64,000 bases of DNA from Pseudanabaena frigida (GTDB taxonomy: Bacteria > Cyanobacteriota > Cyanobacteriia > Pseudanabaenales > Pseudanabaenaceae). Every line of letters starts with the position of its first letter. Positions within the stretch are counted from its first letter, which is position 1. A model generated the notes under the pieces. It did no database searches, was not told where the DNA came from, and saw only the letters and a program-made list of their open reading frames with translations. The stretch covers positions 62,001-126,000 of the forward strand of contig QBML01000014.1 of the NCBI GenBank assembly GCA_003242085.1. The letters run 5' to 3'. This document shows positions 1-64,000 of this stretch, piece by piece. The position numbers and the translations under genes were made by a program.

Positions 1-734
1 AAACCTTACAAGATGTGAGTAGGTCGCTTTCTCCAGAATCGCAAAAAGGACTTACAAAAGCGATCGCATCGTTACTAGGAAATAGCGATATTTCCCTAGA
101 TGGAAATATCTGGGAATGGGCAAAAGATGACTATGCGATCGCCGTATTACCAAGTCAAAATTCAAGCCGAAATAGCGATCCCGATTGGTTATTGGTTGCC
201 AAAGTGAATGATGCTAAGACTTCAGAAACAGGGATCGCCGCTCTTGACGATTTGGCTCGAAATAAGCTTACAGTCGGACAAATCTCACTCAAAACTCAAC
301 CCGTTACGGTCTGGACAAAGCTTAGTGCGATCGCTAATGATTCTAAATCAGGAGTAAGCTCTGAACTGTCAGGCAGCATTGTCGCAGCGCACACTCAAAC
401 TCCAAATTATATTTATTTATCCAATTCACTTAAAGCTCTAGAATCAGCGATTACGCTCAAAGATAGTCTCGCTGCTTCGAAGATTTTTAAAGCTACCAAC
501 GCCAAATTACCACGCGATCGACAAACCTATGGCTATATCAGCACTAGCGATCTCAATACTTTAAAGACAAAACTTTTAAGTCAGGCATCAAATACTAATG
601 ATATAAATGAAATTTTCCAGAAGTTCGGTAATTCCCCCCTTGGATCGATTCTCAAACATTTGGAAGTATTTAGCTTTGTGACAAACAGTGATACAAATAG
701 TCAGAATGATGAACTTTTCTTGTTTATTAAATAA
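1..734 (+). CDS. DUF3352 family protein, 3' part
   Basis: The reading frame is already open at the left edge of the window (codons run in frame from base 3), so the N-terminus lies outside and the GTG at 15 is not the likely start. About 243 codons are visible, ending with TAA at 732-734. The sequence resembles the DUF3352 family of cyanobacterial proteins of unknown function, which are normally over 500 residues, so roughly the C-terminal half is present. No catalytic motif is visible. The next gene starts about 130 bases downstream, beyond a hairpin. The family assignment comes from the general pattern of the sequence and is moderately secure; I infer no function. Confidence 0.6.
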   Translation, partial: TLQDVSRSLSPESQKGLTKAIASLLGNSDISLDGNIWEWAKDDYAIAVLPSQNSSRNSDPDWLLVAKVNDAKTSETGIAALDDLARNKLTVGQISLKTQPVTVWTKLSAIANDSKSGVSSELSGSIVAAHTQTPNYIYLSNSLKALESAITLKDSLAASKIFKATNAKLPRDRQTYGYISTSDLNTLKTKLLSQASNTNDINEIFQKFGNSPLGSILKHLEVFSFVTNSDTNSQNDELFLFIK

Positions 735-782
735 AAAATAAATTACGGGTAATCTTAAATAATAGCTTTTATTACAGTTTTT

Positions 783-858
783 ATAGCAATTCTAATGATT
801 TGTCAGAGACCTCGACTCCGCTTAGTCATCTATATATGGTGACTGAGCGGAGTCGAAG
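783..858. repeat. solo repeat end plus hairpin with a gagcggagtcgaag arm
   Basis: Bases 810-828 and 840-858 are near-perfect inverted copies (17 of 19 paired) around an 11-nt loop, just before the next gene. The arm ctgagcggagtcgaag recurs in part near 52112-52128. Bases 783-802 (tatagcaattctaatgattt) match the terminal repeat of the small inverted-repeat elements at 8102 and 51839, so this may be a lone element end. The hairpin could terminate transcription from the upstream gene. Confidence 0.55.
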
Positions 859-867
859 TTTAGAAGA

Positions 868-3543
868 ATGTCTACTCAAAATGAGCCTTCCCCTATGACA
901 TTCAGTCGGCAACTAAAGCGACGTTTTTGCAACATCCCATTGCAATTGGTGATGGTAGTGCCGTTTATCGTACAAATTGTTGTTTCTGTGGGGCTGGTTG
1001 GTTATTTATCCTATCGTAGTGGTCAAGATTCAGTTAATCAATTAGCAACGGAACTGCGAAAACAAACTGTGAATCAAGTAGGACAGTTTCTCAATAGTTA
1101 CCTCGCTACTCCCGTTTTAATTAATCGGATTAATGCTGATGCTATGAAAGCAGGACAGATTAGTTTTCAGGATCTTCCCCAACTCGAAAAGCATCTCTAT
1201 AGACAACTGCAACAGTTTAATAATGTCAGTCATATTTTGGTAGGAACTGAACGAGGGGATTTAAGAATTGTCAATCGCGATCCATTACCTAGTTTATGGA
1301 TGTCAGATCCTTTAGAGTGATCGCGAGTCCGCGAATACAGTGTCGATCTCGATGGTAACAAACTAGAACTAAAGCAAACCATCGAAAATTTTCAAGTCCA
1401 GATTCGCCCTTGGTATCAAGCCGCCGTGCAAGCTCATAAACCTTTGCGCGTACCTATCTTTGCCGTCAGTGATAATTCTGATTTTTCTTTTAATAGTAGT
1501 TATCCAATTTATGCCCCTGAGACTGGTCAATTGCTAGGTGTTTTTTCTGCTGCATCCGATCTGTCATTTTTTCACAAGTTTATGACTGAGTTGGAGATTG
1601 GAAAAACAGGGCGAGTATTTATTGTGGAACGTAATGGTTTATTGGTTGGTGACTCTACTAAAAATCTTCCTTTTGTTAAAATCCAGAAAGATGGCAAAAC
1701 CATATTGCAACGACTAAAGGCAACTGATAGTCGCGATCGCCTAATTCAATTAGCCAGTACTTATTTATCAAATAAATTTAACAGACTTGAGAATGGACTT
1801 GAACAGATTCAAACAACCTTGCAGCTAGAATTTTGGGAAGGAAGCGATCGCCATTTTTTAGAAGTAGTTCCCTATAGAGATGATTTGGGATTGGACTGGC
1901 TGATTGTATTTGTAGTGCCTGAATCTGACTTTATGTTTAAAGTTCAAGACAATATTTATTGGACAGTTTTTCTTTGTGGAATGACGCTGATTCTTTCTAT
2001 TGGATTGGGCATACTTGTAGCACGATGGATTAGTCAGCCGATATTGCGTCTCAGTCTTGCAAGTGACGCTTTAGCGCAGGGCATATGGCAAGTCCCCGTA
2101 CAAGCAGATAGTGCGATCGCCGAAATTAAAGCCTTATCTCAATCTTTTAATCAAATGTCTGCGCAGGTGCAGCAATCCTTTGATCGTGTAGAAGTCGCAC
2201 TTAAGGAATCCCAAGAAAAATATAAAGTTCTCTATCAAATACTGCCGATTGGCATCTCAATTACTGATAAAGAAGGAAGAATTATTGAGAGTAATATCAT
2301 ATCCGAGCGATTTTTAGGGATCCCTAATTCAGTACAATCGACATGTCAGCAGAGTGAAATCAATCCTAATATAATCTCTCCCGACGGCTCTCCAATGCCT
2401 ATCGAAGAATATGCCTGTGTTAAAGCTTTGAGAAGTCAGTCCTCTGTTTATGATGTGGAAATGGGTATTGTCTGTGTTGATGGTATCCTCCGATGGTTTA
2501 GCGTGAGCGCAACACCAATTCATTTAGCGCAATATGGTGTGGTACTTGTGCTTGTTGATATTAGCGATCGCAAACGCGCCGAAGCCCAACTTAGAGAGAA
2601 TGAGGCAAGATTTCAAAAAATTTCGGATACTTCTCCTGAAGCTATCTACATTCTTATCAGTCATGTTGATGGAAGTACAAATTTTGAATACGCTAGTAAA
2701 GCCAGTGAAGAATTGCTAGGTGTAAGCGTTGAATATTTAAAATCTCGTACCAACATTCGGTATGAGTTATTCCATCCTGACGATCTTGTAGGCTACGAAC
2801 GAGCTATGGCAGATAGTCTGAAAACGTTGCAACCATTTTGTCATGAATGGAGGATTATTACTCCTCAAGGACAAATAAAATGGCTCAAGTCTCAAGCCTG
2901 CCCAGAACAAAGGGATAACGGCGATATTGCTTGGTACGGTTTTGCCATTGATATTAGCGATCGCAAGAAATCAGAAATAACTCTGGCTTTAGCGGAATCA
3001 AGCCTCAGACAAGCCAATCAGGAACTAGAAAGATTAGTCAACCTTGATGGATTGACCCAAATTGCTAATCGCCGTTGTTTTAACGAGCGGATTGTCCATG
3101 AATGGCAAAGGCTCCATCGCGAGCAGCAACCTCTGTCTTTGCTGATGTTTGATGTCGATTACTTCAAACGCTATAACGACCATTACGGACATCAAATGGG
3201 TGATACATGTCTGGTCAAAATTGCTCAGGCTGTGAATCACTTAATGTGTCGTCCTGCCGATCTTGTCGCTCGCTATGGCGGCGAAGAATTTATCGTGATT
3301 TTGCCGAACACCGATCTAGATGGGGCGATCGCTGTAGCAGATCGCATTCATATAGAGATCCAAAACCTACAAATTCCCCACCAATACTCAGATGTTAGTG
3401 ATGTTGTCAGTGTGAGTTTGGGTATTGCTTGTGATATCCCTAACATTGAGCGATCGCCCTATGTTTTGATCAATCAATCCGATCAGGCTCTCTACTATGC
3501 TAAACAAAAGGGTCGCAATCAGTCGGTAATATTTGCTGAGTAG
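868..3543 (+). pseudogene. CACHE-HAMP-PAS-PAS-GGDEF diguanylate cyclase interrupted by an in-frame TGA
   Basis: Two pieces, 868-1320 and 1321-3543, lie in the same frame and are separated only by TGA at 1318-1320. Read through, they give 891 residues: TM1 at about 27-50, a periplasmic dCACHE sensor, TM2 at about 364-387, HAMP, two PAS domains (about 450-570 and 580-702) and a C-terminal GGDEF domain. The active site is GGEEF at residues 804-808 (bases 3277-3291), with an RPAD inhibitory site five residues upstream, so the cyclase domain itself looks intact. The sensor half is paralogous to the next two genes and shares the RPWYQ-AVQ motif just after the break. The stop removes everything after the first half of the sensor unless it is read through or is a sequencing error. 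A GTG at 1426 could start only a fragment lacking TM1. Confidence 0.8.
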
Positions 3544-3582
3544 ATTATCATGAAAATACAGTAATGTTTTCCGCTAGGCTTC

Positions 3583-6500
3583 ATGAGTATTTTCCATAGG
3601 CGATCGCCATTTCCCAATATTTCTCTTCGCTGGATAATGGTTGTTCCGTTTGTGGTGCAAATTGTTGGTGCTGTGGGATTAGTCGGGTATCTGTCTTATC
3701 GAAGCGGACAAGAATCAGTTCATAAACTTGCGAACAGGCTTCAGACTGAAATCAGCACCCGTGTTACTGAAAAAATAACAACTTATCTGCAAACTATTGA
3801 CCAGACTAATAAAAACAATATCAGTGCTTTACGTCGTGGGGTATGGAGCTTTGATGACTTCTCTAGCCAAGAACGACAAGCATGGGAGCAAATGCAGCTT
3901 AGCTCTCTGTCTCCAATCACAATTATTGGCTTTGGCAATCCTCAAGGAGGACATCGGGCTGTAGAGATACTAAAAAATGGCTCGTTTGTAATTCGTGCAG
4001 ATCCGAATGGTGGAGGCGATTACATCAGCTTTACTACTAATGCCGATGGTTCGAGGGATAAAGTAACGCAAACTGCGATTAATTTTGATTCACGACAGCG
4101 CCCTTGGTATCAAGTCGCAGTGCAGGCAAAAAAAGCGGCTTGGACAAGTGTTTACCCACATATTTACACGGGAGAACTGTTAGTTGCTCTTGCCGAGCCA
4201 GTCTATGACCTCAAAAATGGGAACCTGTTGGGAGTTACCTACGGACTTCGCCCCCTTGATGAAATAAGTCGTTTTTTGCAAAGCATTGATATTAGGTCTG
4301 GTGCAGTCTTTATCATGCAGCGCGATCGGACATTAGTGGCAACTTCCATGCCACAGAAGCCATATCAACTATCTCAAAATGCTAAAGATCAAAAATTACT
4401 AAAAGCCAGCGATAGTGAAAGTCCGATCGTTAATAATGCCACCAAACATTTACGCGATCGCTTTGGAGATTTAGTAAATATCGATCGCTTAACCCAATTT
4501 GAGTTTTCGCTCAATAACGAGTGGCAAAAAGTCCAAGCAGTTCCAATCCGCGATCGGAATGGATTGGACTGGTTACTTGTAGTCGTACTTCCTGAATCGG
4601 ATTTTGCGGCAGAAATTCAGTCCAACAAAAACTGGACTATTTTATTGTGCGGGCTGACTCTAGTTGTAGTAACTGGGCTTAGCGTACTCACATCAAGATG
4701 GATTGCCCAGCCAATTTTGCGATTAAGTCGAGTTAGTGCGGCGATGGCGCAGGGTGATTGGCAAGAGCCTTTACCAGAAGATAGTAAAATCACGGAAGTG
4801 AAGACCTTGATTGGAAGTTTCCGTCATATGGTGGTTAATCTTCAGGAGGCAAATAGAATACAGATCGACTATGCCCTAGATCTTGAACAACAGATTACTA
4901 AAAAAACAGTAGCTTTGACAGAAGCGAAACGCATTGCCCGTATGGGCAGCTGGGAGATTGATGTAGCGACTGGAACGCTCTCTTTTTCAGATGAAATGTT
5001 CCGTATCATGGGAGTCGATCCCGCGTTAGAATTACCCAAATATCCAAATATTTTTGACGGTATTCTGCCAGAGGATCGAGTCAAACTTCGTACGGCAATA
5101 GAAGAGGCGATCGCCTATGGCAAATCCTATACCGTAGAATACGGAAGATATTTACCCGATCGCTCGATTTGCTATGTTATCTGTCGGGGAGAGGCAGTCT
5201 GCGATGAACAGGGGCAAGTAGTTAAGCTCATTGGTACGGTTACAGATATTAGCGAACAGCAAGCGGCAATGCGCGAACTCAAACGCACTGAAGAAGCACT
5301 CCGAAAAAGTGAAACAAAATTTCAAAAAATTGCCTTGTCATTACCAGGAGTTATCTATATCACAGTGCAGCGTGCAGATGGTTCCCATTATTTTGAATAT
5401 GTTAGCTCGGGAGTTGAAGATCTAAATGAACTAACTGCCGAACAGGTACTTCAAAATCCCAAAATCATTGGCGAACAATATTTTCCCGAAGATCGGGATA
5501 GCTTTAATCAAGCAATTGCTCATAGCATTGCAAACAATTTACCCTTGCAACATGAATGGCGGATTATTACTCCTTCAGGAAAACTGAAGTGGGTACAGGT
5601 AAATTCTCGTCCCGAGCAGTCAGAACATGGCAATGCTAATAGCGACAGACGAGAAAATGGAGAGGTTAAACGTTATGGCATTATTCTTGACATTAGCGAT
5701 CGCAAGCAAGTTGAACTTGCTTTACAACAGAGCGAAGAGCGTTTTCAGACCTTGCTAAAAAATATACCAGGAATGGTTTACCGCTACTGTCCATCTGATG
5801 ATGGGGTTGGTGCTTTTACTTATGTTAGTTCTGGCTCCTTCGCCTTACTAGAGCTAGAACCAGCGCAAATTCTCCAAGATGCAAATTCTATGTGGAGTTT
5901 GATCCATCCCGATGATTTAGCTTCGGTGCAAGCATCAGTTGCCACTGCTGTTCAAAATGTTGCTACTTGGCAACATGAATGGCGGATGATTATGCCAATA
6001 TCGCGGCAACTGAAGTGGATTCAAGGCAAATCTAGACCGCAAAAAACACCAGAGGGAATGGTCTGGGATGGATTGTTTATCGACATAAGCGATCGTAAAA
6101 AGGCGCAAATCCATTTAAATCAAGCCCTAAAAGAATTAAATTATTTGATCGAAAATTCACCACTAGCGACTATTCGCTGGGATCGCAACTTTAGGGTGGA
6201 ATATTGGTCAAAGCAAGCCGAGCAAATATTTGGATGGAAGGCAGAAGAAGTCATTGGCAAAAATATGCATGATTGGCGATTTATCTTTGATGAAGATCTC
6301 GATTATGTCAATCAAATTAAAGTTCGTTTACTATTGGGAGAAAATAACGCTTGCCAGAATCGGAACTATCATGAGGATGGCTCAATCGTTTATTGTGAGT
6401 GGTATAACTCGGTACTACTTGATGAGTCAGGAAACTTGATTTCTATGCTCTCCCTCGCTCACGATATTACTGGACGCAAACATCTAGAACAAGAATTAAT

Positions 6501-8088
6501 CAAAAACCGCGATTTGCGAGAACTGATTTTCAATGAGTCCAGTGATGCCCTGTTCTTAGTAGATGCTGATACTCTCCTAACAGTGGACTGCAATCATTAT
6601 GCTGTAGAACTTTTTGAGGTGAACAGTAAAGCTGATTTGATTAATATTGAAGGTCACATCCTCCAAAAGCGGCAGTTTACCCTTGAAGAACTTGACACTA
6701 TTCAACGAGAAATTAATCAAAAAGGCTACTGGAGCATGGAAGTAGAATATGTCACTTTTCGGGGTCGTGAATTTTGGGGAGATATTTCTGCCAAGCAAAT
6801 TGCCTTCGGAGAGAAGCTCTTTAATTTAGTTCGAGTTGTGGATATTAGCGATCGCAAACAAATCGAAATCTCACTAGCCAAAGCAAAAGCCGCCGCAGAA
6901 GAAGCAACTAGAGCTAAGAGCGCATTTCTGGCTAGTATGAGCCATGAAATTCGTACTCCGATGAATGGTGTAATGTGGATGGCACAACTTCTAGAAACTA
7001 CTTCGCTTACAGAAGAACAGAAAGATTTTGTGCAAACCATCCGAGATAGTGGCGAATCTCTTTTAAGCATCATTAATGATATTCTTGACTTCTCTAAAAT
7101 TGAGTCTGGAATGTTAGAGATAGAATTAAACAGTTTTGACTTAGATGAGGTTGTTCGTGGTGTCTGCAAATTGCTGGAAAGCCAAGCATTCGCTAACAAA
7201 ATTCAGCTCGAATATACATTTGAGCTTGATATCCCCAGTCCACTTATCGGTGATTGCAATCGCCTTCGTCAGATCCTAATAAATTTAGTCGGAAATGCCA
7301 TTAAATTTACTCAACACGGTCGGGTTTCTATCTCGGTTAGTGGCAGATTGATGGAATCCGATCGATATCAGCTTAAATTTGCGATCGCTGATACAGGTAT
7401 TGGTATTAGAGGCGATCGGATTGATAAGCTGTTTCAACCATTCACTCAAGCTGATTCCTCAATTAGTCGTCAGTATGGAGGGACTGGACTTGGTTTGGTC
7501 ATCAGTAAACGTCTTATTGAATTGATGGGTGGCACAATTTGGGTGAAAAGCCTTGGTCAAGTTGGTGGCAATCCAGATTTGGAATGGCAATCTGCACCAG
7601 ATGTACGGGTAACACAACAAGGCTCTACATTCTATTTTACAATTGTTGTAACCACTAATCCAAATAGCAAACTAACCAAGAGTAAATCTGTTAAGCATTT
7701 TCTATTTGATTACACATTAGCTGAAAAATTCCCCTTACGCATTCTGTTAGTTGAAGACAATAAAGTCAATCAAATGGTCGCGCGGTTACTGCTCAAAAAG
7801 CTAGGATATCAAATTGACATAGCTGAAAATGGCTTAGAAGCCATAAAAGTGGTACAAGAAAATTCCTACGATTTGATCTTAATGGATATACAAATGCCTG
7901 AAATGGATGGATTGACAGCTGCCAAATTTATTAGATCGAGACTGATGAATCAGGTACGGATTGTTGCTATGACTGCTGATGCTATGCCCGAAGATCGGCA
8001 AGCCTGTTTAGAAGCAGGTATGAATGACTACATCAGTAAACCCATAAATGTTCAAGAAATTGTGCGGTTAGTTTCTTCTGTAAGTTAG
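3583..8088 (+). CDS. hybrid sensor histidine kinase, CACHE-HAMP-PAS x5-HisKA-HATPase-REC
   Basis: This 1501-residue inner-membrane kinase has TM1 at about 15-42, a dCACHE periplasmic sensor up to about 345, TM2 at about 349-375 and HAMP at about 373-427. Five PAS domains follow (starting near 443, 578, 720, 853 and 978), most ending in DISDRK-type linkers. The HisKA box has phosphoacceptor His1121 in SHEIRTPMNG. The HATPase has its N box (LVGNAIKF) and G box (GGTGLGL), and the receiver carries Asp1435 in LMDIQMPEMDG. All catalytic residues appear present. It lies 39 bases after the broken cyclase gene, whose sensor half it shares, and is probably a tandem duplicate given a different output. 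The ligand is unknown; dCACHE domains usually bind small metabolites. Confidence 0.92.
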   Translation: MSIFHRRSPFPNISLRWIMVVPFVVQIVGAVGLVGYLSYRSGQESVHKLANRLQTEISTRVTEKITTYLQTIDQTNKNNISALRRGVWSFDDFSSQERQAWEQMQLSSLSPITIIGFGNPQGGHRAVEILKNGSFVIRADPNGGGDYISFTTNADGSRDKVTQTAINFDSRQRPWYQVAVQAKKAAWTSVYPHIYTGELLVALAEPVYDLKNGNLLGVTYGLRPLDEISRFLQSIDIRSGAVFIMQRDRTLVATSMPQKPYQLSQNAKDQKLLKASDSESPIVNNATKHLRDRFGDLVNIDRLTQFEFSLNNEWQKVQAVPIRDRNGLDWLLVVVLPESDFAAEIQSNKNWTILLCGLTLVVVTGLSVLTSRWIAQPILRLSRVSAAMAQGDWQEPLPEDSKITEVKTLIGSFRHMVVNLQEANRIQIDYALDLEQQITKKTVALTEAKRIARMGSWEIDVATGTLSFSDEMFRIMGVDPALELPKYPNIFDGILPEDRVKLRTAIEEAIAYGKSYTVEYGRYLPDRSICYVICRGEAVCDEQGQVVKLIGTVTDISEQQAAMRELKRTEEALRKSETKFQKIALSLPGVIYITVQRADGSHYFEYVSSGVEDLNELTAEQVLQNPKIIGEQYFPEDRDSFNQAIAHSIANNLPLQHEWRIITPSGKLKWVQVNSRPEQSEHGNANSDRRENGEVKRYGIILDISDRKQVELALQQSEERFQTLLKNIPGMVYRYCPSDDGVGAFTYVSSGSFALLELEPAQILQDANSMWSLIHPDDLASVQASVATAVQNVATWQHEWRMIMPISRQLKWIQGKSRPQKTPEGMVWDGLFIDISDRKKAQIHLNQALKELNYLIENSPLATIRWDRNFRVEYWSKQAEQIFGWKAEEVIGKNMHDWRFIFDEDLDYVNQIKVRLLLGENNACQNRNYHEDGSIVYCEWYNSVLLDESGNLISMLSLAHDITGRKHLEQELIKNRDLRELIFNESSDALFLVDADTLLTVDCNHYAVELFEVNSKADLINIEGHILQKRQFTLEELDTIQREINQKGYWSMEVEYVTFRGREFWGDISAKQIAFGEKLFNLVRVVDISDRKQIEISLAKAKAAAEEATRAKSAFLASMSHEIRTPMNGVMWMAQLLETTSLTEEQKDFVQTIRDSGESLLSIINDILDFSKIESGMLEIELNSFDLDEVVRGVCKLLESQAFANKIQLEYTFELDIPSPLIGDCNRLRQILINLVGNAIKFTQHGRVSISVSGRLMESDRYQLKFAIADTGIGIRGDRIDKLFQPFTQADSSISRQYGGTGLGLVISKRLIELMGGTIWVKSLGQVGGNPDLEWQSAPDVRVTQQGSTFYFTIVVTTNPNSKLTKSKSVKHFLFDYTLAEKFPLRILLVEDNKVNQMVARLLLKKLGYQIDIAENGLEAIKVVQENSYDLILMDIQMPEMDGLTAAKFIRSRLMNQVRIVAMTADAMPEDRQACLEAGMNDYISKPINVQEIVRLVSSVS

Positions 8089-8101
8089 CGCTATAGTGCA
8101 A

Positions 8102-8177
8102 TATAGCAATCCTAAATGATTTTTAGGTTTCGCCTCAGCAATTCCAAAAATCTACAAATGACTTAGGATTGCTATAT
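8102..8177. repeat. short inverted-repeat element, family A
   Basis: A 76-bp element has ends that are inverted copies of each other: tatagcaatcctaaatgatt on the left against the complement of aatgacttaggattgctata on the right (17 of 20 agree). It contains no coding capacity. A second copy with the same ends lies at 51839-51929 and a lone end at 783-802. It has the layout of a miniature inverted-repeat element; no clear target-site duplication was seen. Confidence 0.65.
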
Positions 8178-8186
8178 ATAATAACT

Positions 8187-8347
8187 GATGTTACGTGGAA
8201 GGAATTTCTGCGATAGCGGAAGCCTAGGGTTGGCAAGGGGGCACAGCCCCTAAAGAATCTAAATTATTTAGGTGATTGCCATCCTCCTGTGGTTGCTCTG
8301 TTTAGCAGTTCAGAAAAAGATTTATTATTTACGTTCCACGTAATATT
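8187..8347. mobile_element. MITE-like element with TTACGTGGAA ends, family B
   Basis: About 161 bp are bounded by TTACGTGGAA at 8191-8200 and its complement TTCCACGTAA at 8334-8343, directly beside the family A element. The interior has no open reading frame. The right end, including the A/T-rich stretch inside it, is closely repeated at 46717-46747 at the 3' end of the photolyase gene. The parent transposase is not in the window. MITE status is inferred from the terminal repeats, the small size and the second copy. Confidence 0.6.
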
Positions 8348-8374
8348 AGTAATAACTGTCTAAAACTGGTCTTA

Positions 8375-11323
8375 ATGAGCAACTCACCCAAGCGATCTCT
8401 ACTCTCAAATATTCCTCTACGCTGGGTGCTTGTCGTTCCATTTGTATTGCAAATTGTCGGAGCCGTTGGACTAGTCAGCTATTTATCCTATCGCAGTGGG
8501 CAGACTGCCTTAGAAAACATGGCTCATCAGGTCAGCAATCAAGCATCTAGTCGTGTCCGCGATCGCCTTAATATCTCTTTGCAAAACCAGAATCAAGCAA
8601 TCTTACTCAGTCAACGGGCGATCCAAAAGAGAACACTCAACCTGAAGGATTTTGAGCAAATGCAAAATCACTTTTGGCAGCAAATAAATTTATCTTTATC
8701 TTTAAGTTCAATTTACTTTGCTAACGAAAATGGAGAAATGATTGGTTATGGCAGAGTTCTTAGCCAAGAAGCGATCGAGCAGACTAAACAACTAACTGGG
8801 GAAAACTTAACTTTAGGTGAAAGTGTTTTAATAGAGACCACTTCCCAAGATCTAGCGCATCGCAAGTATTATTTAGTCGATGATCAGGGCAAAGCCAAGC
8901 AACTATATGGCAATTTACCAATCGATAATCGCACAACCATATGGTATCGTGCTGGTAAAGCAGCTCAACAACTAACTTGGTCACCAATTTATGTGTTCAA
9001 AGATGCACCAACTTTGGGCATAAATATAGTTGCGCCCATCAAAGATGAAGCTGGTAATTTTCAGGGCGTTTTGAGCAGCAGCATCCGATTGACAGCGATC
9101 GGCACTTTTTTAAGTCAGCTAAATTTTTCTCCATCTGGTCAAGCTTTCATCATCGATCGCGCTGGCGATCTAGTTGCCACATCCACATTAGAAACTCCCT
9201 ATATCCAAGTTAAGCAGGGAGAACCATTGCGACTGTCTGCTAGTCAAAGTAAAGATATCAGAACTAAGCTCGTTGCAGATCGACTACAGCAACAGTATGG
9301 CAATCTCAACCAAATTCAAACAAAAATTCGCTTAAAAATAGTAACTGAAGGAAATACGCTATTTGTTGAAGTTGCGCCTTATCAAGATGATTTTGGTTTG
9401 GATTGGTTATTAGTAACGGTAATTCCAGACTCTGACTTCATCACCGAAATTCAGACAAATGCCAAATGGACAATTCTATTGTGCGGATTGACCCTGCTAG
9501 CAATAATTGCGATCGGTGTGATTACTGCGCGGTGGATTACACGCCCAATTTTGAAATTAAACCAAGTCAGCGAGGCAATAGCCAAGGGGGATTGGCAAGA
9601 ACCTCTACCAGAAGATCAAACGATCGCTGAACTCAAGGCTCTATCGGTTTCTTTCAATTTAATGGCAACTCAAGTTCATCAATCTTTCGATCGAGTTGAG
9701 ACAGAACTACTCGAGAACAAACACTTTCTACAACAAATAACCGATCATTCAGCCCAAATTCTCTATATCTTAGATCCAAATGTTTGGGTTAATTTATATA
9801 TAAATCGCCAGTCCATCGATATTTTGGGCTATACACCTGAAGAATTTCAGCAAGGAGGTTCGCAGTTTCTTCAGAGTATCTTACATCCTGATGATATCCC
9901 TTTGCTATTGAGGAATATGGATTATTGGCAAACTGCAAAAGATGATGAAGTCTTAACCACTGAATATCGAATGCGGCACAAAAACGGTGATTGGGTTTGG
10001 TTGCGATCGCGAGAAGTGGTCTTTGCGAGAAATGAGCACCATCAAGCGAGCAAAATTTTGGGAACGGCTCAAGATATTAGTAATCGCAAACAGATCGAGA
10101 TCGCTTTAGCGGAAGCCAAAGAAACCGCAGAGGCGGCTAATAAAGCCAAAAGTGAATTTCTAGCTAACATGAGTCACGAACTTCGCACCCCGATGAATGG
10201 TGTGTTGGGAATGGTGCAGATTCTCTCAACTACCAAGCTTACAGAACAACAACAAAGTTTTGTAAAAACGATCCGAGATAGTGGTGATGCACTTTTGACT
10301 GTAATTAATGACATCTTAGACTTTTCTAAGATCGAATCAGGTATGTTGGAAATAGAACCAAGTAATTTTGTCTTAGAAGATGTAATTAGGTCGGTCTGTA
10401 CTCTATTGCATAGTCAAGCGATCGACAAACAGATCGATCTCCAATATGCCATCAGCCCCGTTATCCCAACTACAATTTTCGGCGACCATACAAGACTGCG
10501 CCAGATACTACTAAATATTGTTGGAAATGCGATTAAATTTACCCAATACGGTCAGGTTTCCATCTCAGTTAATAGTCGATTATTATCTCAACCTAATCAG
10601 TATGAATTAAGTTTTGAGATTGCGGATACAGGTATTGGCATCACAGGCGATCGCATTGACAAGCTGTTTCAACCATTTACCCAAGCTGATGCTTCCATTA
10701 GTCGGAAGTACGGAGGCACTGGGCTTGGATTGTCAATTAGCAAGAGTCTAGTGGAGCTAATGGGTGGCACAATCTGGGTCAAGAGTGGTAACCAAATTGG
10801 TGGGAATCCTCCATCAATTTGGAGATTGCAGCTCAATAACAGCTCGGTCAGTCATGGTTCGACATTTTATTTTACGATCGGCGTATCAACCAGTTCAGTG
10901 ACTGAGCAGCCGCTAGGTTTTTTATTGGAGCAGATGATGATTGACAACAAAATGGCTGAAAAATTCCCGTTACGCATTTTGCTAGTTGAAGATAACAAAG
11001 TTAATCAAATGGTTGCCAACTTAATGCTCGAACAGCTAGGATATTGCGCCGATGTTGCTAATAACGGTTTAGAAGCAGTACAAGCAGTTCAATCTCAATC
11101 CTACGATCTGATTATGATGGATTTGCAAATGCCTGAAATGGATGGATTGACTGCGGCAAGATTAATTCGTTCAAAGCTAATGAGTCAAGCGCGGATTATT
11201 GCGATGACAGCCGATGCCACACCTGAAGATCGTCAAATATGTCTAGAAGCTGGCATGGATGATTACATTAGTAAACCCATTGATATGCAAGAAATTATGC
11301 AATTAGTCTCAACGACAAAGTAG
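8375..11323 (+). CDS. hybrid sensor histidine kinase, CACHE-HAMP-PAS-HisKA-HATPase-REC
   Basis: The 982-residue product is the third tandem copy of the TM-CACHE-HAMP receptor. Its N-terminus keeps the conserved block seen in the other two (VVPF-LQIVGAVGLVSYLSYRSGQ). TM2 lies near residue 365, followed by HAMP, one PAS domain, HisKA with His601 in SHELRTPMNG, an HATPase with GGTGLGL, and a receiver with Asp916 in MMDLQMPEMDG. The kinase-receiver half is closely similar to that of the preceding gene, which has four additional PAS domains. Two inverted-repeat elements lie between the two genes, so they may not share a transcript. The complete active sites argue for a functional kinase. Confidence 0.92.
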   Translation: MSNSPKRSLLSNIPLRWVLVVPFVLQIVGAVGLVSYLSYRSGQTALENMAHQVSNQASSRVRDRLNISLQNQNQAILLSQRAIQKRTLNLKDFEQMQNHFWQQINLSLSLSSIYFANENGEMIGYGRVLSQEAIEQTKQLTGENLTLGESVLIETTSQDLAHRKYYLVDDQGKAKQLYGNLPIDNRTTIWYRAGKAAQQLTWSPIYVFKDAPTLGINIVAPIKDEAGNFQGVLSSSIRLTAIGTFLSQLNFSPSGQAFIIDRAGDLVATSTLETPYIQVKQGEPLRLSASQSKDIRTKLVADRLQQQYGNLNQIQTKIRLKIVTEGNTLFVEVAPYQDDFGLDWLLVTVIPDSDFITEIQTNAKWTILLCGLTLLAIIAIGVITARWITRPILKLNQVSEAIAKGDWQEPLPEDQTIAELKALSVSFNLMATQVHQSFDRVETELLENKHFLQQITDHSAQILYILDPNVWVNLYINRQSIDILGYTPEEFQQGGSQFLQSILHPDDIPLLLRNMDYWQTAKDDEVLTTEYRMRHKNGDWVWLRSREVVFARNEHHQASKILGTAQDISNRKQIEIALAEAKETAEAANKAKSEFLANMSHELRTPMNGVLGMVQILSTTKLTEQQQSFVKTIRDSGDALLTVINDILDFSKIESGMLEIEPSNFVLEDVIRSVCTLLHSQAIDKQIDLQYAISPVIPTTIFGDHTRLRQILLNIVGNAIKFTQYGQVSISVNSRLLSQPNQYELSFEIADTGIGITGDRIDKLFQPFTQADASISRKYGGTGLGLSISKSLVELMGGTIWVKSGNQIGGNPPSIWRLQLNNSSVSHGSTFYFTIGVSTSSVTEQPLGFLLEQMMIDNKMAEKFPLRILLVEDNKVNQMVANLMLEQLGYCADVANNGLEAVQAVQSQSYDLIMMDLQMPEMDGLTAARLIRSKLMSQARIIAMTADATPEDRQICLEAGMDDYISKPIDMQEIMQLVSTTK

Positions 11324-11340
11324 CAGCGAACATCATCAAT

Positions 11341-11382
11341 AACGCTAGTTGGAGCAATTCATGAATTGCCCCAACTAGCGTT
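11341..11382. terminator. hairpin after the third receptor gene
   Basis: The arms aacgctagttgg and ccaactagcgtt enclose a second self-complementary core (gcaattcatgaattgc). It starts 18 bases after the stop codon of the kinase and is a probable terminator, though a strong T run is lacking. Confidence 0.6.
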
Positions 11383-11394
11383 AATCTTAAACAT

Positions 11395-11499
11395 GTATAG
11401 AGAGAGCTAGTCAAATTAAAACCCAAAGAAGAATTGTGGCGCTTCGCGCCACAATTCTTCTTTGGGTTTTAAGTCCTGATACACTTGGCGATAGCTATA
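11395..11499. repeat. family D palindromic element
   Basis: Bases 11418-11470 form a perfect palindrome with 25-bp arms and a TTC loop. The arms begin aaaacccaaagaag and end tggcgc at the loop. The right flank (gtcctgatacacttggcg then atagctata) is shared with related elements at 14780, 17699, 49259 and 51942. The same outer and inner words flank different middle sequences in each copy. It could serve as a strong terminator for the upstream receptor gene, and its end reaches to within 35 bases of the cpcT start. Confidence 0.7.
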
Positions 11500-11532
11500 G
11501 ATTTAAAAAATAGATATTTAATTTACCTAATC

Positions 11533-12150
11533 ATGACAGTTTTAACTAATCCTACGGACGTTTACGTTCTTGCTCAATGGCTAGCTGGCGATCATAGCAA
11601 TTGGGCACAAGCGATCGAAAATCCGCCTTTTTTTGCCCATATTCGCGTGGGTATCCGTCCTCTCCCCAATCCTATTTCCGATGATGGTGTATGGCTATTT
11701 CTAGAACAAGCCTATGACTATGAGTTAAAACACCCCTATCGCACGGCTATTTTGCACCTGATCTATCTCAACGATCGCATTGAAATGATCAACTATCGCC
11801 TCAAAAATGCTGAAGCCTTTTTTGGGGCAAGTCGCGATCGAGATAAACTCAGTGCGATCGATGCTGAAGCGATCGAGAGGTTATATGGATGTACCCAATG
11901 GGTACATCGTGCCGACAGACACACCTTTAAAGGTGCAGTTGAGCCTGGTAAACATTGTTGTATCAACCGTAAGGGAGTAGATACTTACCTGAGTATTGAG
12001 TTTGAAGTTACTGAAAATACTTACAGTAGTCTCGATCGAGGTTATGACGTAGTGACCGACGAGATGGTTTGGGGATCTGTCGCTGGGGCATTTGAATTTG
12101 CTAAAAAAGTAAGCTTTAGCGACGAAATTTCCATAGGATCTATTCCTTAG
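11533..12150 (+). CDS. cpcT: phycobiliprotein lyase, CpcT/CpeT family
   Basis: The 205-residue product matches the CpcT/CpeT chromophore lyase family over its full length. Members attach a bilin to a conserved cysteine of a phycobiliprotein beta subunit (Cys153 of phycocyanin beta for CpcT). Recognisable family features are an N-terminal LAQWLAGDHSNWAQA, the segment IRPLPNP, and the central YGCTQWVHR. I chose the ATG at 11533 because it gives the usual family N-terminus; an in-frame TTG at 11485 would add residues encoded by repeat DNA. CpcT and CpeT are hard to separate by eye, so bilin and target specificity are uncertain. A CpcS-type lyase lies at 17825, consistent with an organism that builds phycobilisomes. 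Confidence 0.85.
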   Translation: MTVLTNPTDVYVLAQWLAGDHSNWAQAIENPPFFAHIRVGIRPLPNPISDDGVWLFLEQAYDYELKHPYRTAILHLIYLNDRIEMINYRLKNAEAFFGASRDRDKLSAIDAEAIERLYGCTQWVHRADRHTFKGAVEPGKHCCINRKGVDTYLSIEFEVTENTYSSLDRGYDVVTDEMVWGSVAGAFEFAKKVSFSDEISIGSIP

Positions 12151-12367
12151 GTATAATAAGTGCCTGACAAATTAGATTTTTTGCGACTTTAATATTGCTC
12201 AGGCATTATAAAATTCGCAAAAAAATAATGAAGCAGAGCTTTTCGATTCTGCAAAGCATGGTGATGCTCGGAGAATAGGTAGACTGAAGTATTACTTGTT
12301 AAATCTGAAATTCTGCCATCTTTAGCACTAGTAAAAGCATAAGTAGTGTGAGTATTAAAGGTGTAAT

Positions 12368-13642
12368 TTGAAAGTCCTCGTAGTTGGCAGTGGCGGCAGA
12401 GAACACGCCCTAGCTTGGAAACTTCTACAATCTCCAAATATCGATCGAGTCTTTTGCATACCGGGAAATGGTGGTACGGCAACTATGCCAAATTGTCAAA
12501 ATGTTTCTCTGAGTATTGATGATTTTGAGGGGATGTTGAGGTTTGCCCAAGTACAGGGTGTAGGTTTTACCATAGTTGGCCCTGAGCTGCCATTAGCACT
12601 TGGCATTGTTGATTATTTTCAAGCAGCAGAGTCGCCAATTTTTGGTCCAACTAAAGAGGGCGCACAGATTGAGGCAAGTAAGTCTTGGGCAAAGACGCTC
12701 ATGCAAGAAGCCAATATCCCAACAGCAGCTAGTGCCACATTCCAAAATCTTGAAGCGGCCCAAGCCTACGTACAACAACAGGGCGCGCCAATCGTGATCA
12801 AAGCTGATGGCTTAGCTAGCGGTAAGGGTGTCACCGTAGCGATGGATATCGAAGAGGCGATCGCTGCCCTAGAGCGGATATTTGCTGGACAATTTGGTGC
12901 TGCAGGTGAAACTGTGGTAATTGAGGAATTTATGGCAGGGCAAGAAGTATCTGTCCTCGCTGTCACTGACGGTAAAACTATTCGACCATTAATTCCTGCC
13001 CAAGATCATAAACGTCTTGGCGATGGTGATACTGGCCCAAATACTGGAGGCATGGGAGCCTATGCTCCTGCGCCGATCGCTAGTCCTGAGTTAATGGCAA
13101 AAGTCCAAACTCAAATTTTAGAACCTACGATCGCAGCTTTTAATGCTAGGGGCATTGATTATCGTGGCTGTCTTTATGCTGGACTAATGGTTACCCCCGA
13201 AGGCGAACCAAAAGTCGTAGAGTTTAATTGTCGCTTAGGCGATCCTGAAACTCAAGCTGTACTACCATTACTCGAAACGAATCTAGACGATTTGTTAATA
13301 GCTTGCGTTGAGGGGCAGCTAGCTGATTTTCCACCACTGCAATGGAAAAATCAGTCCTCAGTATGTGTAGTTATGGCAGCAGGTGGCTATCCTGACAAAG
13401 TAGAAATCGGGCAATTTGTGACAGGCATTGGCAAGGCTGAGGACATTGGTGCTTTTGTCTTCCAGTCAGGTACAAGGCTTAAGAACAATGCCCTAGTTAC
13501 GCATGGTGGAAGAGTACTTGGAATTACTGCTTTAGGTGATGATATTCGCCATGCGATCGTCAATGTTTACAGTGCCGTTGATTTTATTGCTTACGACGGT
13601 ATGTATTACCGCAAAGATATTGCTGCCAAAGCCATCACCTAA
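12368..13642 (+). CDS. purD: phosphoribosylamine--glycine ligase
   Basis: The 424-residue product is a full-length GARS enzyme, which couples phosphoribosylamine and glycine with ATP hydrolysis in the second step of de novo purine synthesis. The N-terminal MKVLVVGSGGREHALAWKL is diagnostic, as are the ATP-grasp segment KADGLASGKGV and the C-terminal active-site strand EFNCRLGDPETQAVLP. The start codon is TTG at 12368, preceded by an AAAGG-type ribosome site; no better in-frame start gives the family N-terminus. About 217 bases of non-coding DNA precede it. It converges on the HTH-protein gene across a shared terminator. purH lies separately at 30016. Confidence 0.96.
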   Translation: MKVLVVGSGGREHALAWKLLQSPNIDRVFCIPGNGGTATMPNCQNVSLSIDDFEGMLRFAQVQGVGFTIVGPELPLALGIVDYFQAAESPIFGPTKEGAQIEASKSWAKTLMQEANIPTAASATFQNLEAAQAYVQQQGAPIVIKADGLASGKGVTVAMDIEEAIAALERIFAGQFGAAGETVVIEEFMAGQEVSVLAVTDGKTIRPLIPAQDHKRLGDGDTGPNTGGMGAYAPAPIASPELMAKVQTQILEPTIAAFNARGIDYRGCLYAGLMVTPEGEPKVVEFNCRLGDPETQAVLPLLETNLDDLLIACVEGQLADFPPLQWKNQSSVCVVMAAGGYPDKVEIGQFVTGIGKAEDIGAFVFQSGTRLKNNALVTHGGRVLGITALGDDIRHAIVNVYSAVDFIAYDGMYYRKDIAAKAIT

Positions 13643-13675
13643 GCAAAAGCCCGCGCTATGCGCGGGCTTTTGCTT
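13641..13675. terminator. bidirectional terminator between purD and the HTH gene
   Basis: A perfect palindrome with 16-bp arms (aagcaaaagcccgcgc) and a TAT loop ends in T-rich DNA on either strand. It touches the stop codons of both convergent genes and so can end transcription from both sides. Confidence 0.85.
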
Positions 13676-14196
13676 TAATCTGCCATGCTGAGATTTACCG
13701 TAATCGTTAATTTCAGAGAAGAGTCGGTATTTGAATCGTGAATTTGCTGTAAATAGCGATCGCCAATTGGCTCGGTCAAAACCCGTGAAAGTAACTGTAA
13801 AAGCTTAGATGCACCGTTACTAATTTCCTGACTAAATGACTCGGTTGCAGTCGGTAAATTTACAGATGATGGAATCGATGCAACTATTGGCGAGCCGATC
13901 GCAGTTTGATAACCCAAATTAGTAGGATTACTAACCTGAAGCGATCGATTAGTATAGCGACGCAAAACTACTTGCAAATTATTTTTAGTCACGCGATCTC
14001 CAAAAGCTTCTGATAGTAATTGCCAGAGTTTATAGCCGACATCACGAATATAAGCGGCATCATAACCAGCCTTTTCAGCAATTTCTGAATAGGTTTTACC
14101 CTCCCAAGTTTGACGAAAAATAGCCTCTTGAATCGTACTGAGGCTCTTATTTCCCAAAACAGAATCCACAATATTGAGTGCGTCATCAATAGTCAT
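13675..14196 (-). CDS. stand-alone vMAP-type N-terminal HTH protein
   Basis: The 173-residue product begins MTIDDALNIVDSVLG and contains QEAIFRQTWEGKTYSEIA followed by GYDAAYIRDVGYKLWQ. This pattern is typical of the vWA-MoxR-associated protein N-terminal helix-turn-helix domain, which in cyanobacteria is usually fused to large effector regions such as NACHT/NB-ARC, WD40 or TPR. Here only the domain (about residues 1-90) and a Ser/Thr-rich tail of no recognised family are present, and the stop codon is clean. I chose the ATG at 14196 because a GAGG ribosome site precedes it; a GTG at 14208 is an alternative. Its role is unknown; neither neighbour suggests a partner. Confidence 0.7.
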   Translation of the reverse strand: MTIDDALNIVDSVLGNKSLSTIQEAIFRQTWEGKTYSEIAEKAGYDAAYIRDVGYKLWQLLSEAFGDRVTKNNLQVVLRRYTNRSLQVSNPTNLGYQTAIGSPIVASIPSSVNLPTATESFSQEISNGASKLLQLLSRVLTEPIGDRYLQQIHDSNTDSSLKLTITVNLSMAD

Positions 14197-14977
14197 CGTT
14201 TCCCTCACAGTTCACTAATTATTTAAATCAATGATGTCCTCTAAAAAATCTAGTAAGTCAAAAAATATTTTCATTCCTTGTAGGAACCTCCTAACTAAAT
14301 CTCCATCTAATTAGGAAAACAAACAATTAGTTTGTACTCAACACATCAATCAACACAAAAATCTAAAGCAATTACTTAATCACAAAATACTCAACGCACT
14401 TTGGTTAGACTCACTAGAAGAATTTAAAGGGCAAAATGTTTTCTATGGGAGACAAGTTAACACAGTTTATTTAAACTTGTTATGCAAGGCTATTGTATGG
14501 ATGTAATCCTCAAAAACATCTATTAGCAAGGTTTTCAGGGATTGATACTTGTTTTTACTACAACTCAAACTTGTTTTTAACGATAAAAATTATGGTATTT
14601 CATGACAACAATCAAGACATTATCAAGCAAGTTCATGGAACAGAAAAAGTCAGATCATTTTTTCTAGCATTTTCTGACAAACACTACGACAGAACCCAGA
14701 ATAGGAGAGGCTAGCATTTGTATTGCCTATCCTGAAATAGTCCAAGCGGTATAAGATGCTCAAGGTGGCATCAATGTTTTTATAGCTGTAGCCACTTGCG
14801 TTAGGACAAAATCAAAACACAAGAAAAGAATGGCGGCGCTAAGCGCCGCCATTCTCTTCTTTACACTTGGCGGCAGCTATACAAGAAGGTCTCGGCGGGT
14901 AAAATTTTTAAGTGTGTTAAGCATAAAAAAACAAAAAGAAGAGGGAGCGCTTTGCGTTCTCTCTTCTTTTTGTTTTT
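14197..14977. other. gene-poor intergenic region of about 780 bases
   Basis: This A/T-rich stretch holds no convincing gene. A 40-codon frame starting with ATG at 14592 (inside a longer frame from a TTG at 14493, ending at 14714) has no good ribosome site and no recognisable similarity. The right part contains a family D palindromic element (14780-14881) and the fabF terminator (14920-14984). The promoter of the HTH gene should lie just right of 14209, but I could not place it with confidence. Confidence 0.5.
14780..14881. repeat. family D palindromic element
   Basis: The core at 14821-14861 is a near-perfect palindrome around TAA, with arms ending tggcggcgc. The left flank tatagctgtagccacttg and the right flank acacttggcggcagctata are inverted copies of each other, and ttaggacaaaa occurs inside the left flank. 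The same layout appears at 11395 and 17699 with a different middle sequence. Confidence 0.65.
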
Positions 14978-14984
14978 TTATGCT
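14920..14984. terminator. fabF terminator overlapping its stop codon
   Basis: Arms of about 31 bases (29 paired), beginning agcataaaaaaacaaaaag, surround a TTT loop. Read on the minus strand, the first arm already includes the final codons and stop of fabF, and the second arm ends in a long T-rich run. This is a good intrinsic terminator. Confidence 0.75.
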
Positions 14985-16234
14985 TGGTATTTTTTAAACA
15001 CTAGAGTAACGTTGTGACCACCAAATCCAAAGGAATTAGATGTGGCAACATTTATCGTCATTGGACGCGACTTGTTTGCTACATAATCGAGATCGCAGTC
15101 AGGATCGGGATTTTCTAAATTCATGGTCGGTGGTGCAATATCGTTCTGGATCGCTAAGACTGTCGCAACCGCCTCAATTCCTCCCGAACCGCCTAGTAAA
15201 TGCCCTGTCATTGACTTAGTAGAGCTGACTGCAACCTTGTAGGCATGGTCACCCAAAACCTTCTTAATTGCCTTAGTCTCAGTCGAGTCATTGGCTGAGG
15301 TACTTGTACCATGAGCATTAATGTAGTCCACCATGTCAGGGGTAATGTCACCATCTTTGAGAGCTAAGGACATCGCTCTTACTGCGCCTTCGCCATTAGG
15401 AGAAGGCGAGGTCATGTGATAGGCATCGCAGGTGCAGCCATAGCCAACAATCTCAGCATAAATTTTAGCTCCACGTGCGATCGCGTGATCGAGATTTTCG
15501 AGGATCAAAATTCCTGCACCTTCACCCATAACAAAGCCATCGCGATCGCGATCGAAAGGTCGTGAGGCATGTGCGGGATCGTCATTGCGGCGAGACATGG
15601 CTCTTGCCGAGGCAAAGCCAGCAAAACCGAGAGGCGTAATCGCCGCTTCAGTACCACCACAGATCATCGCTTGAGCAAAACCGCCTTGTACCAAACGAAA
15701 TGCATCGCCGATCGCGTTAGAGCCAGCCGCGCAAGCAGTGACCGTGCAGGAGTTGGGGCCTTGTGCGCCCGTATGAATTGCAGTCAAACCTGCTGCCATA
15801 TTACCGATCATCATCGGAATCATGAATGGACTACAACGGGTAGGTCCTTTAGTACGGATAATTTCGTGCTGATCTTCAAGCACTTGCAATCCACCGATAC
15901 CTGTGCCAAGCAAAACACCAACTTGAGCGGCATTAATCGGTGTAATTTCGAGTTTAGCGTCGCGCAGTGCTTGCAAACTAGCGCTAACACCAAATTGAGC
16001 AAAGCGATCCATGCGTCGTGCTTCTTTGGCTGGGACGTAGTCGAGTGGATCGAATCCCTTCACTTCTCCACCCACACGACATTCATGATCGGTGGTGTCG
16101 AATCGAGTAATTTCCGTAATCCCGTTTCGACCATCGACTAGACCTTGCCAGTATTCTTCGACCGTGTTACCGATCGGTGTGATTGCACCTAGTCCAGTGA
16201 CAACGACGCGAGAGTGGGGCTGAGGGTTTTGCAT
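14978..16234 (-). CDS. fabF: beta-ketoacyl-ACP synthase II
   Basis: The 418-residue product is a full-length KAS II, which elongates acyl-ACP with malonyl-ACP in type II fatty acid synthesis and governs the 16:0 to 18-carbon step. The Cys-His-His active site is visible: the nucleophile in VTACAAGSNAIG, one histidine in NAHGTSTSANDSTE and the other in STKSMTGHLLGGSGG. The N-terminal RVVVTGLGAITPIGN is typical. It lies 197 bases downstream of acpP on the same strand, the classic order, but a hairpin with a T-rich tail stands between them. The 3' end overlaps a strong terminator. Confidence 0.97.
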   Translation of the reverse strand: MQNPQPHSRVVVTGLGAITPIGNTVEEYWQGLVDGRNGITEITRFDTTDHECRVGGEVKGFDPLDYVPAKEARRMDRFAQFGVSASLQALRDAKLEITPINAAQVGVLLGTGIGGLQVLEDQHEIIRTKGPTRCSPFMIPMMIGNMAAGLTAIHTGAQGPNSCTVTACAAGSNAIGDAFRLVQGGFAQAMICGGTEAAITPLGFAGFASARAMSRRNDDPAHASRPFDRDRDGFVMGEGAGILILENLDHAIARGAKIYAEIVGYGCTCDAYHMTSPSPNGEGAVRAMSLALKDGDITPDMVDYINAHGTSTSANDSTETKAIKKVLGDHAYKVAVSSTKSMTGHLLGGSGGIEAVATVLAIQNDIAPPTMNLENPDPDCDLDYVANKSRPMTINVATSNSFGFGGHNVTLVFKKYQA

Positions 16235-16386
16235 TTCGTTTGGAATTTGGAATCAGTATGTCAAAAATTTCAAGAATAGCTATGTAGCAACCAGAAAAGA
16301 CTTATAAGTTTTTGGGTTGGAGTAAATCATTCCATGCGGATCGTTAATACTGCTCAAACCATAAAGATCATTTTATAAAGAAAAGA

Positions 16387-16415
16387 AAAGCTTTGTCGCA
16401 GAGCAACAAAGCTTT
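16387..16415 (-). terminator. hairpin between acpP and fabF
   Basis: On the minus strand, arms aaagctttgt and acaaagcttt enclose a 9-nt loop and are followed by ttcttttcttt. It begins 17 bases past the acpP stop and could partly terminate transcription, favouring acpP over fabF. Confidence 0.65.
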
Positions 16416-16431
16416 GAAATAAAACAAATGC

Positions 16432-16668
16432 TTAAGCAGCTTGTTTGCTGTCAATGTAATCAACGGCATTTTGAACAGTGGCAATCTTTTCAGCGTCTTC
16501 ATCTGGGATTTCAACGCCGAATTTTTCTTCTAGAGCCATAACTAGTTCGACCGTATCAAGAGAGTCAGCGCCAAGGTCGTTCGCAAAGCTAGCTTCAGGC
16601 TTAACTTCGGCTTTATCAACGCCTAATTGGGATGCAACGATGTCTTGAACTTGCTCAAAGGTACTCAT
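16432..16668 (-). CDS. acpP: acyl carrier protein
   Basis: The 78-residue acidic product has the invariant [10 protein letters not shown] motif. Ser36 is the site for the 4'-phosphopantetheine arm that carries growing acyl chains. Length and sequence ([28 protein letters not shown]) are typical of type II fatty acid synthase ACPs. The gene precedes fabF on the same strand. About 150 bases separate it from the upstream glutaminase gene, which probably holds its own promoter, consistent with the need for far more ACP than KAS II. Confidence 0.97.
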
Positions 16669-16820
16669 TTACTTATTCTCTGCTTACAACCGAAAAACTT
16701 TTTAGCGTTTTTAATTTTATCGGATAAAGGTAGCTGTATATACACGATCGCTAAGAACCTACAGAAAAAATCAATTTTTTATTGGCGTGAGACTCATCAA
16801 TTTGCGGTATGTAGCAAAAA

Positions 16821-17663
16821 TTATCTAGCCTCAAGCCAATTTTTGACTTGTCGGATCAAAAATTTTCCTGCGACAGAATTGCCGATCGCGTCGAGGGCGG
16901 GACTATAACAGGCAATTACGGCTCGATCGATCGAAATCGAGAACAAAGCTCCACTGACACTGGACTTTGATGGTAACCCAATATCTTTGCTAAATTCGGC
17001 TGAAGCCTCGTACATGCCGCATTGCGTCAATATTTCTAACACTATTGGGATATATGGAGAGCGCCGACTATCAACAAACAAAGTCCCTATTTGCGAGAGA
17101 TCTGCGACATTACTCCGTAGGCAACAAATTTCTTCGTATACGGCAAGGGCTTGGCGAGAATTAGCAATTATGCCTAAAGATTGCAAGCGATCGGCGATCG
17201 CTAAGTTGCGGCGATTAGCTACCGATCGCACAGAAGAGAGCATTTCTAGATCGAGGCTTAGATTTGCGCCCGATCGCTGATTTAGCCAATTCTGTAAGTT
17301 TTCAGATGATGTCAATAGCGATGAAAGGGCGATCGCGCCACTATTAATCATCGGATTTTTGGGTTTGCCTTCAGGAATTGCATTAAATGGCTCCGATGTT
17401 GGTTGACGATCAGTTATCCCAAAAACCTTGTCAAAGCCATAGGCTTCTAGCAAATAAAGCAACAAAAATGGCTTAATTACACTCATCAGTGGAAAAGTTG
17501 CTGTCGTGTCACCTGCAATTACCAGATCGCCGCTTTTGTGCTGGATGGCGATCGCGATCGTCTGTGGATCGACTTGAGCCAACAAAGGGATATAGCTCGG
17601 TAACTCACCTTTCTTTGCCTCTTGCCGAGCTAGCTCTAGCCAATGTTGAAGATTTTCGAGCAT
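16821..17663 (-). CDS. glsA: glutaminase A
   Basis: The 280-residue product belongs to the serine-dependent glutaminase family, which has a beta-lactamase-like fold and hydrolyses glutamine to glutamate and ammonia. The catalytic S-x-x-K appears as SVIK in FPLMSVIKPFLL (about residues 58-70). Further family motifs are KPKNPMINSGAI, and near the C-terminus GLPSKSSVSGAL and DAIGNSVAGKF. It is somewhat shorter than the usual 300-310 residues, but all recognised motifs are present and I see no truncation. It is transcribed toward acpP. A family D palindrome separates it from cpcS upstream. Confidence 0.9.
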   Translation of the reverse strand: MLENLQHWLELARQEAKKGELPSYIPLLAQVDPQTIAIAIQHKSGDLVIAGDTTATFPLMSVIKPFLLLYLLEAYGFDKVFGITDRQPTSEPFNAIPEGKPKNPMINSGAIALSSLLTSSENLQNWLNQRSGANLSLDLEMLSSVRSVANRRNLAIADRLQSLGIIANSRQALAVYEEICCLRSNVADLSQIGTLFVDSRRSPYIPIVLEILTQCGMYEASAEFSKDIGLPSKSSVSGALFSISIDRAVIACYSPALDAIGNSVAGKFLIRQVKNWLEAR

Positions 17664-17698
17664 AAAGTTCTATTTCCTAAGACTCATTGCTGTTTTGT

Positions 17699-17812
17699 AT
17701 AGCTATAGCCAAGTAAGTTAAGACCTAAAACCCAGAAGTGAGTTGCGGCGCGAAGCGCCACAACTCACTTCTGGGTTTTGCTTTTGTCCTAACATAACTG
17801 GCTACTGCTATA
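17699..17812. repeat. family D palindromic element, best preserved copy
   Basis: The core palindrome (17727-17779) has 25-bp arms starting aaaacccagaagtgag, a single mismatch and a GAA loop. The outer ends are themselves inverted: tatagctatagccaagtaag on the left, and on the right a stretch whose complement begins tatagcagtagccagt. gttaagacc and its counterpart gtcctaac sit between outer ends and core. It lies between the co-directional cpcS (upstream) and glsA (downstream) and may terminate cpcS. Confidence 0.75.
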
Positions 17813-17824
17813 AAAAGGCTGAAA

Positions 17825-18409
17825 TTAGTTTTGTCTGGCAAGGTTGCGTTGCACCATCGCTTCTAAATCCGCTTCGCCCACACAGCGACGCTCAGAGCAA
17901 TAGGTCATCAAATAAACACCATTATTCATGCGTACTGTACTCGCCCGCACCCGAAAATCATCAGTAATAAACCAACAGCGCTCTTGTCCCTGATTGTTGT
18001 CGTATTCTGTGTCAATCGTCAAAATGCCATCATCGCCAAACCAATAGCGACTGACTACAGGAATTTTCTCGACATATCCCTGATTTCGCAATAATTTGCC
18101 CGATCGCCCTGTCTCATCATCTGGTACATCAACTAATACCGCCGCATGGTCGGGGTTAGGTTTTTGTCCTCCTTCCTCATGGGCTTGCCACATAAAGCTT
18201 GCCCCTCCCGAAGCGACCGCAAAATCAATTTCCTGAGATGCACAAATTTTTTGGACTCTTTCGTCGTCTTTTGTAACCACATTTATATGAATTTTGGATT
18301 CCCCAGATTCATCAGCGACGCTATCAAAATGATGTACTGTGCGGTGAATAAACCAGACTCCCTCGCTTTTACGAAAAAAGTCCATCATAGTCATCGGCGG
18401 TACAAGCAC
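17825..18409 (-). CDS. cpcS: phycobiliprotein lyase, CpcS/CpeS type
   Basis: The 194-residue product is a CpcS/CpeS lyase, a lipocalin-like beta-barrel enzyme that attaches phycocyanobilin to Cys84-type sites of phycobiliproteins. Family features include MDFFRKSEGVWFIHRTVHH near the N-terminus, the central SRYWFGDDGIL and EERCWF-like strand (QERCWFITDDFRVRAS), and the C-terminal YCSERR. I keep the GTG start at 18409 because a strong AAGGAG site lies 8 bases before it; the ATG at 18394 would give a more typical N-terminus but has no clear ribosome site. CpcS, CpcU, CpcV and CpeS are hard to tell apart by eye. It pairs functionally with the CpcT-type lyase at 11533. Confidence 0.85.
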   Translation of the reverse strand: MLVPPMTMMDFFRKSEGVWFIHRTVHHFDSVADESGESKIHINVVTKDDERVQKICASQEIDFAVASGGASFMWQAHEEGGQKPNPDHAAVLVDVPDDETGRSGKLLRNQGYVEKIPVVSRYWFGDDGILTIDTEYDNNQGQERCWFITDDFRVRASTVRMNNGVYLMTYCSERRCVGEADLEAMVQRNLARQN

Positions 18410-18459
18410 TGGGAAAACTCCTTAAACGATAATTGCTTAAAGCATTATAGCGATCAATC

Positions 18460-18502
18460 CCAAACAAGGAAGGAGGCGCGATGCGCCTCCTTCCTTGTTT
18501 GG
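18460..18502. repeat. 20-bp-arm palindrome
   Basis: Perfect arms (ccaaacaaggaaggaggcgc and its complement) flank a GAT loop, between the divergent cpcS and pentapeptide genes. No gene ends here, so a terminator role for an adjacent gene is not obvious. It shares the GCGC-triloop-GCGC centre with other palindromes in the window. Confidence 0.7.
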
Positions 18503-18589
18503 ATACGAGCGAAGCGCACACCTTCACTTTATGATGATCTCTTTACCGCTTTAATAAAAAATTTAATCAAAATTTCTATCTGAAAATTT

Positions 18590-19381
18590 ATGCCGAAAAG
18601 CTCCCAAGAAGTTTTAGCTGCGATTAAAGCTGGAGTTTCTCTGAGTAAAGAGGATCTCTATCAAATCGATCTCAGCGGACAGGATCTCCAAAAAGCTAAT
18701 TTGTATAAAGCAACTCTGATCCGCTCCAACCTTAGCCTAGCTAATTTAAGTGAAGCTAATCTCAACGAAGCCGATCTCCGCAGCTCCGATCTTAAAAAAG
18801 CAGTGTTTAGAAAAGCTAATCTTCAAGGTGCTTATCTATACCGTGTCGATCTTAGTGGCGCAGATCTTAGCGAAGCTAACTTGACCGATACTAAGTTGCA
18901 GGGTGCGCGCTATGACAGTCAAACTGTTTTCCCAGAAAACTTTGCCTATAAATCCTCTGGTGCGATCGGTCCAAACGCTAGCCTTAACGGTGCGCCATTA
19001 AACACAGCTAACCTAAAAAATGCCGATTTACAGAATGCGAATTTGATGGGCGCATATCTTGGCGGAGCCGATCTGACTGGCGCAAACTTAGTGGGAGCGC
19101 GATTAGTTCAGGCGGATTTGCGGAAAGCCTTTTTGACTGGTGCTTGCTTGCAAAAGGCGCGATTGAATGGGGCGAATTTAGCGGAAGTCGATCTGCGATC
19201 GGCAGATTTGACTGAAGCTGATTTTGAGAGATTTGAAAGTATCGCAGGCGCAGATTTCACCAATGTTCAAGGGCTTAGTGATGAAATGCGATCGCGTCTA
19301 CTCAGTCATCCTAGACAGGACTTAGAGACATTAAATTCATTGACCCTCAAGACTACGTTAGCTAGTTTGAGTCAGTCTTAA
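18590..19381 (+). CDS. pentapeptide-repeat protein
   Basis: The 263-residue product consists mostly of A(D/N)LxX repeats in two blocks (about residues 28-105 and 135-220), separated by a non-repeat insert near ARYDSQTVFPENF. Such repeats fold into a right-handed quadrilateral beta-helix. There is no signal peptide or membrane helix, so a cytoplasmic location is likely. Cyanobacteria carry many such proteins and most have no known function. The insert with an FPE-type motif is common in cyanobacterial members. It stands alone between cpcS (divergent) and the porin gene. Confidence 0.9.
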   Translation: MPKSSQEVLAAIKAGVSLSKEDLYQIDLSGQDLQKANLYKATLIRSNLSLANLSEANLNEADLRSSDLKKAVFRKANLQGAYLYRVDLSGADLSEANLTDTKLQGARYDSQTVFPENFAYKSSGAIGPNASLNGAPLNTANLKNADLQNANLMGAYLGGADLTGANLVGARLVQADLRKAFLTGACLQKARLNGANLAEVDLRSADLTEADFERFESIAGADFTNVQGLSDEMRSRLLSHPRQDLETLNSLTLKTTLASLSQS

Positions 19382-19450
19382 TGCCAAATTAAGTATGGTG
19401 TAGCCATTTTAAATTTGGCGATCGCCATAAAATATCAGCCAAATATTCCT

Positions 19451-19485
19451 TTGACATACAAAGCCAACAAGTTTAACCTTATAAA
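19451..19485 (+). promoter_or_regulatory. possible porin promoter
   Basis: TTGACA at 19451-19456 is a consensus -35 box. TATAAA at 19480-19485 resembles a -10 box, but the 23-base spacing is longer than the usual 17, so only one of the two boxes may be real. It lies just upstream of the abundant-porin type gene. Confidence 0.3.
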
Positions 19486-19513
19486 TTAGGTGTAGAAGAG
19501 GATAGTTTTTAGG

Positions 19514-21148
19514 ATGTTTAAGGTTAAAAGTTCAGTTGTTCGAAATCTAAGTTATCTATCTTTCTTGGCAACGTTATCTGTATCGCCTAGTCTGGTTCGC
19601 GCTGAGACAACGCCATCTCTAACAAATAACGATCCTTATAAAGCTATACAGTTAAAGACCGAGCCCCGAACGACAGCGCAAAATGTCACGTCAGTATCAC
19701 AGTTGAGTGATGTTAAGCCAACTGATTGGGCTTTTACAGCTTTGCAATCACTAGTTGAGCGTTATGGATGCATCGCTGGATATCCCGATCGCACCTATCG
19801 CGGCAGCCAAGCAACTAGCCGTTATGAATTTGCCGCAGGTCTGAATGCTTGCCTAGACAAAATCAATGAAATCATTTCCGCAGGTCTAGCTGATAAGGTT
19901 AGCAAAGAGGATTTGGCAACCCTGCAAAAACTGCAAGAAGAATTTGCAGCTGAACTTGCCACTTTAAGAGGTCGTGTTGATGCTCTGGATGCTAAAACTG
20001 CCAAACTAGAAGCACAGCAGTTTTCGACTACCACAAAACTTTCTGGAGAAGTTATTTTCTCTCTAACAGCAGGTAGCGGCGGTCCAACCAATGGCAGATC
20101 GAATGTCACATTGGGCAATCGTACACGCCTAGTTCTTAATACTAGCTTTACAGGAAAAGATCTTCTGAGAACAAGACTTGAAGCAAGCAATAATCTAGCT
20201 GCTTCTAGTACTGGCACTGCAAATAGCCTGTCTGGCTTGTTAGGCACAAATACAGCCAGAATTGGCCCCGGTCCCGCAACTTCTTTTATAGACAACTCCT
20301 TTGCTCTCAGCCTACTTGATTACAAGTTCCCTATTTTTGATAATAAGGTAACTCTATACGTTGCTCCTGTTAGTTTTCCTGACGAGTTTTTTACCGTACT
20401 TTCACCAGTAGCTAGCAATGGTCAAGGTTCAATTTCTCGCTTCGGTCGCTTTGATCCCCTAATGCGGATTGCGGGGACATCTTCTTTGTTTGCGTTTGAT
20501 TGGAAGGTATCCGATCAATTTAAAATCCAAGCAGGTTATGGTTCCTCTTCTCCTGCTAATCCTACTCCTGGCGGACAGGGTGGACTATTCGGTGGTTCGA
20601 CTATTGCTCTAGTTCAGCTTTTATTCAAGCCTGCTGATAATTTGGATGCTTCTATTACGTATACCAACACCTATCATCAGTCCAACTCTTTAGGTACTGG
20701 TTTAGTTAATACCGCAACAGAATCGATTAGTGCTGCTGGAGTCACCTCTATTAGAGCTAATTCAATTGGAGGCAACTTGGCTTGGAAGGTCACTCCTAAA
20801 CTCACTTTCCACACTTGGGGAACTGTGATTTTTGCAGACTCAGTAAATAATTCTGCATCTACAACCTTTACAAGTTGGATTACAGGGTTGACCCTCAACG
20901 ATCTGTTTAGCGAAGGTAGTGCGGGCAGTATTCTATTTGGTCAACCAATTAATCGTACTTCTGCAAGTGGTTTAGCTACTTTAGGAGCCGTTAATACAAC
21001 TCCCTACCATTTAGAGCTCTTCTATCGCTATCGAGTCAATAAGAATATTAGTATTACTCCAGGCGTTTTCTGGGTATTCAATCCTGAAGGAGTCACTGCT
21101 AATCCTACTGTAACTGTAGGTGTTATCCGCACCACATTTTCGTTCTAA
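19514..21148 (+). CDS. SLH-domain outer-membrane porin (SomA/OprB type)
   Basis: The 544-residue product has a signal peptide (residues 1-31, ending VRAE), an SLH domain at about 55-115 (SDVKPTDWAFTALQSLVERY, then GYPDRTYRG and SRYEFAAGLNACLD), a coiled-coil stretch (about 130-170) and a C-terminal beta-barrel ending in phenylalanine. This is the layout of the major cyanobacterial outer-membrane porins: SLH binds the peptidoglycan-linked polysaccharide and the barrel passes small solutes and ions. Related proteins are annotated as iron-uptake porins; I cannot confirm the solute. It is followed by two palindromes that isolate it from the next operon. Confidence 0.93.
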   Translation: MFKVKSSVVRNLSYLSFLATLSVSPSLVRAETTPSLTNNDPYKAIQLKTEPRTTAQNVTSVSQLSDVKPTDWAFTALQSLVERYGCIAGYPDRTYRGSQATSRYEFAAGLNACLDKINEIISAGLADKVSKEDLATLQKLQEEFAAELATLRGRVDALDAKTAKLEAQQFSTTTKLSGEVIFSLTAGSGGPTNGRSNVTLGNRTRLVLNTSFTGKDLLRTRLEASNNLAASSTGTANSLSGLLGTNTARIGPGPATSFIDNSFALSLLDYKFPIFDNKVTLYVAPVSFPDEFFTVLSPVASNGQGSISRFGRFDPLMRIAGTSSLFAFDWKVSDQFKIQAGYGSSSPANPTPGGQGGLFGGSTIALVQLLFKPADNLDASITYTNTYHQSNSLGTGLVNTATESISAAGVTSIRANSIGGNLAWKVTPKLTFHTWGTVIFADSVNNSASTTFTSWITGLTLNDLFSEGSAGSILFGQPINRTSASGLATLGAVNTTPYHLELFYRYRVNKNISITPGVFWVFNPEGVTANPTVTVGVIRTTFSF

Positions 21149-21207
21149 CATTAAAGGCACACTTTGTGTGCCTTTAATGTTGATGGGCGGTGCGAAGCAC
21201 CGCCCAT
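21147..21207. terminator. two consecutive hairpins after the porin gene
   Basis: The first hairpin (21147-21181) has perfect 16-bp arms (aacattaaaggcacac) and a TTT loop and begins at the stop codon. The second (21183-21207) has 11-bp arms (atgggcggtgc) and a GAA loop. Together they should end porin transcription. Confidence 0.75.
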
Positions 21208-21248
21208 TCAGCTAAATCCTACCCAAAATCTTAATGGAGTAATGAGCT

Positions 21249-21698
21249 ATGACAACGATCGCTAAACAAGATAAAGATCTCGCAACGGTCATGAAAGGAG
21301 ATGGTGTTGCCAAAGCTAATACCCATGACAGCATCAATCGGATTTTTAATCGGTTAGAAGATATCAAAAAAGAGATGGGCGAACCATCTTGGTCGGTGCG
21401 TCTCATTTATACTGACATGATGAGTGCTGTAATGATTTGCCAAAAACCTGGTGAAAGTAATCGCACGCATTATCATGCCAATGAAGATGAATGGTGGGTG
21501 GTAATGGAAGGCGAACTAGAGTGGGATGTTGATGGTCATGGAGCCTACCGCGCTAAAAAAGATGACATCATTTTTGTACCGCGCAAGGTAATTCATAATA
21601 TTCGTGTTATTGGCGATCGGCCATCGATTCGTTTGGCGATCGGTAAGCCCGATGTCAATCACATTTTTGTTGAGGATCACGTTTTTGCTGAGAATTAG
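21249..21698 (+). CDS. cupin-domain protein
   Basis: The 149-residue product has a single conserved-barrel cupin domain. Metal ligands are visible in RTHYHANEDEWWVVMEGELEW (the histidines and glutamate of cupin motif 1) and in FVPRKVIHNIRV (the histidine of motif 2). Cupins of this size act as sugar isomerases, dioxygenases or ligand-binding proteins, and the sequence does not decide between these. A GGAG ribosome site precedes the ATG. It is the first gene of a same-strand run and lies 14 bases from the SDR gene, so the two are almost certainly cotranscribed and may act on the same compound. Confidence 0.85.
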   Translation: MTTIAKQDKDLATVMKGDGVAKANTHDSINRIFNRLEDIKKEMGEPSWSVRLIYTDMMSAVMICQKPGESNRTHYHANEDEWWVVMEGELEWDVDGHGAYRAKKDDIIFVPRKVIHNIRVIGDRPSIRLAIGKPDVNHIFVEDHVFAEN

Positions 21699-21712
21699 TT
21701 GATACAGCAATC

Positions 21713-22474
21713 ATGACTAAACTCCATGAATTTACCAATGATTTTAATGAGAAAGTAGCAATTATTACTGGTGCGAGTAGTGGCATTGGTCAAGCTGTTG
21801 CGGAAGCGATCGCCAGTTATGGAGCGTATACTGTCTTTATCTCTCGTAGTGGTGCGGAGAAAATAGTCGCAGAATTAAATTCAAGAGGTAAGTCAGCACT
21901 ATCGCTCCCTTGCGATGTATCCGATGAACTTCAAGTCAAAAACGCGATCACCAAAGTTTATCAGAAATATGGGCATATAGACATTCTGATTAACAATGCT
22001 GCCATCAACCAAATCGCCAAGATTGAAGATATCTCTCTTGAAGATTGGAATAAAGTAATGGCAACGAATCTAACCAGTCAGTTTCTATGTTGCAAGCATG
22101 TAGTTCCCATCATGAAGCAACAGAAGAGCGGCAAAATCATTAATGTCTCCTCAATTGCAGGACACTTTAGGAGCAAAATATCAGGAATTCATTACGTCAC
22201 TTCTAAGGCAGGAGCGATCGGCTTTACCAGACAGCTTGCTTACGAGCTAGCCCCCTTTCAAATCAATGTTAATGTGGTTTGCCCCAGTCAGACCTATACT
22301 CCGATGCTAGCTGCGACTTTGCCGCCATTAGAAGAACAAAAACTGATCGACTCCATCCCCTTAGGCAGAATTGCTTCAATGGATGAACAAGTAAATGTAA
22401 TTCTATTTCTAGCATCTCATCTTTCTAGTTATATGACGGGGGCAATCATCGATGTAAATGGAGGGCAGTTTTAA
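21713..22474 (+). CDS. short-chain dehydrogenase/reductase
   Basis: The 253-residue product is a classical SDR. The cofactor-binding TGASSGIG lies near residue 19, NNAAI near 92 (the NNAG position), the catalytic serine in NVSSIAGHF, and the Tyr-Lys pair in HYVTSKAG. The C-terminus (GAIIDVNGGQF) matches FabG-like members. It oxidises or reduces a hydroxyl/keto group using NAD(P); the substrate is unknown. Its 14-base spacing from the cupin gene and nearby transport and 2-hydroxyacid dehydrogenase genes suggest metabolism of a small hydroxy acid or sugar rather than fatty acid synthesis. Confidence 0.92.
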   Translation: MTKLHEFTNDFNEKVAIITGASSGIGQAVAEAIASYGAYTVFISRSGAEKIVAELNSRGKSALSLPCDVSDELQVKNAITKVYQKYGHIDILINNAAINQIAKIEDISLEDWNKVMATNLTSQFLCCKHVVPIMKQQKSGKIINVSSIAGHFRSKISGIHYVTSKAGAIGFTRQLAYELAPFQINVNVVCPSQTYTPMLAATLPPLEEQKLIDSIPLGRIASMDEQVNVILFLASHLSSYMTGAIIDVNGGQF

Positions 22475-22534
22475 CTCTCAGTAGATGCTAGTATGCTTCT
22501 CAGCGCTCTCACTTAGTACTTATGTTTTAATTCT

Positions 22535-23557
22535 ATGTTCACATTAGAAAATCCTCTCGTCATGCTGTACGTGAGATTAATTGGTTGGACTCTCTTAGGT
22601 TATGTTTTAGGAAAACTACTGCCTAAGATTTTCACCACTTATCTCGGTAAAGCCCTTCTGTTTGTGGGAGTCCCGATCAGTATTGTTTCTTTCCTTCGCC
22701 AAGCCGACTTATCGGGATGGATTGTGATTGCACCAACTACTGCTTGGGCGGCTATTTTAGTCGGTGCAGGATTAGCGTGGATTTGGATCGATCTAGGTCT
22801 GAGTGATGAAAGATTTAGGGCGTTATCTAGAGGGATTACATCTCGCGAAAGCAATTCGGAAATCACTCCAAATATGGATGCAACCATAGCAAGTGAAAGC
22901 TCTTGGTCGGGTTCGACTCAAGGCAGTTTTTTACTTGCTATGACTTTAGGTAATACAGCTTTTATGGGTTATCCTGTCAGCCTTGCGCTGGTGGGGCCAC
23001 AGTACTTTGCTTGGTCGTTATTTTATGATTTGATTGGCTCAACGATCGCAGCTTATTCAGTCGGAATAGCCCTTGCTAGTCGTTACGGCAGCATGTCTAG
23101 CGGTCAGAAAAAACCCAATCCATTTATATCAATGGCAAAAACTCCAGCTTTATGGAGCTTACCAATTGGTGTAGGAATGCGTTTTGTTCCTCTGCCGACG
23201 GTGATTTCTTCTGGAATGAGTACGATCGCATGGACAACCGTAACCCTATCTCTAGTGATGATTGGGATGCAGCTAAGTCAGTTAAAAACCTTAAAAAATA
23301 TTAAGCAAGCACTTACATGTCTATCTATCAAAATGTTGCTTACACCATTGGTAGTGGGTACAGGGCTAATGTTCTTTGGCGTTACAGGCGAGCCTCGGAT
23401 GGCACTTGTTTTACAAATGGCAATGCCACCAGCTTTTTCCACGCTTGTAATTGCTCAAGCATATAATCTCGATCGCGATTTAACGGTTACGACTTTAGCA
23501 TTTGGCGTAGTTCTCTTGTTATTTACAATACCAGTTTGGCTGTGGTTATTTTCCTAG
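22535..23557 (+). CDS. AEC-family (auxin efflux carrier type) transporter
   Basis: The 340-residue hydrophobic product has two sets of transmembrane helices joined by a hydrophilic stretch (about residues 95-130). Typical AEC features are TLGNTAFMGYPVSLALVG and the C-terminal APPAFST-like sequence (MAMPPAFSTLVIAQAY) followed by the final helix pair. Family members export or exchange organic anions such as malonate, malate or auxin. It lies 60 bases after the SDR gene and 93 before a 2-hydroxyacid dehydrogenase gene, so transport of the acid handled by these enzymes is a reasonable inference. Direction and substrate cannot be read from sequence. Confidence 0.85.
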   Translation: MFTLENPLVMLYVRLIGWTLLGYVLGKLLPKIFTTYLGKALLFVGVPISIVSFLRQADLSGWIVIAPTTAWAAILVGAGLAWIWIDLGLSDERFRALSRGITSRESNSEITPNMDATIASESSWSGSTQGSFLLAMTLGNTAFMGYPVSLALVGPQYFAWSLFYDLIGSTIAAYSVGIALASRYGSMSSGQKKPNPFISMAKTPALWSLPIGVGMRFVPLPTVISSGMSTIAWTTVTLSLVMIGMQLSQLKTLKNIKQALTCLSIKMLLTPLVVGTGLMFFGVTGEPRMALVLQMAMPPAFSTLVIAQAYNLDRDLTVTTLAFGVVLLLFTIPVWLWLFS

Positions 23558-23650
23558 ACAAACTAGCAATATCACCCCTAAAGGTGTATGCATAATTGAC
23601 TCATCTTGTAAGAATCGCATTATTTATCTTATTAATATAGAAATCTAAAT

Positions 23651-24589
23651 ATGCCGAAACTACTGATCAGCACTTCGTCTTTCGATGTTAAAAACAATCA
23701 GGTATTGCAAAATCTTCAAGATCAAGGATTTGAAATAGTTTTAAATCCACATGGTAGAAAACTTAAAGAGGAAGAGGTGTTAGAACTTCTTAATGATGAT
23801 GTTGTTGGCATGATCGCAGGAGTTGAGCCACTAACGCGCAATGTATTATCTTCCGCAAAGTCTTTGAAAATAATTTCGCGCTGTGGTATTGGAACTGATG
23901 CTGTCGATCTAGTCGCTGCTGAAGAAATGGGAATTCCAGTTGACATCACTCCAACCGCAACGGTCATTGCTGTAGCTGAATTAACTGTGAGTTTGATTTT
24001 GTCGACTTTGCGAAGGACGTTTGAAGCCTCTCGTAACCTTCGACAAGGAGAGTGGAAACCACTAATGGGGAGATTGTTAGCATCTCAAGTGGTGGGCGTA
24101 ATCGGTTATGGAAGAATTGGAAGGCGGGTAAGCACGCTTTTAGGGGCTTTTGGGGCGCAAACGATCGCTTACGATATTTTCTGTGGCGATTCATTATTTG
24201 CTGATACTGTCTGCTCGACCTCCTTGGATGAAGTACTCGAAAAATCTAACATAATCACACTGCATATTCCCTATACACCTGAAAATCATCATTTTGTCGG
24301 TAGCAGTTTTATCAATAAGATGAAACCTGGCAGTATTTTAGTGAATGCTGCTAGAGGTGGGATCGTTGATGAAGATGCTTTGTACGATGCTTTGGTATCG
24401 GGACATTTAGCTGGTGCAGCCCTCGATACTTTTGAACAGGAGCCATATTCTGGAAAGCTGCTTACTCTTCAACAAGTTATCTTGATTCCCCATATGGGAT
24501 CCTATGCCAAAGAAGCAAGAATGCAGATGGAACAAGAGGCGGCCCAAAATCTATTTAATAGACTCGTAGAAATTGGTTTGGCTAAATAA
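23651..24589 (+). CDS. D-2-hydroxyacid dehydrogenase, phosphoglycerate-dehydrogenase type
   Basis: The 312-residue product has the two-domain fold of NAD-dependent D-2-hydroxyacid dehydrogenases. Visible are the substrate-domain motif SRCGIGTDAVDL, the Rossmann motif VIGYGRIGRRV, the catalytic arginine in VNAARGGIVDEDAL, the glutamate in ALDTFEQEP and the histidine in IPHMGSYAKEA. It lacks the regulatory ACT domain of the long SerA enzymes, so it probably acts on another 2-hydroxy or 2-keto acid. Genes of this type often accompany a HAD phosphatase in sugar-acid or surface-glycan clusters, and here a HAD gene follows directly. The last codons run into a predicted RNA pseudoknot. Confidence 0.9.
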   Translation: MPKLLISTSSFDVKNNQVLQNLQDQGFEIVLNPHGRKLKEEEVLELLNDDVVGMIAGVEPLTRNVLSSAKSLKIISRCGIGTDAVDLVAAEEMGIPVDITPTATVIAVAELTVSLILSTLRRTFEASRNLRQGEWKPLMGRLLASQVVGVIGYGRIGRRVSTLLGAFGAQTIAYDIFCGDSLFADTVCSTSLDEVLEKSNIITLHIPYTPENHHFVGSSFINKMKPGSILVNAARGGIVDEDALYDALVSGHLAGAALDTFEQEPYSGKLLTLQQVILIPHMGSYAKEARMQMEQEAAQNLFNRLVEIGLAK

Positions 24590-24643
24590 AGAGTCAGTAG
24601 GTGACAACCGCCTACTGACTCTTTGAGCTTTATGGCGGTTGTC
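24588..24643 (+). promoter_or_regulatory. predicted RNA pseudoknot or alternative hairpin ahead of the HAD gene
   Basis: A perfect 14-bp stem (24588-24601 with 24611-24624, core gagtcagtagg) closes a 9-nt loop. Eight loop bases (gacaaccg, 24603-24610) are exactly complementary to cggttgtc at 24636-24643, so the RNA can form an H-type pseudoknot or switch to a second hairpin. It begins at the stop codon of the dehydrogenase gene. A good AAGGA site then precedes an 8-codon frame (ATG 24660 to TGA 24686) overlapping the HAD start. Confidence 0.55.
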
Positions 24644-24672
24644 GTAAGAAGGAATCACGATGATAAATAGCT

Positions 24673-25329
24673 ATGATGAAATATGATGCAATCGTGTTTG
24701 ATTTTGACGGTGTATTAGCTGAATCAGTGGATGTCAAAACAAAAGCTTTTGCAGCTTTGTATGCCGAATATGGCGATCGCATCGTGGAACAAGTGATGGA
24801 ATATCATCTACTTCATGGTGGAGTATCACGCTTTGAGAAGTTTCGTTACTATCATGAAGTCTTACTTGGCAAAACTTTAACTAAAGATGAGGAGATCCAA
24901 CTTGGGGATCGCTTTTCGCAATATGTTGAGGATGCAGTAGTAAATTCTGCATATGTGACTGGAGCCTATGAGTTTCTAGAAAATTTTTATAAATTAATAC
25001 CTTTATTTGTGGCTTCTGGAACTCCAGATGCAGAATTAAAACGCATTGTGTCTCGACGTAACATGAACCATTATTTTGTCTCTGTTCATGGTTCTCCTGC
25101 CAAAAAAGGGGATATTATTCAAGGTGTTTTGAAAAAGTTTGGTTTCGATCCCAATCGCGTTTTAATGGTCGGTGATGCGATCGCTGATTATGAAGGTGCG
25201 ATCGTTGCAGGTGTAAAATTTATAGGTAGAGTTATGCAATATCCTGAGACTTATCCTTTTAGTGCAAATACTTCAGTTTTGCCAGACCTAGCCGACCTTG
25301 AGGCATTGATTACTAGTCATTCTCATTAG
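24673..25329 (+). CDS. HAD-superfamily phosphatase
   Basis: The 218-residue product has all HAD motifs: the nucleophile in VFDFDGVLAES (motif I), VASGTPDAEL (motif II), the lysine of SPAKKGDI (motif III) and MVGDAIADYEGA (motif IV). The alpha-helical cap between motifs I and II is of the phosphoglycolate phosphatase/beta-phosphoglucomutase kind. It probably dephosphorylates a small sugar or acid phosphate. The ATG at 24673 has no good ribosome site of its own; the upstream mini-frame at 24660 does, so translational coupling is possible. It follows the hydroxyacid dehydrogenase by 83 bases. Confidence 0.9.
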   Translation: MMKYDAIVFDFDGVLAESVDVKTKAFAALYAEYGDRIVEQVMEYHLLHGGVSRFEKFRYYHEVLLGKTLTKDEEIQLGDRFSQYVEDAVVNSAYVTGAYEFLENFYKLIPLFVASGTPDAELKRIVSRRNMNHYFVSVHGSPAKKGDIIQGVLKKFGFDPNRVLMVGDAIADYEGAIVAGVKFIGRVMQYPETYPFSANTSVLPDLADLEALITSHSH

Positions 25330-25386
25330 ACTATCTCGATTTCTATGAATTTTTTATTGTGCTTCATTTCTTAACCTCAAAAATCT

Positions 25387-26757
25387 ATGCGTCGTCGTAA
25401 GTTTAATCAGTTGTCCTTATTTTTAGCGGGATTAGGTCTGGTATCCTGTAGCGATTCTGCTGTCTTAAATTATCGAGCTCCAGGAAAAAATTCCAAGTTT
25501 CGAGTCTGGTGGATTCAAAGCTTTTACCCTGCTGAAACTGAAGCACTTTCACAGATTGTCGCAGACTGGGAAAAAAAGAATAATACTAAGGTAGAAATTA
25601 CTTTTTATAACGATGGCTCGGTAAACCGTGATGCTGAAAATGCGCTCAATAATGGAAATCCGCCTGACATCTTATTTAGTAATACTGCCGAGTTTTCTCT
25701 TTACCCGCGATTAGCATGGCAAAATAAATTAGTAGATGTTTCCGATGTTGTCGAACCTGTTAAAGATTTATTTAGCCCAATCGCCCTTAAAGCAGTGTCA
25801 TATCAGAATGGGGCAACAAACAAACGTAGCTACTATGCTGTCCCGATCGCTCAGTTATCCGCTGGGTTACATTATTGGCGTGATTTACTTGCTGATGTCG
25901 GATTAAGCGATACAAATATTCCTAGAGATTGGGATGGCTTTTGGAAATTTTGGGAAACTGCTCAAGATGCGGCAAAAAGTAAGGGCAAAAAAGATGTCTA
26001 TGGCATCGGGTTGCCAATGTCAGCTGAAGCCACTGATACTATCTTCATGTTCGAGCAATTTCTCACAGCTTATGGAGTGGATCTAATAAATGATAACGGT
26101 CAACTCCAAGCTGACGATCCCAAAAATCGACAGGGTATTGTCGATGCTCTGAAAAAATATGCAGGATTCTATAAGAGCGAACACGTTCCTCCCAAAGCAA
26201 TTCAATGGTCAGATGCTGACAACAATCAGGTATTCCTTAGCCGCAATTCATTTATGACGGCGAACCCTGGGCTATCAATACCTGCTTCTCAACAGTTTGA
26301 TACCAATGTCTATACCAAAAAGTTAGTAACAACTGAATGGCCACTTGCACCAAGCGGTAAGCCACTTAATTATTTAGTTGCGGTTAAACAGGCAGTCATA
26401 TTTGCTGATTCTCCCAACCAAGCTATGGCTAAAAACTTGTTGTCACATATTATTCAACCCAGTAATCTAGTTACTTATCTAAAAGGAGCTGGCGGAAGAT
26501 ATTTTCCAACTATGCCAAAATTGTTGGAGGATCCTTACTATAAAGACTCGCAAGATCCTCACATTTTAACGGCAACCAAACAATTTCAGAATACTAGTTC
26601 TTTTTACACAGCCCAGAATGCTGCTTATTCAGAAGTCGGTGCAAAACAAATTTGGGGGCAAGCGATCAGATCGGTGGCTAAGGGTACGGTTACACCCGAG
26701 CAAGCAGCAGATACAGCGATCGCACAAATTAAAAATATTTTCTCTCAATGGAAATAG
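25387..26757 (+). CDS. ABC-type (sugar family) extracellular solute-binding lipoprotein
   Basis: The 456-residue product begins with a lipoprotein signal: MRRRKF, a hydrophobic core and a lipobox-like LVSC that puts the lipidated cysteine at about residue 21. The rest is a family 1 solute-binding fold of the maltose/sugar type (WWIQSFYPAETEAL near the N-terminus, GNPPDILFSN, and the closing helix PEQAADTAIAQIKNIFSQW). No ABC permease or ATPase lies nearby. The next gene, 55 bases downstream on the same strand, encodes a CACHE-sensor histidine kinase. That arrangement suggests a sensory role, presenting the bound ligand to the kinase, though an uptake role with unlinked permeases remains possible. 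Confidence 0.88.
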   Translation: MRRRKFNQLSLFLAGLGLVSCSDSAVLNYRAPGKNSKFRVWWIQSFYPAETEALSQIVADWEKKNNTKVEITFYNDGSVNRDAENALNNGNPPDILFSNTAEFSLYPRLAWQNKLVDVSDVVEPVKDLFSPIALKAVSYQNGATNKRSYYAVPIAQLSAGLHYWRDLLADVGLSDTNIPRDWDGFWKFWETAQDAAKSKGKKDVYGIGLPMSAEATDTIFMFEQFLTAYGVDLINDNGQLQADDPKNRQGIVDALKKYAGFYKSEHVPPKAIQWSDADNNQVFLSRNSFMTANPGLSIPASQQFDTNVYTKKLVTTEWPLAPSGKPLNYLVAVKQAVIFADSPNQAMAKNLLSHIIQPSNLVTYLKGAGGRYFPTMPKLLEDPYYKDSQDPHILTATKQFQNTSSFYTAQNAAYSEVGAKQIWGQAIRSVAKGTVTPEQAADTAIAQIKNIFSQWK

Positions 26758-26812
26758 TAGCGGTGCAAGAACCCAAAAATTACAGCATTATTCAGTAAAG
26801 TGAGGCTAGAAG

Positions 26813-29800
26813 ATGATTAACCTAATTAAAAAACGATTGCTGCTGCAACTTGTGGGCTATTTCTCGATTTTGTCGATTGTCACAGTTTTGCTCGTAGCTG
26901 TTAGTGCCAACGTTCGCAGTCGTGATGCTCTAAGGCGATCGGTGATCGATCGCTTAGATGTTGCCACATCGCTGAAAGAGTCTCAGGTTAATCAATGGGT
27001 TGATAATCAAAGACGTGATGTTATTTTGATGACTCAACTACCCGATCTGCTGATCAATTCTGAAGTTCTTTTTAGTAAAGAACGCGAATCTACCGAATTT
27101 AAAGCTGCGATTGAATTGCTAAGAAAGTTTATGGCGGACATATCGACTGTAAAGCCGAATATCCGCCAGATTTCCATCCTGACTAATAACGGGATTACGA
27201 TTGTTTCCACCGATAAACTTAAAGAAGGAAAGTACCAACCTCTCGGAAATACAACAACTTATTTCACGCGCGACCAATCCCGTATTATCGTGCCTAACTT
27301 TTACATTTCACCAATTTCAGGTAAAGCAGCGATGACTTTTGCTGCGCCCTTATCTAATAAATCAGGCGATCGCATTGGAGTAGTAGCAGTCGATCTCGAT
27401 TTACAGGGTGTGGATGATATTATTCGTCAAAACACAGGTTTAGGTAGTAGTGGTGAAACCTATATAGTAGGAAGATTAGCTACTAAAAATATATTGCTTT
27501 CAGGTGGGGGATCTGATAACCAAGAACTTGCAAAAGATATTAAAAGCGAAGGAATTGCCGCAGCAGCTCTAGGTAAAGATGGTGAAGGTCTGTATCGAAA
27601 CTATAAAAATGTCCCTGTCTTGGGAAGTTATATCTGGATCGATAACCTAGATTTGGCGCTACTTGCCGAAATATCGCAGGCGGAAGCTTTTGAACCTGCC
27701 GATCGCCTAGCTCGTGATATTTTATTGATTGGATTAAGTTCCGCAGGTATTCTGTTGACTGCCGTATATTTGATCGCTCGTCGGATTTCACAACCAATTT
27801 TGGCGATCGCTGATGCGGCTAACCAAGTCTCTGGCGGTAACTTAAACTCTCAAGCTCCCGTTCTGACTGAAGATGAAATTGGGATTTTAGCGATCGCCTT
27901 CAATCAAATGACATCGCAACTTAAAGCTTCTGGCGAGCAGTTAGCGGACTATAGTCGCACGCTAGAACAAAAAGTCGAACAGCGCACCAGTGAAATCAAA
28001 GCCATTATCGATAACATGGTCGATGGACTAGTAGTAGTTGATGGTGAAGATCGAATTACTCAGTTTAACCCAGCGATCGCGGGGATGATTGGGGTCAGCA
28101 GTAAGGCTATTTCCAGAGCTGAGAACTATAGCGAAATATTTAAGGGTGATGAGATTGCAAATCTAGTTGCAAGTACGAGAGAGAACCCTAGACAAGTTTT
28201 TAGTGCGGAGTTTGCACTACCCGATCGCCGAACAGGTAAAGCTGTTGCTACTTCTATCTTTAGGGAAGTTGATGGCTCTGCTTGGTTTGGCGATGTAGTC
28301 CGTAGTGGAGGTGTTGCTTCAAGTCCCGATGCCACTGAAGTCGATGAGGTATCGGAGTCATCTGCATTAGGAGTAAACTATTTAGGAACTGTCATCTTAA
28401 TTCGCGATATTACGGCTGAGAAAGAAGTAGATCGCATGAAGACAGATTTCATCTCAACGGTATCTCATGAGTTGCGAACACCGCTTACATCTGTACTAGG
28501 CTTTGCGAAGTTAATCCAGAAAAAGCTTGATGAATCTATCTTTCCACTTATTCAGAGCGATGATAAAAAAGTTAAACGCAGTGTGCGTCAGGTCTCAGAA
28601 AACATTGAAATCATTGTATCTGAGGGCACAAGACTGACAAAACTGATTAACGAAGTATTAGATGTTGCCAAAATCGAAGCTGGTAAAATGCAGTGGAATA
28701 TGGATTCATTGGCAATTACAGAAGTTATAGATCGGGCTTTTTCCGCGACTTCGGCATTATTCGAACAGAAAGAACTAGCTCCTATCCGTGAGATCGAATC
28801 AGATCTGCCTAATATCTATGGTGACAAAGATCGCTTGATTCAGGTTGTAATTAATTTGATTTCTAATGCCGTGAAATTTACTGAGCGAGGTAGCATTACC
28901 TGCCGAGTTAAGCGGGTAGATCAATCAATTATGGTCAGTGTCGTCGATCAAGGTGTTGGTATTTCGGAATCCGATCAACCTAAGGTATTTGAAAAATTCA
29001 AACAAGTGGGAGACACGCTCACTGATAAGCCGCAAGGGACAGGGTTAGGTCTGCCAATTTCTAGGGAAATCATTGAGCATCATGGTGGCAAGATCTGGGT
29101 CGAAAGCGAACTTGGTAAGGGTAGTACATTCTCTTTTACACTCCCAATTGCTACAGCGCCAAGTGGTACAGAACAAATTCCCTCAATTAATTTTGAAGTG
29201 CTGATCGAGCAACTCAAAAAAAGAGTGATGTTTGATAGTAATTCAGACGATCAAACTAATACTGGATCGCCAAAAAATATTTTGGTGATTGATGACGATC
29301 CGAGTATTAGAAGTTTGCTCAGACAGGAATTGGAAGCAAAGGGGTATGTTGTTAGAGAAGCAGAGAATGGTCAGGAGGCGATCGTCAAGGTACGCGACTC
29401 TCGCCCCGACTTGATCACTCTCGATATTATTATGCAGGGAATTAATGGCTATGATGTTGCTTCTATTCTGAAATCCGATCCCGCAACTTTAGACATTCCT
29501 ATTATTATTGTGTCCGTTCTAGATGATAAGAATAAAGGCTTGCATTTAGGAATTGATAGCTATGTGACTAAGCCCCTTGATATGGTCATATTAATGCGAG
29601 AAGTTGAGTTGTTACTGACTAGTAAAACTTCAAGTGGGAAGAAGGTTTTGGTTGTTGATGATAATTTTGTTTCGATTAGTTTACTAGTAGAAATGCTACA
29701 AAATCAGGGTTTCTTGCCCTCAACTATTTCTCCACAAGATGACTTGCGTGCTAGCGTAATCGAACTCCAACCAAATGTAATTATCGCTAGTATAAAATTA

Positions 29801-29872
29801 GCCGAGCAAGTTCAATCACTCCGCGCAGAGAAGAATATGGAACATATTCGCTTTTTGCTGGTTTCTGAATAG
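26813..29872 (+). CDS. CACHE-HAMP-PAS sensor histidine kinase with two receiver domains
   Basis: The 1019-residue membrane kinase has TM1 at about 10-32, a periplasmic dCACHE domain to about 295, TM2 at about 300-325 and HAMP to about 375. Then come a PAS domain (about 390-520, split by an insert near SPDATEVDE), HisKA with His552 in [11 protein letters not shown], and an HATPase with GTGLGLPIS. The first receiver has its phosphoacceptor Asp871 in ITLDIIM. A second, C-terminal receiver starts VLVVDDNF but has alanine-serine where the aspartate should be (VIIASIK) and stops early, so it is a truncated pseudo-receiver. A GAGG ribosome site precedes the ATG. It probably senses the ligand of the solute-binding protein encoded just upstream. 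Confidence 0.9.
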
Positions 29873-29884
29873 GCAAATTCAAGT

Positions 29885-29980
29885 CCAAAGAGAAGAGGAT
29901 GCGCATAGCACATCCTCTTCTCTTTGGGAAACCCAAGAAGTGAGGCGCGGCGCTTCGCGCCGCGCCTCACTTCTTGGGTT
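29885..29980. terminator. two adjacent long palindromes between the convergent kinase and purH genes
   Basis: The first (29885-29927) has about 20-bp arms (ccaaagagaagaggatg) and an ATA loop with one mismatch. The second (29930-29980) has perfect 24-bp arms (aacccaagaagtgagg) and a TTC loop. The right flank ggctgactgtagctata (29986-30002) resembles the end of family D elements. Either can terminate transcription from both sides. Confidence 0.8.
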
Positions 29981-30015
29981 AATAAGGCTGACTGTAGCTA
30001 TATAAGCTATAACAG

Positions 30016-31593
30016 TTAGTGCAAGAAATGTCGAATGCCAGTGAATACCATAATCAAGCCAAGCTCGTCAGCAGCTTTGATCGAATCGGCATCGCGCATA
30101 CTACCTCCTGGCTGCACGATCGCAATAATTCCTGCGGCAGCAGCAGTACGAACTGAGTCATCAAAGGGGAAGAAGCCATCGCTAGCTAGGAAAGCACCCT
30201 GAGCTCTTTCGCCTGCTTGCTCCAGTGCAATTTTGGCAGAGCCGACCCGATTCATTTGCCCAGCACCAATACCAATAGTAGTTAGGTCTTTGGTGATGGC
30301 GATCGCATTGGATTTCACATGACGGCTAACTTTCCATGCAAAAACTAGTTCTTGTAACTGCTCGGTTGTTGGCTGCTTTTGGGTGACCACTTTCCATGTC
30401 TCGGGTTGGACGATTTCATCATCAGACCTTTGAACTAACATTCCGCCAGCAATCGTCTTCACGGTCTCATGGGAACCATGCTTGAGATCGGATAGAACGA
30501 GTACTCGCAGATTTTGTTTTTTGCTGAAAATCGCAGCAACACTTGGTACGCAAGCAGGCGCGACTACGCATTCTAAAAATGTTTTATTTAGGAGCTGAGC
30601 CGTCTCCTCGTCAATGGGACGATTGAGTGCGACGATCCCTCCAAAAGCAGAGGTGGAATCAGCTTCAAAGGCTTTTTGATATGCTTCGGAAATAGTCGGG
30701 GCGATCGCGACACCACAGGGGTTGTTATGTTTAATAATTACGGCACAGGGCTGATCGTCGCCGAACTCTGCCACAATGCTACGAGCGGCTTCAAGATCGA
30801 GCAAGTTATTAAAGCTGAGTTCTTTGCCTTGTAGTTGTTGAGCGGCTGACCAACCTTTTGGTGTCGCTCCAACTTGATACCATATCGCTGGTTGATGGGG
30901 GTTTTCGCCATAGCGCAAAGGTTTGGGATTATTGCATAGCAAAGTGTAGGAAGAAGAGATGGTATTGAGAGGCTTATCTTCCGAACTAACTGGTTCCTCA
31001 GCAATCAAATCGCCACCCAAATACTTAGCGATCGCCGTGTCATATGCTTGTGTATGTTGAAAAGCAGCGATCGCAAGTTTTTTTCGAAACTCTAAAGTTG
31101 TTTCTCCATTATTAGCTTTCAGTTCCGCTAGGAATTCTGGATATTGGCTGGGACTAGATAGCACAGCGACATGCGTATAGTTTTTAGCCGAAGCGCGGAT
31201 CAATGTTGGACCACCAATATCAATATTTTCGATCGCATCTTCTAGGGTGACATTAGGCTTAGCGATCGTTTCTTCAAAAGGATAAAGATTTACAACTACA
31301 ATTCGGATTGGTTGGATCTCATTATCAGCTAAATCTTGTTGGTGTTCGGGTAGTTCGAGTCTTGCTAAAATTCCACCATGAATTCGAGGATGCAGTGTTT
31401 TAACCCGTCCACCTAAAATCTCAGGTGCACCCGTATAGTCAGAGACTTTAGTAACTTCAAGCTCGGCCGCTTTGAGTGCCTTGGCAGTCCCACCGCTACT
31501 AATTAGCTGAAAGTTATAGGTAGTTGATAGTTCGCGGGCAAGGTCGAGTAGTCCTGTTTTATCAGACACACTCAAAAGGGCAAGGGGTTTCAT
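30016..31593 (-). CDS. purH: bifunctional AICAR transformylase / IMP cyclohydrolase
   Basis: The 525-residue product is full-length PurH, which carries out the last two steps of de novo IMP synthesis: formylation of AICAR with 10-formyl-THF, then ring closure. The N-terminal cyclohydrolase domain (about 1-190) shows ALLSVSDKTGL, LISSGGTAKAL, GGRVKTLHP and NIDIGGPTLIRA. The C-terminal transformylase domain shows the LRYGENPHQ motif, VIIKHNNPCGVA, SAFGGIVALNR and the terminal GGSMRDAD and MVFTGIRHFLH. Nothing is unusual. It converges with the upstream kinase across a double palindrome. Confidence 0.97.
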   Translation of the reverse strand: MKPLALLSVSDKTGLLDLARELSTTYNFQLISSGGTAKALKAAELEVTKVSDYTGAPEILGGRVKTLHPRIHGGILARLELPEHQQDLADNEIQPIRIVVVNLYPFEETIAKPNVTLEDAIENIDIGGPTLIRASAKNYTHVAVLSSPSQYPEFLAELKANNGETTLEFRKKLAIAAFQHTQAYDTAIAKYLGGDLIAEEPVSSEDKPLNTISSSYTLLCNNPKPLRYGENPHQPAIWYQVGATPKGWSAAQQLQGKELSFNNLLDLEAARSIVAEFGDDQPCAVIIKHNNPCGVAIAPTISEAYQKAFEADSTSAFGGIVALNRPIDEETAQLLNKTFLECVVAPACVPSVAAIFSKKQNLRVLVLSDLKHGSHETVKTIAGGMLVQRSDDEIVQPETWKVVTQKQPTTEQLQELVFAWKVSRHVKSNAIAITKDLTTIGIGAGQMNRVGSAKIALEQAGERAQGAFLASDGFFPFDDSVRTAAAAGIIAIVQPGGSMRDADSIKAADELGLIMVFTGIRHFLH

Positions 31594-31703
31594 TCAATTA
31601 GCTCCATATTCATTCAGACTTAGGAAACTAAAAATATTTTTAGTCTCCTAAGTCTATTTTATACCCACGGAGGAAAGTCATCGATTTGTGCTGATTGAGT
31701 GCG

Positions 31704-31828
31704 GCAATTCTCATTATAAAAATCGGTTTTTAAAAGCTAGTCTAAGGCTGGCTTTTAAAAACCGATTTGGTTGTTTTCAGTGCCTTAGGCACTGAAAACA
31801 ACCAAATCGGTTTCATAGTGAGAATTGC
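31704..31828. repeat. inverted-repeat element with switchable hairpins, family C
   Basis: The outer ends gcaattctcattata and catagtgagaattgc are inverted copies (13 of 15). Inside, one hairpin (31720-31768, 18-bp arms) and a second (31759-31813, perfect 26-bp arms, TTA loop) share the segment 31759-31768, which can pair with only one partner at a time. A lone copy of the outer end lies at 32788-32806. It lies between the co-directional purH (downstream) and GST-like (upstream) genes. Confidence 0.7.
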
Positions 31829-31866
31829 TGGATTAAGCGCTTACTAATCATGCTTCATAGAATTTG

Positions 31867-32562
31867 TTAGCGCTTAATTACTATCGCTTCTCGATCGGGC
31901 ATCCATAAAGGAAATTTCTGCATGACAAATTCAAATATTTCATTAGTCTCATGCCACTTTAACCATTGCTGTAGATGCGTATAGGGACTTGACTGAAACC
32001 AGTCAATATCAACGTAAGCCAGTTGTCTCACGAATGGAAAAATTGCTACATCAGCTAAAGTTTGGCGATCGCAAATTAAGAAACTGCTTTTACCACTAAC
32101 TGCGCTACTATGCTTCTGAAGTTGAAGTTCTAAAACCTGTAGGAATTCTTCAGCCTGTTGACGATAAAATTCTGGAGCTCTTTCGGGGAATCGATTTGCG
32201 TACTTATAGCGATCTAATGCTTGTTTAAACTCGCCATCATTTCTAGTAATGAGAGCTTGAGCGATCGCTTGAGATGTCTCTGGTAAATTTTTCCAACCTG
32301 ACGGATCGTTTTGTTGGATTGCCCAGTTCATAATATCTAGACTTTCTTCTAATATTGCTGAATTTTGATAAGATTCTCCATCCTGTCTAAATATTTGCAT
32401 TACAGGAGTCGTTCCCTTCGGAGAAATATCAAGCATAGCTTGGGGTTTGTTTTTTAATGAGACTTCTCTTAGTTCGTATGTAATGCCTGCATAAACAAGT
32501 GCCAGCCTTGCCCGAATTGCATAGGGACATCGCCGAAAAGAATAAAGAATTGGAAGAAGCAT
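31867..32562 (-). CDS. glutathione S-transferase-like protein
   Basis: The 231-residue product has an N-terminal thioredoxin-like GST domain (YSFRRCPYAIRARLAL, residues 7-22, and SPKGTTPVMQ at the cis-proline loop) and an all-helical C-terminal domain (about 90-220, with DRQTLADVAIFPFVRQL). The CPYA sequence at the start of helix 1 suggests a cysteine-type (omega or glutaredoxin-like) enzyme acting in thiol transfer rather than classical conjugation. It is a cytoplasmic protein. Upstream lies a 300-base region with a hairpin before the divergent CBS-kinase gene. Confidence 0.85.
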   Translation of the reverse strand: MLLPILYSFRRCPYAIRARLALVYAGITYELREVSLKNKPQAMLDISPKGTTPVMQIFRQDGESYQNSAILEESLDIMNWAIQQNDPSGWKNLPETSQAIAQALITRNDGEFKQALDRYKYANRFPERAPEFYRQQAEEFLQVLELQLQKHSSAVSGKSSFLICDRQTLADVAIFPFVRQLAYVDIDWFQSSPYTHLQQWLKWHETNEIFEFVMQKFPLWMPDREAIVIKR

Positions 32563-32638
32563 GTTAATAACTCATGGTGCAGAAACCGAGCGCAGCAGAA
32601 GCCCGTACCTAATCGATGGTGCTAAAGATAGCAGGATT

Positions 32639-32806
32639 ATGATAGGCGGCGCGAAGCAATGCCTATCATAACTTCTAGATAAAAATTTTGCCTCGATCTA
32701 TTGATAGTTATTGCGACTCTTGTCAATAGTTTTCACTGAAAAGCCTATGCCTTTGTTCAAAGTTTGAATCTTTGAGCAAATCAAAAGTTATAATGAGAAT
32801 TGCTGG
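32639..32806. repeat. hairpin and lone family C end
   Basis: The roughly 300-base divergent region between the GST-like gene and the kinase gene holds a hairpin at 32639-32672 (arms ttatgataggc and gcctatcataa around a GC-rich loop) and, at 32788-32806, ttataatgagaattgctgg, matching the end of the element at 31704. Promoters for both genes should lie here; I could not place them. Confidence 0.5.
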
Positions 32807-32859
32807 ATAAATTGCTGATTTTTGTCAGGAGTTTTGAAGTACACTGAGCCACGAAGCGT

Positions 32860-35800
32860 ATGTCTAACCCTGCAAATACCACTATCCAACCTGATTTAAA
32901 GTCAGCGATCGTCATTAATCCTTTAGTTGTTGCTCCTGAAACAAAGGCTATGGAAGCGATCGCGCAGATGATTAATGCTAGCGCTAATAATGATTCCGAT
33001 CCTAATCGAGACAGGCGATTAAGTTGTGTATTGATTATTGAGAATACAAAAGTTGTTGGCATTATTACAGAACGAGATGTGGTGCGACTCATCGTTCAAC
33101 AGCGATCGCTGGAGACTTTAACTGTAAGCGAAGTGATGTCATCACCTGTCGTCACGATGCGAGAATCAGAATTTACCGATCTGTTTTTGGCAGCGCAGGT
33201 ACTTAAGCAGCAACGCATTGGACATCTTCCCATTCTCGATCGGGATGATCAACTTTTGGGCTTGATCACCCATGAAAGCCTGCTGCAACTAACTCGACCC
33301 GTGAATTGTTTATTAGAGCCACCAGAGTGGGATTTTAAGCAGAGTGAGCAACGGTTTATTTCGCTAGCAACTGTCGCACCTGTGGGAATTTTCTGTACGG
33401 ATATCGAGGGAAATTGTCTGTATGTAAACGATCGCTGGTGTCAGATTGCAGGGCTTACGACATCTGAGGCATTGGGTTTGGGCTGGATGAATGCTATTTA
33501 TCTTCCCGATCGCTCACTCGTTACGGCAGCATGGAAGACCTTCGTGCAAGGATCTAGTCCTTTTAGCTTAGAGTATCGTTTTCAGAATGCATCAGGGCTA
33601 ATCACTTGGGTATATGGTCAAGCAGTCTCTGAATATAACAACACAGGCAAAATTATTGGTTACGTTGGCGCGATTACGAATATTAGCGATCGTAAATCAG
33701 CAGAGGCAACCCTACAAGAGAGCGAAGAACGGTTACGGCTAGCGCTAAGGGCTGCAAATCAAGGACTATACGATCTCAATATTCAAACGGGTGAAGCAAT
33801 TGTCAGTCCTGAATATGCCACAATGTTGGGCTACGATCCAGAAACTTTTCAGGAAACAAACGCTAGGTGGATAGATCGGTTGCATCCAGACGATCTAGAG
33901 GTTGTCGCTAATACCTATCGAGATTACATTGCGGGTAATATCACTGAATATAAAGTGGAGTTTCGCCAGCGTACACAAGCAGGGGAATGGAAATGGCTTC
34001 TCTCTTTAGGTCAAGTTCTAGAATGGGATGAACTTGGCAATCCACTACGGATGTTAGGAACGCATACAGATATTAGCGATCGCAAGCATGGAGAAGCTGC
34101 TCTGGCTGAGCTAGCAGCCATTGTTGAGTCATCTATGGATGCAATCATCAGCAAGACTTTAGACGGAGTAATTGTTAGTTGGAATGCAGGAGCGGAGAGG
34201 CTCTTTGGCTACACAGCTAAAGAAACCATCGGTCAACCGATAACTTTAATCATTCCACTTGAACTCACGGATGAAGAAACGTATATTCTCGAAAAGATTA
34301 AGCGTGGAGAACCAATCTCTCACTATGAGACCATCAGACAAGATAAAGCTGGCAAGATGATTGATATGTCGTTAACGGTTTCTCCGATCAGAGATCCAAG
34401 TGGAGCGATCATTGGTGCATCAAAAATTGCAAGGGATATTAGCGAACTCAAACAAGCCGAAGCAAGATTGCAACAACTCAATCAAGAGCTAGAAGCCAAG
34501 GTCAATAAGCGTACCCAAGAGCTTTGGCAAGTCAACAGTATGCAACGCGCTATTCTCGATAGCGCAGATTATTCTTTTATATCTACCGATGCACTAGGTC
34601 TGATCCAGTCTTTTAATCCTGCTGCCGAAAGGATGTTGGGTTATAGCGCGTCTGAAGTAATTGGTAAACTCACGCCTGCCATTTTTCACGATCTCCAAGA
34701 GATCGTTGACAGGTCGGCGGTGCTGTCCGCAGAAATAGAGCAAGATATTCCTGTAGGCTTTGAGGTTTTTGTCGCTAAGGCGCGTTTGGGTATTGTCAGT
34801 GAGGAAGAATGGACTTATATCCGTAAAGATGGTTCTCGATTTCCCGTGTTGCTATCTGTCACAGCGATGAGAGATGTTAATCAACAAATCATCGGCTTTT
34901 TAGGCATTGCCAAAGATATTAGCGATCGCAAACAATTAGAACTGCAAATAGCACAACGGACTGAGGCTCTGCAAGCCAGCGAAGCTACGAATCGGGCTAT
35001 GCTGGAAGCGATTCCTGATTTATTGCTAAGGCTCAGACGTGATGGAACTTGCCTAGATTTTATTAAACCAGCAATTAATTCAGAAAATTTTCTGCCCATT
35101 GCCCATCACATTTCAGAAGTTATACCACCAGAGTTGCTCCGAAACCAGTTGCAAATTATTGATAGGGCAATTCTCACAAGGGAATTACAAGTCTATGAGC
35201 ATAAGTTCATCAAACAGGGGCGTACTACCTATGAGGAAGTAAGGATATTAGCCATTAATGACAACGAAGTGCTAGCAATCGTGCGAGACATTAGCGATCG
35301 CAAACAAGTAGAAGCGGCACTAAAGAAAAGCGAACAACGTTACCGCGCCCTGCTAAACAATGCCAGTGATGCCATTTTTCAGACCAGTCTTCAGGGGAAC
35401 TTAATCGAAACAAACCATAGCGCAGAATTGCTCTTAGGCTATAGCCTAGATGAATTAATGAGACTACCAATGTCTCAGATTCATCCGCCTGAAGTCCTTG
35501 AAACTATTCAGAACCATTTTAGGCAGATTATCCAGAATGGTGAGGGAACAATTCTCGAAACTTTGATCGTCTGCAAAGATGGTAAACAGGTTCCAGTAGA
35601 AATTAATCCTAGTGTCATTGATTTAAATGGTGAGACGATCGTGCAAGCGATTTTTAGGGATCTCACTGAGCGAAAACAAGCTGAAGCAGAAATCATAGAA
35701 AAACAGCGATTTATTCAAAAAATTGCGGATGCTTCACCAAACATTCTATATCTCTACGATCTTCAAGAATATCGCAATGTTTACTGCAACCGTGAAATAG

Positions 35801-36807
35801 CCGATGTACTTGGTTACACTTCCGCAGAAGTTCAGGCTATGGGTGCCAATTTCTTTGCCAATCTGATGCATCCCGATGACCTCGCAAGAATGCCTAACTA
35901 TTACCAACAAATCGAACTTGCTCAAGACGGAGATATCTTTGAGATTGAATATCGGATGCGTCATGTTGATGGAGAATATCGATGGCTCATTAGCCGTGAC
36001 TCCATATTTAGTCGTGATGAACAGGGACAGCCCAAGCAGACAATTGGTACTGCACAGGATATTACCGATCGCAAAAAAGCAGAACTCAAACTTCAGCAAA
36101 CAACTGCTCAGTTAGAGGCTTCTAATCGAGAGTTGGAAGCCTTTGCCTACTCGGTTTCCCATGACTTACGTGCGCCATTACGAGCGATCGATGGCTTTAG
36201 TAATGCATTAATCGAGGACTATGGCGATAAATTTGACGCAGAAGGTAGAGACTACTTTGATCGTATTCGACGCAATGTCCAACGGATGGGAATGCTAATT
36301 GACGATTTGCTAAGACTCTCCCGTGTATCGCGATCGGAGATGCAGTGCTGCACTGTTAATCTCAGTAATTTAGTGCAAGAACAAGTAAATGAATTACGAG
36401 AATCTGAGCCAGAAAGACAGGTTGAGTTGGAGATCGCTGCTAACATCATCGTCTCAGCCGATCCCACCCTAATGAGAGTCGTGATTAGTAACTTAGTGCA
36501 AAATGCTTGGAAATTTACCAGTCACCATGCTACCGCCCGCATTGAATTTGATGTAATTGAACGGGAAGGACAATCCACCTACTTTGTGCGGGATGATGGC
36601 GCAGGCTTTGACATGAATCATGCAAAAATGCTCTTTAAAGTTTTCCAACGCTTACATAATACCAATGAATTCAATGGTACTGGTATAGGGTTAGCAACTG
36701 TGCAACGAGTTATTCATCGTCATGGTGGGCAAATATGGGCAGAGGGAATTGTCGAGAAAGGTGCCACAATTTATTTCACATTGCCGAATATATCAGTTTT
36801 TGAATGA
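32860..36807 (+). CDS. CBS-PAS x7 histidine kinase, phytochrome-type transmitter
   Basis: The 1315-residue product has no transmembrane helix, so it is soluble. A CBS-domain pair (about residues 10-145, with VVGIITERDVVRLIV) opens it; CBS pairs usually bind adenine nucleotides. Seven PAS domains follow (starting near 163, 292, 417, 561, 711, 827 and 950), joined by DISDRK-type linkers. The transmitter has His1101 in FAYSVSHDLRAPLRAIDGF, the HisKA form found in phytochrome-like kinases, and an HATPase with FNGTGIGLATV. It lacks its own receiver, but the next gene encodes a single-domain Rcp1-like regulator. It heads a signalling run that continues to 46716. Confidence 0.9.
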   Translation: MSNPANTTIQPDLKSAIVINPLVVAPETKAMEAIAQMINASANNDSDPNRDRRLSCVLIIENTKVVGIITERDVVRLIVQQRSLETLTVSEVMSSPVVTMRESEFTDLFLAAQVLKQQRIGHLPILDRDDQLLGLITHESLLQLTRPVNCLLEPPEWDFKQSEQRFISLATVAPVGIFCTDIEGNCLYVNDRWCQIAGLTTSEALGLGWMNAIYLPDRSLVTAAWKTFVQGSSPFSLEYRFQNASGLITWVYGQAVSEYNNTGKIIGYVGAITNISDRKSAEATLQESEERLRLALRAANQGLYDLNIQTGEAIVSPEYATMLGYDPETFQETNARWIDRLHPDDLEVVANTYRDYIAGNITEYKVEFRQRTQAGEWKWLLSLGQVLEWDELGNPLRMLGTHTDISDRKHGEAALAELAAIVESSMDAIISKTLDGVIVSWNAGAERLFGYTAKETIGQPITLIIPLELTDEETYILEKIKRGEPISHYETIRQDKAGKMIDMSLTVSPIRDPSGAIIGASKIARDISELKQAEARLQQLNQELEAKVNKRTQELWQVNSMQRAILDSADYSFISTDALGLIQSFNPAAERMLGYSASEVIGKLTPAIFHDLQEIVDRSAVLSAEIEQDIPVGFEVFVAKARLGIVSEEEWTYIRKDGSRFPVLLSVTAMRDVNQQIIGFLGIAKDISDRKQLELQIAQRTEALQASEATNRAMLEAIPDLLLRLRRDGTCLDFIKPAINSENFLPIAHHISEVIPPELLRNQLQIIDRAILTRELQVYEHKFIKQGRTTYEEVRILAINDNEVLAIVRDISDRKQVEAALKKSEQRYRALLNNASDAIFQTSLQGNLIETNHSAELLLGYSLDELMRLPMSQIHPPEVLETIQNHFRQIIQNGEGTILETLIVCKDGKQVPVEINPSVIDLNGETIVQAIFRDLTERKQAEAEIIEKQRFIQKIADASPNILYLYDLQEYRNVYCNREIADVLGYTSAEVQAMGANFFANLMHPDDLARMPNYYQQIELAQDGDIFEIEYRMRHVDGEYRWLISRDSIFSRDEQGQPKQTIGTAQDITDRKKAELKLQQTTAQLEASNRELEAFAYSVSHDLRAPLRAIDGFSNALIEDYGDKFDAEGRDYFDRIRRNVQRMGMLIDDLLRLSRVSRSEMQCCTVNLSNLVQEQVNELRESEPERQVELEIAANIIVSADPTLMRVVISNLVQNAWKFTSHHATARIEFDVIEREGQSTYFVRDDGAGFDMNHAKMLFKVFQRLHNTNEFNGTGIGLATVQRVIHRHGGQIWAEGIVEKGATIYFTLPNISVFE

Positions 36808-36933
36808 TACCAGATAGGGTTTGGCTACAGTGAGCCAGTCAACGGTCTATACTGATTGAGCATAGCCGAAGCCAAAGCGCTGAATCTCACGCATGATTGA
36901 GCACTGCTGTATATGAATATGGGAGCTTAAACC

Positions 36934-37356
36934 ATGTCTGCTTTACCTGCAATCATACTGGTTGAAGATAATCCTGATGATGAAAGACTAACTATTCGCG
37001 CACTAAGACGTGGCAATATCGCCAATGAAATCCTCGTAGCTCGTAATGGAGAAGAAGCTTTGACGATAGTATTCGGCACTAATCCCCTCCCAGCAGTCGT
37101 ACTTCTAGACTTAAAGCTGCCCAAAATTAATGGACTAGAGGTTTTAAGAAATATCCGCGCTAATGAACGAACTCATTTACTGCCAGTAGTTGTACTAACC
37201 TCATCAAGTGAAGACAGTGATATCATTGAGAGCTACAGCTTGGGAGCTAATAGCTATGTCCGTAAGCCCGTTGAGTTTGACAAGTTCGTAGAGGCCGTAA
37301 CACAACTGGGTCTGTATTGGGCAGTTATTAATGAAGGACTCAATAAAGGTTTATAA
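36934..37356 (+). CDS. single-domain response regulator, Rcp1-like
   Basis: The 140-residue product is one receiver domain with no output domain. It starts [19 protein letters not shown], carries the phosphoacceptor Asp59 in [16 protein letters not shown], and ends with the Thr/Ser and Lys positions in [11 protein letters not shown] and SYVRKPVEF. Its length and extended C-terminal helix match Rcp1, the partner of cyanobacterial phytochrome Cph1. It sits between a kinase with a phytochrome-type HisKA and a kinase with cyanobacteriochrome-like GAF domains, 3 bases from the latter, and so probably shuttles phosphate between them. Confidence 0.93.
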
Positions 37357-37359
37357 ATC

Positions 37360-40300
37360 ATGGATAACAGCTTGAAGGTTCTGATTGTTGAGGATTCTGA
37401 GGATGATGCTCTTTTAATTGTCAGAGAATTGCGTCATGGAGGATTTGAGATTACTTGGGAATGTGTAGAAACATCTCAAGAACTCCTCTTAGCTTTGTCT
37501 AGTCGCAAATGGGATATCCTCCTTTCCGATTATCACCTACCCGCACTTGACATACCTTCAGTACTAAAAATTGTCAAACAAGTCGATCCCGATTTGCCTT
37601 TCATAGTGGTTTCGGGGACTATTGGTGAATCCGCAGCAGTAGAGCTAATGCGGCAGGGAGTCAATGACTACCTCATGAAAGGACATTTAGCCCGATTGAC
37701 AGAAGTAATAAAGCGTGAAATTCGAGAATCTCAAATTCGAGCTGAAAAACGTAAGGCTGATATAGAACTAGATCGAACTAAAGAACGTCTGCAACTTGCG
37801 ATCGAAGGATCGGGCATCGGGCTATGGGATTGGTCAATTTCAACGGGAGAGGTGACATTTAACGATCGCTGGGCGGAAATGATTGGCTATACCACTGAGG
37901 AACTGCAGCCTGTCAGCATTGAAGTTTGGCAGCGCAATATTCATCCTGAGGATTTACCAAGAGTAACCCAATCTTTAGAGCAGCACTTTCAGCGCGAAAC
38001 CGAGACTCATGAATGCGAACTACGGATGCTTCATAAACTAGGAGCTTGGGTTTGGGTGCTATGTAAGGGAAAAGTAACGGAATGGGATACTACGGGAAAA
38101 CCCCTAAGGATGATCGGTACGCTTCTAGATGTTAGTGGTCGCAAACAGACTATAGACATGCTAATGCAACTCAATCAGAACCTAGAAACACGGGTGCGTG
38201 AACGCACTTCCGACTTGAGACAAAGTGAGTCTCGCTTGCAGGAAGCTCAGCAAATTGCTCATCTTGGTAGTTGGGAGTTAGACGTACAAACAAAAGCAAT
38301 TACTTGGTCGGAAGAAGTCTTTAAAATCTTTGGTTTGGACTCTGATTTGCCAGAACCAACCTATGCTGAGCTATTGGATTATTTCCCGCAGGGCGATCGC
38401 TTTACCCAATTTATTGATAGGTCTATTAATACGGGAGAATCCGATGAAATCGATCTCCAGATTATTCGCGCTAATGGTTCCACTGGTTATATTTTTGTAA
38501 AAATCGAAGTCATTAAAAATGAAAGCGAGCAGGTAATCCGATTGTTTGGCATTGTGATGAATATTAGCGATCGCAAGTTGGTGCAGCAAGAACTCCAACA
38601 AGAAAATACTTTTCGGCAAAAAATTGTGGAAAGTATGGCGGAAGGGCTATGTGTTTGCCACGAAATTAATGAGTTTCCTTTTTTGCAATTCACGGTCTGG
38701 AATCAGCAAATGCAAATAATTACAGGTTACTCCTTAGAAGAAATTAATCAACTTGGTTGGGAGCAAAGTCTACATCCTATGTCAGACAATCAAATACAGA
38801 CGATCGACCGTGTAGATATGACACAACGAGAAGGCATATCTGAGGAGTGGAGAATCCAACGTAAAGATGGCAAAAGACTTACTATTTCCATGTCTAGATC
38901 TGTCATATCAAGTGATGACGGCAAATCCTATCTGCTTGCGCTAATCCAAGATATTACCGATCGCAAGCAATCAGAACTAAAATTGCAACAAAAAGTAAAT
39001 CAAGAACATCTGCTGGTGTCAATTACCCAGCGAATGCGATCTTCATTAAATCTAGAAGAGATTCTCAAAGACACTGTTGAAGAGATTCATCAAGTTTTAC
39101 AGTCCGATCGCGTGCTGGTCTATCGCGTGTTCGCTGGAGGACATGGGGCTGCTATTGCTGAATCTGTTTCACCCCAATGGTCTAAAGTTTTGGATATGGT
39201 CTTGCCAGAAGAGGTATTCCCAGAAGCGATCTACGATCGCTATGTCCAAGGAAGAATCTATAAACTCAGCGATCGCGAAGATCCAAACCAGACCATCTTG
39301 CCCTGCTTGGTGGAATTTCTTGCCGAAATTCAGGTTAGAGCTAAGCTTGTTGTTCCGATTATCCAGCATAAACAGAATCAACAGACACTCTGGGGGCTAT
39401 TGATTGTCCATCAATGCGATCGCCCACGACAGTGGCAAAGTTGGGAAATTGATCTTCTTAAACAAATCTCTAACCAGTTAGCGATCGCTATTCAACAATC
39501 TGACCTCTACTATCAGCTTCAATGCGAATTGCAAGAACGCCAAAACGCTGAAAAAGTAATCCGTCAGCAAGTAGTACGAGAATCTCTATTACGAGAAATT
39601 ACGCAACGCATCAGGCAATCTCTAGATCTGCAAACTATTTTTGAGATTGCGGTGCAGGAGGTGCAGCAGTTCCTAAATGCCGATCGAGTTGGCATCTTCA
39701 AATTTTATCCCGAATCGAATTTTGATGATGGGGAATTTGTGGCGGAATCTGTTGTCGAAGGATTTTCCTCAGCTTTAGCGATTCGAGTCCACGACCATAC
39801 CTTTGGCGACAACTATGCCGCGCTCTATGCAAATGGTCGAGCTTATATCGTTGATGATATCTATCAAAATGGCGCAAAAGTTTGTCATATTGACATCTTG
39901 GCACAGTTCCAAGTACGGGCAAATATTGTGATGCCGTTACTTTGCAAAGATGTTTTATGGGGGTTACTATGCATTCATCAATGCGCTACAACTCGTCACT
40001 GGCAACAGTCTGAGATTGACTTTAGCTATCAAGTTACCAACCAGTTAGCGATCGCCATTCAGCAAGCAAGTCTATTTGAACAATTACAACAGGAACTGTC
40101 CGATCTCCAACAGGCTGAAGCGAAACTAACCGAGAGCAATCAAAAACTCGCTATTTCTAATGAAGAGTTAAGCCGTGCTACTAGGCTTAAGGATGAATTT
40201 CTCGCCAATATGAGCCACGAACTTCGCACGCCGCTCAATTCTATTTTGGGAATGACGGAAGGGATGCAAGAAGGGGTTTTTGGCACAATCAGCGATCGCC

Positions 40301-41349
40301 AAGCCAAAGCACTAAAAACCGTTGAGCGGAGCGGTATACATCTTTTGGAGTTGATCAATGATATCCTTGACGTGGCAAAAATTGAATCAGGAGAAGTCAC
40401 CTTAGAATTAACTACTACTTCCGTCCAGCAGCTCTGTCAATCCAGCATGACCTTTGTCAAACAACAAGCTCACAGCAAATCTATTCAACTGATTGACCGA
40501 ATTCCAGAAAATTTACCAGACTTGCTGCTAGACGAGAGACGCATTCGCCAAGTCTTAATCAATCTCCTCAATAATGCGGTTAAATTCACTCCACATGGAG
40601 GAAGTATTACCTTAGAAGTATCAGTGGTTGACTCTAACCAAACAACCGATCCCACCTATCTCCGAATGGCAGTGATCGACACAGGTATAGGAATATCATC
40701 GGAGAATATTCCCAAACTATTTCAGCCCTTTATCCAAATCGATAGCGCCTTAAATCGTCAATATGTGGGAACAGGATTGGGGCTAGCTCTTGTCAAGCGC
40801 ATTGTAGAAATGCATGGGGGGCGAGTGCTATTAACTAGTGAGCCTAATATGGGGAGTTGTTTCATGGTGGATATTCCCTACATTACATCCACTCATTCTA
40901 TTGACTTTTATCTCAAACCTGAGGCAAAAATAGACTCTACACTACAAGTCAGCCAATCACCCACTCTATCCAATCTAATTTTGCTGGCAGAAGATAATGA
41001 AGCTAATATTAATACTATTTCTTGTTACCTTGAAGCGAAAGGCTATCGTATTCTCTTAGCCAAAAATGGTCAGGAAGCGATCGCAGTTGCCAAAACTCAT
41101 CAACCTAACTTGATTTTGATGGACATTCAAATGCCAGTCATGGATGGCTTAGAAGCAACTACATTGATTCGCCTCGATCCACAATTACATAACATTCCGA
41201 TTATTGCGATGACGGCTCTAGCAATGACAGGCGATCGCGAAAAATGTCTGGAAGCAGGAGCGGATGAATATCTTACTAAGCCTGTTAAACTTAAGCAACT
41301 GACTACAATCATTCAACAGTTTTTAATTGAGAACAAGAATCAAAAATGA
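37360..41349 (+). CDS. hybrid kinase REC-PAS x3-GAF x2-HisKA-HATPase-REC with cyanobacteriochrome-like GAF domains
   Basis: The 1329-residue soluble product opens with a receiver (Asp57 in ILLSDYHLP). PAS domains start near 143, 291 and 417, and GAF domains span about 552-715 and 744-905. HisKA has His953 in [10 protein letters not shown], the HATPase has GTGLGLALV, and a second receiver holds LMDIQMPVMDG. Both GAF domains resemble bilin-binding cyanobacteriochromes: GAF2 has Cys842-His843 in KVCHIDILAQFQVRANIV, and GAF1 has Cys649 in ILPCLVEFLAEIQVRA, with leucine after the cysteine. The position matching the second cysteine of DXCF types reads DHTF in GAF2. Covalent bilin attachment is likely but not proven. 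It overlaps the next gene by 4 bases. Confidence 0.88.
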   Translation: MDNSLKVLIVEDSEDDALLIVRELRHGGFEITWECVETSQELLLALSSRKWDILLSDYHLPALDIPSVLKIVKQVDPDLPFIVVSGTIGESAAVELMRQGVNDYLMKGHLARLTEVIKREIRESQIRAEKRKADIELDRTKERLQLAIEGSGIGLWDWSISTGEVTFNDRWAEMIGYTTEELQPVSIEVWQRNIHPEDLPRVTQSLEQHFQRETETHECELRMLHKLGAWVWVLCKGKVTEWDTTGKPLRMIGTLLDVSGRKQTIDMLMQLNQNLETRVRERTSDLRQSESRLQEAQQIAHLGSWELDVQTKAITWSEEVFKIFGLDSDLPEPTYAELLDYFPQGDRFTQFIDRSINTGESDEIDLQIIRANGSTGYIFVKIEVIKNESEQVIRLFGIVMNISDRKLVQQELQQENTFRQKIVESMAEGLCVCHEINEFPFLQFTVWNQQMQIITGYSLEEINQLGWEQSLHPMSDNQIQTIDRVDMTQREGISEEWRIQRKDGKRLTISMSRSVISSDDGKSYLLALIQDITDRKQSELKLQQKVNQEHLLVSITQRMRSSLNLEEILKDTVEEIHQVLQSDRVLVYRVFAGGHGAAIAESVSPQWSKVLDMVLPEEVFPEAIYDRYVQGRIYKLSDREDPNQTILPCLVEFLAEIQVRAKLVVPIIQHKQNQQTLWGLLIVHQCDRPRQWQSWEIDLLKQISNQLAIAIQQSDLYYQLQCELQERQNAEKVIRQQVVRESLLREITQRIRQSLDLQTIFEIAVQEVQQFLNADRVGIFKFYPESNFDDGEFVAESVVEGFSSALAIRVHDHTFGDNYAALYANGRAYIVDDIYQNGAKVCHIDILAQFQVRANIVMPLLCKDVLWGLLCIHQCATTRHWQQSEIDFSYQVTNQLAIAIQQASLFEQLQQELSDLQQAEAKLTESNQKLAISNEELSRATRLKDEFLANMSHELRTPLNSILGMTEGMQEGVFGTISDRQAKALKTVERSGIHLLELINDILDVAKIESGEVTLELTTTSVQQLCQSSMTFVKQQAHSKSIQLIDRIPENLPDLLLDERRIRQVLINLLNNAVKFTPHGGSITLEVSVVDSNQTTDPTYLRMAVIDTGIGISSENIPKLFQPFIQIDSALNRQYVGTGLGLALVKRIVEMHGGRVLLTSEPNMGSCFMVDIPYITSTHSIDFYLKPEAKIDSTLQVSQSPTLSNLILLAEDNEANINTISCYLEAKGYRILLAKNGQEAIAVAKTHQPNLILMDIQMPVMDGLEATTLIRLDPQLHNIPIIAMTALAMTGDREKCLEAGADEYLTKPVKLKQLTTIIQQFLIENKNQK

Positions 41350-42485
41350 GAGAACTATCAATTTTAGTCATTGATGACGAACCCGATAACTTTGATGTTA
41401 TTGACACACTTCTAAATGAGCAAAATTATGTGCTGCATTATGCGGCTGATGGTCAAGAGGCGATCTCCCTACTTGATGTATTTAAACCCAATCTAATTTT
41501 GCTAGATGTGATGATGCCTAAAATGGACGGCATTGAAGTCTGTAAACGAATTAAATCCATTCCTCAATGGCAATCAGTGCCAATCGTTATGGTAACTGCT
41601 CTAAACACTAAGCAGGATTTATCACGCTGTCTGGATGCAGGCGCAGATGACTTCATTAGCAAGCCCGTTAATAGTCTTGAGTTACGCGCCAGAGTTAAGT
41701 CTATGCTGCGAATTAAACAGCAATACGACCAGATAAAGACTCTATCCAATCTACAAGAAAGTACAATTGTTTTTTTGCAAGATAGCATAGATGGATTGTG
41801 TGGCAATCTAGCATCTACACTTCCCCACGAACTAAATACGCCTCTTAATGGAATTGTCACCGTAATCGATTTGCTAATTGACGATTATCAAAATATGGAT
41901 AAGGACGAACTTTATGAGTTTTTGTTAGTAGCCCAACAATCGGCATATCGACTCAACAAACTAACTAAAAGATTTTTACAATATTCACAGTTAGAGATAC
42001 TTACTAGCAATCCTAAATTCAGAGAAATAAAAAGCACCAAAACTTCAATCCAAATTCTAATTGAGAGTGCTATCCATAGCAAAGCCGAACAGGTAAATCG
42101 CCTAGACGACTTGCTTCTTGAGCTACCAAATTTAGAAGATGTAGAAATATGTATGAGTGATAAGGATTTCGTGTGTATTATTGAAGAGCTAGTCGAAAAT
42201 GCCTTTAAATTTTCTCAACCTAATACACCAGTCAAGATATGTACCCAATTAAAGGATGGGATATTTCATCTATCGATTTCAGATCGAGGTCGAGGCATGA
42301 CAGAAGAGCAAATTGCTAAAGTAAGTTCATTTACACAATTTGAGCGGAAGTACTACGAGCAACAAGGTATAGGGTTAGGTTTGCAAATCGTCAAAAAGAT
42401 CGTTGAGCTTTATGGAGGTAAGTCATCTATTTCCAGCATTTATCATCAAGAGACAATAGTTAGTGTTGAAATCCCTTCTATGTGA
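41346..42485 (+). CDS. REC-histidine kinase
   Basis: The 379-residue product has an N-terminal receiver (about 1-120, with LVIDDEPDNFDV and LLDVMMPKMDG) and a C-terminal transmitter. The H box is LPHELNTPLNGI with His161, differing from the usual HELRTP by Asn for Arg. The HATPase has ENAFKF and GIGLGLQIVKK. It has no other sensor domain, so its input is phosphorylation of its own receiver. The ATG overlaps the upstream stop as ATGA, showing tight translational coupling to the GAF kinase. The receiver is closely similar to those of the next two genes. Confidence 0.9.
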   Translation: MRELSILVIDDEPDNFDVIDTLLNEQNYVLHYAADGQEAISLLDVFKPNLILLDVMMPKMDGIEVCKRIKSIPQWQSVPIVMVTALNTKQDLSRCLDAGADDFISKPVNSLELRARVKSMLRIKQQYDQIKTLSNLQESTIVFLQDSIDGLCGNLASTLPHELNTPLNGIVTVIDLLIDDYQNMDKDELYEFLLVAQQSAYRLNKLTKRFLQYSQLEILTSNPKFREIKSTKTSIQILIESAIHSKAEQVNRLDDLLLELPNLEDVEICMSDKDFVCIIEELVENAFKFSQPNTPVKICTQLKDGIFHLSISDRGRGMTEEQIAKVSSFTQFERKYYEQQGIGLGLQIVKKIVELYGGKSSISSIYHQETIVSVEIPSM

Positions 42486-42565
42486 TATTTATATGGTACT
42501 AATTATACTGATTAGTGGATAGGAATTTTAGCTTATTTAGTTAGTTATTACCTGTGGTTGATTTT

Positions 42566-44911
42566 ATGAACGAGCCTTCTATTCTAGTTGTTGATGACGA
42601 GCCCGATAACTTTGATGTCATTGAGACACTCTTAAGTCAGCAAAATTATATCCTGCACTACGCTGCCAGTGGAGAAGAAGCGATCGCGCGACTAAACCTA
42701 TTTCGGCCAGATGTAATTTTACTAGATGTGATGATGCCAAATATGGATGGCATTGAAGTCTGTCAACGGATTCGATCTCAGCCTGAATGGAAAGCCGTAC
42801 CTATTATTATGGTAACGGCTCTTACTGCTAAAGAAGACCTAGCAAAATGTCTAGCAACAGGAGCCAATGATTTTATCAGTAAGCCTTTAAACACTCTAGA
42901 GTTTTGCGCTAGAGTGCAATCAATGTTGAGAATTAAACAGCAATACGATCAGCTAGAGAGAGCTAATGCCTTAATATCTGCTCAACTGGAAGCTAGTTTA
43001 GAAGGAGTTATTGCTGCTAATGAGCAAGGACAACTAGTAGGATATAACCAAAAGTTACGTCAAATGTGGAACATTGATGAAATAACAATAAATAACAATG
43101 ATAGCGATCAATTACTATTTCCTTTGCTACAAGAGGCAAAATTTTCTCCAGAACTTACACAAATATTAGAAAGCACCTACGATGAGTATCCCGAGCAAAT
43201 CAATCATGGAGAAATAACTATAAATGAGCTTACCTATGAGTACTATAGTAGTCCCGTAACTTCTCCTAATGGTAAGTTTTTAGGATTTGTTTGGCGATTT
43301 CGCGATATTACAGAACGCAAGCATTCGGAAAGATATCTCCAAGACGCTAAAGAACTAGCTGAATCAGCACTCCGAGCGAAGTCAGAGTTTTTAGCGATGA
43401 TGAGTCATGAAATTCGGACACCAATTAATGGAGTCCTTGGTATGACACAGTTATTATCGACTACTTCCCTAAATACTGAACAACAAAAATTTGTGCAGTC
43501 CATTCAAACTAGTGGCGAAGTCCTACTCACAGTAATTAACGATATCTTAGATTTTTCTAAGCTAGAGTCTGGCAAACTAGCGCTAGAGAACCTACCTGTT
43601 GACGTACATAGAATCATTACCGATACCTATGCACTTCTTGCTAAACAGGCTCAAGAAAAAGGAATCGAATTATCTTACCAAATTGACGAAAAAGCTCCTC
43701 TATATTTTCTGGGGGATGCAGTAAGGCTCCGCCAAATATTGCTTAACCTAACAAGTAATGCCGTAAAGTTTACGCCTAAAGGCGAAGTCTGCCTGACCGT
43801 ATCTTATCAGACGGAAAATGGAGCAGAACTAATCTTTTCTGTCAGAGATACAGGTATCGGACTCACTTCTGAACAGTTGCAAAAGCTATTTCAACCCTTT
43901 ACGCAAGCATCTATTGCTACTTCACGTAAGTATGGAGGAACGGGATTAGGACTAGCTATTTGTCAAAAGCTGGTCGGTATGATGGGAGGTCGAATTTGGG
44001 CAGAAAGTATTCCCGAGCGAGGTTCTATATTTTCGTTTGTGTTGCCAATTTTGGCTACAGATGAAGTGCCACAAGCCAATACAGGTGCTCCCGAACAATC
44101 GCATCAGATCGACGCAATTAGTACAGATCTAGCAATTAAATTACCACTTAATATTTTGGTTGCTGAAGACAATTTGATCAATCAGGAGTTTGTTCAAGCT
44201 GTACTTGGGAAGATGGGCTATGCTCCTGTCATTGTCAATGACGGCGTAGAAGCGATCGCCGCCCTAACAAGAAACTCCTATAACATTGTGTTTTTAGATG
44301 TCCAAATGCCTCGTATGAATGGGATTGAGACTGCTAATTATATTGTCCAGAAATGGTCGGAAATATCATCCAATTCATCTCGTCCTATCTTAATTGCGAT
44401 GACAGCAAGCGTGATGCAAGGCGATCGCGAGATGTGTCTAGAAGCAGGTATGGATGATTATATTAGCAAGCCCATATTCTTTGACAATTTACAAAGAATG
44501 ATTGAACGTTGGGGAGGTAGTCCTAGAGGAATTTCTACTAAACCATCGATCTCTCAAGTCTCTACTGACTTTGACGTAAATAGTCTTAAAGAACTTGAGT
44601 CGATTTCGTCTAAGTTACCTCTACGGATGATCGATCTGTTCTTACATAAAGAGTCTCCAGCATTATTACAGATATTGCATCAAGCTTTAATAGATAAAGA
44701 TGTATCTCAAGTGGAATATGCTGCACATACTTTAAAGTCTAGTAGTAGAATTCTTGGAGCTAAGATGTTTTCTAAACTTTGCTTTGATATGGAAGTTGCA
44801 GGTCGTCAGCAGCAACTCGAAGGAACAGAAGAACTAATGCTAGAAATTGACCGAGTCTTTCATACAGTTGTTTCTTATTTAGAAGAATACCTTGTTAGAG
44901 CTTCTTCATAA
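42566..44911 (+). CDS. REC-PAS-HisKA-HATPase-REC-HPt hybrid kinase
   Basis: Counted from ATG 42566 the product has 781 residues; a GTG at 42554 is an alternative start and neither has a clear ribosome site. Domains in order: receiver (1-120, LLDVMMPNMDG), PAS (about 130-255), HisKA with His281 in SHEIRTPING, HATPase with GGTGLGLAI, second receiver (LNILVAEDN, VFLDVQMPRMNG) and a C-terminal HPt domain with His721 in AAHTLKSSSRILG. All residues of a full four-step phosphorelay are present in one protein, plus an input receiver. It is the most likely hub of the local relay. Soluble. Confidence 0.92.
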   Translation: MNEPSILVVDDEPDNFDVIETLLSQQNYILHYAASGEEAIARLNLFRPDVILLDVMMPNMDGIEVCQRIRSQPEWKAVPIIMVTALTAKEDLAKCLATGANDFISKPLNTLEFCARVQSMLRIKQQYDQLERANALISAQLEASLEGVIAANEQGQLVGYNQKLRQMWNIDEITINNNDSDQLLFPLLQEAKFSPELTQILESTYDEYPEQINHGEITINELTYEYYSSPVTSPNGKFLGFVWRFRDITERKHSERYLQDAKELAESALRAKSEFLAMMSHEIRTPINGVLGMTQLLSTTSLNTEQQKFVQSIQTSGEVLLTVINDILDFSKLESGKLALENLPVDVHRIITDTYALLAKQAQEKGIELSYQIDEKAPLYFLGDAVRLRQILLNLTSNAVKFTPKGEVCLTVSYQTENGAELIFSVRDTGIGLTSEQLQKLFQPFTQASIATSRKYGGTGLGLAICQKLVGMMGGRIWAESIPERGSIFSFVLPILATDEVPQANTGAPEQSHQIDAISTDLAIKLPLNILVAEDNLINQEFVQAVLGKMGYAPVIVNDGVEAIAALTRNSYNIVFLDVQMPRMNGIETANYIVQKWSEISSNSSRPILIAMTASVMQGDREMCLEAGMDDYISKPIFFDNLQRMIERWGGSPRGISTKPSISQVSTDFDVNSLKELESISSKLPLRMIDLFLHKESPALLQILHQALIDKDVSQVEYAAHTLKSSSRILGAKMFSKLCFDMEVAGRQQQLEGTEELMLEIDRVFHTVVSYLEEYLVRASS

Positions 44912-44988
44912 AAGTATAATACAACAGCCCGTAAGACGAATAAGACATAAAATATAATTTTGGATATTTTGTTAATCAAAGAGGAGTA

Positions 44989-46716
44989 ATGGTAGGTACA
45001 CTTTCTTCAATTCTGGTTATCGATGATGAGCCTGATAACTTTGATGTTATTCAAGCACTCTTGAGCGATCAGAACTTCATTCTGCATTACTCAAATAGTG
45101 GTGAAGAAGCGCTCGCTAGACTTGATGTATTTCAGCCAGATGTAATTTTGCTAGATGTGATGATGCCGATTATAGATGGTATCGAAGTCTGTAGGCGAAT
45201 TAAGGCTATGCCATTATGGGAATCTGTGCCGATTATTATGGTGACGGCATTGACCTCCAAAATAGATTTAGCTAGATGTTTTGATGCGGGGGCTGATGAC
45301 TTTATCAGCAAACCCGTTAATCGTTTGGAGTTATTAGCAAGAGTGCGATCGATGCTACGCATCTATCAGCAACACAAGCAATTAGCAACTTTTAATACGA
45401 ATCTAGAAGAAACAGTGCAACAACGAACAAATCAGTTGCAAACCATGATTTTTCAAGATTCGCTCACGCATCTACCCAGTCGGGCTTTTTTGTTGAAGAA
45501 TTTGGACAAGATCTTACAAACTGGGGAGTCTTCTTTTGCTGTAGTTTACTTAGACTGCGATCAGTTCAAGCTAGTGAACGGAGCTTTTGGTCATGTGGTT
45601 GGCAATCAATTACTTATTGCAATTGCCGAACGGTTACAGCAACATCTGCGTCATGGCGATATATTGGCACGTACGGGGGAGGATGAATTTTGCTTTTTGT
45701 TACATCAGATTGAAAATACGATCGCAATTGAGCCATTTATCAAAGAAATTTTGCAGAGCTTTGAAAAGTCTTTTATGGTTGCCAATTGCGAGATATTTAT
45801 CACTGCCAGTATGGGTATTGCCCTAGGCAATAGTAATCATCAGTATCCAGAAGAAACCCTACAGGATGCTGATACTGCTATGTACAAGGCTAAGCTCCGT
45901 GGGAAAGGTTGCTATCAGGTGTTCGATCGGCAGATGTCTTCAGCAATGTTGAGCCGCCTGACTTTGGAAAATGATTTGCAACGGGCACTAAAGCATCAAG
46001 AATTTATAACTTACTATCAACCGATCGTCAATCTGCAAACCGAAAAGCTGACTGGTTTTGAAGCACTAGTGCGCTGGCAACATCCTATTCGAGGAATGAT
46101 TTCGCCAGCAGAATTCATTCCCTGTATGGAGGAAACAGGTCTGATTGTGGAAGTAGGAATAGTGGTGTTGAAGCAAGCCTGTCAACAACTTCGTGCATGG
46201 CATCAACTGGGTTGGACAGATCTAAACATGAGCGTAAATCTTTCTGTACGACAATTTTCGTCGCCAACGCTCTTGGCTGATATTGACCAAGTAATTATTG
46301 AAAGCGAAGTTAATTCTGCTCATCTCAAACTAGAAATTACCGAAAGCGCAATTATGGATAATGCTGATGCGGCGATCGCTTTAACTAAGCAATTGCGATC
46401 GCGTCAGATTCAGATCAGTATTGATGACTTTGGCACAGGTTATTCTTCATTAGGTTATCTACATAAATTTCCGATAGATAATCTGAAGATCGATCGTTCT
46501 TTTGTCAATCAGATCCAATCTGGAAATCGTGACTATCAAGTTGTAAACACGATTATTGCTCTGAGCAATCAACTCGAACTGGCGGTTATTGCTGAAGGCA
46601 TTGAGACGAGTCAGCAACTTGAGTGGTTAAAGCAACTTGGCTGTCAGTTTGGACAGGGTTATTTATTTTCTAAACCTCTGATGGCTTCCGAAATTGAAAG
46701 AATTTATCTTAAGTAA
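44989..46716 (+). CDS. REC-GGDEF-EAL response regulator, probable c-di-GMP phosphodiesterase
   Basis: The 575-residue product has a receiver (1-120, LLDVMMPIIDG), a GGDEF domain (about 145-310) and an EAL domain (about 325-570). The GGDEF signature is degenerate, reading TGEDEF near residue 229, although an RHGD inhibitory-type site precedes it; cyclase activity is doubtful, but nucleotide binding may remain. The EAL domain looks active: GFEALVRWQHP (E358), NLSVRQF, ITESAIM, DDFGTGYSSLGYL and KIDRSFV. It therefore probably degrades c-di-GMP when its receiver is phosphorylated by the upstream kinases. Its stop codon lies 6 bases from that of the convergent photolyase gene. Confidence 0.92.
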   Translation: MVGTLSSILVIDDEPDNFDVIQALLSDQNFILHYSNSGEEALARLDVFQPDVILLDVMMPIIDGIEVCRRIKAMPLWESVPIIMVTALTSKIDLARCFDAGADDFISKPVNRLELLARVRSMLRIYQQHKQLATFNTNLEETVQQRTNQLQTMIFQDSLTHLPSRAFLLKNLDKILQTGESSFAVVYLDCDQFKLVNGAFGHVVGNQLLIAIAERLQQHLRHGDILARTGEDEFCFLLHQIENTIAIEPFIKEILQSFEKSFMVANCEIFITASMGIALGNSNHQYPEETLQDADTAMYKAKLRGKGCYQVFDRQMSSAMLSRLTLENDLQRALKHQEFITYYQPIVNLQTEKLTGFEALVRWQHPIRGMISPAEFIPCMEETGLIVEVGIVVLKQACQQLRAWHQLGWTDLNMSVNLSVRQFSSPTLLADIDQVIIESEVNSAHLKLEITESAIMDNADAAIALTKQLRSRQIQISIDDFGTGYSSLGYLHKFPIDNLKIDRSFVNQIQSGNRDYQVVNTIIALSNQLELAVIAEGIETSQQLEWLKQLGCQFGQGYLFSKPLMASEIERIYLK

Positions 46717-46747
46717 GTGATGTTACGTGGAACGCAAATGATAAATC
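46717..46747. repeat. lone family B end forming the 3' end of the photolyase gene
   Basis: The stretch from gtgatgttacgtggaacg through aatgataaatctc matches the right end of the MITE-like element at 8187-8347 (complement) with a few differences. Read on the minus strand it encodes the last eight or so codons and the TAA stop of the CRY-DASH gene, just beyond the stop of the EAL gene. Confidence 0.55.
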
Positions 46748-48198
46748 TCTTCATTTGCTTTTGCGGAAGCAAATAAATCGACAACAGGATGAGGATAATC
46801 GACACCAAGTCGAACATTAAAGCGATTTTGCTCAATGGGTAGAAGCTTCCAAGGTTGATGGACTTTACTTGCAGGTAGAGCCGCGAGTTCTGGGAGCCAA
46901 TGTTTGACATATTCTCCTTGCGAATCATAATCCTGCGATTGCTTATTGATATTAAAAAAGCGGAAGCCTCTCGCGTCGTTGCCAATACCTGCGGTGTAGT
47001 TCCAATTCCCCCAATTGCTGCAAGGATCGTAGTCAATTAGAAGCGATTCAAACCATTCTGCGCCCATCCGCCAATCGATCCCCAGATTTTTGGTCAGGAA
47101 ACTCGCAACATTTTGACGACCGCGATTGGACATAAAGCCAGTAGCAGCAAGTTCGCGCATATTTGCATCAACAAGAGGGAATCCTGTTTTTCCAGTTTGC
47201 CAAAGTTCAAATCTTCTCCAGTCTTGCTTCCAAGGAATATCCATATTGCGTAAGCCTGTGCGATAGAACAAGCGATCGCCATGTTTTGATGCCACAAAAT
47301 GAAAATAATCGCGCCACAGCAGCTCAAAGATCAACCAGTAAGTCGAATCATTAGTAAGTCTGTCGCTTTCGTATTGTTTGACTTGAGCGTATATATAGCG
47401 AGGACTGAGACAACCTAAAGCTAACCAAGGCGAGAATTTGGAAGAGTCGTTAACGTTCAACATGCTATTACGAGTTTGTTTATAAACTTGGAGGCGATCG
47501 CTTTGCCAAAAGTAACGATCTAGGCGCTTTAGAGCTTCAGTCTCACCACCTTTAAACTGCAAAACAGCGCGATCGCAAGGTTCGGGGTCGATTAAACCGA
47601 ATGTCGCTAAATTCGGTATTTCGCCAATATCGAGATTTTTGGGTAATGGACTGAGGTAATCGGGAATGGGAAATGCTTCGCGGATCGTTAACTCAGATTC
47701 TACTTGCTTGCGAAAGTGCGTGAAGAGTTCGGGAAGGTTAGCGATCTCAAAAGGTAAATCATCGCGATGCAATAGTGTATTTCCCCAAAAGCTTTTACTA
47801 ACAATATTTTTTTCTTTTACAGCAGAGCAGAGATGCTTTTCTATATTTTTTTCTTCGCTTGCGATCTCCTCGTGGTAATAAACAGAGCCAATTCCAAGTT
47901 GTTGCGCTAACTCAGGAAGAATATCTTCAGGCTTACCAATACGGACGATCAGATCGGAATTAAGCGATCGCAATTGCTCGCGCAAATTTGCTACGCTCTC
48001 AATCAAGAATTTGGCACGAAATGAGCCAGTTTTCGCAAAGCCAAAGGAAGTTGTGCCAAAGTGACGCGGATCGAAGCAGTAAACGGGAAATACCTGAGCG
48101 CCTGTTTGTCGAGATACCTGAGATGCTCGATATAAAGTCTCGCAGTCGTGCGATCGCAAGTCATTGCGAAACCAAACTAAAATATTTTGATTGTTCAT
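46723..48198 (-). CDS. cryptochrome DASH / photolyase-family flavoprotein
   Basis: The 491-residue product has the photolyase N-terminal alpha/beta domain (ILVWFRNDLRSHD) and the FAD-binding helical domain. FGFAKTGSFRAKFLIESV and WRMGAEWFES are typical of the CRY-DASH subfamily. The FAD-binding region (RELAATGFMSNRGRQNVAS, and DPCSNWGNWNYTAGIGND) is intact. CRY-DASH proteins repair UV dimers in single-stranded or looped DNA and may signal blue light. The gene lies 12 bases after an ABC permease gene on the same strand. Its last residues (about EIYHLRST) come from repeat-derived DNA, so the C-terminus may be altered relative to relatives. Confidence 0.92.
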   Translation of the reverse strand: MNNQNILVWFRNDLRSHDCETLYRASQVSRQTGAQVFPVYCFDPRHFGTTSFGFAKTGSFRAKFLIESVANLREQLRSLNSDLIVRIGKPEDILPELAQQLGIGSVYYHEEIASEEKNIEKHLCSAVKEKNIVSKSFWGNTLLHRDDLPFEIANLPELFTHFRKQVESELTIREAFPIPDYLSPLPKNLDIGEIPNLATFGLIDPEPCDRAVLQFKGGETEALKRLDRYFWQSDRLQVYKQTRNSMLNVNDSSKFSPWLALGCLSPRYIYAQVKQYESDRLTNDSTYWLIFELLWRDYFHFVASKHGDRLFYRTGLRNMDIPWKQDWRRFELWQTGKTGFPLVDANMRELAATGFMSNRGRQNVASFLTKNLGIDWRMGAEWFESLLIDYDPCSNWGNWNYTAGIGNDARGFRFFNINKQSQDYDSQGEYVKHWLPELAALPASKVHQPWKLLPIEQNRFNVRLGVDYPHPVVDLFASAKANEEIYHLRST

Positions 48199-48209
48199 GC
48201 TTTCTTATT

Positions 48210-49151
48210 TTATCGTTCCACAATTTGGAATTGGCGATTGAGCAGGTTCATACTTGCGGAAATGGTGAGGCTAATTGCTAGATAGGTTCCCATAATAATC
48301 AAAATCACATTTACAGGTCTTCCCGTCTGATTAATCGTAGTGGAAGCGATACGATAGATATCGGTATAGCCGATCGCGATCGCCAAACTCGAATTTTTAG
48401 CAATATTCACATATTGACTAGTTAGCGACGGAATGATCACCCGTAAAGCTTGAGGTAAAATAATTTTTTGCATAGTTTGAAAATTATTCATTCCCAATGC
48501 CTTTGCAGCTTCTGTTTGTCCTTTGGCAACAGATAGAATACCACCACGTACAATTTCAGCAATAAAGGCACTGGAAAACATTGTCAAACCTAGGACGAGA
48601 GCACAAAATTCAGAGCTTAAAGTGGTCTTAAGAGCGGCGATTGTGATGCCGTCTTTAGCAAGGGTGGCGAATCCCAGAGAGATACGATCGCTAGCTGATG
48701 GAAGCGTTAAAAAGATTGCTGAATACCAGAAGAATAGTTGTAACAGTAGCGGTGTATTGCGGAGAATCTCTACATAAATTCGCGCAATTTGCTTGAGTAA
48801 CCAATTATTAGAAAGACGAGAAACGCCGACTGTGACACCAACTAAGGTTGCGGAGATAATGCTAACCGCGATCGCCTTTAGCGAATTAATTAATCCAACT
48901 TGTAAAGCGCGAGTGTAACTATCCGAGGCTTTGTAAGGAAAGGGGGAATCAGCAATATCGAAAGATGCAGGATCGCTGAGAAAATCAAAGCTAATCGCCA
49001 ACCCTGAACTTCGCATATTTCTGGCTAACGTATTCCAAGCTAAAATGCTGCAAGCGATCGCGATTGCTAAAAAAACTAACTGAGCGATCGTGCGCCAGTT
49101 CCAGAATTGGTTTTTAAAACTTGTCGCGAATTTCCAATTACTTGCAGACAT
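48210..49151 (-). CDS. polar amino acid ABC transporter permease
   Basis: The 313-residue inner-membrane protein has an N-terminal helix near 22-42, then a binding-protein-dependent permease domain (about 85-305). VEILRNTPLLLQLFFWY is typical of the His/Glu/Gln/Arg permease family, and the EAA loop appears as GQTEAAKALGMNNFQTMQKIILPQAL. It resembles NatG/BztB-type subunits of cyanobacterial neutral or acidic amino acid transporters. The matching second permease, ATPase and binding protein are not in the window; part of the transporter may be encoded elsewhere. An AGGAG site lies upstream of the ATG. Confidence 0.88.
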   Translation of the reverse strand: MSASNWKFATSFKNQFWNWRTIAQLVFLAIAIACSILAWNTLARNMRSSGLAISFDFLSDPASFDIADSPFPYKASDSYTRALQVGLINSLKAIAVSIISATLVGVTVGVSRLSNNWLLKQIARIYVEILRNTPLLLQLFFWYSAIFLTLPSASDRISLGFATLAKDGITIAALKTTLSSEFCALVLGLTMFSSAFIAEIVRGGILSVAKGQTEAAKALGMNNFQTMQKIILPQALRVIIPSLTSQYVNIAKNSSLAIAIGYTDIYRIASTTINQTGRPVNVILIIMGTYLAISLTISASMNLLNRQFQIVER

Positions 49152-49471
49152 CGCTCGAATTACTCCTGAAATGGGTTAATTTTAAGTCTAGTATATCGGC
49201 ACTATACGCTTTACTAGCAATTGATTATGTCGCTTTTACCATAATCCTTAGAACAATACTAAAACCCAACATCGTTTCTACAGCAATTACCGATCGAACG
49301 AACCACAATAAAAATTTTGAAAGCTTTGCGAAGCAAAGCTTTCAAAATTTTTATTGGTTTGGGTTTTGGCGCAAAGCGCTGTAGGTTGTAGATCTTAACT
49401 AGATTGGCGACAGCTATACTAATAATCTAGCTTTTATATCGTGCAAAATATTTGCCCTAGATTTTAAAATT
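49152..49471. repeat. divergent intergenic region with a family D palindrome
   Basis: About 320 bases between the ABC permease and phosphoesterase genes. A perfect palindrome at 49306-49356 has 24-bp arms (caataaaaattttgaaagc) and a GAA loop. aaaacccaac at 49261 and the complement of that word near 49359-49367 form an outer pair, and the right end ttggcgacagctata (to 49418) matches other family D ends. Promoters for both genes must lie around it. Confidence 0.65.
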
Positions 49472-50389
49472 ATGCCAAAGTCATCAATTAAAATTGCTGT
49501 AGTTGGAGATGTTCATGACTTGTGGCAGCCTGTCGAAGATCGCCTTGCGCTTCAGTCTCTAGAAGTTGATTTAGTTCTATTTGTCGGTGACTTTGGCAAT
49601 GAGTCTGTAGAAGTTGTGCGAGCGATCGCAGATATTGACTTACCGAAAGCAGTTATTCTAGGCAATCATGATGCCTACTATAGTGATTCAGATCCAAATA
49701 GCAAAAATCAAAAGAAAAAGAAATGTCCCTACGATCGCGATAAGGAAGATCGCGTTCAGCAACAATTAGATATTTTAGGTAAGCTCCATGTCGGTTACAG
49801 TTGGCTAGATTTTCCTAACCTAAATCTCTCTGTAGTTGGTTCGCGGCCTTTTAGTTGGGGAGGTTCTAAATGGAAAAAAGAGTCCTTTTATCGTGATCGC
49901 TTTAACATCCATAATTTTGAAGAATCGACTCATCGTATTACCAGTGCTGTTGCTAGTACTGCTCATGAAAATATTATTTTCTTAGGGCATAGTGGTCCTT
50001 TTGGGCTTGGTGCTGATGAGTATTCAATTTGTGGCAAAGATTGGAAGCCAATTGGTGGTGACTATGGCGATCCAGATTTTGCCGATGCAATTTCTAAATC
50101 CTATCTAATGGATAAAACAATTCCATTAGTTGTATTTGGACATATGCATCATCATTTGCGACACAATCCTAGTCGGAGTCGTGAGGCGATTGCGACTAAC
50201 AGCATGGGAACAATTTACTTTAATTCTGCTATTACCCCCAGAATTATCAAAACCGATGAGGGCTTACATCGTAACTTTGCGATCGTAACTTTAGAGTCAG
50301 GAAAAGTTAATCAAATCTCTCTTGTATGGCTCAATTCAAGTTTCAATGTAATTCGCGAAAATATTCTATTTGAATTACTCGATAAATAA
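49472..50389 (+). CDS. metallophosphoesterase, TIGR04168-like
   Basis: The 305-residue product has the calcineurin-like metal-binding motifs: GDVHDLW near the N-terminus, FVGDFGNES, the GNHDAYYS motif, LGHSGP, and the FGHMHHHLR motif near residue 225. This matches a cyanobacterial/plastid family of uncharacterised phosphoesterases (TIGR04168). No signal peptide is visible, so it is likely cytoplasmic. Substrate unknown. It converges with the lipoprotein gene across two palindromes. Confidence 0.88.
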   Translation: MPKSSIKIAVVGDVHDLWQPVEDRLALQSLEVDLVLFVGDFGNESVEVVRAIADIDLPKAVILGNHDAYYSDSDPNSKNQKKKKCPYDRDKEDRVQQQLDILGKLHVGYSWLDFPNLNLSVVGSRPFSWGGSKWKKESFYRDRFNIHNFEESTHRITSAVASTAHENIIFLGHSGPFGLGADEYSICGKDWKPIGGDYGDPDFADAISKSYLMDKTIPLVVFGHMHHHLRHNPSRSREAIATNSMGTIYFNSAITPRIIKTDEGLHRNFAIVTLESGKVNQISLVWLNSSFNVIRENILFELLDK

Positions 50390-50427
50390 AGATAGATCGT
50401 TGTGCTGCTTTAGTTTATTGGGCATTA

Positions 50428-50518
50428 AAAACCGAAAGAAGTGCCGCACTACGCGCGGCACTTCTTTCGGTTTTGTTCAAGAAATGATTATGTCCCGCGC
50501 GGAGCGCGGGACATAATC
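50428..50518. terminator. two palindromes between convergent genes
   Basis: The first (50428-50474) has perfect 20-bp arms (aaaaccgaaagaagtgccgc). The second (50486-50518) has 15-bp arms (gattatgtcccgcgc) and a GGA loop, ending right at the stop codon of the lipoprotein gene. Both can act on either strand. Confidence 0.8.
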
Positions 50519-51574
50519 TTATGGATAGATGATTGGAAAATCTTGGATATACTTTCCATCACATTCATACTTTGCTCGAAACTCTTGTAAAACCATGCCC
50601 TCGCCTTCTAATTTATAAGTAGCCGATGAGCCGCAATCGCCTAGACCACGGAACTTAGTGAAATTAGTCATTGTCAGCGATCGCGCATTAAATCTAGGTG
50701 CTCCAGCGATCGAGCGCTCGGTAATCCGCTTGGGCTTTTCGCCTTCTTTGCCTTCTTGGAAGCTATCAAATTGGAGAGCTATAACACGAGGCTTAGGCGA
50801 TTCATCAATCCATAGAACATACTCAAACGCACCTTGATAAGCAGCTAGAAAACATTGAATTTGTACTAAGTATTTCTTGTCAGAGATCTGGAAGGCTTTA
50901 GAACCCATACCTCTTTTACCATCCTCAGCTCGGAAATTGTCTTTGCAAATTCCTAAACTTTCGCGATTTTGTAGTACATATTGCAATGGCTCAGATGTGG
51001 ATTTAGATGTCGTTGGACTATCTGTATTTGTTCGGGCAAGATATCTCAACAACTGCTCCTTGCTCAAGTTTCCATTTGGAAAAGTCACGCGCAAGACTGG
51101 TTCGGGGTTTTGTGTAGTTGGCGCTTCTAGTGCATATACATAGCCATCATTCTTAAATTCGATCGCGCCAACTTTTTGGGGATTATAGTTTATTGCTTCC
51201 ATATCCAACCCACCACTACCATCTTTATTACGACTGATATAATAGCGAGGGCGATCTGGGGCATTATCATCTGCACAAATATAAATTTTGTAATTAGAAG
51301 TCTCTCCATAGGCATAAGTTACTTTTGATTTACCACAGGTAAGATTATCTTCAAGGTCTTTGATATCACCTACAGATATTGCCTTGGGCGCTTCACTATT
51401 CGGCTTTTGGGATGTTGGAGTAGCACTAGGAGATGGAGTAGAAGTTTTAGACGTTGGGGTAGTGGCAAGCAAATTATTCGGTGATGGAGATGAGTTTGTC
51501 ACCTCTGGATTGCCACATCCAAGCAATGTAAAGCTTGCTAATACTGTGATTAAACTAGTTCGAATTTGCAACAT
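50519..51574 (-). CDS. lipoprotein with DUF1176-like C-terminus
   Basis: The 351-residue product starts with a lipoprotein signal (lipobox LLGC, lipidated cysteine at about residue 20), then a Pro/Ser/Thr-rich linker (about 25-65). The body includes CGKSKVTYAYGETSNYKIYIC, and the C-terminal part (about 195-351) ends FRGLGDCGSSATYKLEGEG and RAKYECDG, which resembles the DUF1176 family. It is probably anchored in a membrane and exposed to the periplasm. Paired cysteines suggest disulfides. Function unknown. Confidence 0.75.
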   Translation of the reverse strand: MLQIRTSLITVLASFTLLGCGNPEVTNSSPSPNNLLATTPTSKTSTPSPSATPTSQKPNSEAPKAISVGDIKDLEDNLTCGKSKVTYAYGETSNYKIYICADDNAPDRPRYYISRNKDGSGGLDMEAINYNPQKVGAIEFKNDGYVYALEAPTTQNPEPVLRVTFPNGNLSKEQLLRYLARTNTDSPTTSKSTSEPLQYVLQNRESLGICKDNFRAEDGKRGMGSKAFQISDKKYLVQIQCFLAAYQGAFEYVLWIDESPKPRVIALQFDSFQEGKEGEKPKRITERSIAGAPRFNARSLTMTNFTKFRGLGDCGSSATYKLEGEGMVLQEFRAKYECDGKYIQDFPIIYP

Positions 51575-51838
51575 GAGTCCCGATCCTTAAAGCCTTGTTC
51601 TTTAATAATTTAAAAAGATCAATATCTCTTTAATCTTTTGACGATTTATACTAGGAATTTGGTTCCTGTAGTGACTGAACTTAGCAAGAAATCCAGAAAC
51701 TTAAAACCATTAAATAAGGTTAGCATCACTCTACTTTGTACTTAAATAAACTCAAGTTGTCTTTAGGTTAAATCAAACAGATCCTCAATAACTTTTTGAA
51801 ATAGCCGTTCTAGCTGTTTTAATGTAATTTTTTGTAAA

Positions 51839-51929
51839 TATAGCAATCCCAAACGGTTTGTGGAAGCGCACCGCTTCGGCGTGAGCTTCCACAAACCCAA
51901 AAATATACAAATCATTTAGGACTGCTATA
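51839..51929. repeat. short inverted-repeat element, family A
   Basis: A 91-bp element with ends tatagcaatcccaaacgg and the complement of tatagcagtcctaaatgattt. Inside is a hairpin ggtttgtggaag...cttccacaaacc. It matches the element at 8102-8177 at both ends but has a different interior. The 565-base region 51575-52139 upstream of the lipoprotein gene holds this element, a double family D element and no gene. Confidence 0.65.
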
Positions 51930-51939
51930 ACAATAAACG

Positions 51940-52084
51940 AGATAGCTAGGACAAATTAAAACCCAAATAAATAGAGGTGGTGCTTTGCGCCGCCTCTATT
52001 TATAACGCAAGAGATAGTTAGGACAAATCAAAACCCAAAAGATGAGTGGCAGCGCTTCGCGCCGCCACTCATCTTTTGGGTTTT
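51940..52084. repeat. tandem family D elements, one degenerate
   Basis: Two units begin gagatagctaggacaaatt (51940) and gagatagttaggacaaatc (52011), each leading into aaaaccc. The first core (51958-52003) has lost the outer 3' arm. The second (52030-52084) has 26-bp arms with one mismatch and a TTC loop. It follows the cruP stop codon and probably terminates that gene. The degenerate unit shows how such elements decay. Confidence 0.65.
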
Positions 52085-52139
52085 AGCTTCTAGTGATTGT
52101 AGATTGCTGGCTAAGCGGAGTCGAAGCCTAGAATTATTG

Positions 52140-53723
52140 TTAATCGCTATAGTCCCCACCTGAACCGTAATGCCACGCATCAATTTGACGCTGTAATTGG
52201 TATTGTTGTACTGGCAAAAGGTTCGAGATCGCAGGCTCAATTTGTTTGCTAATTTGATTTAAAAAACTGTATGCACCTAATCCAAGATAATGTTTAAGCC
52301 AATCAAATAAAGCCGAAATACCAACCTGCTGCACGATCTTAAGAACTAATACAGGATCCGCGACGGACATGGCTAGCATCGTTTGGGCAAGGGGAATAAA
52401 TTGCACGACATCTTGTAAAAATGGGTAGAGAACCCGATCGCCTAATTTCTCCATCGCCTTAAAAGTAACTCCCAATAAGTAGTTAATGCGATCGCTTTCG
52501 ATCTGTTGATTGACAGCAACACTCATTGATTTCTGGAATAGCCAAGTTACCGATAAATTCGGCTGATAGGGTTGTAGCGATCGCAAATCTGTTTTAGATA
52601 ACCAATCACCCCCTAAAGCCGCATGAATCCCATTAGTTAGTCTTGGTAAATGTCTAACCATTGCCCCAAAGCCACCAAAACTAAGCGGTGACTGCATCCC
52701 CGAACTGTCACCTACCTGTAAAATTCGATCCCAAGGTGTTTGTAGGGGATTTTGTTTGTATGAGGGAAAGAATCCAAATAGTACGCGTTCAAATTTAAGA
52801 TTATGCAGTTCTATCTCTTGGTATTTTGGCAACCAAAATAGATAGTCTTCCATCAGTTGAGCAAAACTCGGTCGCTTGGGATCGGCATCCGCATAGGTGA
52901 ACATATAAGTAGTTCTACCATCCCTAGCGGGAAAGGCTTCCCAAAAATATTGACATTGATTTTGAATAGGCGTAAAGCTATAAATCAAATCACCATAGGA
53001 CTTATCAGGCATTCCCTTGGCACAACTTCCCACCACCATACAGACACCATCGGGCTTGATGTTTTTTTGTACCTGATATCGTGCTTGCTTGGCGATCGGC
53101 GAGAAATGCCCCATCACATCCAATAATAATCGCCCAGTAATCTTTTCAGTGATCGCATAATCCCTTTTGTGAATTACTTCTACGGAAACTCCATCAGGAT
53201 GAGCAATTACTTGTTGAAAAGACGTTTGTTCTAGTAAGACTCCGCCAGCGACAAGAAATTTCTGTTTGAGAACTTCCAATAGATACACAGGATCGATCCC
53301 AATATTGAGAATATCGCGCACCCATAGATCTTTTCCTCCTTGAAAGCCAACTCTGGCGGGATTGTATGTTGTGGCGATCGCTGTTTCTAGTTCTATTTCT
53401 GTCAACAAATCTAACTCTAGAAATGCGTTTAATTCTTTGCGAGAAATATTCCATTCCTGAGCTCTACCTCTCAAGGCTCCCTGCTCGATAATTGTTACGC
53501 GCCATCCCTTACACTGCAAAGCCCAAGCAATGAATATCCCTAAAGTCCCGCCACAGACAATTACATCAACATCTTTGTCGCCAAGTTTCTCCTGTGCGGT
53601 ATGCACAACTTTAGTAATTTCTGGATTTTCCTGACGATAACTCGTCCAAAAAGCATCCATCCGCTCCAATTGCGATGGTATTTCAGGAGGCATTTGCGAT
53701 CGCACTGTTTCAAATAAAGACAT
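52140..53723 (-). CDS. cruP: CruP, FAD-dependent lycopene-cyclase-like protein
   Basis: The 527-residue product matches CruP, the CruA paralogue found in cyanobacteria and plants. Landmarks are the Rossmann segment DVIVCGGTLGIFIAWAL, QEWNISRKEL, the central PDGVCMVVGSCAKG, QYFWEAFPARDGRTTYMFTY and ILQVGDSSGMQSPLSFGGFG. CruP was first described as a possible lycopene cyclase; in plants it has been linked to limiting carotenoid epoxides and oxidative damage, so its true reaction is debated. It is the last gene of a minus-strand run with glcE, glcF and a small secreted protein, 11 bases after the latter. The run links it to photorespiration genes. Confidence 0.85.
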   Translation of the reverse strand: MSLFETVRSQMPPEIPSQLERMDAFWTSYRQENPEITKVVHTAQEKLGDKDVDVIVCGGTLGIFIAWALQCKGWRVTIIEQGALRGRAQEWNISRKELNAFLELDLLTEIELETAIATTYNPARVGFQGGKDLWVRDILNIGIDPVYLLEVLKQKFLVAGGVLLEQTSFQQVIAHPDGVSVEVIHKRDYAITEKITGRLLLDVMGHFSPIAKQARYQVQKNIKPDGVCMVVGSCAKGMPDKSYGDLIYSFTPIQNQCQYFWEAFPARDGRTTYMFTYADADPKRPSFAQLMEDYLFWLPKYQEIELHNLKFERVLFGFFPSYKQNPLQTPWDRILQVGDSSGMQSPLSFGGFGAMVRHLPRLTNGIHAALGGDWLSKTDLRSLQPYQPNLSVTWLFQKSMSVAVNQQIESDRINYLLGVTFKAMEKLGDRVLYPFLQDVVQFIPLAQTMLAMSVADPVLVLKIVQQVGISALFDWLKHYLGLGAYSFLNQISKQIEPAISNLLPVQQYQLQRQIDAWHYGSGGDYSD

Positions 53724-53734
53724 AATTTTGTCGA

Positions 53735-54253
53735 TTAGCGATTCGCTTTAAGCTTATATCGGGGATCGCAATAGTCACGCAACCATTTATTGCTAGCATC
53801 TGCGATCGCCGCATCACTAGCATCTACAGGCGGCGCTTGTCCAATTCTCATAAATGCCATCGCTAGCCGCCAGCCATTAGATGTGGGAACTACAAATAGC
53901 CAATAAGCCCGTTGAGAAGTTATCGTGCTGCCCGTTTGTCGCTCTAATACTGATAAAAAAATCTGTTGCGGGAGGCGATCGCGTGCTTGGTCGGACGCAA
54001 GTGGCAAAGGCTCAAGTTCGGGCTGACTAATAGCCATCACCTCCCGTTTAATTCGCAAACGAATATAGGCTCGGTTGAGATAGTCTGGTAAATCTTTGGC
54101 AAGCGCTTTGCTCAAACTGGGAAAATCCGTAGGACAAGTACGATTATTTATATAGGTTTCGGCATGTGCGGGGTTAGGGATGCTAGAAAATAAGGCGATC
54201 GCGATTACTGAGCTTGATAATTTCTGTTGCTGATTTGTCAACATTTCGATCAT
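53735..54253 (-). CDS. secreted hypothetical protein
   Basis: The product, about 172 residues, has a predicted signal peptide cleaved after NPAHA (about residue 31 from the ATG). The mature part contains NRTCPTDFPSLSKALAKDLP, an Arg-rich helix (YIRLRIKREV) and a C-terminal KWLRDYCDPRYKL. Two cysteines may pair. It resembles uncharacterised cyanobacterial periplasmic proteins; I recognise no domain. I chose ATG 54253 because AGGTGG lies just upstream; a GTG at 54262 is possible. It is tightly packed between glcF (19 bases) and cruP (11 bases). Confidence 0.75.
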   Translation of the reverse strand: MIEMLTNQQQKLSSSVIAIALFSSIPNPAHAETYINNRTCPTDFPSLSKALAKDLPDYLNRAYIRLRIKREVMAISQPELEPLPLASDQARDRLPQQIFLSVLERQTGSTITSQRAYWLFVVPTSNGWRLAMAFMRIGQAPPVDASDAAIADASNKWLRDYCDPRYKLKANR

Positions 54254-54272
54254 ATTCACCACCTAGAAATTA

Positions 54273-55655
54273 TCACTTAATCTTTTGCCCACGAATAGAA
54301 TAATCTAAAAGTTCCATTGGATGCATGAGTAGAACATCTTTATTTTGCAATTTTAAATGCTTGCGAATTTGGGTAATACATCCCACATTTGCTGAAGCGA
54401 TTACCTGAGCACCTGTATCGGTCAGGTTTGTGACCTTCATTTCTCCTAGTTCATCCCCGACCTCTGGCTGCAAAATATTATAGATTCCCGCACTACCACA
54501 ACAGAGTGCGGCATCCACAGATTCTCTTAGTTGGACATTAGGAATTTGTCGTAGTAAATGGCGTGGCTCCAAACTAATTTTTTGTCCATGTAGCATATGG
54601 CAAGCGTCTTGGTAAGCGATCGCCAAAGGTTGCTCTTGCAAAGGTGACAACTTCGCAGTCAAGCCCACGCGATCGAGAAATTCTTGGACATCTTTCACCC
54701 TCCCCGAAAACTCCTTCGCTTTCTCGGCATATTCGAGATCGTCCTTCAAAATATGACCATATTCTTTCAGCGTATGACCGCAACCCGAAGCATTAATTAG
54801 CACCGCATCTAGATTTAAGTCAGCAAACACATCGATAGTTTGTTTTACTAGTTCTAGTGTTTGCGCTTCCTGTCCTTGGTGATGCGATAAAGCTCCACAA
54901 CAGCCCTGCAATTTGGGAATAACTACTTCACATCCATTAGCAGTTAATACTCGCACCGTTGCATTATTCACCTCTGGTAAAAATACGCGCTGCACACATC
55001 CTAAAATCATTCCTACCCGATAGCGCTTTGTCCCTTTTGCAGGAATAACTTCAGGAAAAGTATCCTGAAAAGATTGAGTAGTTAGTTCTGGTAATACTGA
55101 CTCCATAGCGGCAACTTGTTTAGGCAAAAATTTCTCTATCCAACTAGTCGATCGCAATAATCTTTGTAAGCCTAGTTTTTGATAGGCTAATAGTGGCGCA
55201 AGCAGAACCCTGAGACGATTTGGGTAAGGGAAAGTTGAGAAAATAAATTGCCGTAAAAGTTTTTCAGGTAGCGATCTCGGATGATTTCTCTCCATTTGGG
55301 CGCGAGTTGTTTCGATCAGTCGATCGTATTGCACACCCGACGGGCAAGTTGTCACACAAGCTAAACAACCCAAACAAGAATCAAAGTGCTGAGCGATCGC
55401 TGGTGACAAAGGAATTTCTCCTTCATTAATTCCATCCATTAAATAGATTCTGCCTCTGGGCGAATCTGTCTCTTTACCAATTACTCGATAGCTTGGACAA
55501 GTTGATAGACAAAAGCCACAATGTACGCAAGCATCAATCAATTGGGGGTTAGGAGGATTTTTGCTGTCAAAAGTTGGGGAGAGGATTTGAGAGTCTTGAA
55601 CAATCAAGTTTGTAGATAGATTCTCAGAGTTTGACTTTTCAGAAACTTGCATATA
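54273..55655 (-). CDS. glcF: glycolate dehydrogenase iron-sulfur subunit
   Basis: The 460-residue product has two [4Fe-4S] ferredoxin motifs, CVHCGFCLSTCPSY and CLGCLACVTTCPSG, and two cysteine-rich CCG domains (GCCGALSHHQG, and ACHMLHGQ leading to CCGSAGIYN) that bind a further cluster. GlcF passes electrons from the FAD subunits GlcD/GlcE to the quinone pool during photorespiratory glycolate oxidation. I chose ATG 55655; an upstream TTG at 55679 would add eight hydrophobic residues with no ribosome site. It follows glcE by about 56 bases. The catalytic subunit glcD is not in the window. Confidence 0.93.
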   Translation of the reverse strand, partial: YMQVSEKSNSENLSTNLIVQDSQILSPTFDSKNPPNPQLIDACVHCGFCLSTCPSYRVIGKETDSPRGRIYLMDGINEGEIPLSPAIAQHFDSCLGCLACVTTCPSGVQYDRLIETTRAQMERNHPRSLPEKLLRQFIFSTFPYPNRLRVLLAPLLAYQKLGLQRLLRSTSWIEKFLPKQVAAMESVLPELTTQSFQDTFPEVIPAKGTKRYRVGMILGCVQRVFLPEVNNATVRVLTANGCEVVIPKLQGCCGALSHHQGQEAQTLELVKQTIDVFADLNLDAVLINASGCGHTLKEYGHILKDDLEYAEKAKEFSGRVKDVQEFLDRVGLTAKLSPLQEQPLAIAYQDACHMLHGQKISLEPRHLLRQIPNVQLRESVDAALCCGSAGIYNILQPEVGDELGEMKVTNLTDTGAQVIASANVGCITQIRKHLKLQNKDVLLMHPMELLDYSIRGQKIK

Positions 55656-55711
55656 AAAAATTAAAAATAAATTTTGCAATCATGAGATTGAGATGCCTTG
55701 CATATCAACCT

Positions 55712-57064
55712 TTAAAATAAGCGTTGGGGACTCAGCAATCCTCTCGCATCAAATTGCTGCTGAATTTTGCTCATAAGATCGTTGGCATTTCCTGTATATC
55801 CCCATACATTTTTATTGAATTTCAACTCTTGTGGGGATTCAAGAATTGTCAAGAAACCATTATGAGCCTCAACGATACTTCTGAAGTTACTAATTTGAGC
55901 GCCTAATATATCTAAACTTTCTCTATCTTCCACTTGTAAAATCCCCAAACCACTACCCACGTGTATTTGCAGGTAATAGGACTGGTTACCAAAAATTTGT
56001 TCGCACTGTAGCAGGATGGACGTACTCGCTGAAGGCAATACGCCTAATTTGCACACAACATAATAACTCTTGGTTGGATGCTCTAAGTTGCGGCGATCGC
56101 TTTGCCAAATTAATTTTTCTAGTTTTTGCCAAAACTCTTGTCCGTTATCGATCGCATGGACTTGTAAATTTAATTCTTTAGCAAGCATCGCAACGCGATC
56201 GCACTGTTCAATTACGCTAGCTTTGAGACTAGAAAATTGGATGACTAAGCCAATACTATTTCCAAAGCCAAGCTTAGAGATCGCTGAAGCTGATAATAAA
56301 TCGCAAGCTGTTGGCGTAAGCACCGATGTACTAATTTTTTTCTGTGCTAATGCGATCGCCTCGGATGCACCTGTAATTATGACGATCTGAGTATATTCAG
56401 GTAAAGGATAGAGGCGAAAAGTAATACCCGTAGTAATGCCTAGAGTTCCATAGGAGCCAGTTAACAACTTCATCAGATCGTAGCCAGCCACATTTTTAAC
56501 TACTCTTCCTCCAGCCTTGATCACCTCACCATCGGAACGCACGAACTCAATTCCCAAGCACATATCGCGCACGCTGTTATAGCGATGCCGCAAAGAGCCA
56601 GCGCTAGATGTTGACAACATGCCGCCAATTGTGGCATTAGAGGCATAAGGCGGATCGATCGCTAAAAACTGTCCTTGCTTTGCCAAGACTGCTTGCAAAT
56701 CTTCATATTTAATCCCAGCCTCAACTGTGACTGTGAGATCGCCAACGCAATGTTCGATAATTCGATTTAGGCGCGATGTACTGATGACTACATCGGCACG
56801 GCTCACTAGACCACCCCAATCTAACTTTGTAGAATTGCCGCAAGGTAGAACGCGCAGTCGATGCTCATAAGCTAAAGCGATCGCCCTAGATAGTTCGGCG
56901 ATCGTCTTCGGATAAAGCACACATGCTGGCTGTAAGCTGTCTGGTGTGAGACTGTGGACAACCCGCTGAGATAGATGTGGTTCAAGGCGTTCAAATGGAA
57001 CAACATTATCGCTCCCTATCAAGTCAGTAAATAGTGTAATGAGCTGATTATCTGTAAGTCTCAC
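55712..57064 (-). CDS. glcE: glycolate dehydrogenase FAD-binding subunit
   Basis: The 450-residue product is a PCMH/VAO-type FAD-binding protein. LRVLPCGNSTKLDWGG and the downstream TVEAGIKYEDL, NATIGGMLSTSSAGSLRH and GGRVVKNVAGYDLMKL are typical of GlcE. It forms the membrane-associated glycolate dehydrogenase with GlcD and GlcF. The start is GTG at 57064. It begins 59 bases after the spkB stop on the same strand and leads glcF by about 56 bases. Being 450 residues, it is longer than proteobacterial GlcE and typical of cyanobacterial forms. Confidence 0.9.
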   Translation of the reverse strand: MRLTDNQLITLFTDLIGSDNVVPFERLEPHLSQRVVHSLTPDSLQPACVLYPKTIAELSRAIALAYEHRLRVLPCGNSTKLDWGGLVSRADVVISTSRLNRIIEHCVGDLTVTVEAGIKYEDLQAVLAKQGQFLAIDPPYASNATIGGMLSTSSAGSLRHRYNSVRDMCLGIEFVRSDGEVIKAGGRVVKNVAGYDLMKLLTGSYGTLGITTGITFRLYPLPEYTQIVIITGASEAIALAQKKISTSVLTPTACDLLSASAISKLGFGNSIGLVIQFSSLKASVIEQCDRVAMLAKELNLQVHAIDNGQEFWQKLEKLIWQSDRRNLEHPTKSYYVVCKLGVLPSASTSILLQCEQIFGNQSYYLQIHVGSGLGILQVEDRESLDILGAQISNFRSIVEAHNGFLTILESPQELKFNKNVWGYTGNANDLMSKIQQQFDARGLLSPQRLF

Positions 57065-57123
57065 AAAGTTAATGTCCGTACATGCCGAAAATTCATAGGG
57101 GCTATTCCCCTAATTCATAATAT

Positions 57124-58794
57124 TTAAAATAAACGTTTGCTACCATCAGGGCGAATCGTACCCCAATTAGTTTTTGCTTGGGCTAATTGATCGTCAGTTA
57201 TCTTAGCTCCTTTCAAATCTGCACCACAAAGATTAGTACCATTTAAATTTGCTTGACTTAAATAAGCTCCCTTTAAATTTGCTTGGCTTAAATTTGCCCC
57301 TGACAAGTCAGCCTTACTCATGTATGCCGACTGAAGGTTAGCTTCACGCAAATCAGCTAGGATCATTGAGGCACTGCCCAAGTCAGACTTGATCAATACT
57401 GCTCTTTGCATTTTTGCTTCACGCAAATTGGCACTATTTAATTTAGCTTGTGACAAGTTTGCACCTTGAAAACTCGCTCCAGTAAGGTCGGCATGACAAA
57501 AGTCTGCCTCAACCAATTTAGAGCGACTCATAACAATGCCCGCAAGCGTAGCGCTGCCAAACGAAGATTTAGAGTAATCTTGGTTCGCAAAATTTCGCTT
57601 GCCTTGGTTGTATTCCACAATTACTCTACGCCCACCTTTGAGTTCACCAGTACCAGTACCAATGCGGCTATTGTTGCCAGCACGAGTATTACCAGTGGTC
57701 ATCATGCCGCTGTCGAACTGAGTACTACTGCTATATTTCTGTGGATGAATGCGTGAGTTGGGAGATGGCGTATTAGCATTCCTAACTGTGACAGATGAGG
57801 GAGGTGCAGGGGCAGGTGAATTATTTGATAAGGATGGCGATGCTTTTGGCACTTCGTCAGGAATACTGCCAGATTCTAATGCACGCAAAGCTTCTTCAGC
57901 AGAGCGAAATCTCTGAGATACTGATTGCTGAAGTAGCTTCTCAAAAACGACCCTGAGCCGATCGCTAAGTTTAACCTGTGACTTCCAATTAATCTCACCT
58001 GTAAATGGATCGTGGGGTAAGTCTTTTGGCGATCGCCCTGTCATCAAATACAGACAACTCATTGCCGTGGCATATAAGTCACTGGAATAAACAGGACGCA
58101 TTGCCATTTGCTCGGGAGGCGCAAAACCAGGCGTACCGATCGCAAAATTTGTTAATAGACCACTGGGATCGTCGTCTGCCGAAGGTTTATTTACTTGACT
58201 CGAAACCGCCCCAAAATCGATCAATACTAGCTGCCCATCTTGTTTGCGCCGCATGATGTTAGCAGGTTTGATATCGCGATGAATCACCCCATTTTCATGC
58301 ATAAATCCAAGAGCTGGGAAGATTTCAGAAAGAATTTTCCGAATTTCAATTTCGTTGAAAGCGCCACGGCGCTCGAACTCTTGCTTCAAAGTCTCGCCGT
58401 CAACGAATTCTTGGACTAGATAGAAATTTCCTTCTTCTTCAAAATAGTCGAGTAACCTCGGAATTTGAGGATGGCTGCCAATTTTTCCAAGTGTAAAAGC
58501 TTCACGTTCAAACAATTCTCTAGCCATTTTCATGACACTAGCGGATTGAGTGTTTGGGCGTAGTTGTTTGACTACACAAGATGGAAATCCAGGAAGACCC
58601 TCATCGGCAGCAAGAAATGTAGCACCAAATCCACCTTTGCCCAGTGGACGACTTGCCCGATAACGATTTCGCAGCTTTAAACTAGAACCACAAGTTGCAC
58701 AACTAGTTGCATATGGTTCGTTATTTGGATTAGCACAGTTCGGATTAACGCAATAACTCACGGTTGATCGAAAGCCCAAGTAATGGTTGATCAA
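57124..58794 (-). CDS. spkB: Ser/Thr protein kinase with zinc ribbon and pentapeptide repeats, SpkB-type
   Basis: The 556-residue product begins with a four-cysteine zinc-ribbon motif (CVNPNC and CATCG, about residues 16-35), then a Hanks-type kinase (about 46-305). The glycine loop is GKGGFGATF, the ATP lysine is in CVVKQL, catalytic HRDIKPANIM, DFGAVS and APPEQ are intact. A Pro/Ser-rich linker (about 310-390) leads to a pentapeptide-repeat domain (about 420-535). This is the layout of Synechocystis SpkB, implicated in oxidative-stress and motility responses. No membrane helix is seen. It lies upstream of glcE on the same strand. Confidence 0.9.
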   Translation of the reverse strand: MINHYLGFRSTVSYCVNPNCANPNNEPYATSCATCGSSLKLRNRYRASRPLGKGGFGATFLAADEGLPGFPSCVVKQLRPNTQSASVMKMARELFEREAFTLGKIGSHPQIPRLLDYFEEEGNFYLVQEFVDGETLKQEFERRGAFNEIEIRKILSEIFPALGFMHENGVIHRDIKPANIMRRKQDGQLVLIDFGAVSSQVNKPSADDDPSGLLTNFAIGTPGFAPPEQMAMRPVYSSDLYATAMSCLYLMTGRSPKDLPHDPFTGEINWKSQVKLSDRLRVVFEKLLQQSVSQRFRSAEEALRALESGSIPDEVPKASPSLSNNSPAPAPPSSVTVRNANTPSPNSRIHPQKYSSSTQFDSGMMTTGNTRAGNNSRIGTGTGELKGGRRVIVEYNQGKRNFANQDYSKSSFGSATLAGIVMSRSKLVEADFCHADLTGASFQGANLSQAKLNSANLREAKMQRAVLIKSDLGSASMILADLREANLQSAYMSKADLSGANLSQANLKGAYLSQANLNGTNLCGADLKGAKITDDQLAQAKTNWGTIRPDGSKRLF

Positions 58795-59059
58795 ATCAAT
58801 TTGTAAGGCTTAGTGACATATTAAATTTGTCTTAAGCCTACAAAGACTTCTAGCTTAAATCAATTTCAAAGATTCTTTCAAAGATTCTATAGCAATAAGG
58901 AATTATTTAGATTTTTAAGAGTTATTTATGAGGCTATAGCCTTTTTTGAATTCATTTCTCACAATTTATTTCCAACTCATATATAGATGACTCTAGATTG
59001 AATAAGTTTAGGTAAGAAAATATCAAAAATGATTCTAATGTTAACTGTAACAAATAAAT

Positions 59060-59809
59060 TTAAAAATCGTCAGTATCTGGGACTTCCGTGCTTGGATATG
59101 ATGACGGACGACTTGATGGTCTTCGTCTCCTACCAGATGCATTGCTTACCTTGCCAGATGTTTGTCCATTGGCAAAGTTGTCAGAATCATCATTACGATT
59201 GCTAGGGCGATCGCCATTTACATTTTCACCGCTAGGACGTGGGCGGCGCTTAGGATTGACAGGACTAATATCACTTTCGTCAATATCAATCACTGTATCA
59301 CTGCTGCTCGTACTGTTAGTACTCCGCTTAGGACGACGCGAACGACGCTCATCTGCTGTATCTCCCCGTAGCTCACTTGCCTCAGCACTGTTAGAAATGA
59401 AACCGCGCATCCGACGAGAAGACTCGCGATCGCGTCGAGGAGCAATTTCGCGAGTGGGATCGATTTCTACTCGATAATCAGAACCGATTGGTTCTTCATC
59501 ATCAACTAAAGGACTAGATGGGGATCTGCGCGCTTGATTAGCTAGGGCTTGGCGTAACACCAAAGACTCAACAGCAAACCAACCGGCAAAACCAACTACT
59601 AATACTTGAGCTAGCTGAGTTGTAATTTCCATACGGAAATTAAAGGCTAGTAAAATGATGCCGTATACCAAGGCGATCGCCGAGAAAAATATATCGTGGT
59701 CGCGGGCTAACTCAGGACGGAAGTTACGTACAAAATATAAACCCACGCCTCCTAAAGCGGCAACGATTGCCAAAAGAATCATTAGCGGGTTGCCACCGAT
59801 GTTGATCAT
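59060..59809 (-). CDS. ycf66: Ycf66 family protein
   Basis: The 249-residue product has about three transmembrane helices in its first 95 residues, with NFRPELARDHDIFFSAIALVYG between them, the hallmark of the Ycf66 family found in cyanobacteria and some plastids. The C-terminal 150 residues are a Ser/Arg/Asp-rich, probably disordered tail that varies widely between species. Function unknown. An AGGAG site lies upstream of the ATG. It follows psbX on the same strand, a neighbourhood common in cyanobacteria. Confidence 0.9.
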   Translation of the reverse strand: MINIGGNPLMILLAIVAALGGVGLYFVRNFRPELARDHDIFFSAIALVYGIILLAFNFRMEITTQLAQVLVVGFAGWFAVESLVLRQALANQARRSPSSPLVDDEEPIGSDYRVEIDPTREIAPRRDRESSRRMRGFISNSAEASELRGDTADERRSRRPKRSTNSTSSSDTVIDIDESDISPVNPKRRPRPSGENVNGDRPSNRNDDSDNFANGQTSGKVSNASGRRRRPSSRPSSYPSTEVPDTDDF

Positions 59810-59976
59810 GGTTCTATATTTCTCCTAAATACCTGCAATTTTTTGCTGCTTAGGCTTGCTGTATCTTAAGCAGCCAGCTTTCATTTCAGTATAACAATAT
59901 CACTTGCGAATTACAGTGAAACTGTTTTTGGGGTTTGCAGCTACGTGAGCACTGAAAACCCCGAATCAACTTCATG

Positions 59977-60019
59977 CTAAGAACGCTTTATACAGAATTT
60001 CTATATAAAGCGTTCTTAG
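59977..60019 (-). terminator. psbX terminator hairpin
   Basis: Perfect 16-bp arms (ctaagaacgctttata and complement) enclose an 11-nt loop, beginning 14 bases past the psbX stop codon. It probably ends most psbX transcripts before ycf66. Confidence 0.65.
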
Positions 60020-60032
60020 TCGATATGAGATA

Positions 60033-60152
60033 TTATCCGCGACGAACGATCTTGTCTTTTTGGCTAACAATGAGTAAAGCCCCAAGAATCAAACCGAGGA
60101 CAATGCTGCCTGCTACGAGGCTCAATAAAAGGTTAGTCAATGATGATGTCAT
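60033..60152 (-). CDS. psbX: photosystem II protein PsbX
   Basis: A 39-residue frame, too short for routine gene finders, reads MTSSLTNLLLSLVAG followed by a hydrophobic helix and ends SQKDKIVRRG. This matches PsbX: one transmembrane helix and the conserved SQKD-K-R tail, at the usual length of about 39. PsbX is a small subunit at the periphery of photosystem II near cytochrome b559 that affects quinone turnover. The ATG is at 60152 and TAA at 60033-60035. No strong ribosome site is visible. Its position before ycf66 supports the assignment. Confidence 0.92.
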   Translation of the reverse strand: MTSSLTNLLLSLVAGSIVLGLILGALLIVSQKDKIVRRG

Positions 60153-60277
60153 ATAGCTTTGTGGATAAAGGTTTTAATATACAGACTAGATACTTAGCAT
60201 AATTTTAGCATCAGAAGATCGCAACTCCTAAAACCTTCAAAAGCTATGATGCACACTATGAGTGCGCTATGGTTAAT

Positions 60278-60322
60278 TCCAAAAATAAGAGGCGACACAA
60301 ATTGCAACCTCTTGTTTTTGGA
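60278..60322 (-). terminator. possible psiE terminator
   Basis: Imperfect arms around ccaaaaataagagg and cctcttgtttttgg close a loop of about 15 bases, right after the psiE stop codon on the minus strand. Pairing is good but not perfect. Confidence 0.5.
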
Positions 60323-60328
60323 GTTTAG

Positions 60329-60802
60329 TTAATGCTTATGGGACTGGTTTTTACTGCGGACAATCCAGTAACTAATCGAGAGTGATAGAACTGCGATCGC
60401 TAAGCCAGTCAAATCCCCATCGGCTTTGCTATCGAAAATGACAATCTTACGGGCAACTGCTGTCAGCGCTGTGATAACTACTAGCTCTAACTGAATTACA
60501 TGCTGTCGCAAATATGCAGTTATATTTTCCATGAGTTCCAATGCAATCAGTACATTTAGGAACATTCCAAATACTTTAAGTAGAGGAGCGCCAAATCCTC
60601 CTTTGGCTTCGTTTAAGATTAGGTCAAAGAATAAGAGCTTGAGTAAATCAAAAAGTGCGATAAATATAACGAAGACAAGCGCGATCGCTAAAATCTTAGA
60701 GACAATATTCTCAATTTTAGCGATCGCCGTTAAAAAGCTCTCATCCTTACAAGCATTCGCCAAGAAGCTAATTAATTTTGCAACTTTTTGCCTAAAACTC
60801 AT
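60329..60802 (-). CDS. PsiE family membrane protein
   Basis: The 157-residue product has about four hydrophobic segments and fits the phosphate-starvation-inducible PsiE family: a long first helix (ILAIALVFVIFIALFDLLKLL), then LNVLIALELMENITAY and HVIQLELVVITALTAVARKIV, which is the conserved core. Members are small inner-membrane proteins of unknown function; the name comes from E. coli regulation and need not apply here. The upstream region contains a hairpin at 60876-60912 (arms aaacctgtgatgc). Confidence 0.85.
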   Translation of the reverse strand: MSFRQKVAKLISFLANACKDESFLTAIAKIENIVSKILAIALVFVIFIALFDLLKLLFFDLILNEAKGGFGAPLLKVFGMFLNVLIALELMENITAYLRQHVIQLELVVITALTAVARKIVIFDSKADGDLTGLAIAVLSLSISYWIVRSKNQSHKH

Positions 60803-60875
60803 CCTTAAACCTATATCACTCTATTTTTATTAAGTATCTGGACATAACTAAAAGCCAGACTAGAAACCAGATTCA

Positions 60876-60912
60876 AAACCTGTGATGCTCTCAGAGTGTG
60901 CGTCACAGGTTT
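60876..60912. repeat. hairpin between psiE and cmpR
   Basis: Arms aaacctgtgatgc and gcgtcacaggttt pair with one mismatch around an 11-nt loop, in the roughly 240-base divergent region. No role can be assigned. Confidence 0.5.
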
Positions 60913-61043
60913 CGAAGTTTTGTATTTAAATTGCATCCAGCTACTTAGCAATAGTTCATGTCTGTTACTAACAAAAAAGATTATACAAACTAAATGTATA
61001 GAAAAAAAGTATATATTAGTGATAATATCATAGAATATTTTCT

Positions 61044-62006
61044 ATGGTACTGCGTTCAACTATGAGTTACCGCTTATCTGATTCTCAGTTAGCTAGTCAT
61101 ATCACACTGCATCAGTTGCAGGTTTTTGAGGTGGCTGCTCGTCATGGAAGCTATACGCGAGCGGCCGAAGAACTATTTCTCACCCAGCCTACCGTCTCAA
61201 TGCAAATCAAGCATTTAACTAAGGCGATCGGGATGCCTTTATTTGAACAGGTTGGGAAAAGACTGTTTTTGACTCAAGCTGGCAATGATTTATTTACAAC
61301 ATGTCAAGAGATTTTTGGGCGCATATCTCAATTTGAGATGAGCATTGCTGATATGAAAGGCTTAAAGCAAGGGTTTCTCAAAATTGCGGTTGTTACAACT
61401 GCTAAGTATGTGATCCCCCGTTTACTTGGTCCATTCTGCCAGCGTTATCCTGGCGTAGAAATATCGCTTAAGGTAACTAACCATAGTGGCATTTTAGAAA
61501 GATTATCTGAGAATAAGGACGATCTATATATTCTTAGTGATGTTCCCAATGAACCAGATGTCAAATCGCATCCTTTTTTGTCAAATCCATTAGTTGTATT
61601 AGCAAATCACGATCACCCTTTGGTAAATGAGAAAAATATTCCTATTCAAAAATTAGCCGAGCAGCCCTTTATCACTAGAGAGTCGGGATCGGGTACTAGA
61701 GGATATGTTCAACAATTGTTTGATGCCCATAAAATTACTCCCAAAATCAAGATGGAGCTTGCTAGTAATGAAGCGATTAAGCAAGCGATCGCAGGTGGTT
61801 TAGGGATCTCAATTTTATCGCGACATACAATCGCTCTAGAGGGTGCTTCAGGACAAATAGCTATTTTGGATGTTGAGCATTTCCCGATTCCTTGCCACTG
61901 GTATGTAATTCATCTCGCAGGCAAGCAACTTTCAGTTGTAGCGCAGACTTTTTTGGAATATTTGCAAACCGAGGGCAAACAGATCGCTGAAGATACAGCT
62001 TGGTAA
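61044..62006 (+). CDS. cmpR: LysR-family regulator, CmpR type
   Basis: The 320-residue product has an N-terminal winged helix (LHQLQVFEVAARHGSYTRAA and LFLTQPTVSMQIKHLT, residues about 20-70) and a LysR substrate-binding domain. GLKQGFLKIAVVTTAKY, RYPGVEISLKVTNHS, SGSGTR, SNEAIKQAIAGGLGISILS and HWYVIHLAGKQLSVVAQ match the CmpR/CcmR group. CmpR activates the cmpABCD bicarbonate transporter under low CO2, with 2-phosphoglycolate as co-inducer; that would fit the nearby glycolate genes. CcmR/NdhR is the main alternative. An ATG at 61062 is a possible start; neither has a clear ribosome site. Confidence 0.85.
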   Translation: MVLRSTMSYRLSDSQLASHITLHQLQVFEVAARHGSYTRAAEELFLTQPTVSMQIKHLTKAIGMPLFEQVGKRLFLTQAGNDLFTTCQEIFGRISQFEMSIADMKGLKQGFLKIAVVTTAKYVIPRLLGPFCQRYPGVEISLKVTNHSGILERLSENKDDLYILSDVPNEPDVKSHPFLSNPLVVLANHDHPLVNEKNIPIQKLAEQPFITRESGSGTRGYVQQLFDAHKITPKIKMELASNEAIKQAIAGGLGISILSRHTIALEGASGQIAILDVEHFPIPCHWYVIHLAGKQLSVVAQTFLEYLQTEGKQIAEDTAW

Positions 62007-62045
62007 AAAAAAGAGGATTTTCGCTTTGCGAAAATCCTCTTTTTT
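62007..62045. terminator. bidirectional terminator of cmpR and tRNA-Cys
   Basis: Perfect 18-bp arms (aaaaaagaggattttcgc) with a TTT loop and A/T runs on both sides. It starts just after the cmpR stop and ends 3 bases from the 3' end of the tRNA gene on the other strand. Confidence 0.85.
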
Positions 62046-62048
62046 CGA

Positions 62049-62119
62049 AGGCGGCACCCAGATTTGAACTGGGGGTGAGAGTTTTGCAGACTCCTGCCTT
62101 ACCACTTGGCCATGCCGCC
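62049..62119 (-). tRNA. trnC: tRNA-Cys(GCA)
   Basis: On the minus strand the 71-nt sequence folds as a tRNA. The acceptor stem GGCGGCA pairs with TGCCGCC, the anticodon loop is CTGCAAA with anticodon GCA (cysteine), and the T loop is TTCAAAT in CCCAGTTCAAATCTGGG. The discriminator base is U, as expected for tRNA-Cys. The CCA end is not encoded. It lies 3 bases from the shared terminator. Confidence 0.95.
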
Positions 62120-62169
62120 GAACGGATAATAACTATAGCAAATTAGGTCGATACTTGCAAACAAACCCT

Positions 62170-62300
62170 AAATTTTTTGTCTAATATTTTGCATTAGGGA
62201 CGCTCAGTAAAATAAAGAATCAGTTTTTTGTGGTGCGGCTTTGCCGCACCACAAAAAACTGGTTCTTTATTAAACCGCATAACTTTTAGACAAAAATTGG
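62170..62300. repeat. palindromic element between tRNA-Cys and the NIL gene
   Basis: The core (62211-62271) has 29-bp arms with one mismatch (starting aataaagaatcag, ending gtggtgcggc) and a TTT loop. The flanks aattttttgtctaa (from about 62171) and the complement of ttagacaaaaattg (to about 62300) form an outer inverted pair, so the whole has the layered design of the family D elements with different sequence. It probably terminates the NIL gene. Confidence 0.65.
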
Positions 62301-62305
62301 GGATT

Positions 62306-62575
62306 TCATAGAGAAGTATTTGAATCATTACGATCTTCCCAAAGCTCAATATCGAGATCGTTGAGATAGGCGATCGCGGTTTGGATTTGGGCAACAGTAC
62401 CTTTGAGGCTGAGATGAAACCAGCCGCTACCAGCATTTACCCCTAAAGTTGCCGAGACAATATTCACGATGACACCACAATGCGAAGTCAACTGGGAAAT
62501 TACGGGTTCACCATGTAGGTCTTCGGGAATACGAAGGCGAATGTCTTTAATTACAGGTCGGGTATCAATAGTCAT
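62306..62575 (-). CDS. NIL-domain protein
   Basis: The 89-residue product is a free-standing NIL domain (IRLRIPEDLHGEPVISQLTS, then NIVSATLGVNAGSGWFHLSLKG), the ligand-sensing domain normally fused to the C-terminus of the methionine importer ATPase MetN. In cyanobacteria, stand-alone NIL proteins often lie near sulfate transport genes, and cysW is 570 bases upstream here. A strong AAGGAG site precedes the ATG. A role in sensing a sulfur amino acid is inferred, not shown. Confidence 0.85.
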   Translation of the reverse strand: MTIDTRPVIKDIRLRIPEDLHGEPVISQLTSHCGVIVNIVSATLGVNAGSGWFHLSLKGTVAQIQTAIAYLNDLDIELWEDRNDSNTSL

Positions 62576-62689
62576 TTAGAGAAACTCCTTCCAGTTTTTA
62601 TTGGTAATCATTGTAACTTGCTGTTTTTATCGGTAACTTCCATTTAACACGATTTACGAAATTTTCAAGGATTCGTAGATTACAATTTT

Positions 62690-62842
62690 TTATCCGATCA
62701 TGATTTTAATCAAAGTGCGGGGTTCAATTCCTGTTTGCAACATTAGAGGTACGGTGATTAGGGAAGTACTGCCTGCAATCACACTGATAATGCTGGTGAG
62801 AAGGAATGCTGCAATAAGAATCAGTAAGTGGAGAGAGGACAA
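62690..62842 (-). pseudogene. remnant of a TauE/SafE-type sulfite exporter gene
   Basis: On the minus strand an open stretch without a start codon reads LILIAAFLLTSIISVIAG, then STSLITVPLMLQTGIEPRT and stops at TAA (62690-62692). This matches the N-terminal helix-loop of TauE/SafE anion exporters (typically AAF-TSI-SV--G-TSLITVPVM---GIEP-TA). The remaining roughly 200 residues of the family are absent, and an in-frame stop lies at 62870-62872. It is therefore a decayed fragment. Its place between cysW and a NIL-domain gene suggests the locus once included a sulfite or sulfonate exporter. Confidence 0.6.
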
Positions 62843-62898
62843 AAGTGGGTTGTGAATTAGGCGATCCTTTTAGGAATTCTACCGTATCGATGTCAAAA

Positions 62899-63119
62899 TA
62901 GCATGTTCTGGCTGTGACAGTCAGAACATGCTAGACGTAGGGGCTGAGCATTTGCGCCACAATTCTAAAACCCATCACAGAAATCTCGATCCGCAAATGC
63001 TCAGCCCACTATGCTTTTACAGACAATTTATCCCTGCGTTGCGAGGTTTTGGGCAGAGCATTCCCAAAGCATTCCCACAGAAATTTATAAATTTTATAAA
63101 TTTCTGTGGGAATGCTTTG
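62899..63119. repeat. cluster of three palindromes downstream of cysW
   Basis: Hairpin one: 62899-62933, arms tagcatgttctg, with a smaller ctgt/acag stem inside. Hairpin two: arms gggctgagcatttgcg at 62941-62956 and 62992-63007. Hairpin three: 63065-63119, about 25-bp arms (caaagcattcccacag). An extra copy of agcattccc at 63057-63065 could compete for the last arm. No gene is seen in 62843-63147. Part of this can terminate cysW. Confidence 0.65.
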
Positions 63120-63147
63120 CCCCTACCAAACGTTAAATTAGTTTTAA

Positions 63148-64000
63148 TTAACTCTGCTTCTTGTTGGTTCTGCGTTCTAAAATTTCCTTCAGAATCAGCG
63201 TAACTACAGCTAATAGAGCTAAAAGTACAGCAGCAGAATAGGCTACTTCTGTTTCATATTGTTTATAGGATTCTTCGACAAAGAGAGGTAAACTCTGCGT
63301 TTTGTTGGCGATATTTCCCGAAACTACGGATACAGCGCCAAATTCACCCATCGCTCTAGCATTGGTTAATACTAGACCATAGAGTAATCCCCAACGGATA
63401 TTGGGAACAACTACTTTCCAGAAGATTTGCCAATCGTTAGCGCCGAGAGTACGCGCCGCCTCTTCTTGGTCAGTTCCCATTTCATCGAGAACGGGAATGA
63501 CTTCACGGGCAATGAAAGGCATACTCACAAATATGGTAGCGAGGAGCATCCCAGGGAAAGCAAATACAACCTTAATGTCATTGGATTCGAGCCATGATCC
63601 GAACCAGCCTAAGCGACCATAGAGCAGAACGATCATTAAACCCGCAACTACAGGTGAGATCGAGAATGGCAAATCGATGATACTAAGTAAAAAGGCTTTG
63701 CCAGGGAATTTATTTCGAGCGATCGCCCAAGCAGCACTCAGTCCAAAGATCGTGTTTAGGGGTAAAGCAATTACGGCTAAACCTATTGTTAATTTAAGCG
63801 CATTCTGGAAATCAGGGCGTTGCACTGCTGCAAATATGGGGCCAAAGCCTTTGCTAAATGCTGTAACAAACACATTTGCCGCAGGAATTAAGAGAACTAG
63901 TCCCAAATAAATAAAAGAGATCGCAATTAGAATCGCAGGCGCAAAATTCTTTTTTTCTTTGAATTGGGTTGATTCAGGTGAGTTTTGGGGGCGATCGACC
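63148..64000 (-). CDS. cysW: sulfate ABC transporter permease CysW, 5' end outside window
   Basis: The frame stays open to the right edge of the window, with no in-frame ATG in the last 95 bases, so the first residues are missing. About 284 residues are visible. The permease domain is that of CysW: VFVTAFSKGFGPIFAAV, DLPFSISPVVAGLMIVLLYG, the EAA-type loop DQEEAARTLGANDWQIFWKVVVPN, and ARAMGEFGAVSVVSGNIANKTQSLPLFVEE. CysW forms the sulfate/thiosulfate importer channel with CysT, and CysA powers it; those genes are expected to the right. A TTG at 63906 is not a credible start because coding similarity extends upstream. Confidence 0.93.
   Translation of the reverse strand, partial: VDRPQNSPESTQFKEKKNFAPAILIAISFIYLGLVLLIPAANVFVTAFSKGFGPIFAAVQRPDFQNALKLTIGLAVIALPLNTIFGLSAAWAIARNKFPGKAFLLSIIDLPFSISPVVAGLMIVLLYGRLGWFGSWLESNDIKVVFAFPGMLLATIFVSMPFIAREVIPVLDEMGTDQEEAARTLGANDWQIFWKVVVPNIRWGLLYGLVLTNARAMGEFGAVSVVSGNIANKTQSLPLFVEESYKQYETEVAYSAAVLLALLAVVTLILKEILERRTNKKQS

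Follow-up and report, generated by a model that had tools for sequence, protein, structure and literature searches.

What does a sugar-type solute-binding lipoprotein do when the next gene encodes a membrane sensor kinase and not an ABC permease? The question is raised by a locus of the cyanobacterium Pseudanabaena frigida, in a window of 64,000 nucleotides (the whole stretch of DNA that was analysed), where the open reading frames of such a lipoprotein (25387-26757) and of a kinase (26813-29872) lie on the + strand with 55 bases between them, as an earlier note on this DNA had read them. The evidence gathered below makes it probable that the two genes encode one dedicated binding-protein/dCache receptor, in which the binding protein is a co-receptor and not an ABC uptake subunit.

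The product of 25387-26757, a protein of 456 amino acids of the MalE/SBP_bac_1 type, begins with a signal peptide and a lipobox (LVSC) whose Cys21 is invariant in 64/64 aligned sequences, 56 of which match the strict lipobox pattern. In a six-frame search of the genome it matched PF01547 with 70.4 bits against a curated cut-off of 26, which places it in the SBP_bac_1 family. This profile is absent from the default hmmscan output for the protein, so that the family call rests on other evidence, including the six-frame search and the fold comparison. The predicted model (pLDDT 90.6) has the two-lobed MalE-type fold and superposes on 5ci5 with a Z score of 39.0 and an rmsd of 2.9 over 387 aligned residues. 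All the fold matches listed are binding proteins of the sugar type, in part putatively so; among them are alpha-glucoside, beta-glucoside and sulfoquinovoside proteins and 6wpm, a sugar-type protein of the cyanobacterium Synechococcus MITS9220 whose available description mentions no kinase. The product thus belongs to the sugar-binding lipoproteins of the MalE/CUT1 type, with a predicted oligosaccharide-binding-like fold, and its designation as a sugar-family binding lipoprotein was correct.

The second gene encodes a transmembrane hybrid sensor histidine kinase of 1019 amino acids. Its dCache_1 sensor domain (residues 39-284; 26927-27664) lies between two hydrophobic segments, residues 13-31 and 300-318, in agreement with the CACHE domain proposed before, and is followed by HAMP (residues 320-371; 27770-27925), PAS (395-434; 27995-28114), HisKA (542-624, with SHELRTP at 551; 28436-28684), HATPase_c (670-780; 28820-29152) and receiver (823-930; 29279-29602) domains, the set that defines a hybrid histidine kinase. 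By eye, and with no profile match, a short receiver-like tail can be seen at about residues 943-1019 (29639-29869), with Ser at the position expected for the phospho-acceptor Asp. The dCache_1 match scored 55.5 bits against a cut-off of 45, and the model has the tandem Cache fold, resembling the PscC/DctB-type sensor domains 6mni (Z 17.9, rmsd 3.1, 240 aligned) and 3by9 (Z 16.7, rmsd 2.8, 223 aligned); the dCache_1 score falls under the cut-off in part of the relatives, among them short proteins encoded in L122, L130 and L133. A search of PDB sequences with residues 1-324 gave no match at E<=0.001. Among the best 25 of 160 NCBIfam matches the kinase stayed far below the cut-offs, mostly through its kinase core; the match to LuxQ, also far under its cut-off, covers residues 538-923, that is, the kinase core and receiver. 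R-x-W-Y is the core of the motif of amino-acid-binding dCache domains (dCache_1AA). This core was found in none of the 51 aligned rows, and a looser version of the motif in 2/51, so that the domain lacks the sequence mark of dCache_1AA.

Profile matches show that the two genes belong to a run of + strand genes beginning with a cupin protein (21249-21698) and continuing with a short-chain dehydrogenase (21713-22474), a secondary carrier of the AEC/Mem_trans family (PF03547; 22535-23557), a D-2-hydroxyacid dehydrogenase similar to phosphoglycerate dehydrogenase (23651-24589) and a HAD-family hydrolase (24673-25329), which ends 57 bases upstream of the binding-protein gene. An OprB-type porin with an SLH domain (19514-21148, + strand) is encoded 100 bases upstream of the run. 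Profile search found no ABC permease or ATPase in the run; thus, the claim that no transporter is nearby holds for ABC components and fails for the AEC carrier and the upstream porin. A 20-pair hairpin (29885-29927), 12 bases past the kinase stop, separates the convergent kinase and purH genes, and the terminator scan calls it terminator-like on the - strand, behind purH. Promoter-like sites number 17 against a mean of 21.2 in shuffles, which is no excess, and terminator-like sites 8 against 6.5, which is hardly any. The earlier note had suggested that the pair may control the neighbouring metabolic genes; this cassette was seen with the pair in close relatives only, whereas the pair itself is phylum-wide.

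The absence of a conserved pairing had been named as a result that would refute a functional link, and the pairing is present. The gene that follows the binding protein encodes a dCache protein in 23/25 loci of a phylum sample (each with at least 142 bits), in 67 of the 79 loci of a genome-contig scan (2/79 lie at a contig end) and in 31/32 loci of the order; these three sets, 136 loci in total, overlap in part. The count skipped unlabelled open reading frames shorter than 140 amino acids and tandem copies of the binding protein, with gaps of up to 507 bases. The phylum sample consisted of 386 evenly drawn genomes, 22 of whose 25 binding-protein genomes gave the 25 loci (L211-L235); the remaining three (G000, G026, G029) were counted in the order set, and a small partial match (G394:C213) was left out. 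Neighbours were labelled with small profiles, built on a few seeds drawn from these very loci, and with a motif pattern for ABC ATPases, and Pfam was run on a subset of them, in four sets of ten proteins that included the binding protein of the window twice. The sole order locus with no following dCache gene, L054 of genome G001, is at a contig end, and the genome has the dCache kinase on another contig; this locus and its duplicate L126 stop about 420 bases past the binding protein, in a partial frame of 125 amino acids with no dCache label. In the Nostocales loci L098-L101, L104, L107 and L139 the binding-protein gene has no adjoining dCache gene at the level of the locus; a ROK-family gene lies beside it and an OppC-like permease gene further upstream. 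L077, L088, L134, L233 and L235 are further exceptions, and L234 has a broken reading frame for the binding protein. A chance juxtaposition of two unrelated genes, for which we found no supporting point, deserves next to no credence: the whole genome, of 5.4 Mb, has 20 dCache_1 matches, yet a dCache gene stands next in 23/25 loci of an evenly drawn sample, which speaks against chance. The binding lipoprotein and the membrane sensor protein are a conserved pair in many cyanobacteria.

If the binding protein were an ordinary ABC-importer subunit, a permease should be found for it, beside the gene or elsewhere in the genome. An ABC permease was the next gene in none of the loci (0/25, 0/79 and 0/32; 136 in the overlapping sets), which is not the arrangement of a CUT1 importer subunit. 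At a distance of up to 8 kb, permease-like genes accompany the binding protein in 1/25, 16/79 and 9/32 loci and ABC-ATPase motifs in 3/25, 5/79 and 4/32, never as the next same-strand gene; in L050 and L051 an ABC ATPase lies two genes behind the kinase. The Pseudanabaena genome contains 29 permease matches, and none of the 8 that were classified appears to depend on this binding protein, which the earlier note had set as the other possible refutation. Apart from Pst, Cys and Pot types, the classified matches include a CUT1-type permease pair, UgpA/UgpE-like, on contig C55. Since only 8/29 matches were classified, and since no binding protein was recognised by eye around the C55 pair from the first residues of the listed open frames, the lipoprotein might be lent to this permease. 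This permease has relatives in 36/38 genomes of the order. The genome also encodes another, canonical binding protein (C11:30506-31786), with relatives in 33/38 (both at E<=1e-30). For both of them these genomes include G009, G015 and G019, which lack the binding protein of the pair; the C11 protein may be the one that serves the C55 permease. Use of the pair's binding protein by the CUT1-like permease is thus very unlikely.

The AEC carrier suggests another partner, since the binding protein could work with it as a binding-protein-dependent secondary transporter whose occupancy the kinase would read. AEC genes are found near the pair in other cyanobacteria also, within 8 kb in 9/25 loci of the phylum sample, 25/79 of the contig scan and 21/32 of the order, and as the next same-strand gene in 6, 9 and 1 of these, respectively; moreover, with 5 of 14 first-look candidates scored, 22535-23557 is the sole PF03547 match that is listed for the genome at E<=1e-8. 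Against such a partnership, an AEC gene is missing within 8 kb in 16/25 loci of the phylum sample, and no carrier of the AEC family is known to depend on a binding protein, so that we regard it as highly improbable.

Of 38 genomes of the order, 25 have strong matches to the binding protein and to the dCache protein alike, and the other 13 have neither; there are 32 strong copies of each, with seven genomes carrying two of each. The earlier note had proposed such co-occurrence, in genomes without permeases, as a check; here no locus has a permease gene directly after the binding protein. These counts exclude weak binding-protein matches in G006 and G037:C100 (22 bits) and weak dCache matches of 118-167 bits, in proteins of 784-801 amino acids, in G000, G009, G015, G019, G023 and G030; near the weak dCache of G000 (C10), no obvious binding protein was seen by eye in the first residues of the neighbours. 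In the phylum sample, dCache occurs in 24/25 binding-protein genomes against 5/361 others (Fisher p 3e-32, uncorrected for relatedness). Because the phylum-wide searches scored at most 4 or 5 candidates in each genome, copy numbers there may be low. The five genomes with dCache alone are G015, G168, G247 and G363 (115-192 bits) and G291 (309 bits), and two of the 24 shared genomes (G293 and G326) have dCache scores of 140-143 bits, as low as in dCache-only genomes. The link is weaker in the direction from dCache to binding protein.

The divergence of the two proteins was compared in a mirror-tree analysis of 43 pairs, taken from 105 loci, in which the kinase core was complete and the binding protein had 430 amino acids or more. 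Binding-protein distances correlated with those of dCache at r 0.83 and with those of the kinase core at r 0.59; in 30 distant pairs the values were 0.78 and 0.37, and none of 2000 permutations reached 0.78. Partial correlations over the 43 pairs were 0.73 and -0.10. Since variation of the kinase core has other causes as well, the contrast is suggestive and not a proof that the binding protein diverges more closely in step with dCache than with the kinase core of that sensor protein. Adjacency, co-occurrence, copy numbers in the order, this co-divergence and the lack of a dependent-looking permease all support, at the level of sequence, the proposal that the binding protein may act as the ligand reader for the kinase.

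Alternatively, the dCache kinase might sense a small molecule directly, the binding protein being a co-regulated target, for instance a scavenging protein, with which it makes no contact. The predicted fold of the dCache domain is like that of the ligand-binding domains of PscC and DctB, and its fold matches include ligand-bound structures of DctB, in which the ligands are small molecules; here we propose the binding protein as the reader instead. Direct binding of small ligands by dCache domains is described in PMC10104139, and PMC11113362 reports adjacently encoded binding proteins and kinases of Pseudomonas aeruginosa for which no interaction was found. Moreover, the listing for the phylum sample has 44 dCache matches, 13 of which are not near a binding protein of the MalE-like lipoprotein family. 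Against direct sensing, the binding protein diverges with dCache more than with the kinase core, the pair is kept while outputs and other neighbours change, and no permease was seen that the binding protein could feed (8/29 genome permeases classified; 136 overlapping loci). We consider it rather unlikely.

For the dedicated receptor, the following sequence of events can be proposed. The lipobox suggests that the lipoprotein is anchored at the outer side of the inner membrane, where a sugar-like ligand would be caught in its MalE-type cleft. Once loaded, the lipoprotein may then dock on the dCache domain of its membrane-bound neighbour and, judging from the family, docking would shift the dCache-HAMP-PAS signalling helix and with it the kinase/phosphatase balance of the hybrid kinase. 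Binding protein and dCache would be the conserved unit, with a cytoplasmic output that differs among cyanobacteria. Behind dCache we found hybrid kinases, shorter kinases without receivers, kinase-less dCache proteins, some of them tandem and one with a peptidoglycan-binding domain, and neighbouring class III cyclase genes; in Synechococcus-type loci a dCache-only membrane protein is followed by the cyclase gene. Thus, evolution appears to have exchanged the inner half, which sends the signal. Genes of the LarA-like 2-hydroxyacid racemase family recur as neighbours together with the AEC carrier, which suggests as ligand a carboxylated sugar or some other derivative of a hydroxyacid that is released to the outside. 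It is conceivable, and we put it forward tentatively, that the MalE-like lipoprotein and its own dCache subfamily form a cyanobacterial receptor head fitted to different outputs, with a ligand of the hydroxyacid type and control of cyclases included. In its available part, the list of binding-protein-activated receptor types in PMC9602780 does not include control of an adenylate/guanylate-type cyclase, which would accordingly be a new receptor class.

The earlier note had likened the pair to LuxP-LuxQ and ChvE-VirA, and the likeness holds in logic only, because LuxP and ChvE belong to a fold class other than the MalE-like one. In LuxP-LuxQ, the binding protein stands beside a hybrid kinase with a tandem PAS/Cache-like periplasmic part. 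LuxP has the Peripla_BP type I fold, a class ruled out for the present protein by its MalE-type fold and by the absence of any PF13407 match in this genome at E<=0.001. In XylFII-LytS, a sugar-binding protein is complexed with the extracellular part of a kinase, and this system differs from the present pair in binding-protein family and kinase architecture. CuaD-CuaS and GltB-GtrS are closer precedents. According to PMC10384115, CuaD of Ruminiclostridium cellulolyticum binds the kinase CuaS and makes cellobiose use more efficient, CuaD-CuaS-CuaR triggers the genes of the ABC importer CuaABC, and CuaSR alone still perceives cellobiose. As there, a sugar-binding protein is encoded beside a sensor kinase, and the two are conserved together with the exceptions given above; CuaD-CuaS has a separate regulator, CuaR, and an importer, whereas here the kinase is a dCache hybrid with no linked importer. 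In GltB-GtrS-GltR of Pseudomonas aeruginosa, PMC7927077 states that GltB is needed for kinase activation and binds the ligand-binding domain of GtrS with a KD of 0.1 uM. GltB is part of the gltBFGK-oprB transport operon, in contrast to the present pair, which has an OprB porin nearby and no attached ABC importer.

A 2022 paper (PMC9602780) puts at only about ten the characterised systems in which a sensor kinase is activated by a binding protein, and the matches listed in our literature search, in which subscription journals are thinly covered, included no such activation in cyanobacteria. If the proposed receptor is real, phototrophs would own a dedicated reader of extracellular sugar-like molecules that is separate from import, and evolution would point to dCache as the docking partner. 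The exchanged outputs would then be a natural experiment on the way in which a single receptor head can drive kinases and, possibly, cyclases too.

The binding lipoprotein gene (25387-26757, 456 aa) and the membrane kinase gene (26813-29872, 1019 aa) lie 55 bases apart on the + strand, just as the earlier note had placed them. They are the last two genes of a same-strand run in the order cupin, SDR, AEC carrier, D-2-hydroxyacid dehydrogenase, HAD hydrolase, binding protein and kinase, with successive gaps of 14, 60, 93, 83, 57 and 55 bases. The kinase is followed by purH in convergent orientation, and a hairpin of 20 pairs, 10 of them G-C, is found between the two (29885-29927). It had been proposed that no transporter was nearby. 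Indeed, there is no ABC gene from cupin to kinase, but the statement is too strong, because an AEC/Mem_trans carrier is part of the run and the gene for an OprB porin sits just upstream of it.

The pairing is conserved in the order Pseudanabaenales, where the comparison comprised 31 relatives' loci and the window. A dCache protein is encoded by the next gene in 31 of these 32 loci; the remaining one stops at a contig end, and its genome (G001) has the dCache kinase on a different contig. Co-occurrence, which had been suggested as a check, is also evident: strong matches to both proteins are present in the same 25 of 38 genomes of the order, and the other 13 have neither. Seven genomes carry two copies of each, and the second binding proteins, 36-38% identical to the window protein, are a divergent group whose kinases have the dCache in common and different cytoplasmic parts.

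In an evenly drawn sample of 386 cyanobacterial genomes the binding-protein profile matched 25, thus its distribution in the phylum is patchy. The dCache profile matched 29 genomes, 24 of them in common with these 25. Of the 44 dCache matches listed for the 386 genomes, 13 lie apart from any member of this binding-protein family. The 25 loci taken from 22 of the binding-protein genomes have a dCache protein next in 23 cases, the exceptions being L233, with a cyclase protein, and L235, with an 806-aa Peripla_BP_6 protein (domain at 77-404) that has hydrophobic segments near its C-terminus; by eye, the partial gene after the binding protein in L134 begins like the latter. The binding-protein gene of L234 has a broken frame.

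A separate scan, based on patterns, yielded 79 named loci. Those of Pseudanabaena are the closest to the window, and the other genera represented include Roseofilum, Okeania, Trichodesmium, Nostoc, Microcystis, Leptolyngbya and Synechococcus. A dCache gene is next in 67, two are at a contig end and ten differ. Seven of these ten (L098, L099, L100, L101, L104, L107 and L139) are a Nostocales group in which the binding-protein gene has a ROK-family neighbour and no adjoining dCache, an OppC-like permease is encoded further upstream, and the same binding protein is possibly put to a different use. Two or more tandem binding-protein genes or pieces precede a single dCache protein in L083, L085, L087, L090, L091, L109, L218 and L222, as if several readers served one sensor.

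A permease is never the next gene in the phylum (25), scan (79) or order (32) loci, and permease-like genes occur within 8 kb in 1, 16 and 9 of them, respectively. Of the 29 permease-domain matches in the source genome, eight were classified, as one CUT1-like pair (UgpA/UgpE-like) and otherwise Pst, Cys and Pot; none of the eight looks dependent on the binding protein, a dependence that the earlier note had asked about. Relatives of the UgpA-like protein and of a separate canonical binding protein are found in 36 and 33 of the 38 order genomes, respectively (E<=1e-30), in both cases including G009, G015 and G019, from which the MalE-like protein of the pair is absent.

The binding protein scored 70.4 bits against PF01547 in the genome search, yet this family was not listed by default hmmscan, so annotation pipelines may overlook it. 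Its NCBIfam and PDB sequence matches are for the most part sugar-binding proteins, and across residues 35-454 its predicted structure (pLDDT 90.6) resembles that of oligosaccharide-binding proteins (5ci5, Z 39.0). Cys21 is unchanged in 64 of 64 aligned sequences. LuxP and ChvE belong to a distinct fold class. The source genome has no PF13407 match, and the profile, sequence and predicted-structure matches therefore place the binding protein outside that class.

The kinase contains dCache_1, HAMP, PAS, HisKA, HATPase_c and one receiver, followed by a short receiver-like tail which, by eye, is without the expected Asp. Fold matches of its dCache model (pLDDT 83.8) include the PscC and DctB sensor domains. 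The core of the amino-acid-binding dCache motif (R-x-W-Y) occurs in none of 51 rows of the dCache alignment, and a looser form in two. Elsewhere in the source genome, three more dCache_1 matches lie at about 1375-9200 of the window (contig C5:63375-71199; frames of 740, 1507 and 1005 aa), and a second and distant member of the dCache subfamily is encoded at G000:C10:47112-48083 (L244; 152 bits, 798 aa). Weak matches of a size close to the latter exist in G009, G015 and G019.

Behind the dCache the outputs vary. Some are hybrid kinases, about 800 to 1320 aa long (L105, L110, L121), and others are receiver-less kinases of about 690 aa (L087, L102); L081 has two tandem dCache proteins without kinase domains. 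One of these has a peptidoglycan-binding domain, and behind it sits the other (L081:13039-14328), which closes with a HAMP-like stretch and a tail that is charged and looks helical (ITETDYFQSLRQKAKQL); L106, L219 and L229 have dCache proteins resembling it, 424-477 aa long. In L133 (11385-14525), L136, L231 and L232 a dCache-only protein of about 330-340 aa precedes a cyclase gene; Pfam confirmed the L133 cyclase, the short dCache there being below the Pfam cut-off. The class III cyclases of these loci and of L233 have their own long N-terminal region, and in L233 no dCache-only protein was found between binding protein and cyclase.

Over 43 pairs, binding-protein distances correlated at 0.83 with those of the dCache and at 0.59 with those of the kinase core; excluding the close group left 30 pairs, with values of 0.78 and 0.37 (bootstrap difference 0.27 to 0.54). 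Closer tracking with the dCache is what would be expected if these two parts, putative partners, interact.

An AEC carrier lies within 8 kb of the binding protein in 9 of 25 phylum, 25 of 79 scan and 21 of 32 order loci. The order LarA-like enzyme, AEC carrier, binding protein, dCache recurs in L079, L081, L122, L130, L133, L136, L220, L221 and L229; the window has D-2-hydroxyacid dehydrogenase in place of the LarA-like enzyme. The upstream metabolic cassette was observed in the close group, with the HAD gene in 19 and the dehydrogenase in 18 of the 32 order loci, and the dehydrogenase in none of the 25 phylum loci. The proximity of hydroxyacid chemistry to a binding protein of the sugar type points weakly to a carboxylated sugar or glycoside as candidate ligand.

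The working logic of CuaD-CuaS (PMC10384115) and GltB-GtrS (PMC7927077) is like that proposed for the window pair. The pair differs from both in that no importer is linked to it, in having its dCache and in the exchange of outputs. For some adjoining binding-protein and kinase genes of P. aeruginosa, no interaction is reported to have been seen (PMC11113362), which calls for caution. The proposal that the binding protein is the kinase's reader has support from conserved adjacency and co-divergence, its likeness to LuxP and ChvE being one of logic only, and the case for a putative binding-protein/dCache receptor, drawn from sequence comparison, is stronger than adjacency alone. In this family the binding protein and dCache head are kept, and the cytoplasmic outputs appear to have been exchanged.
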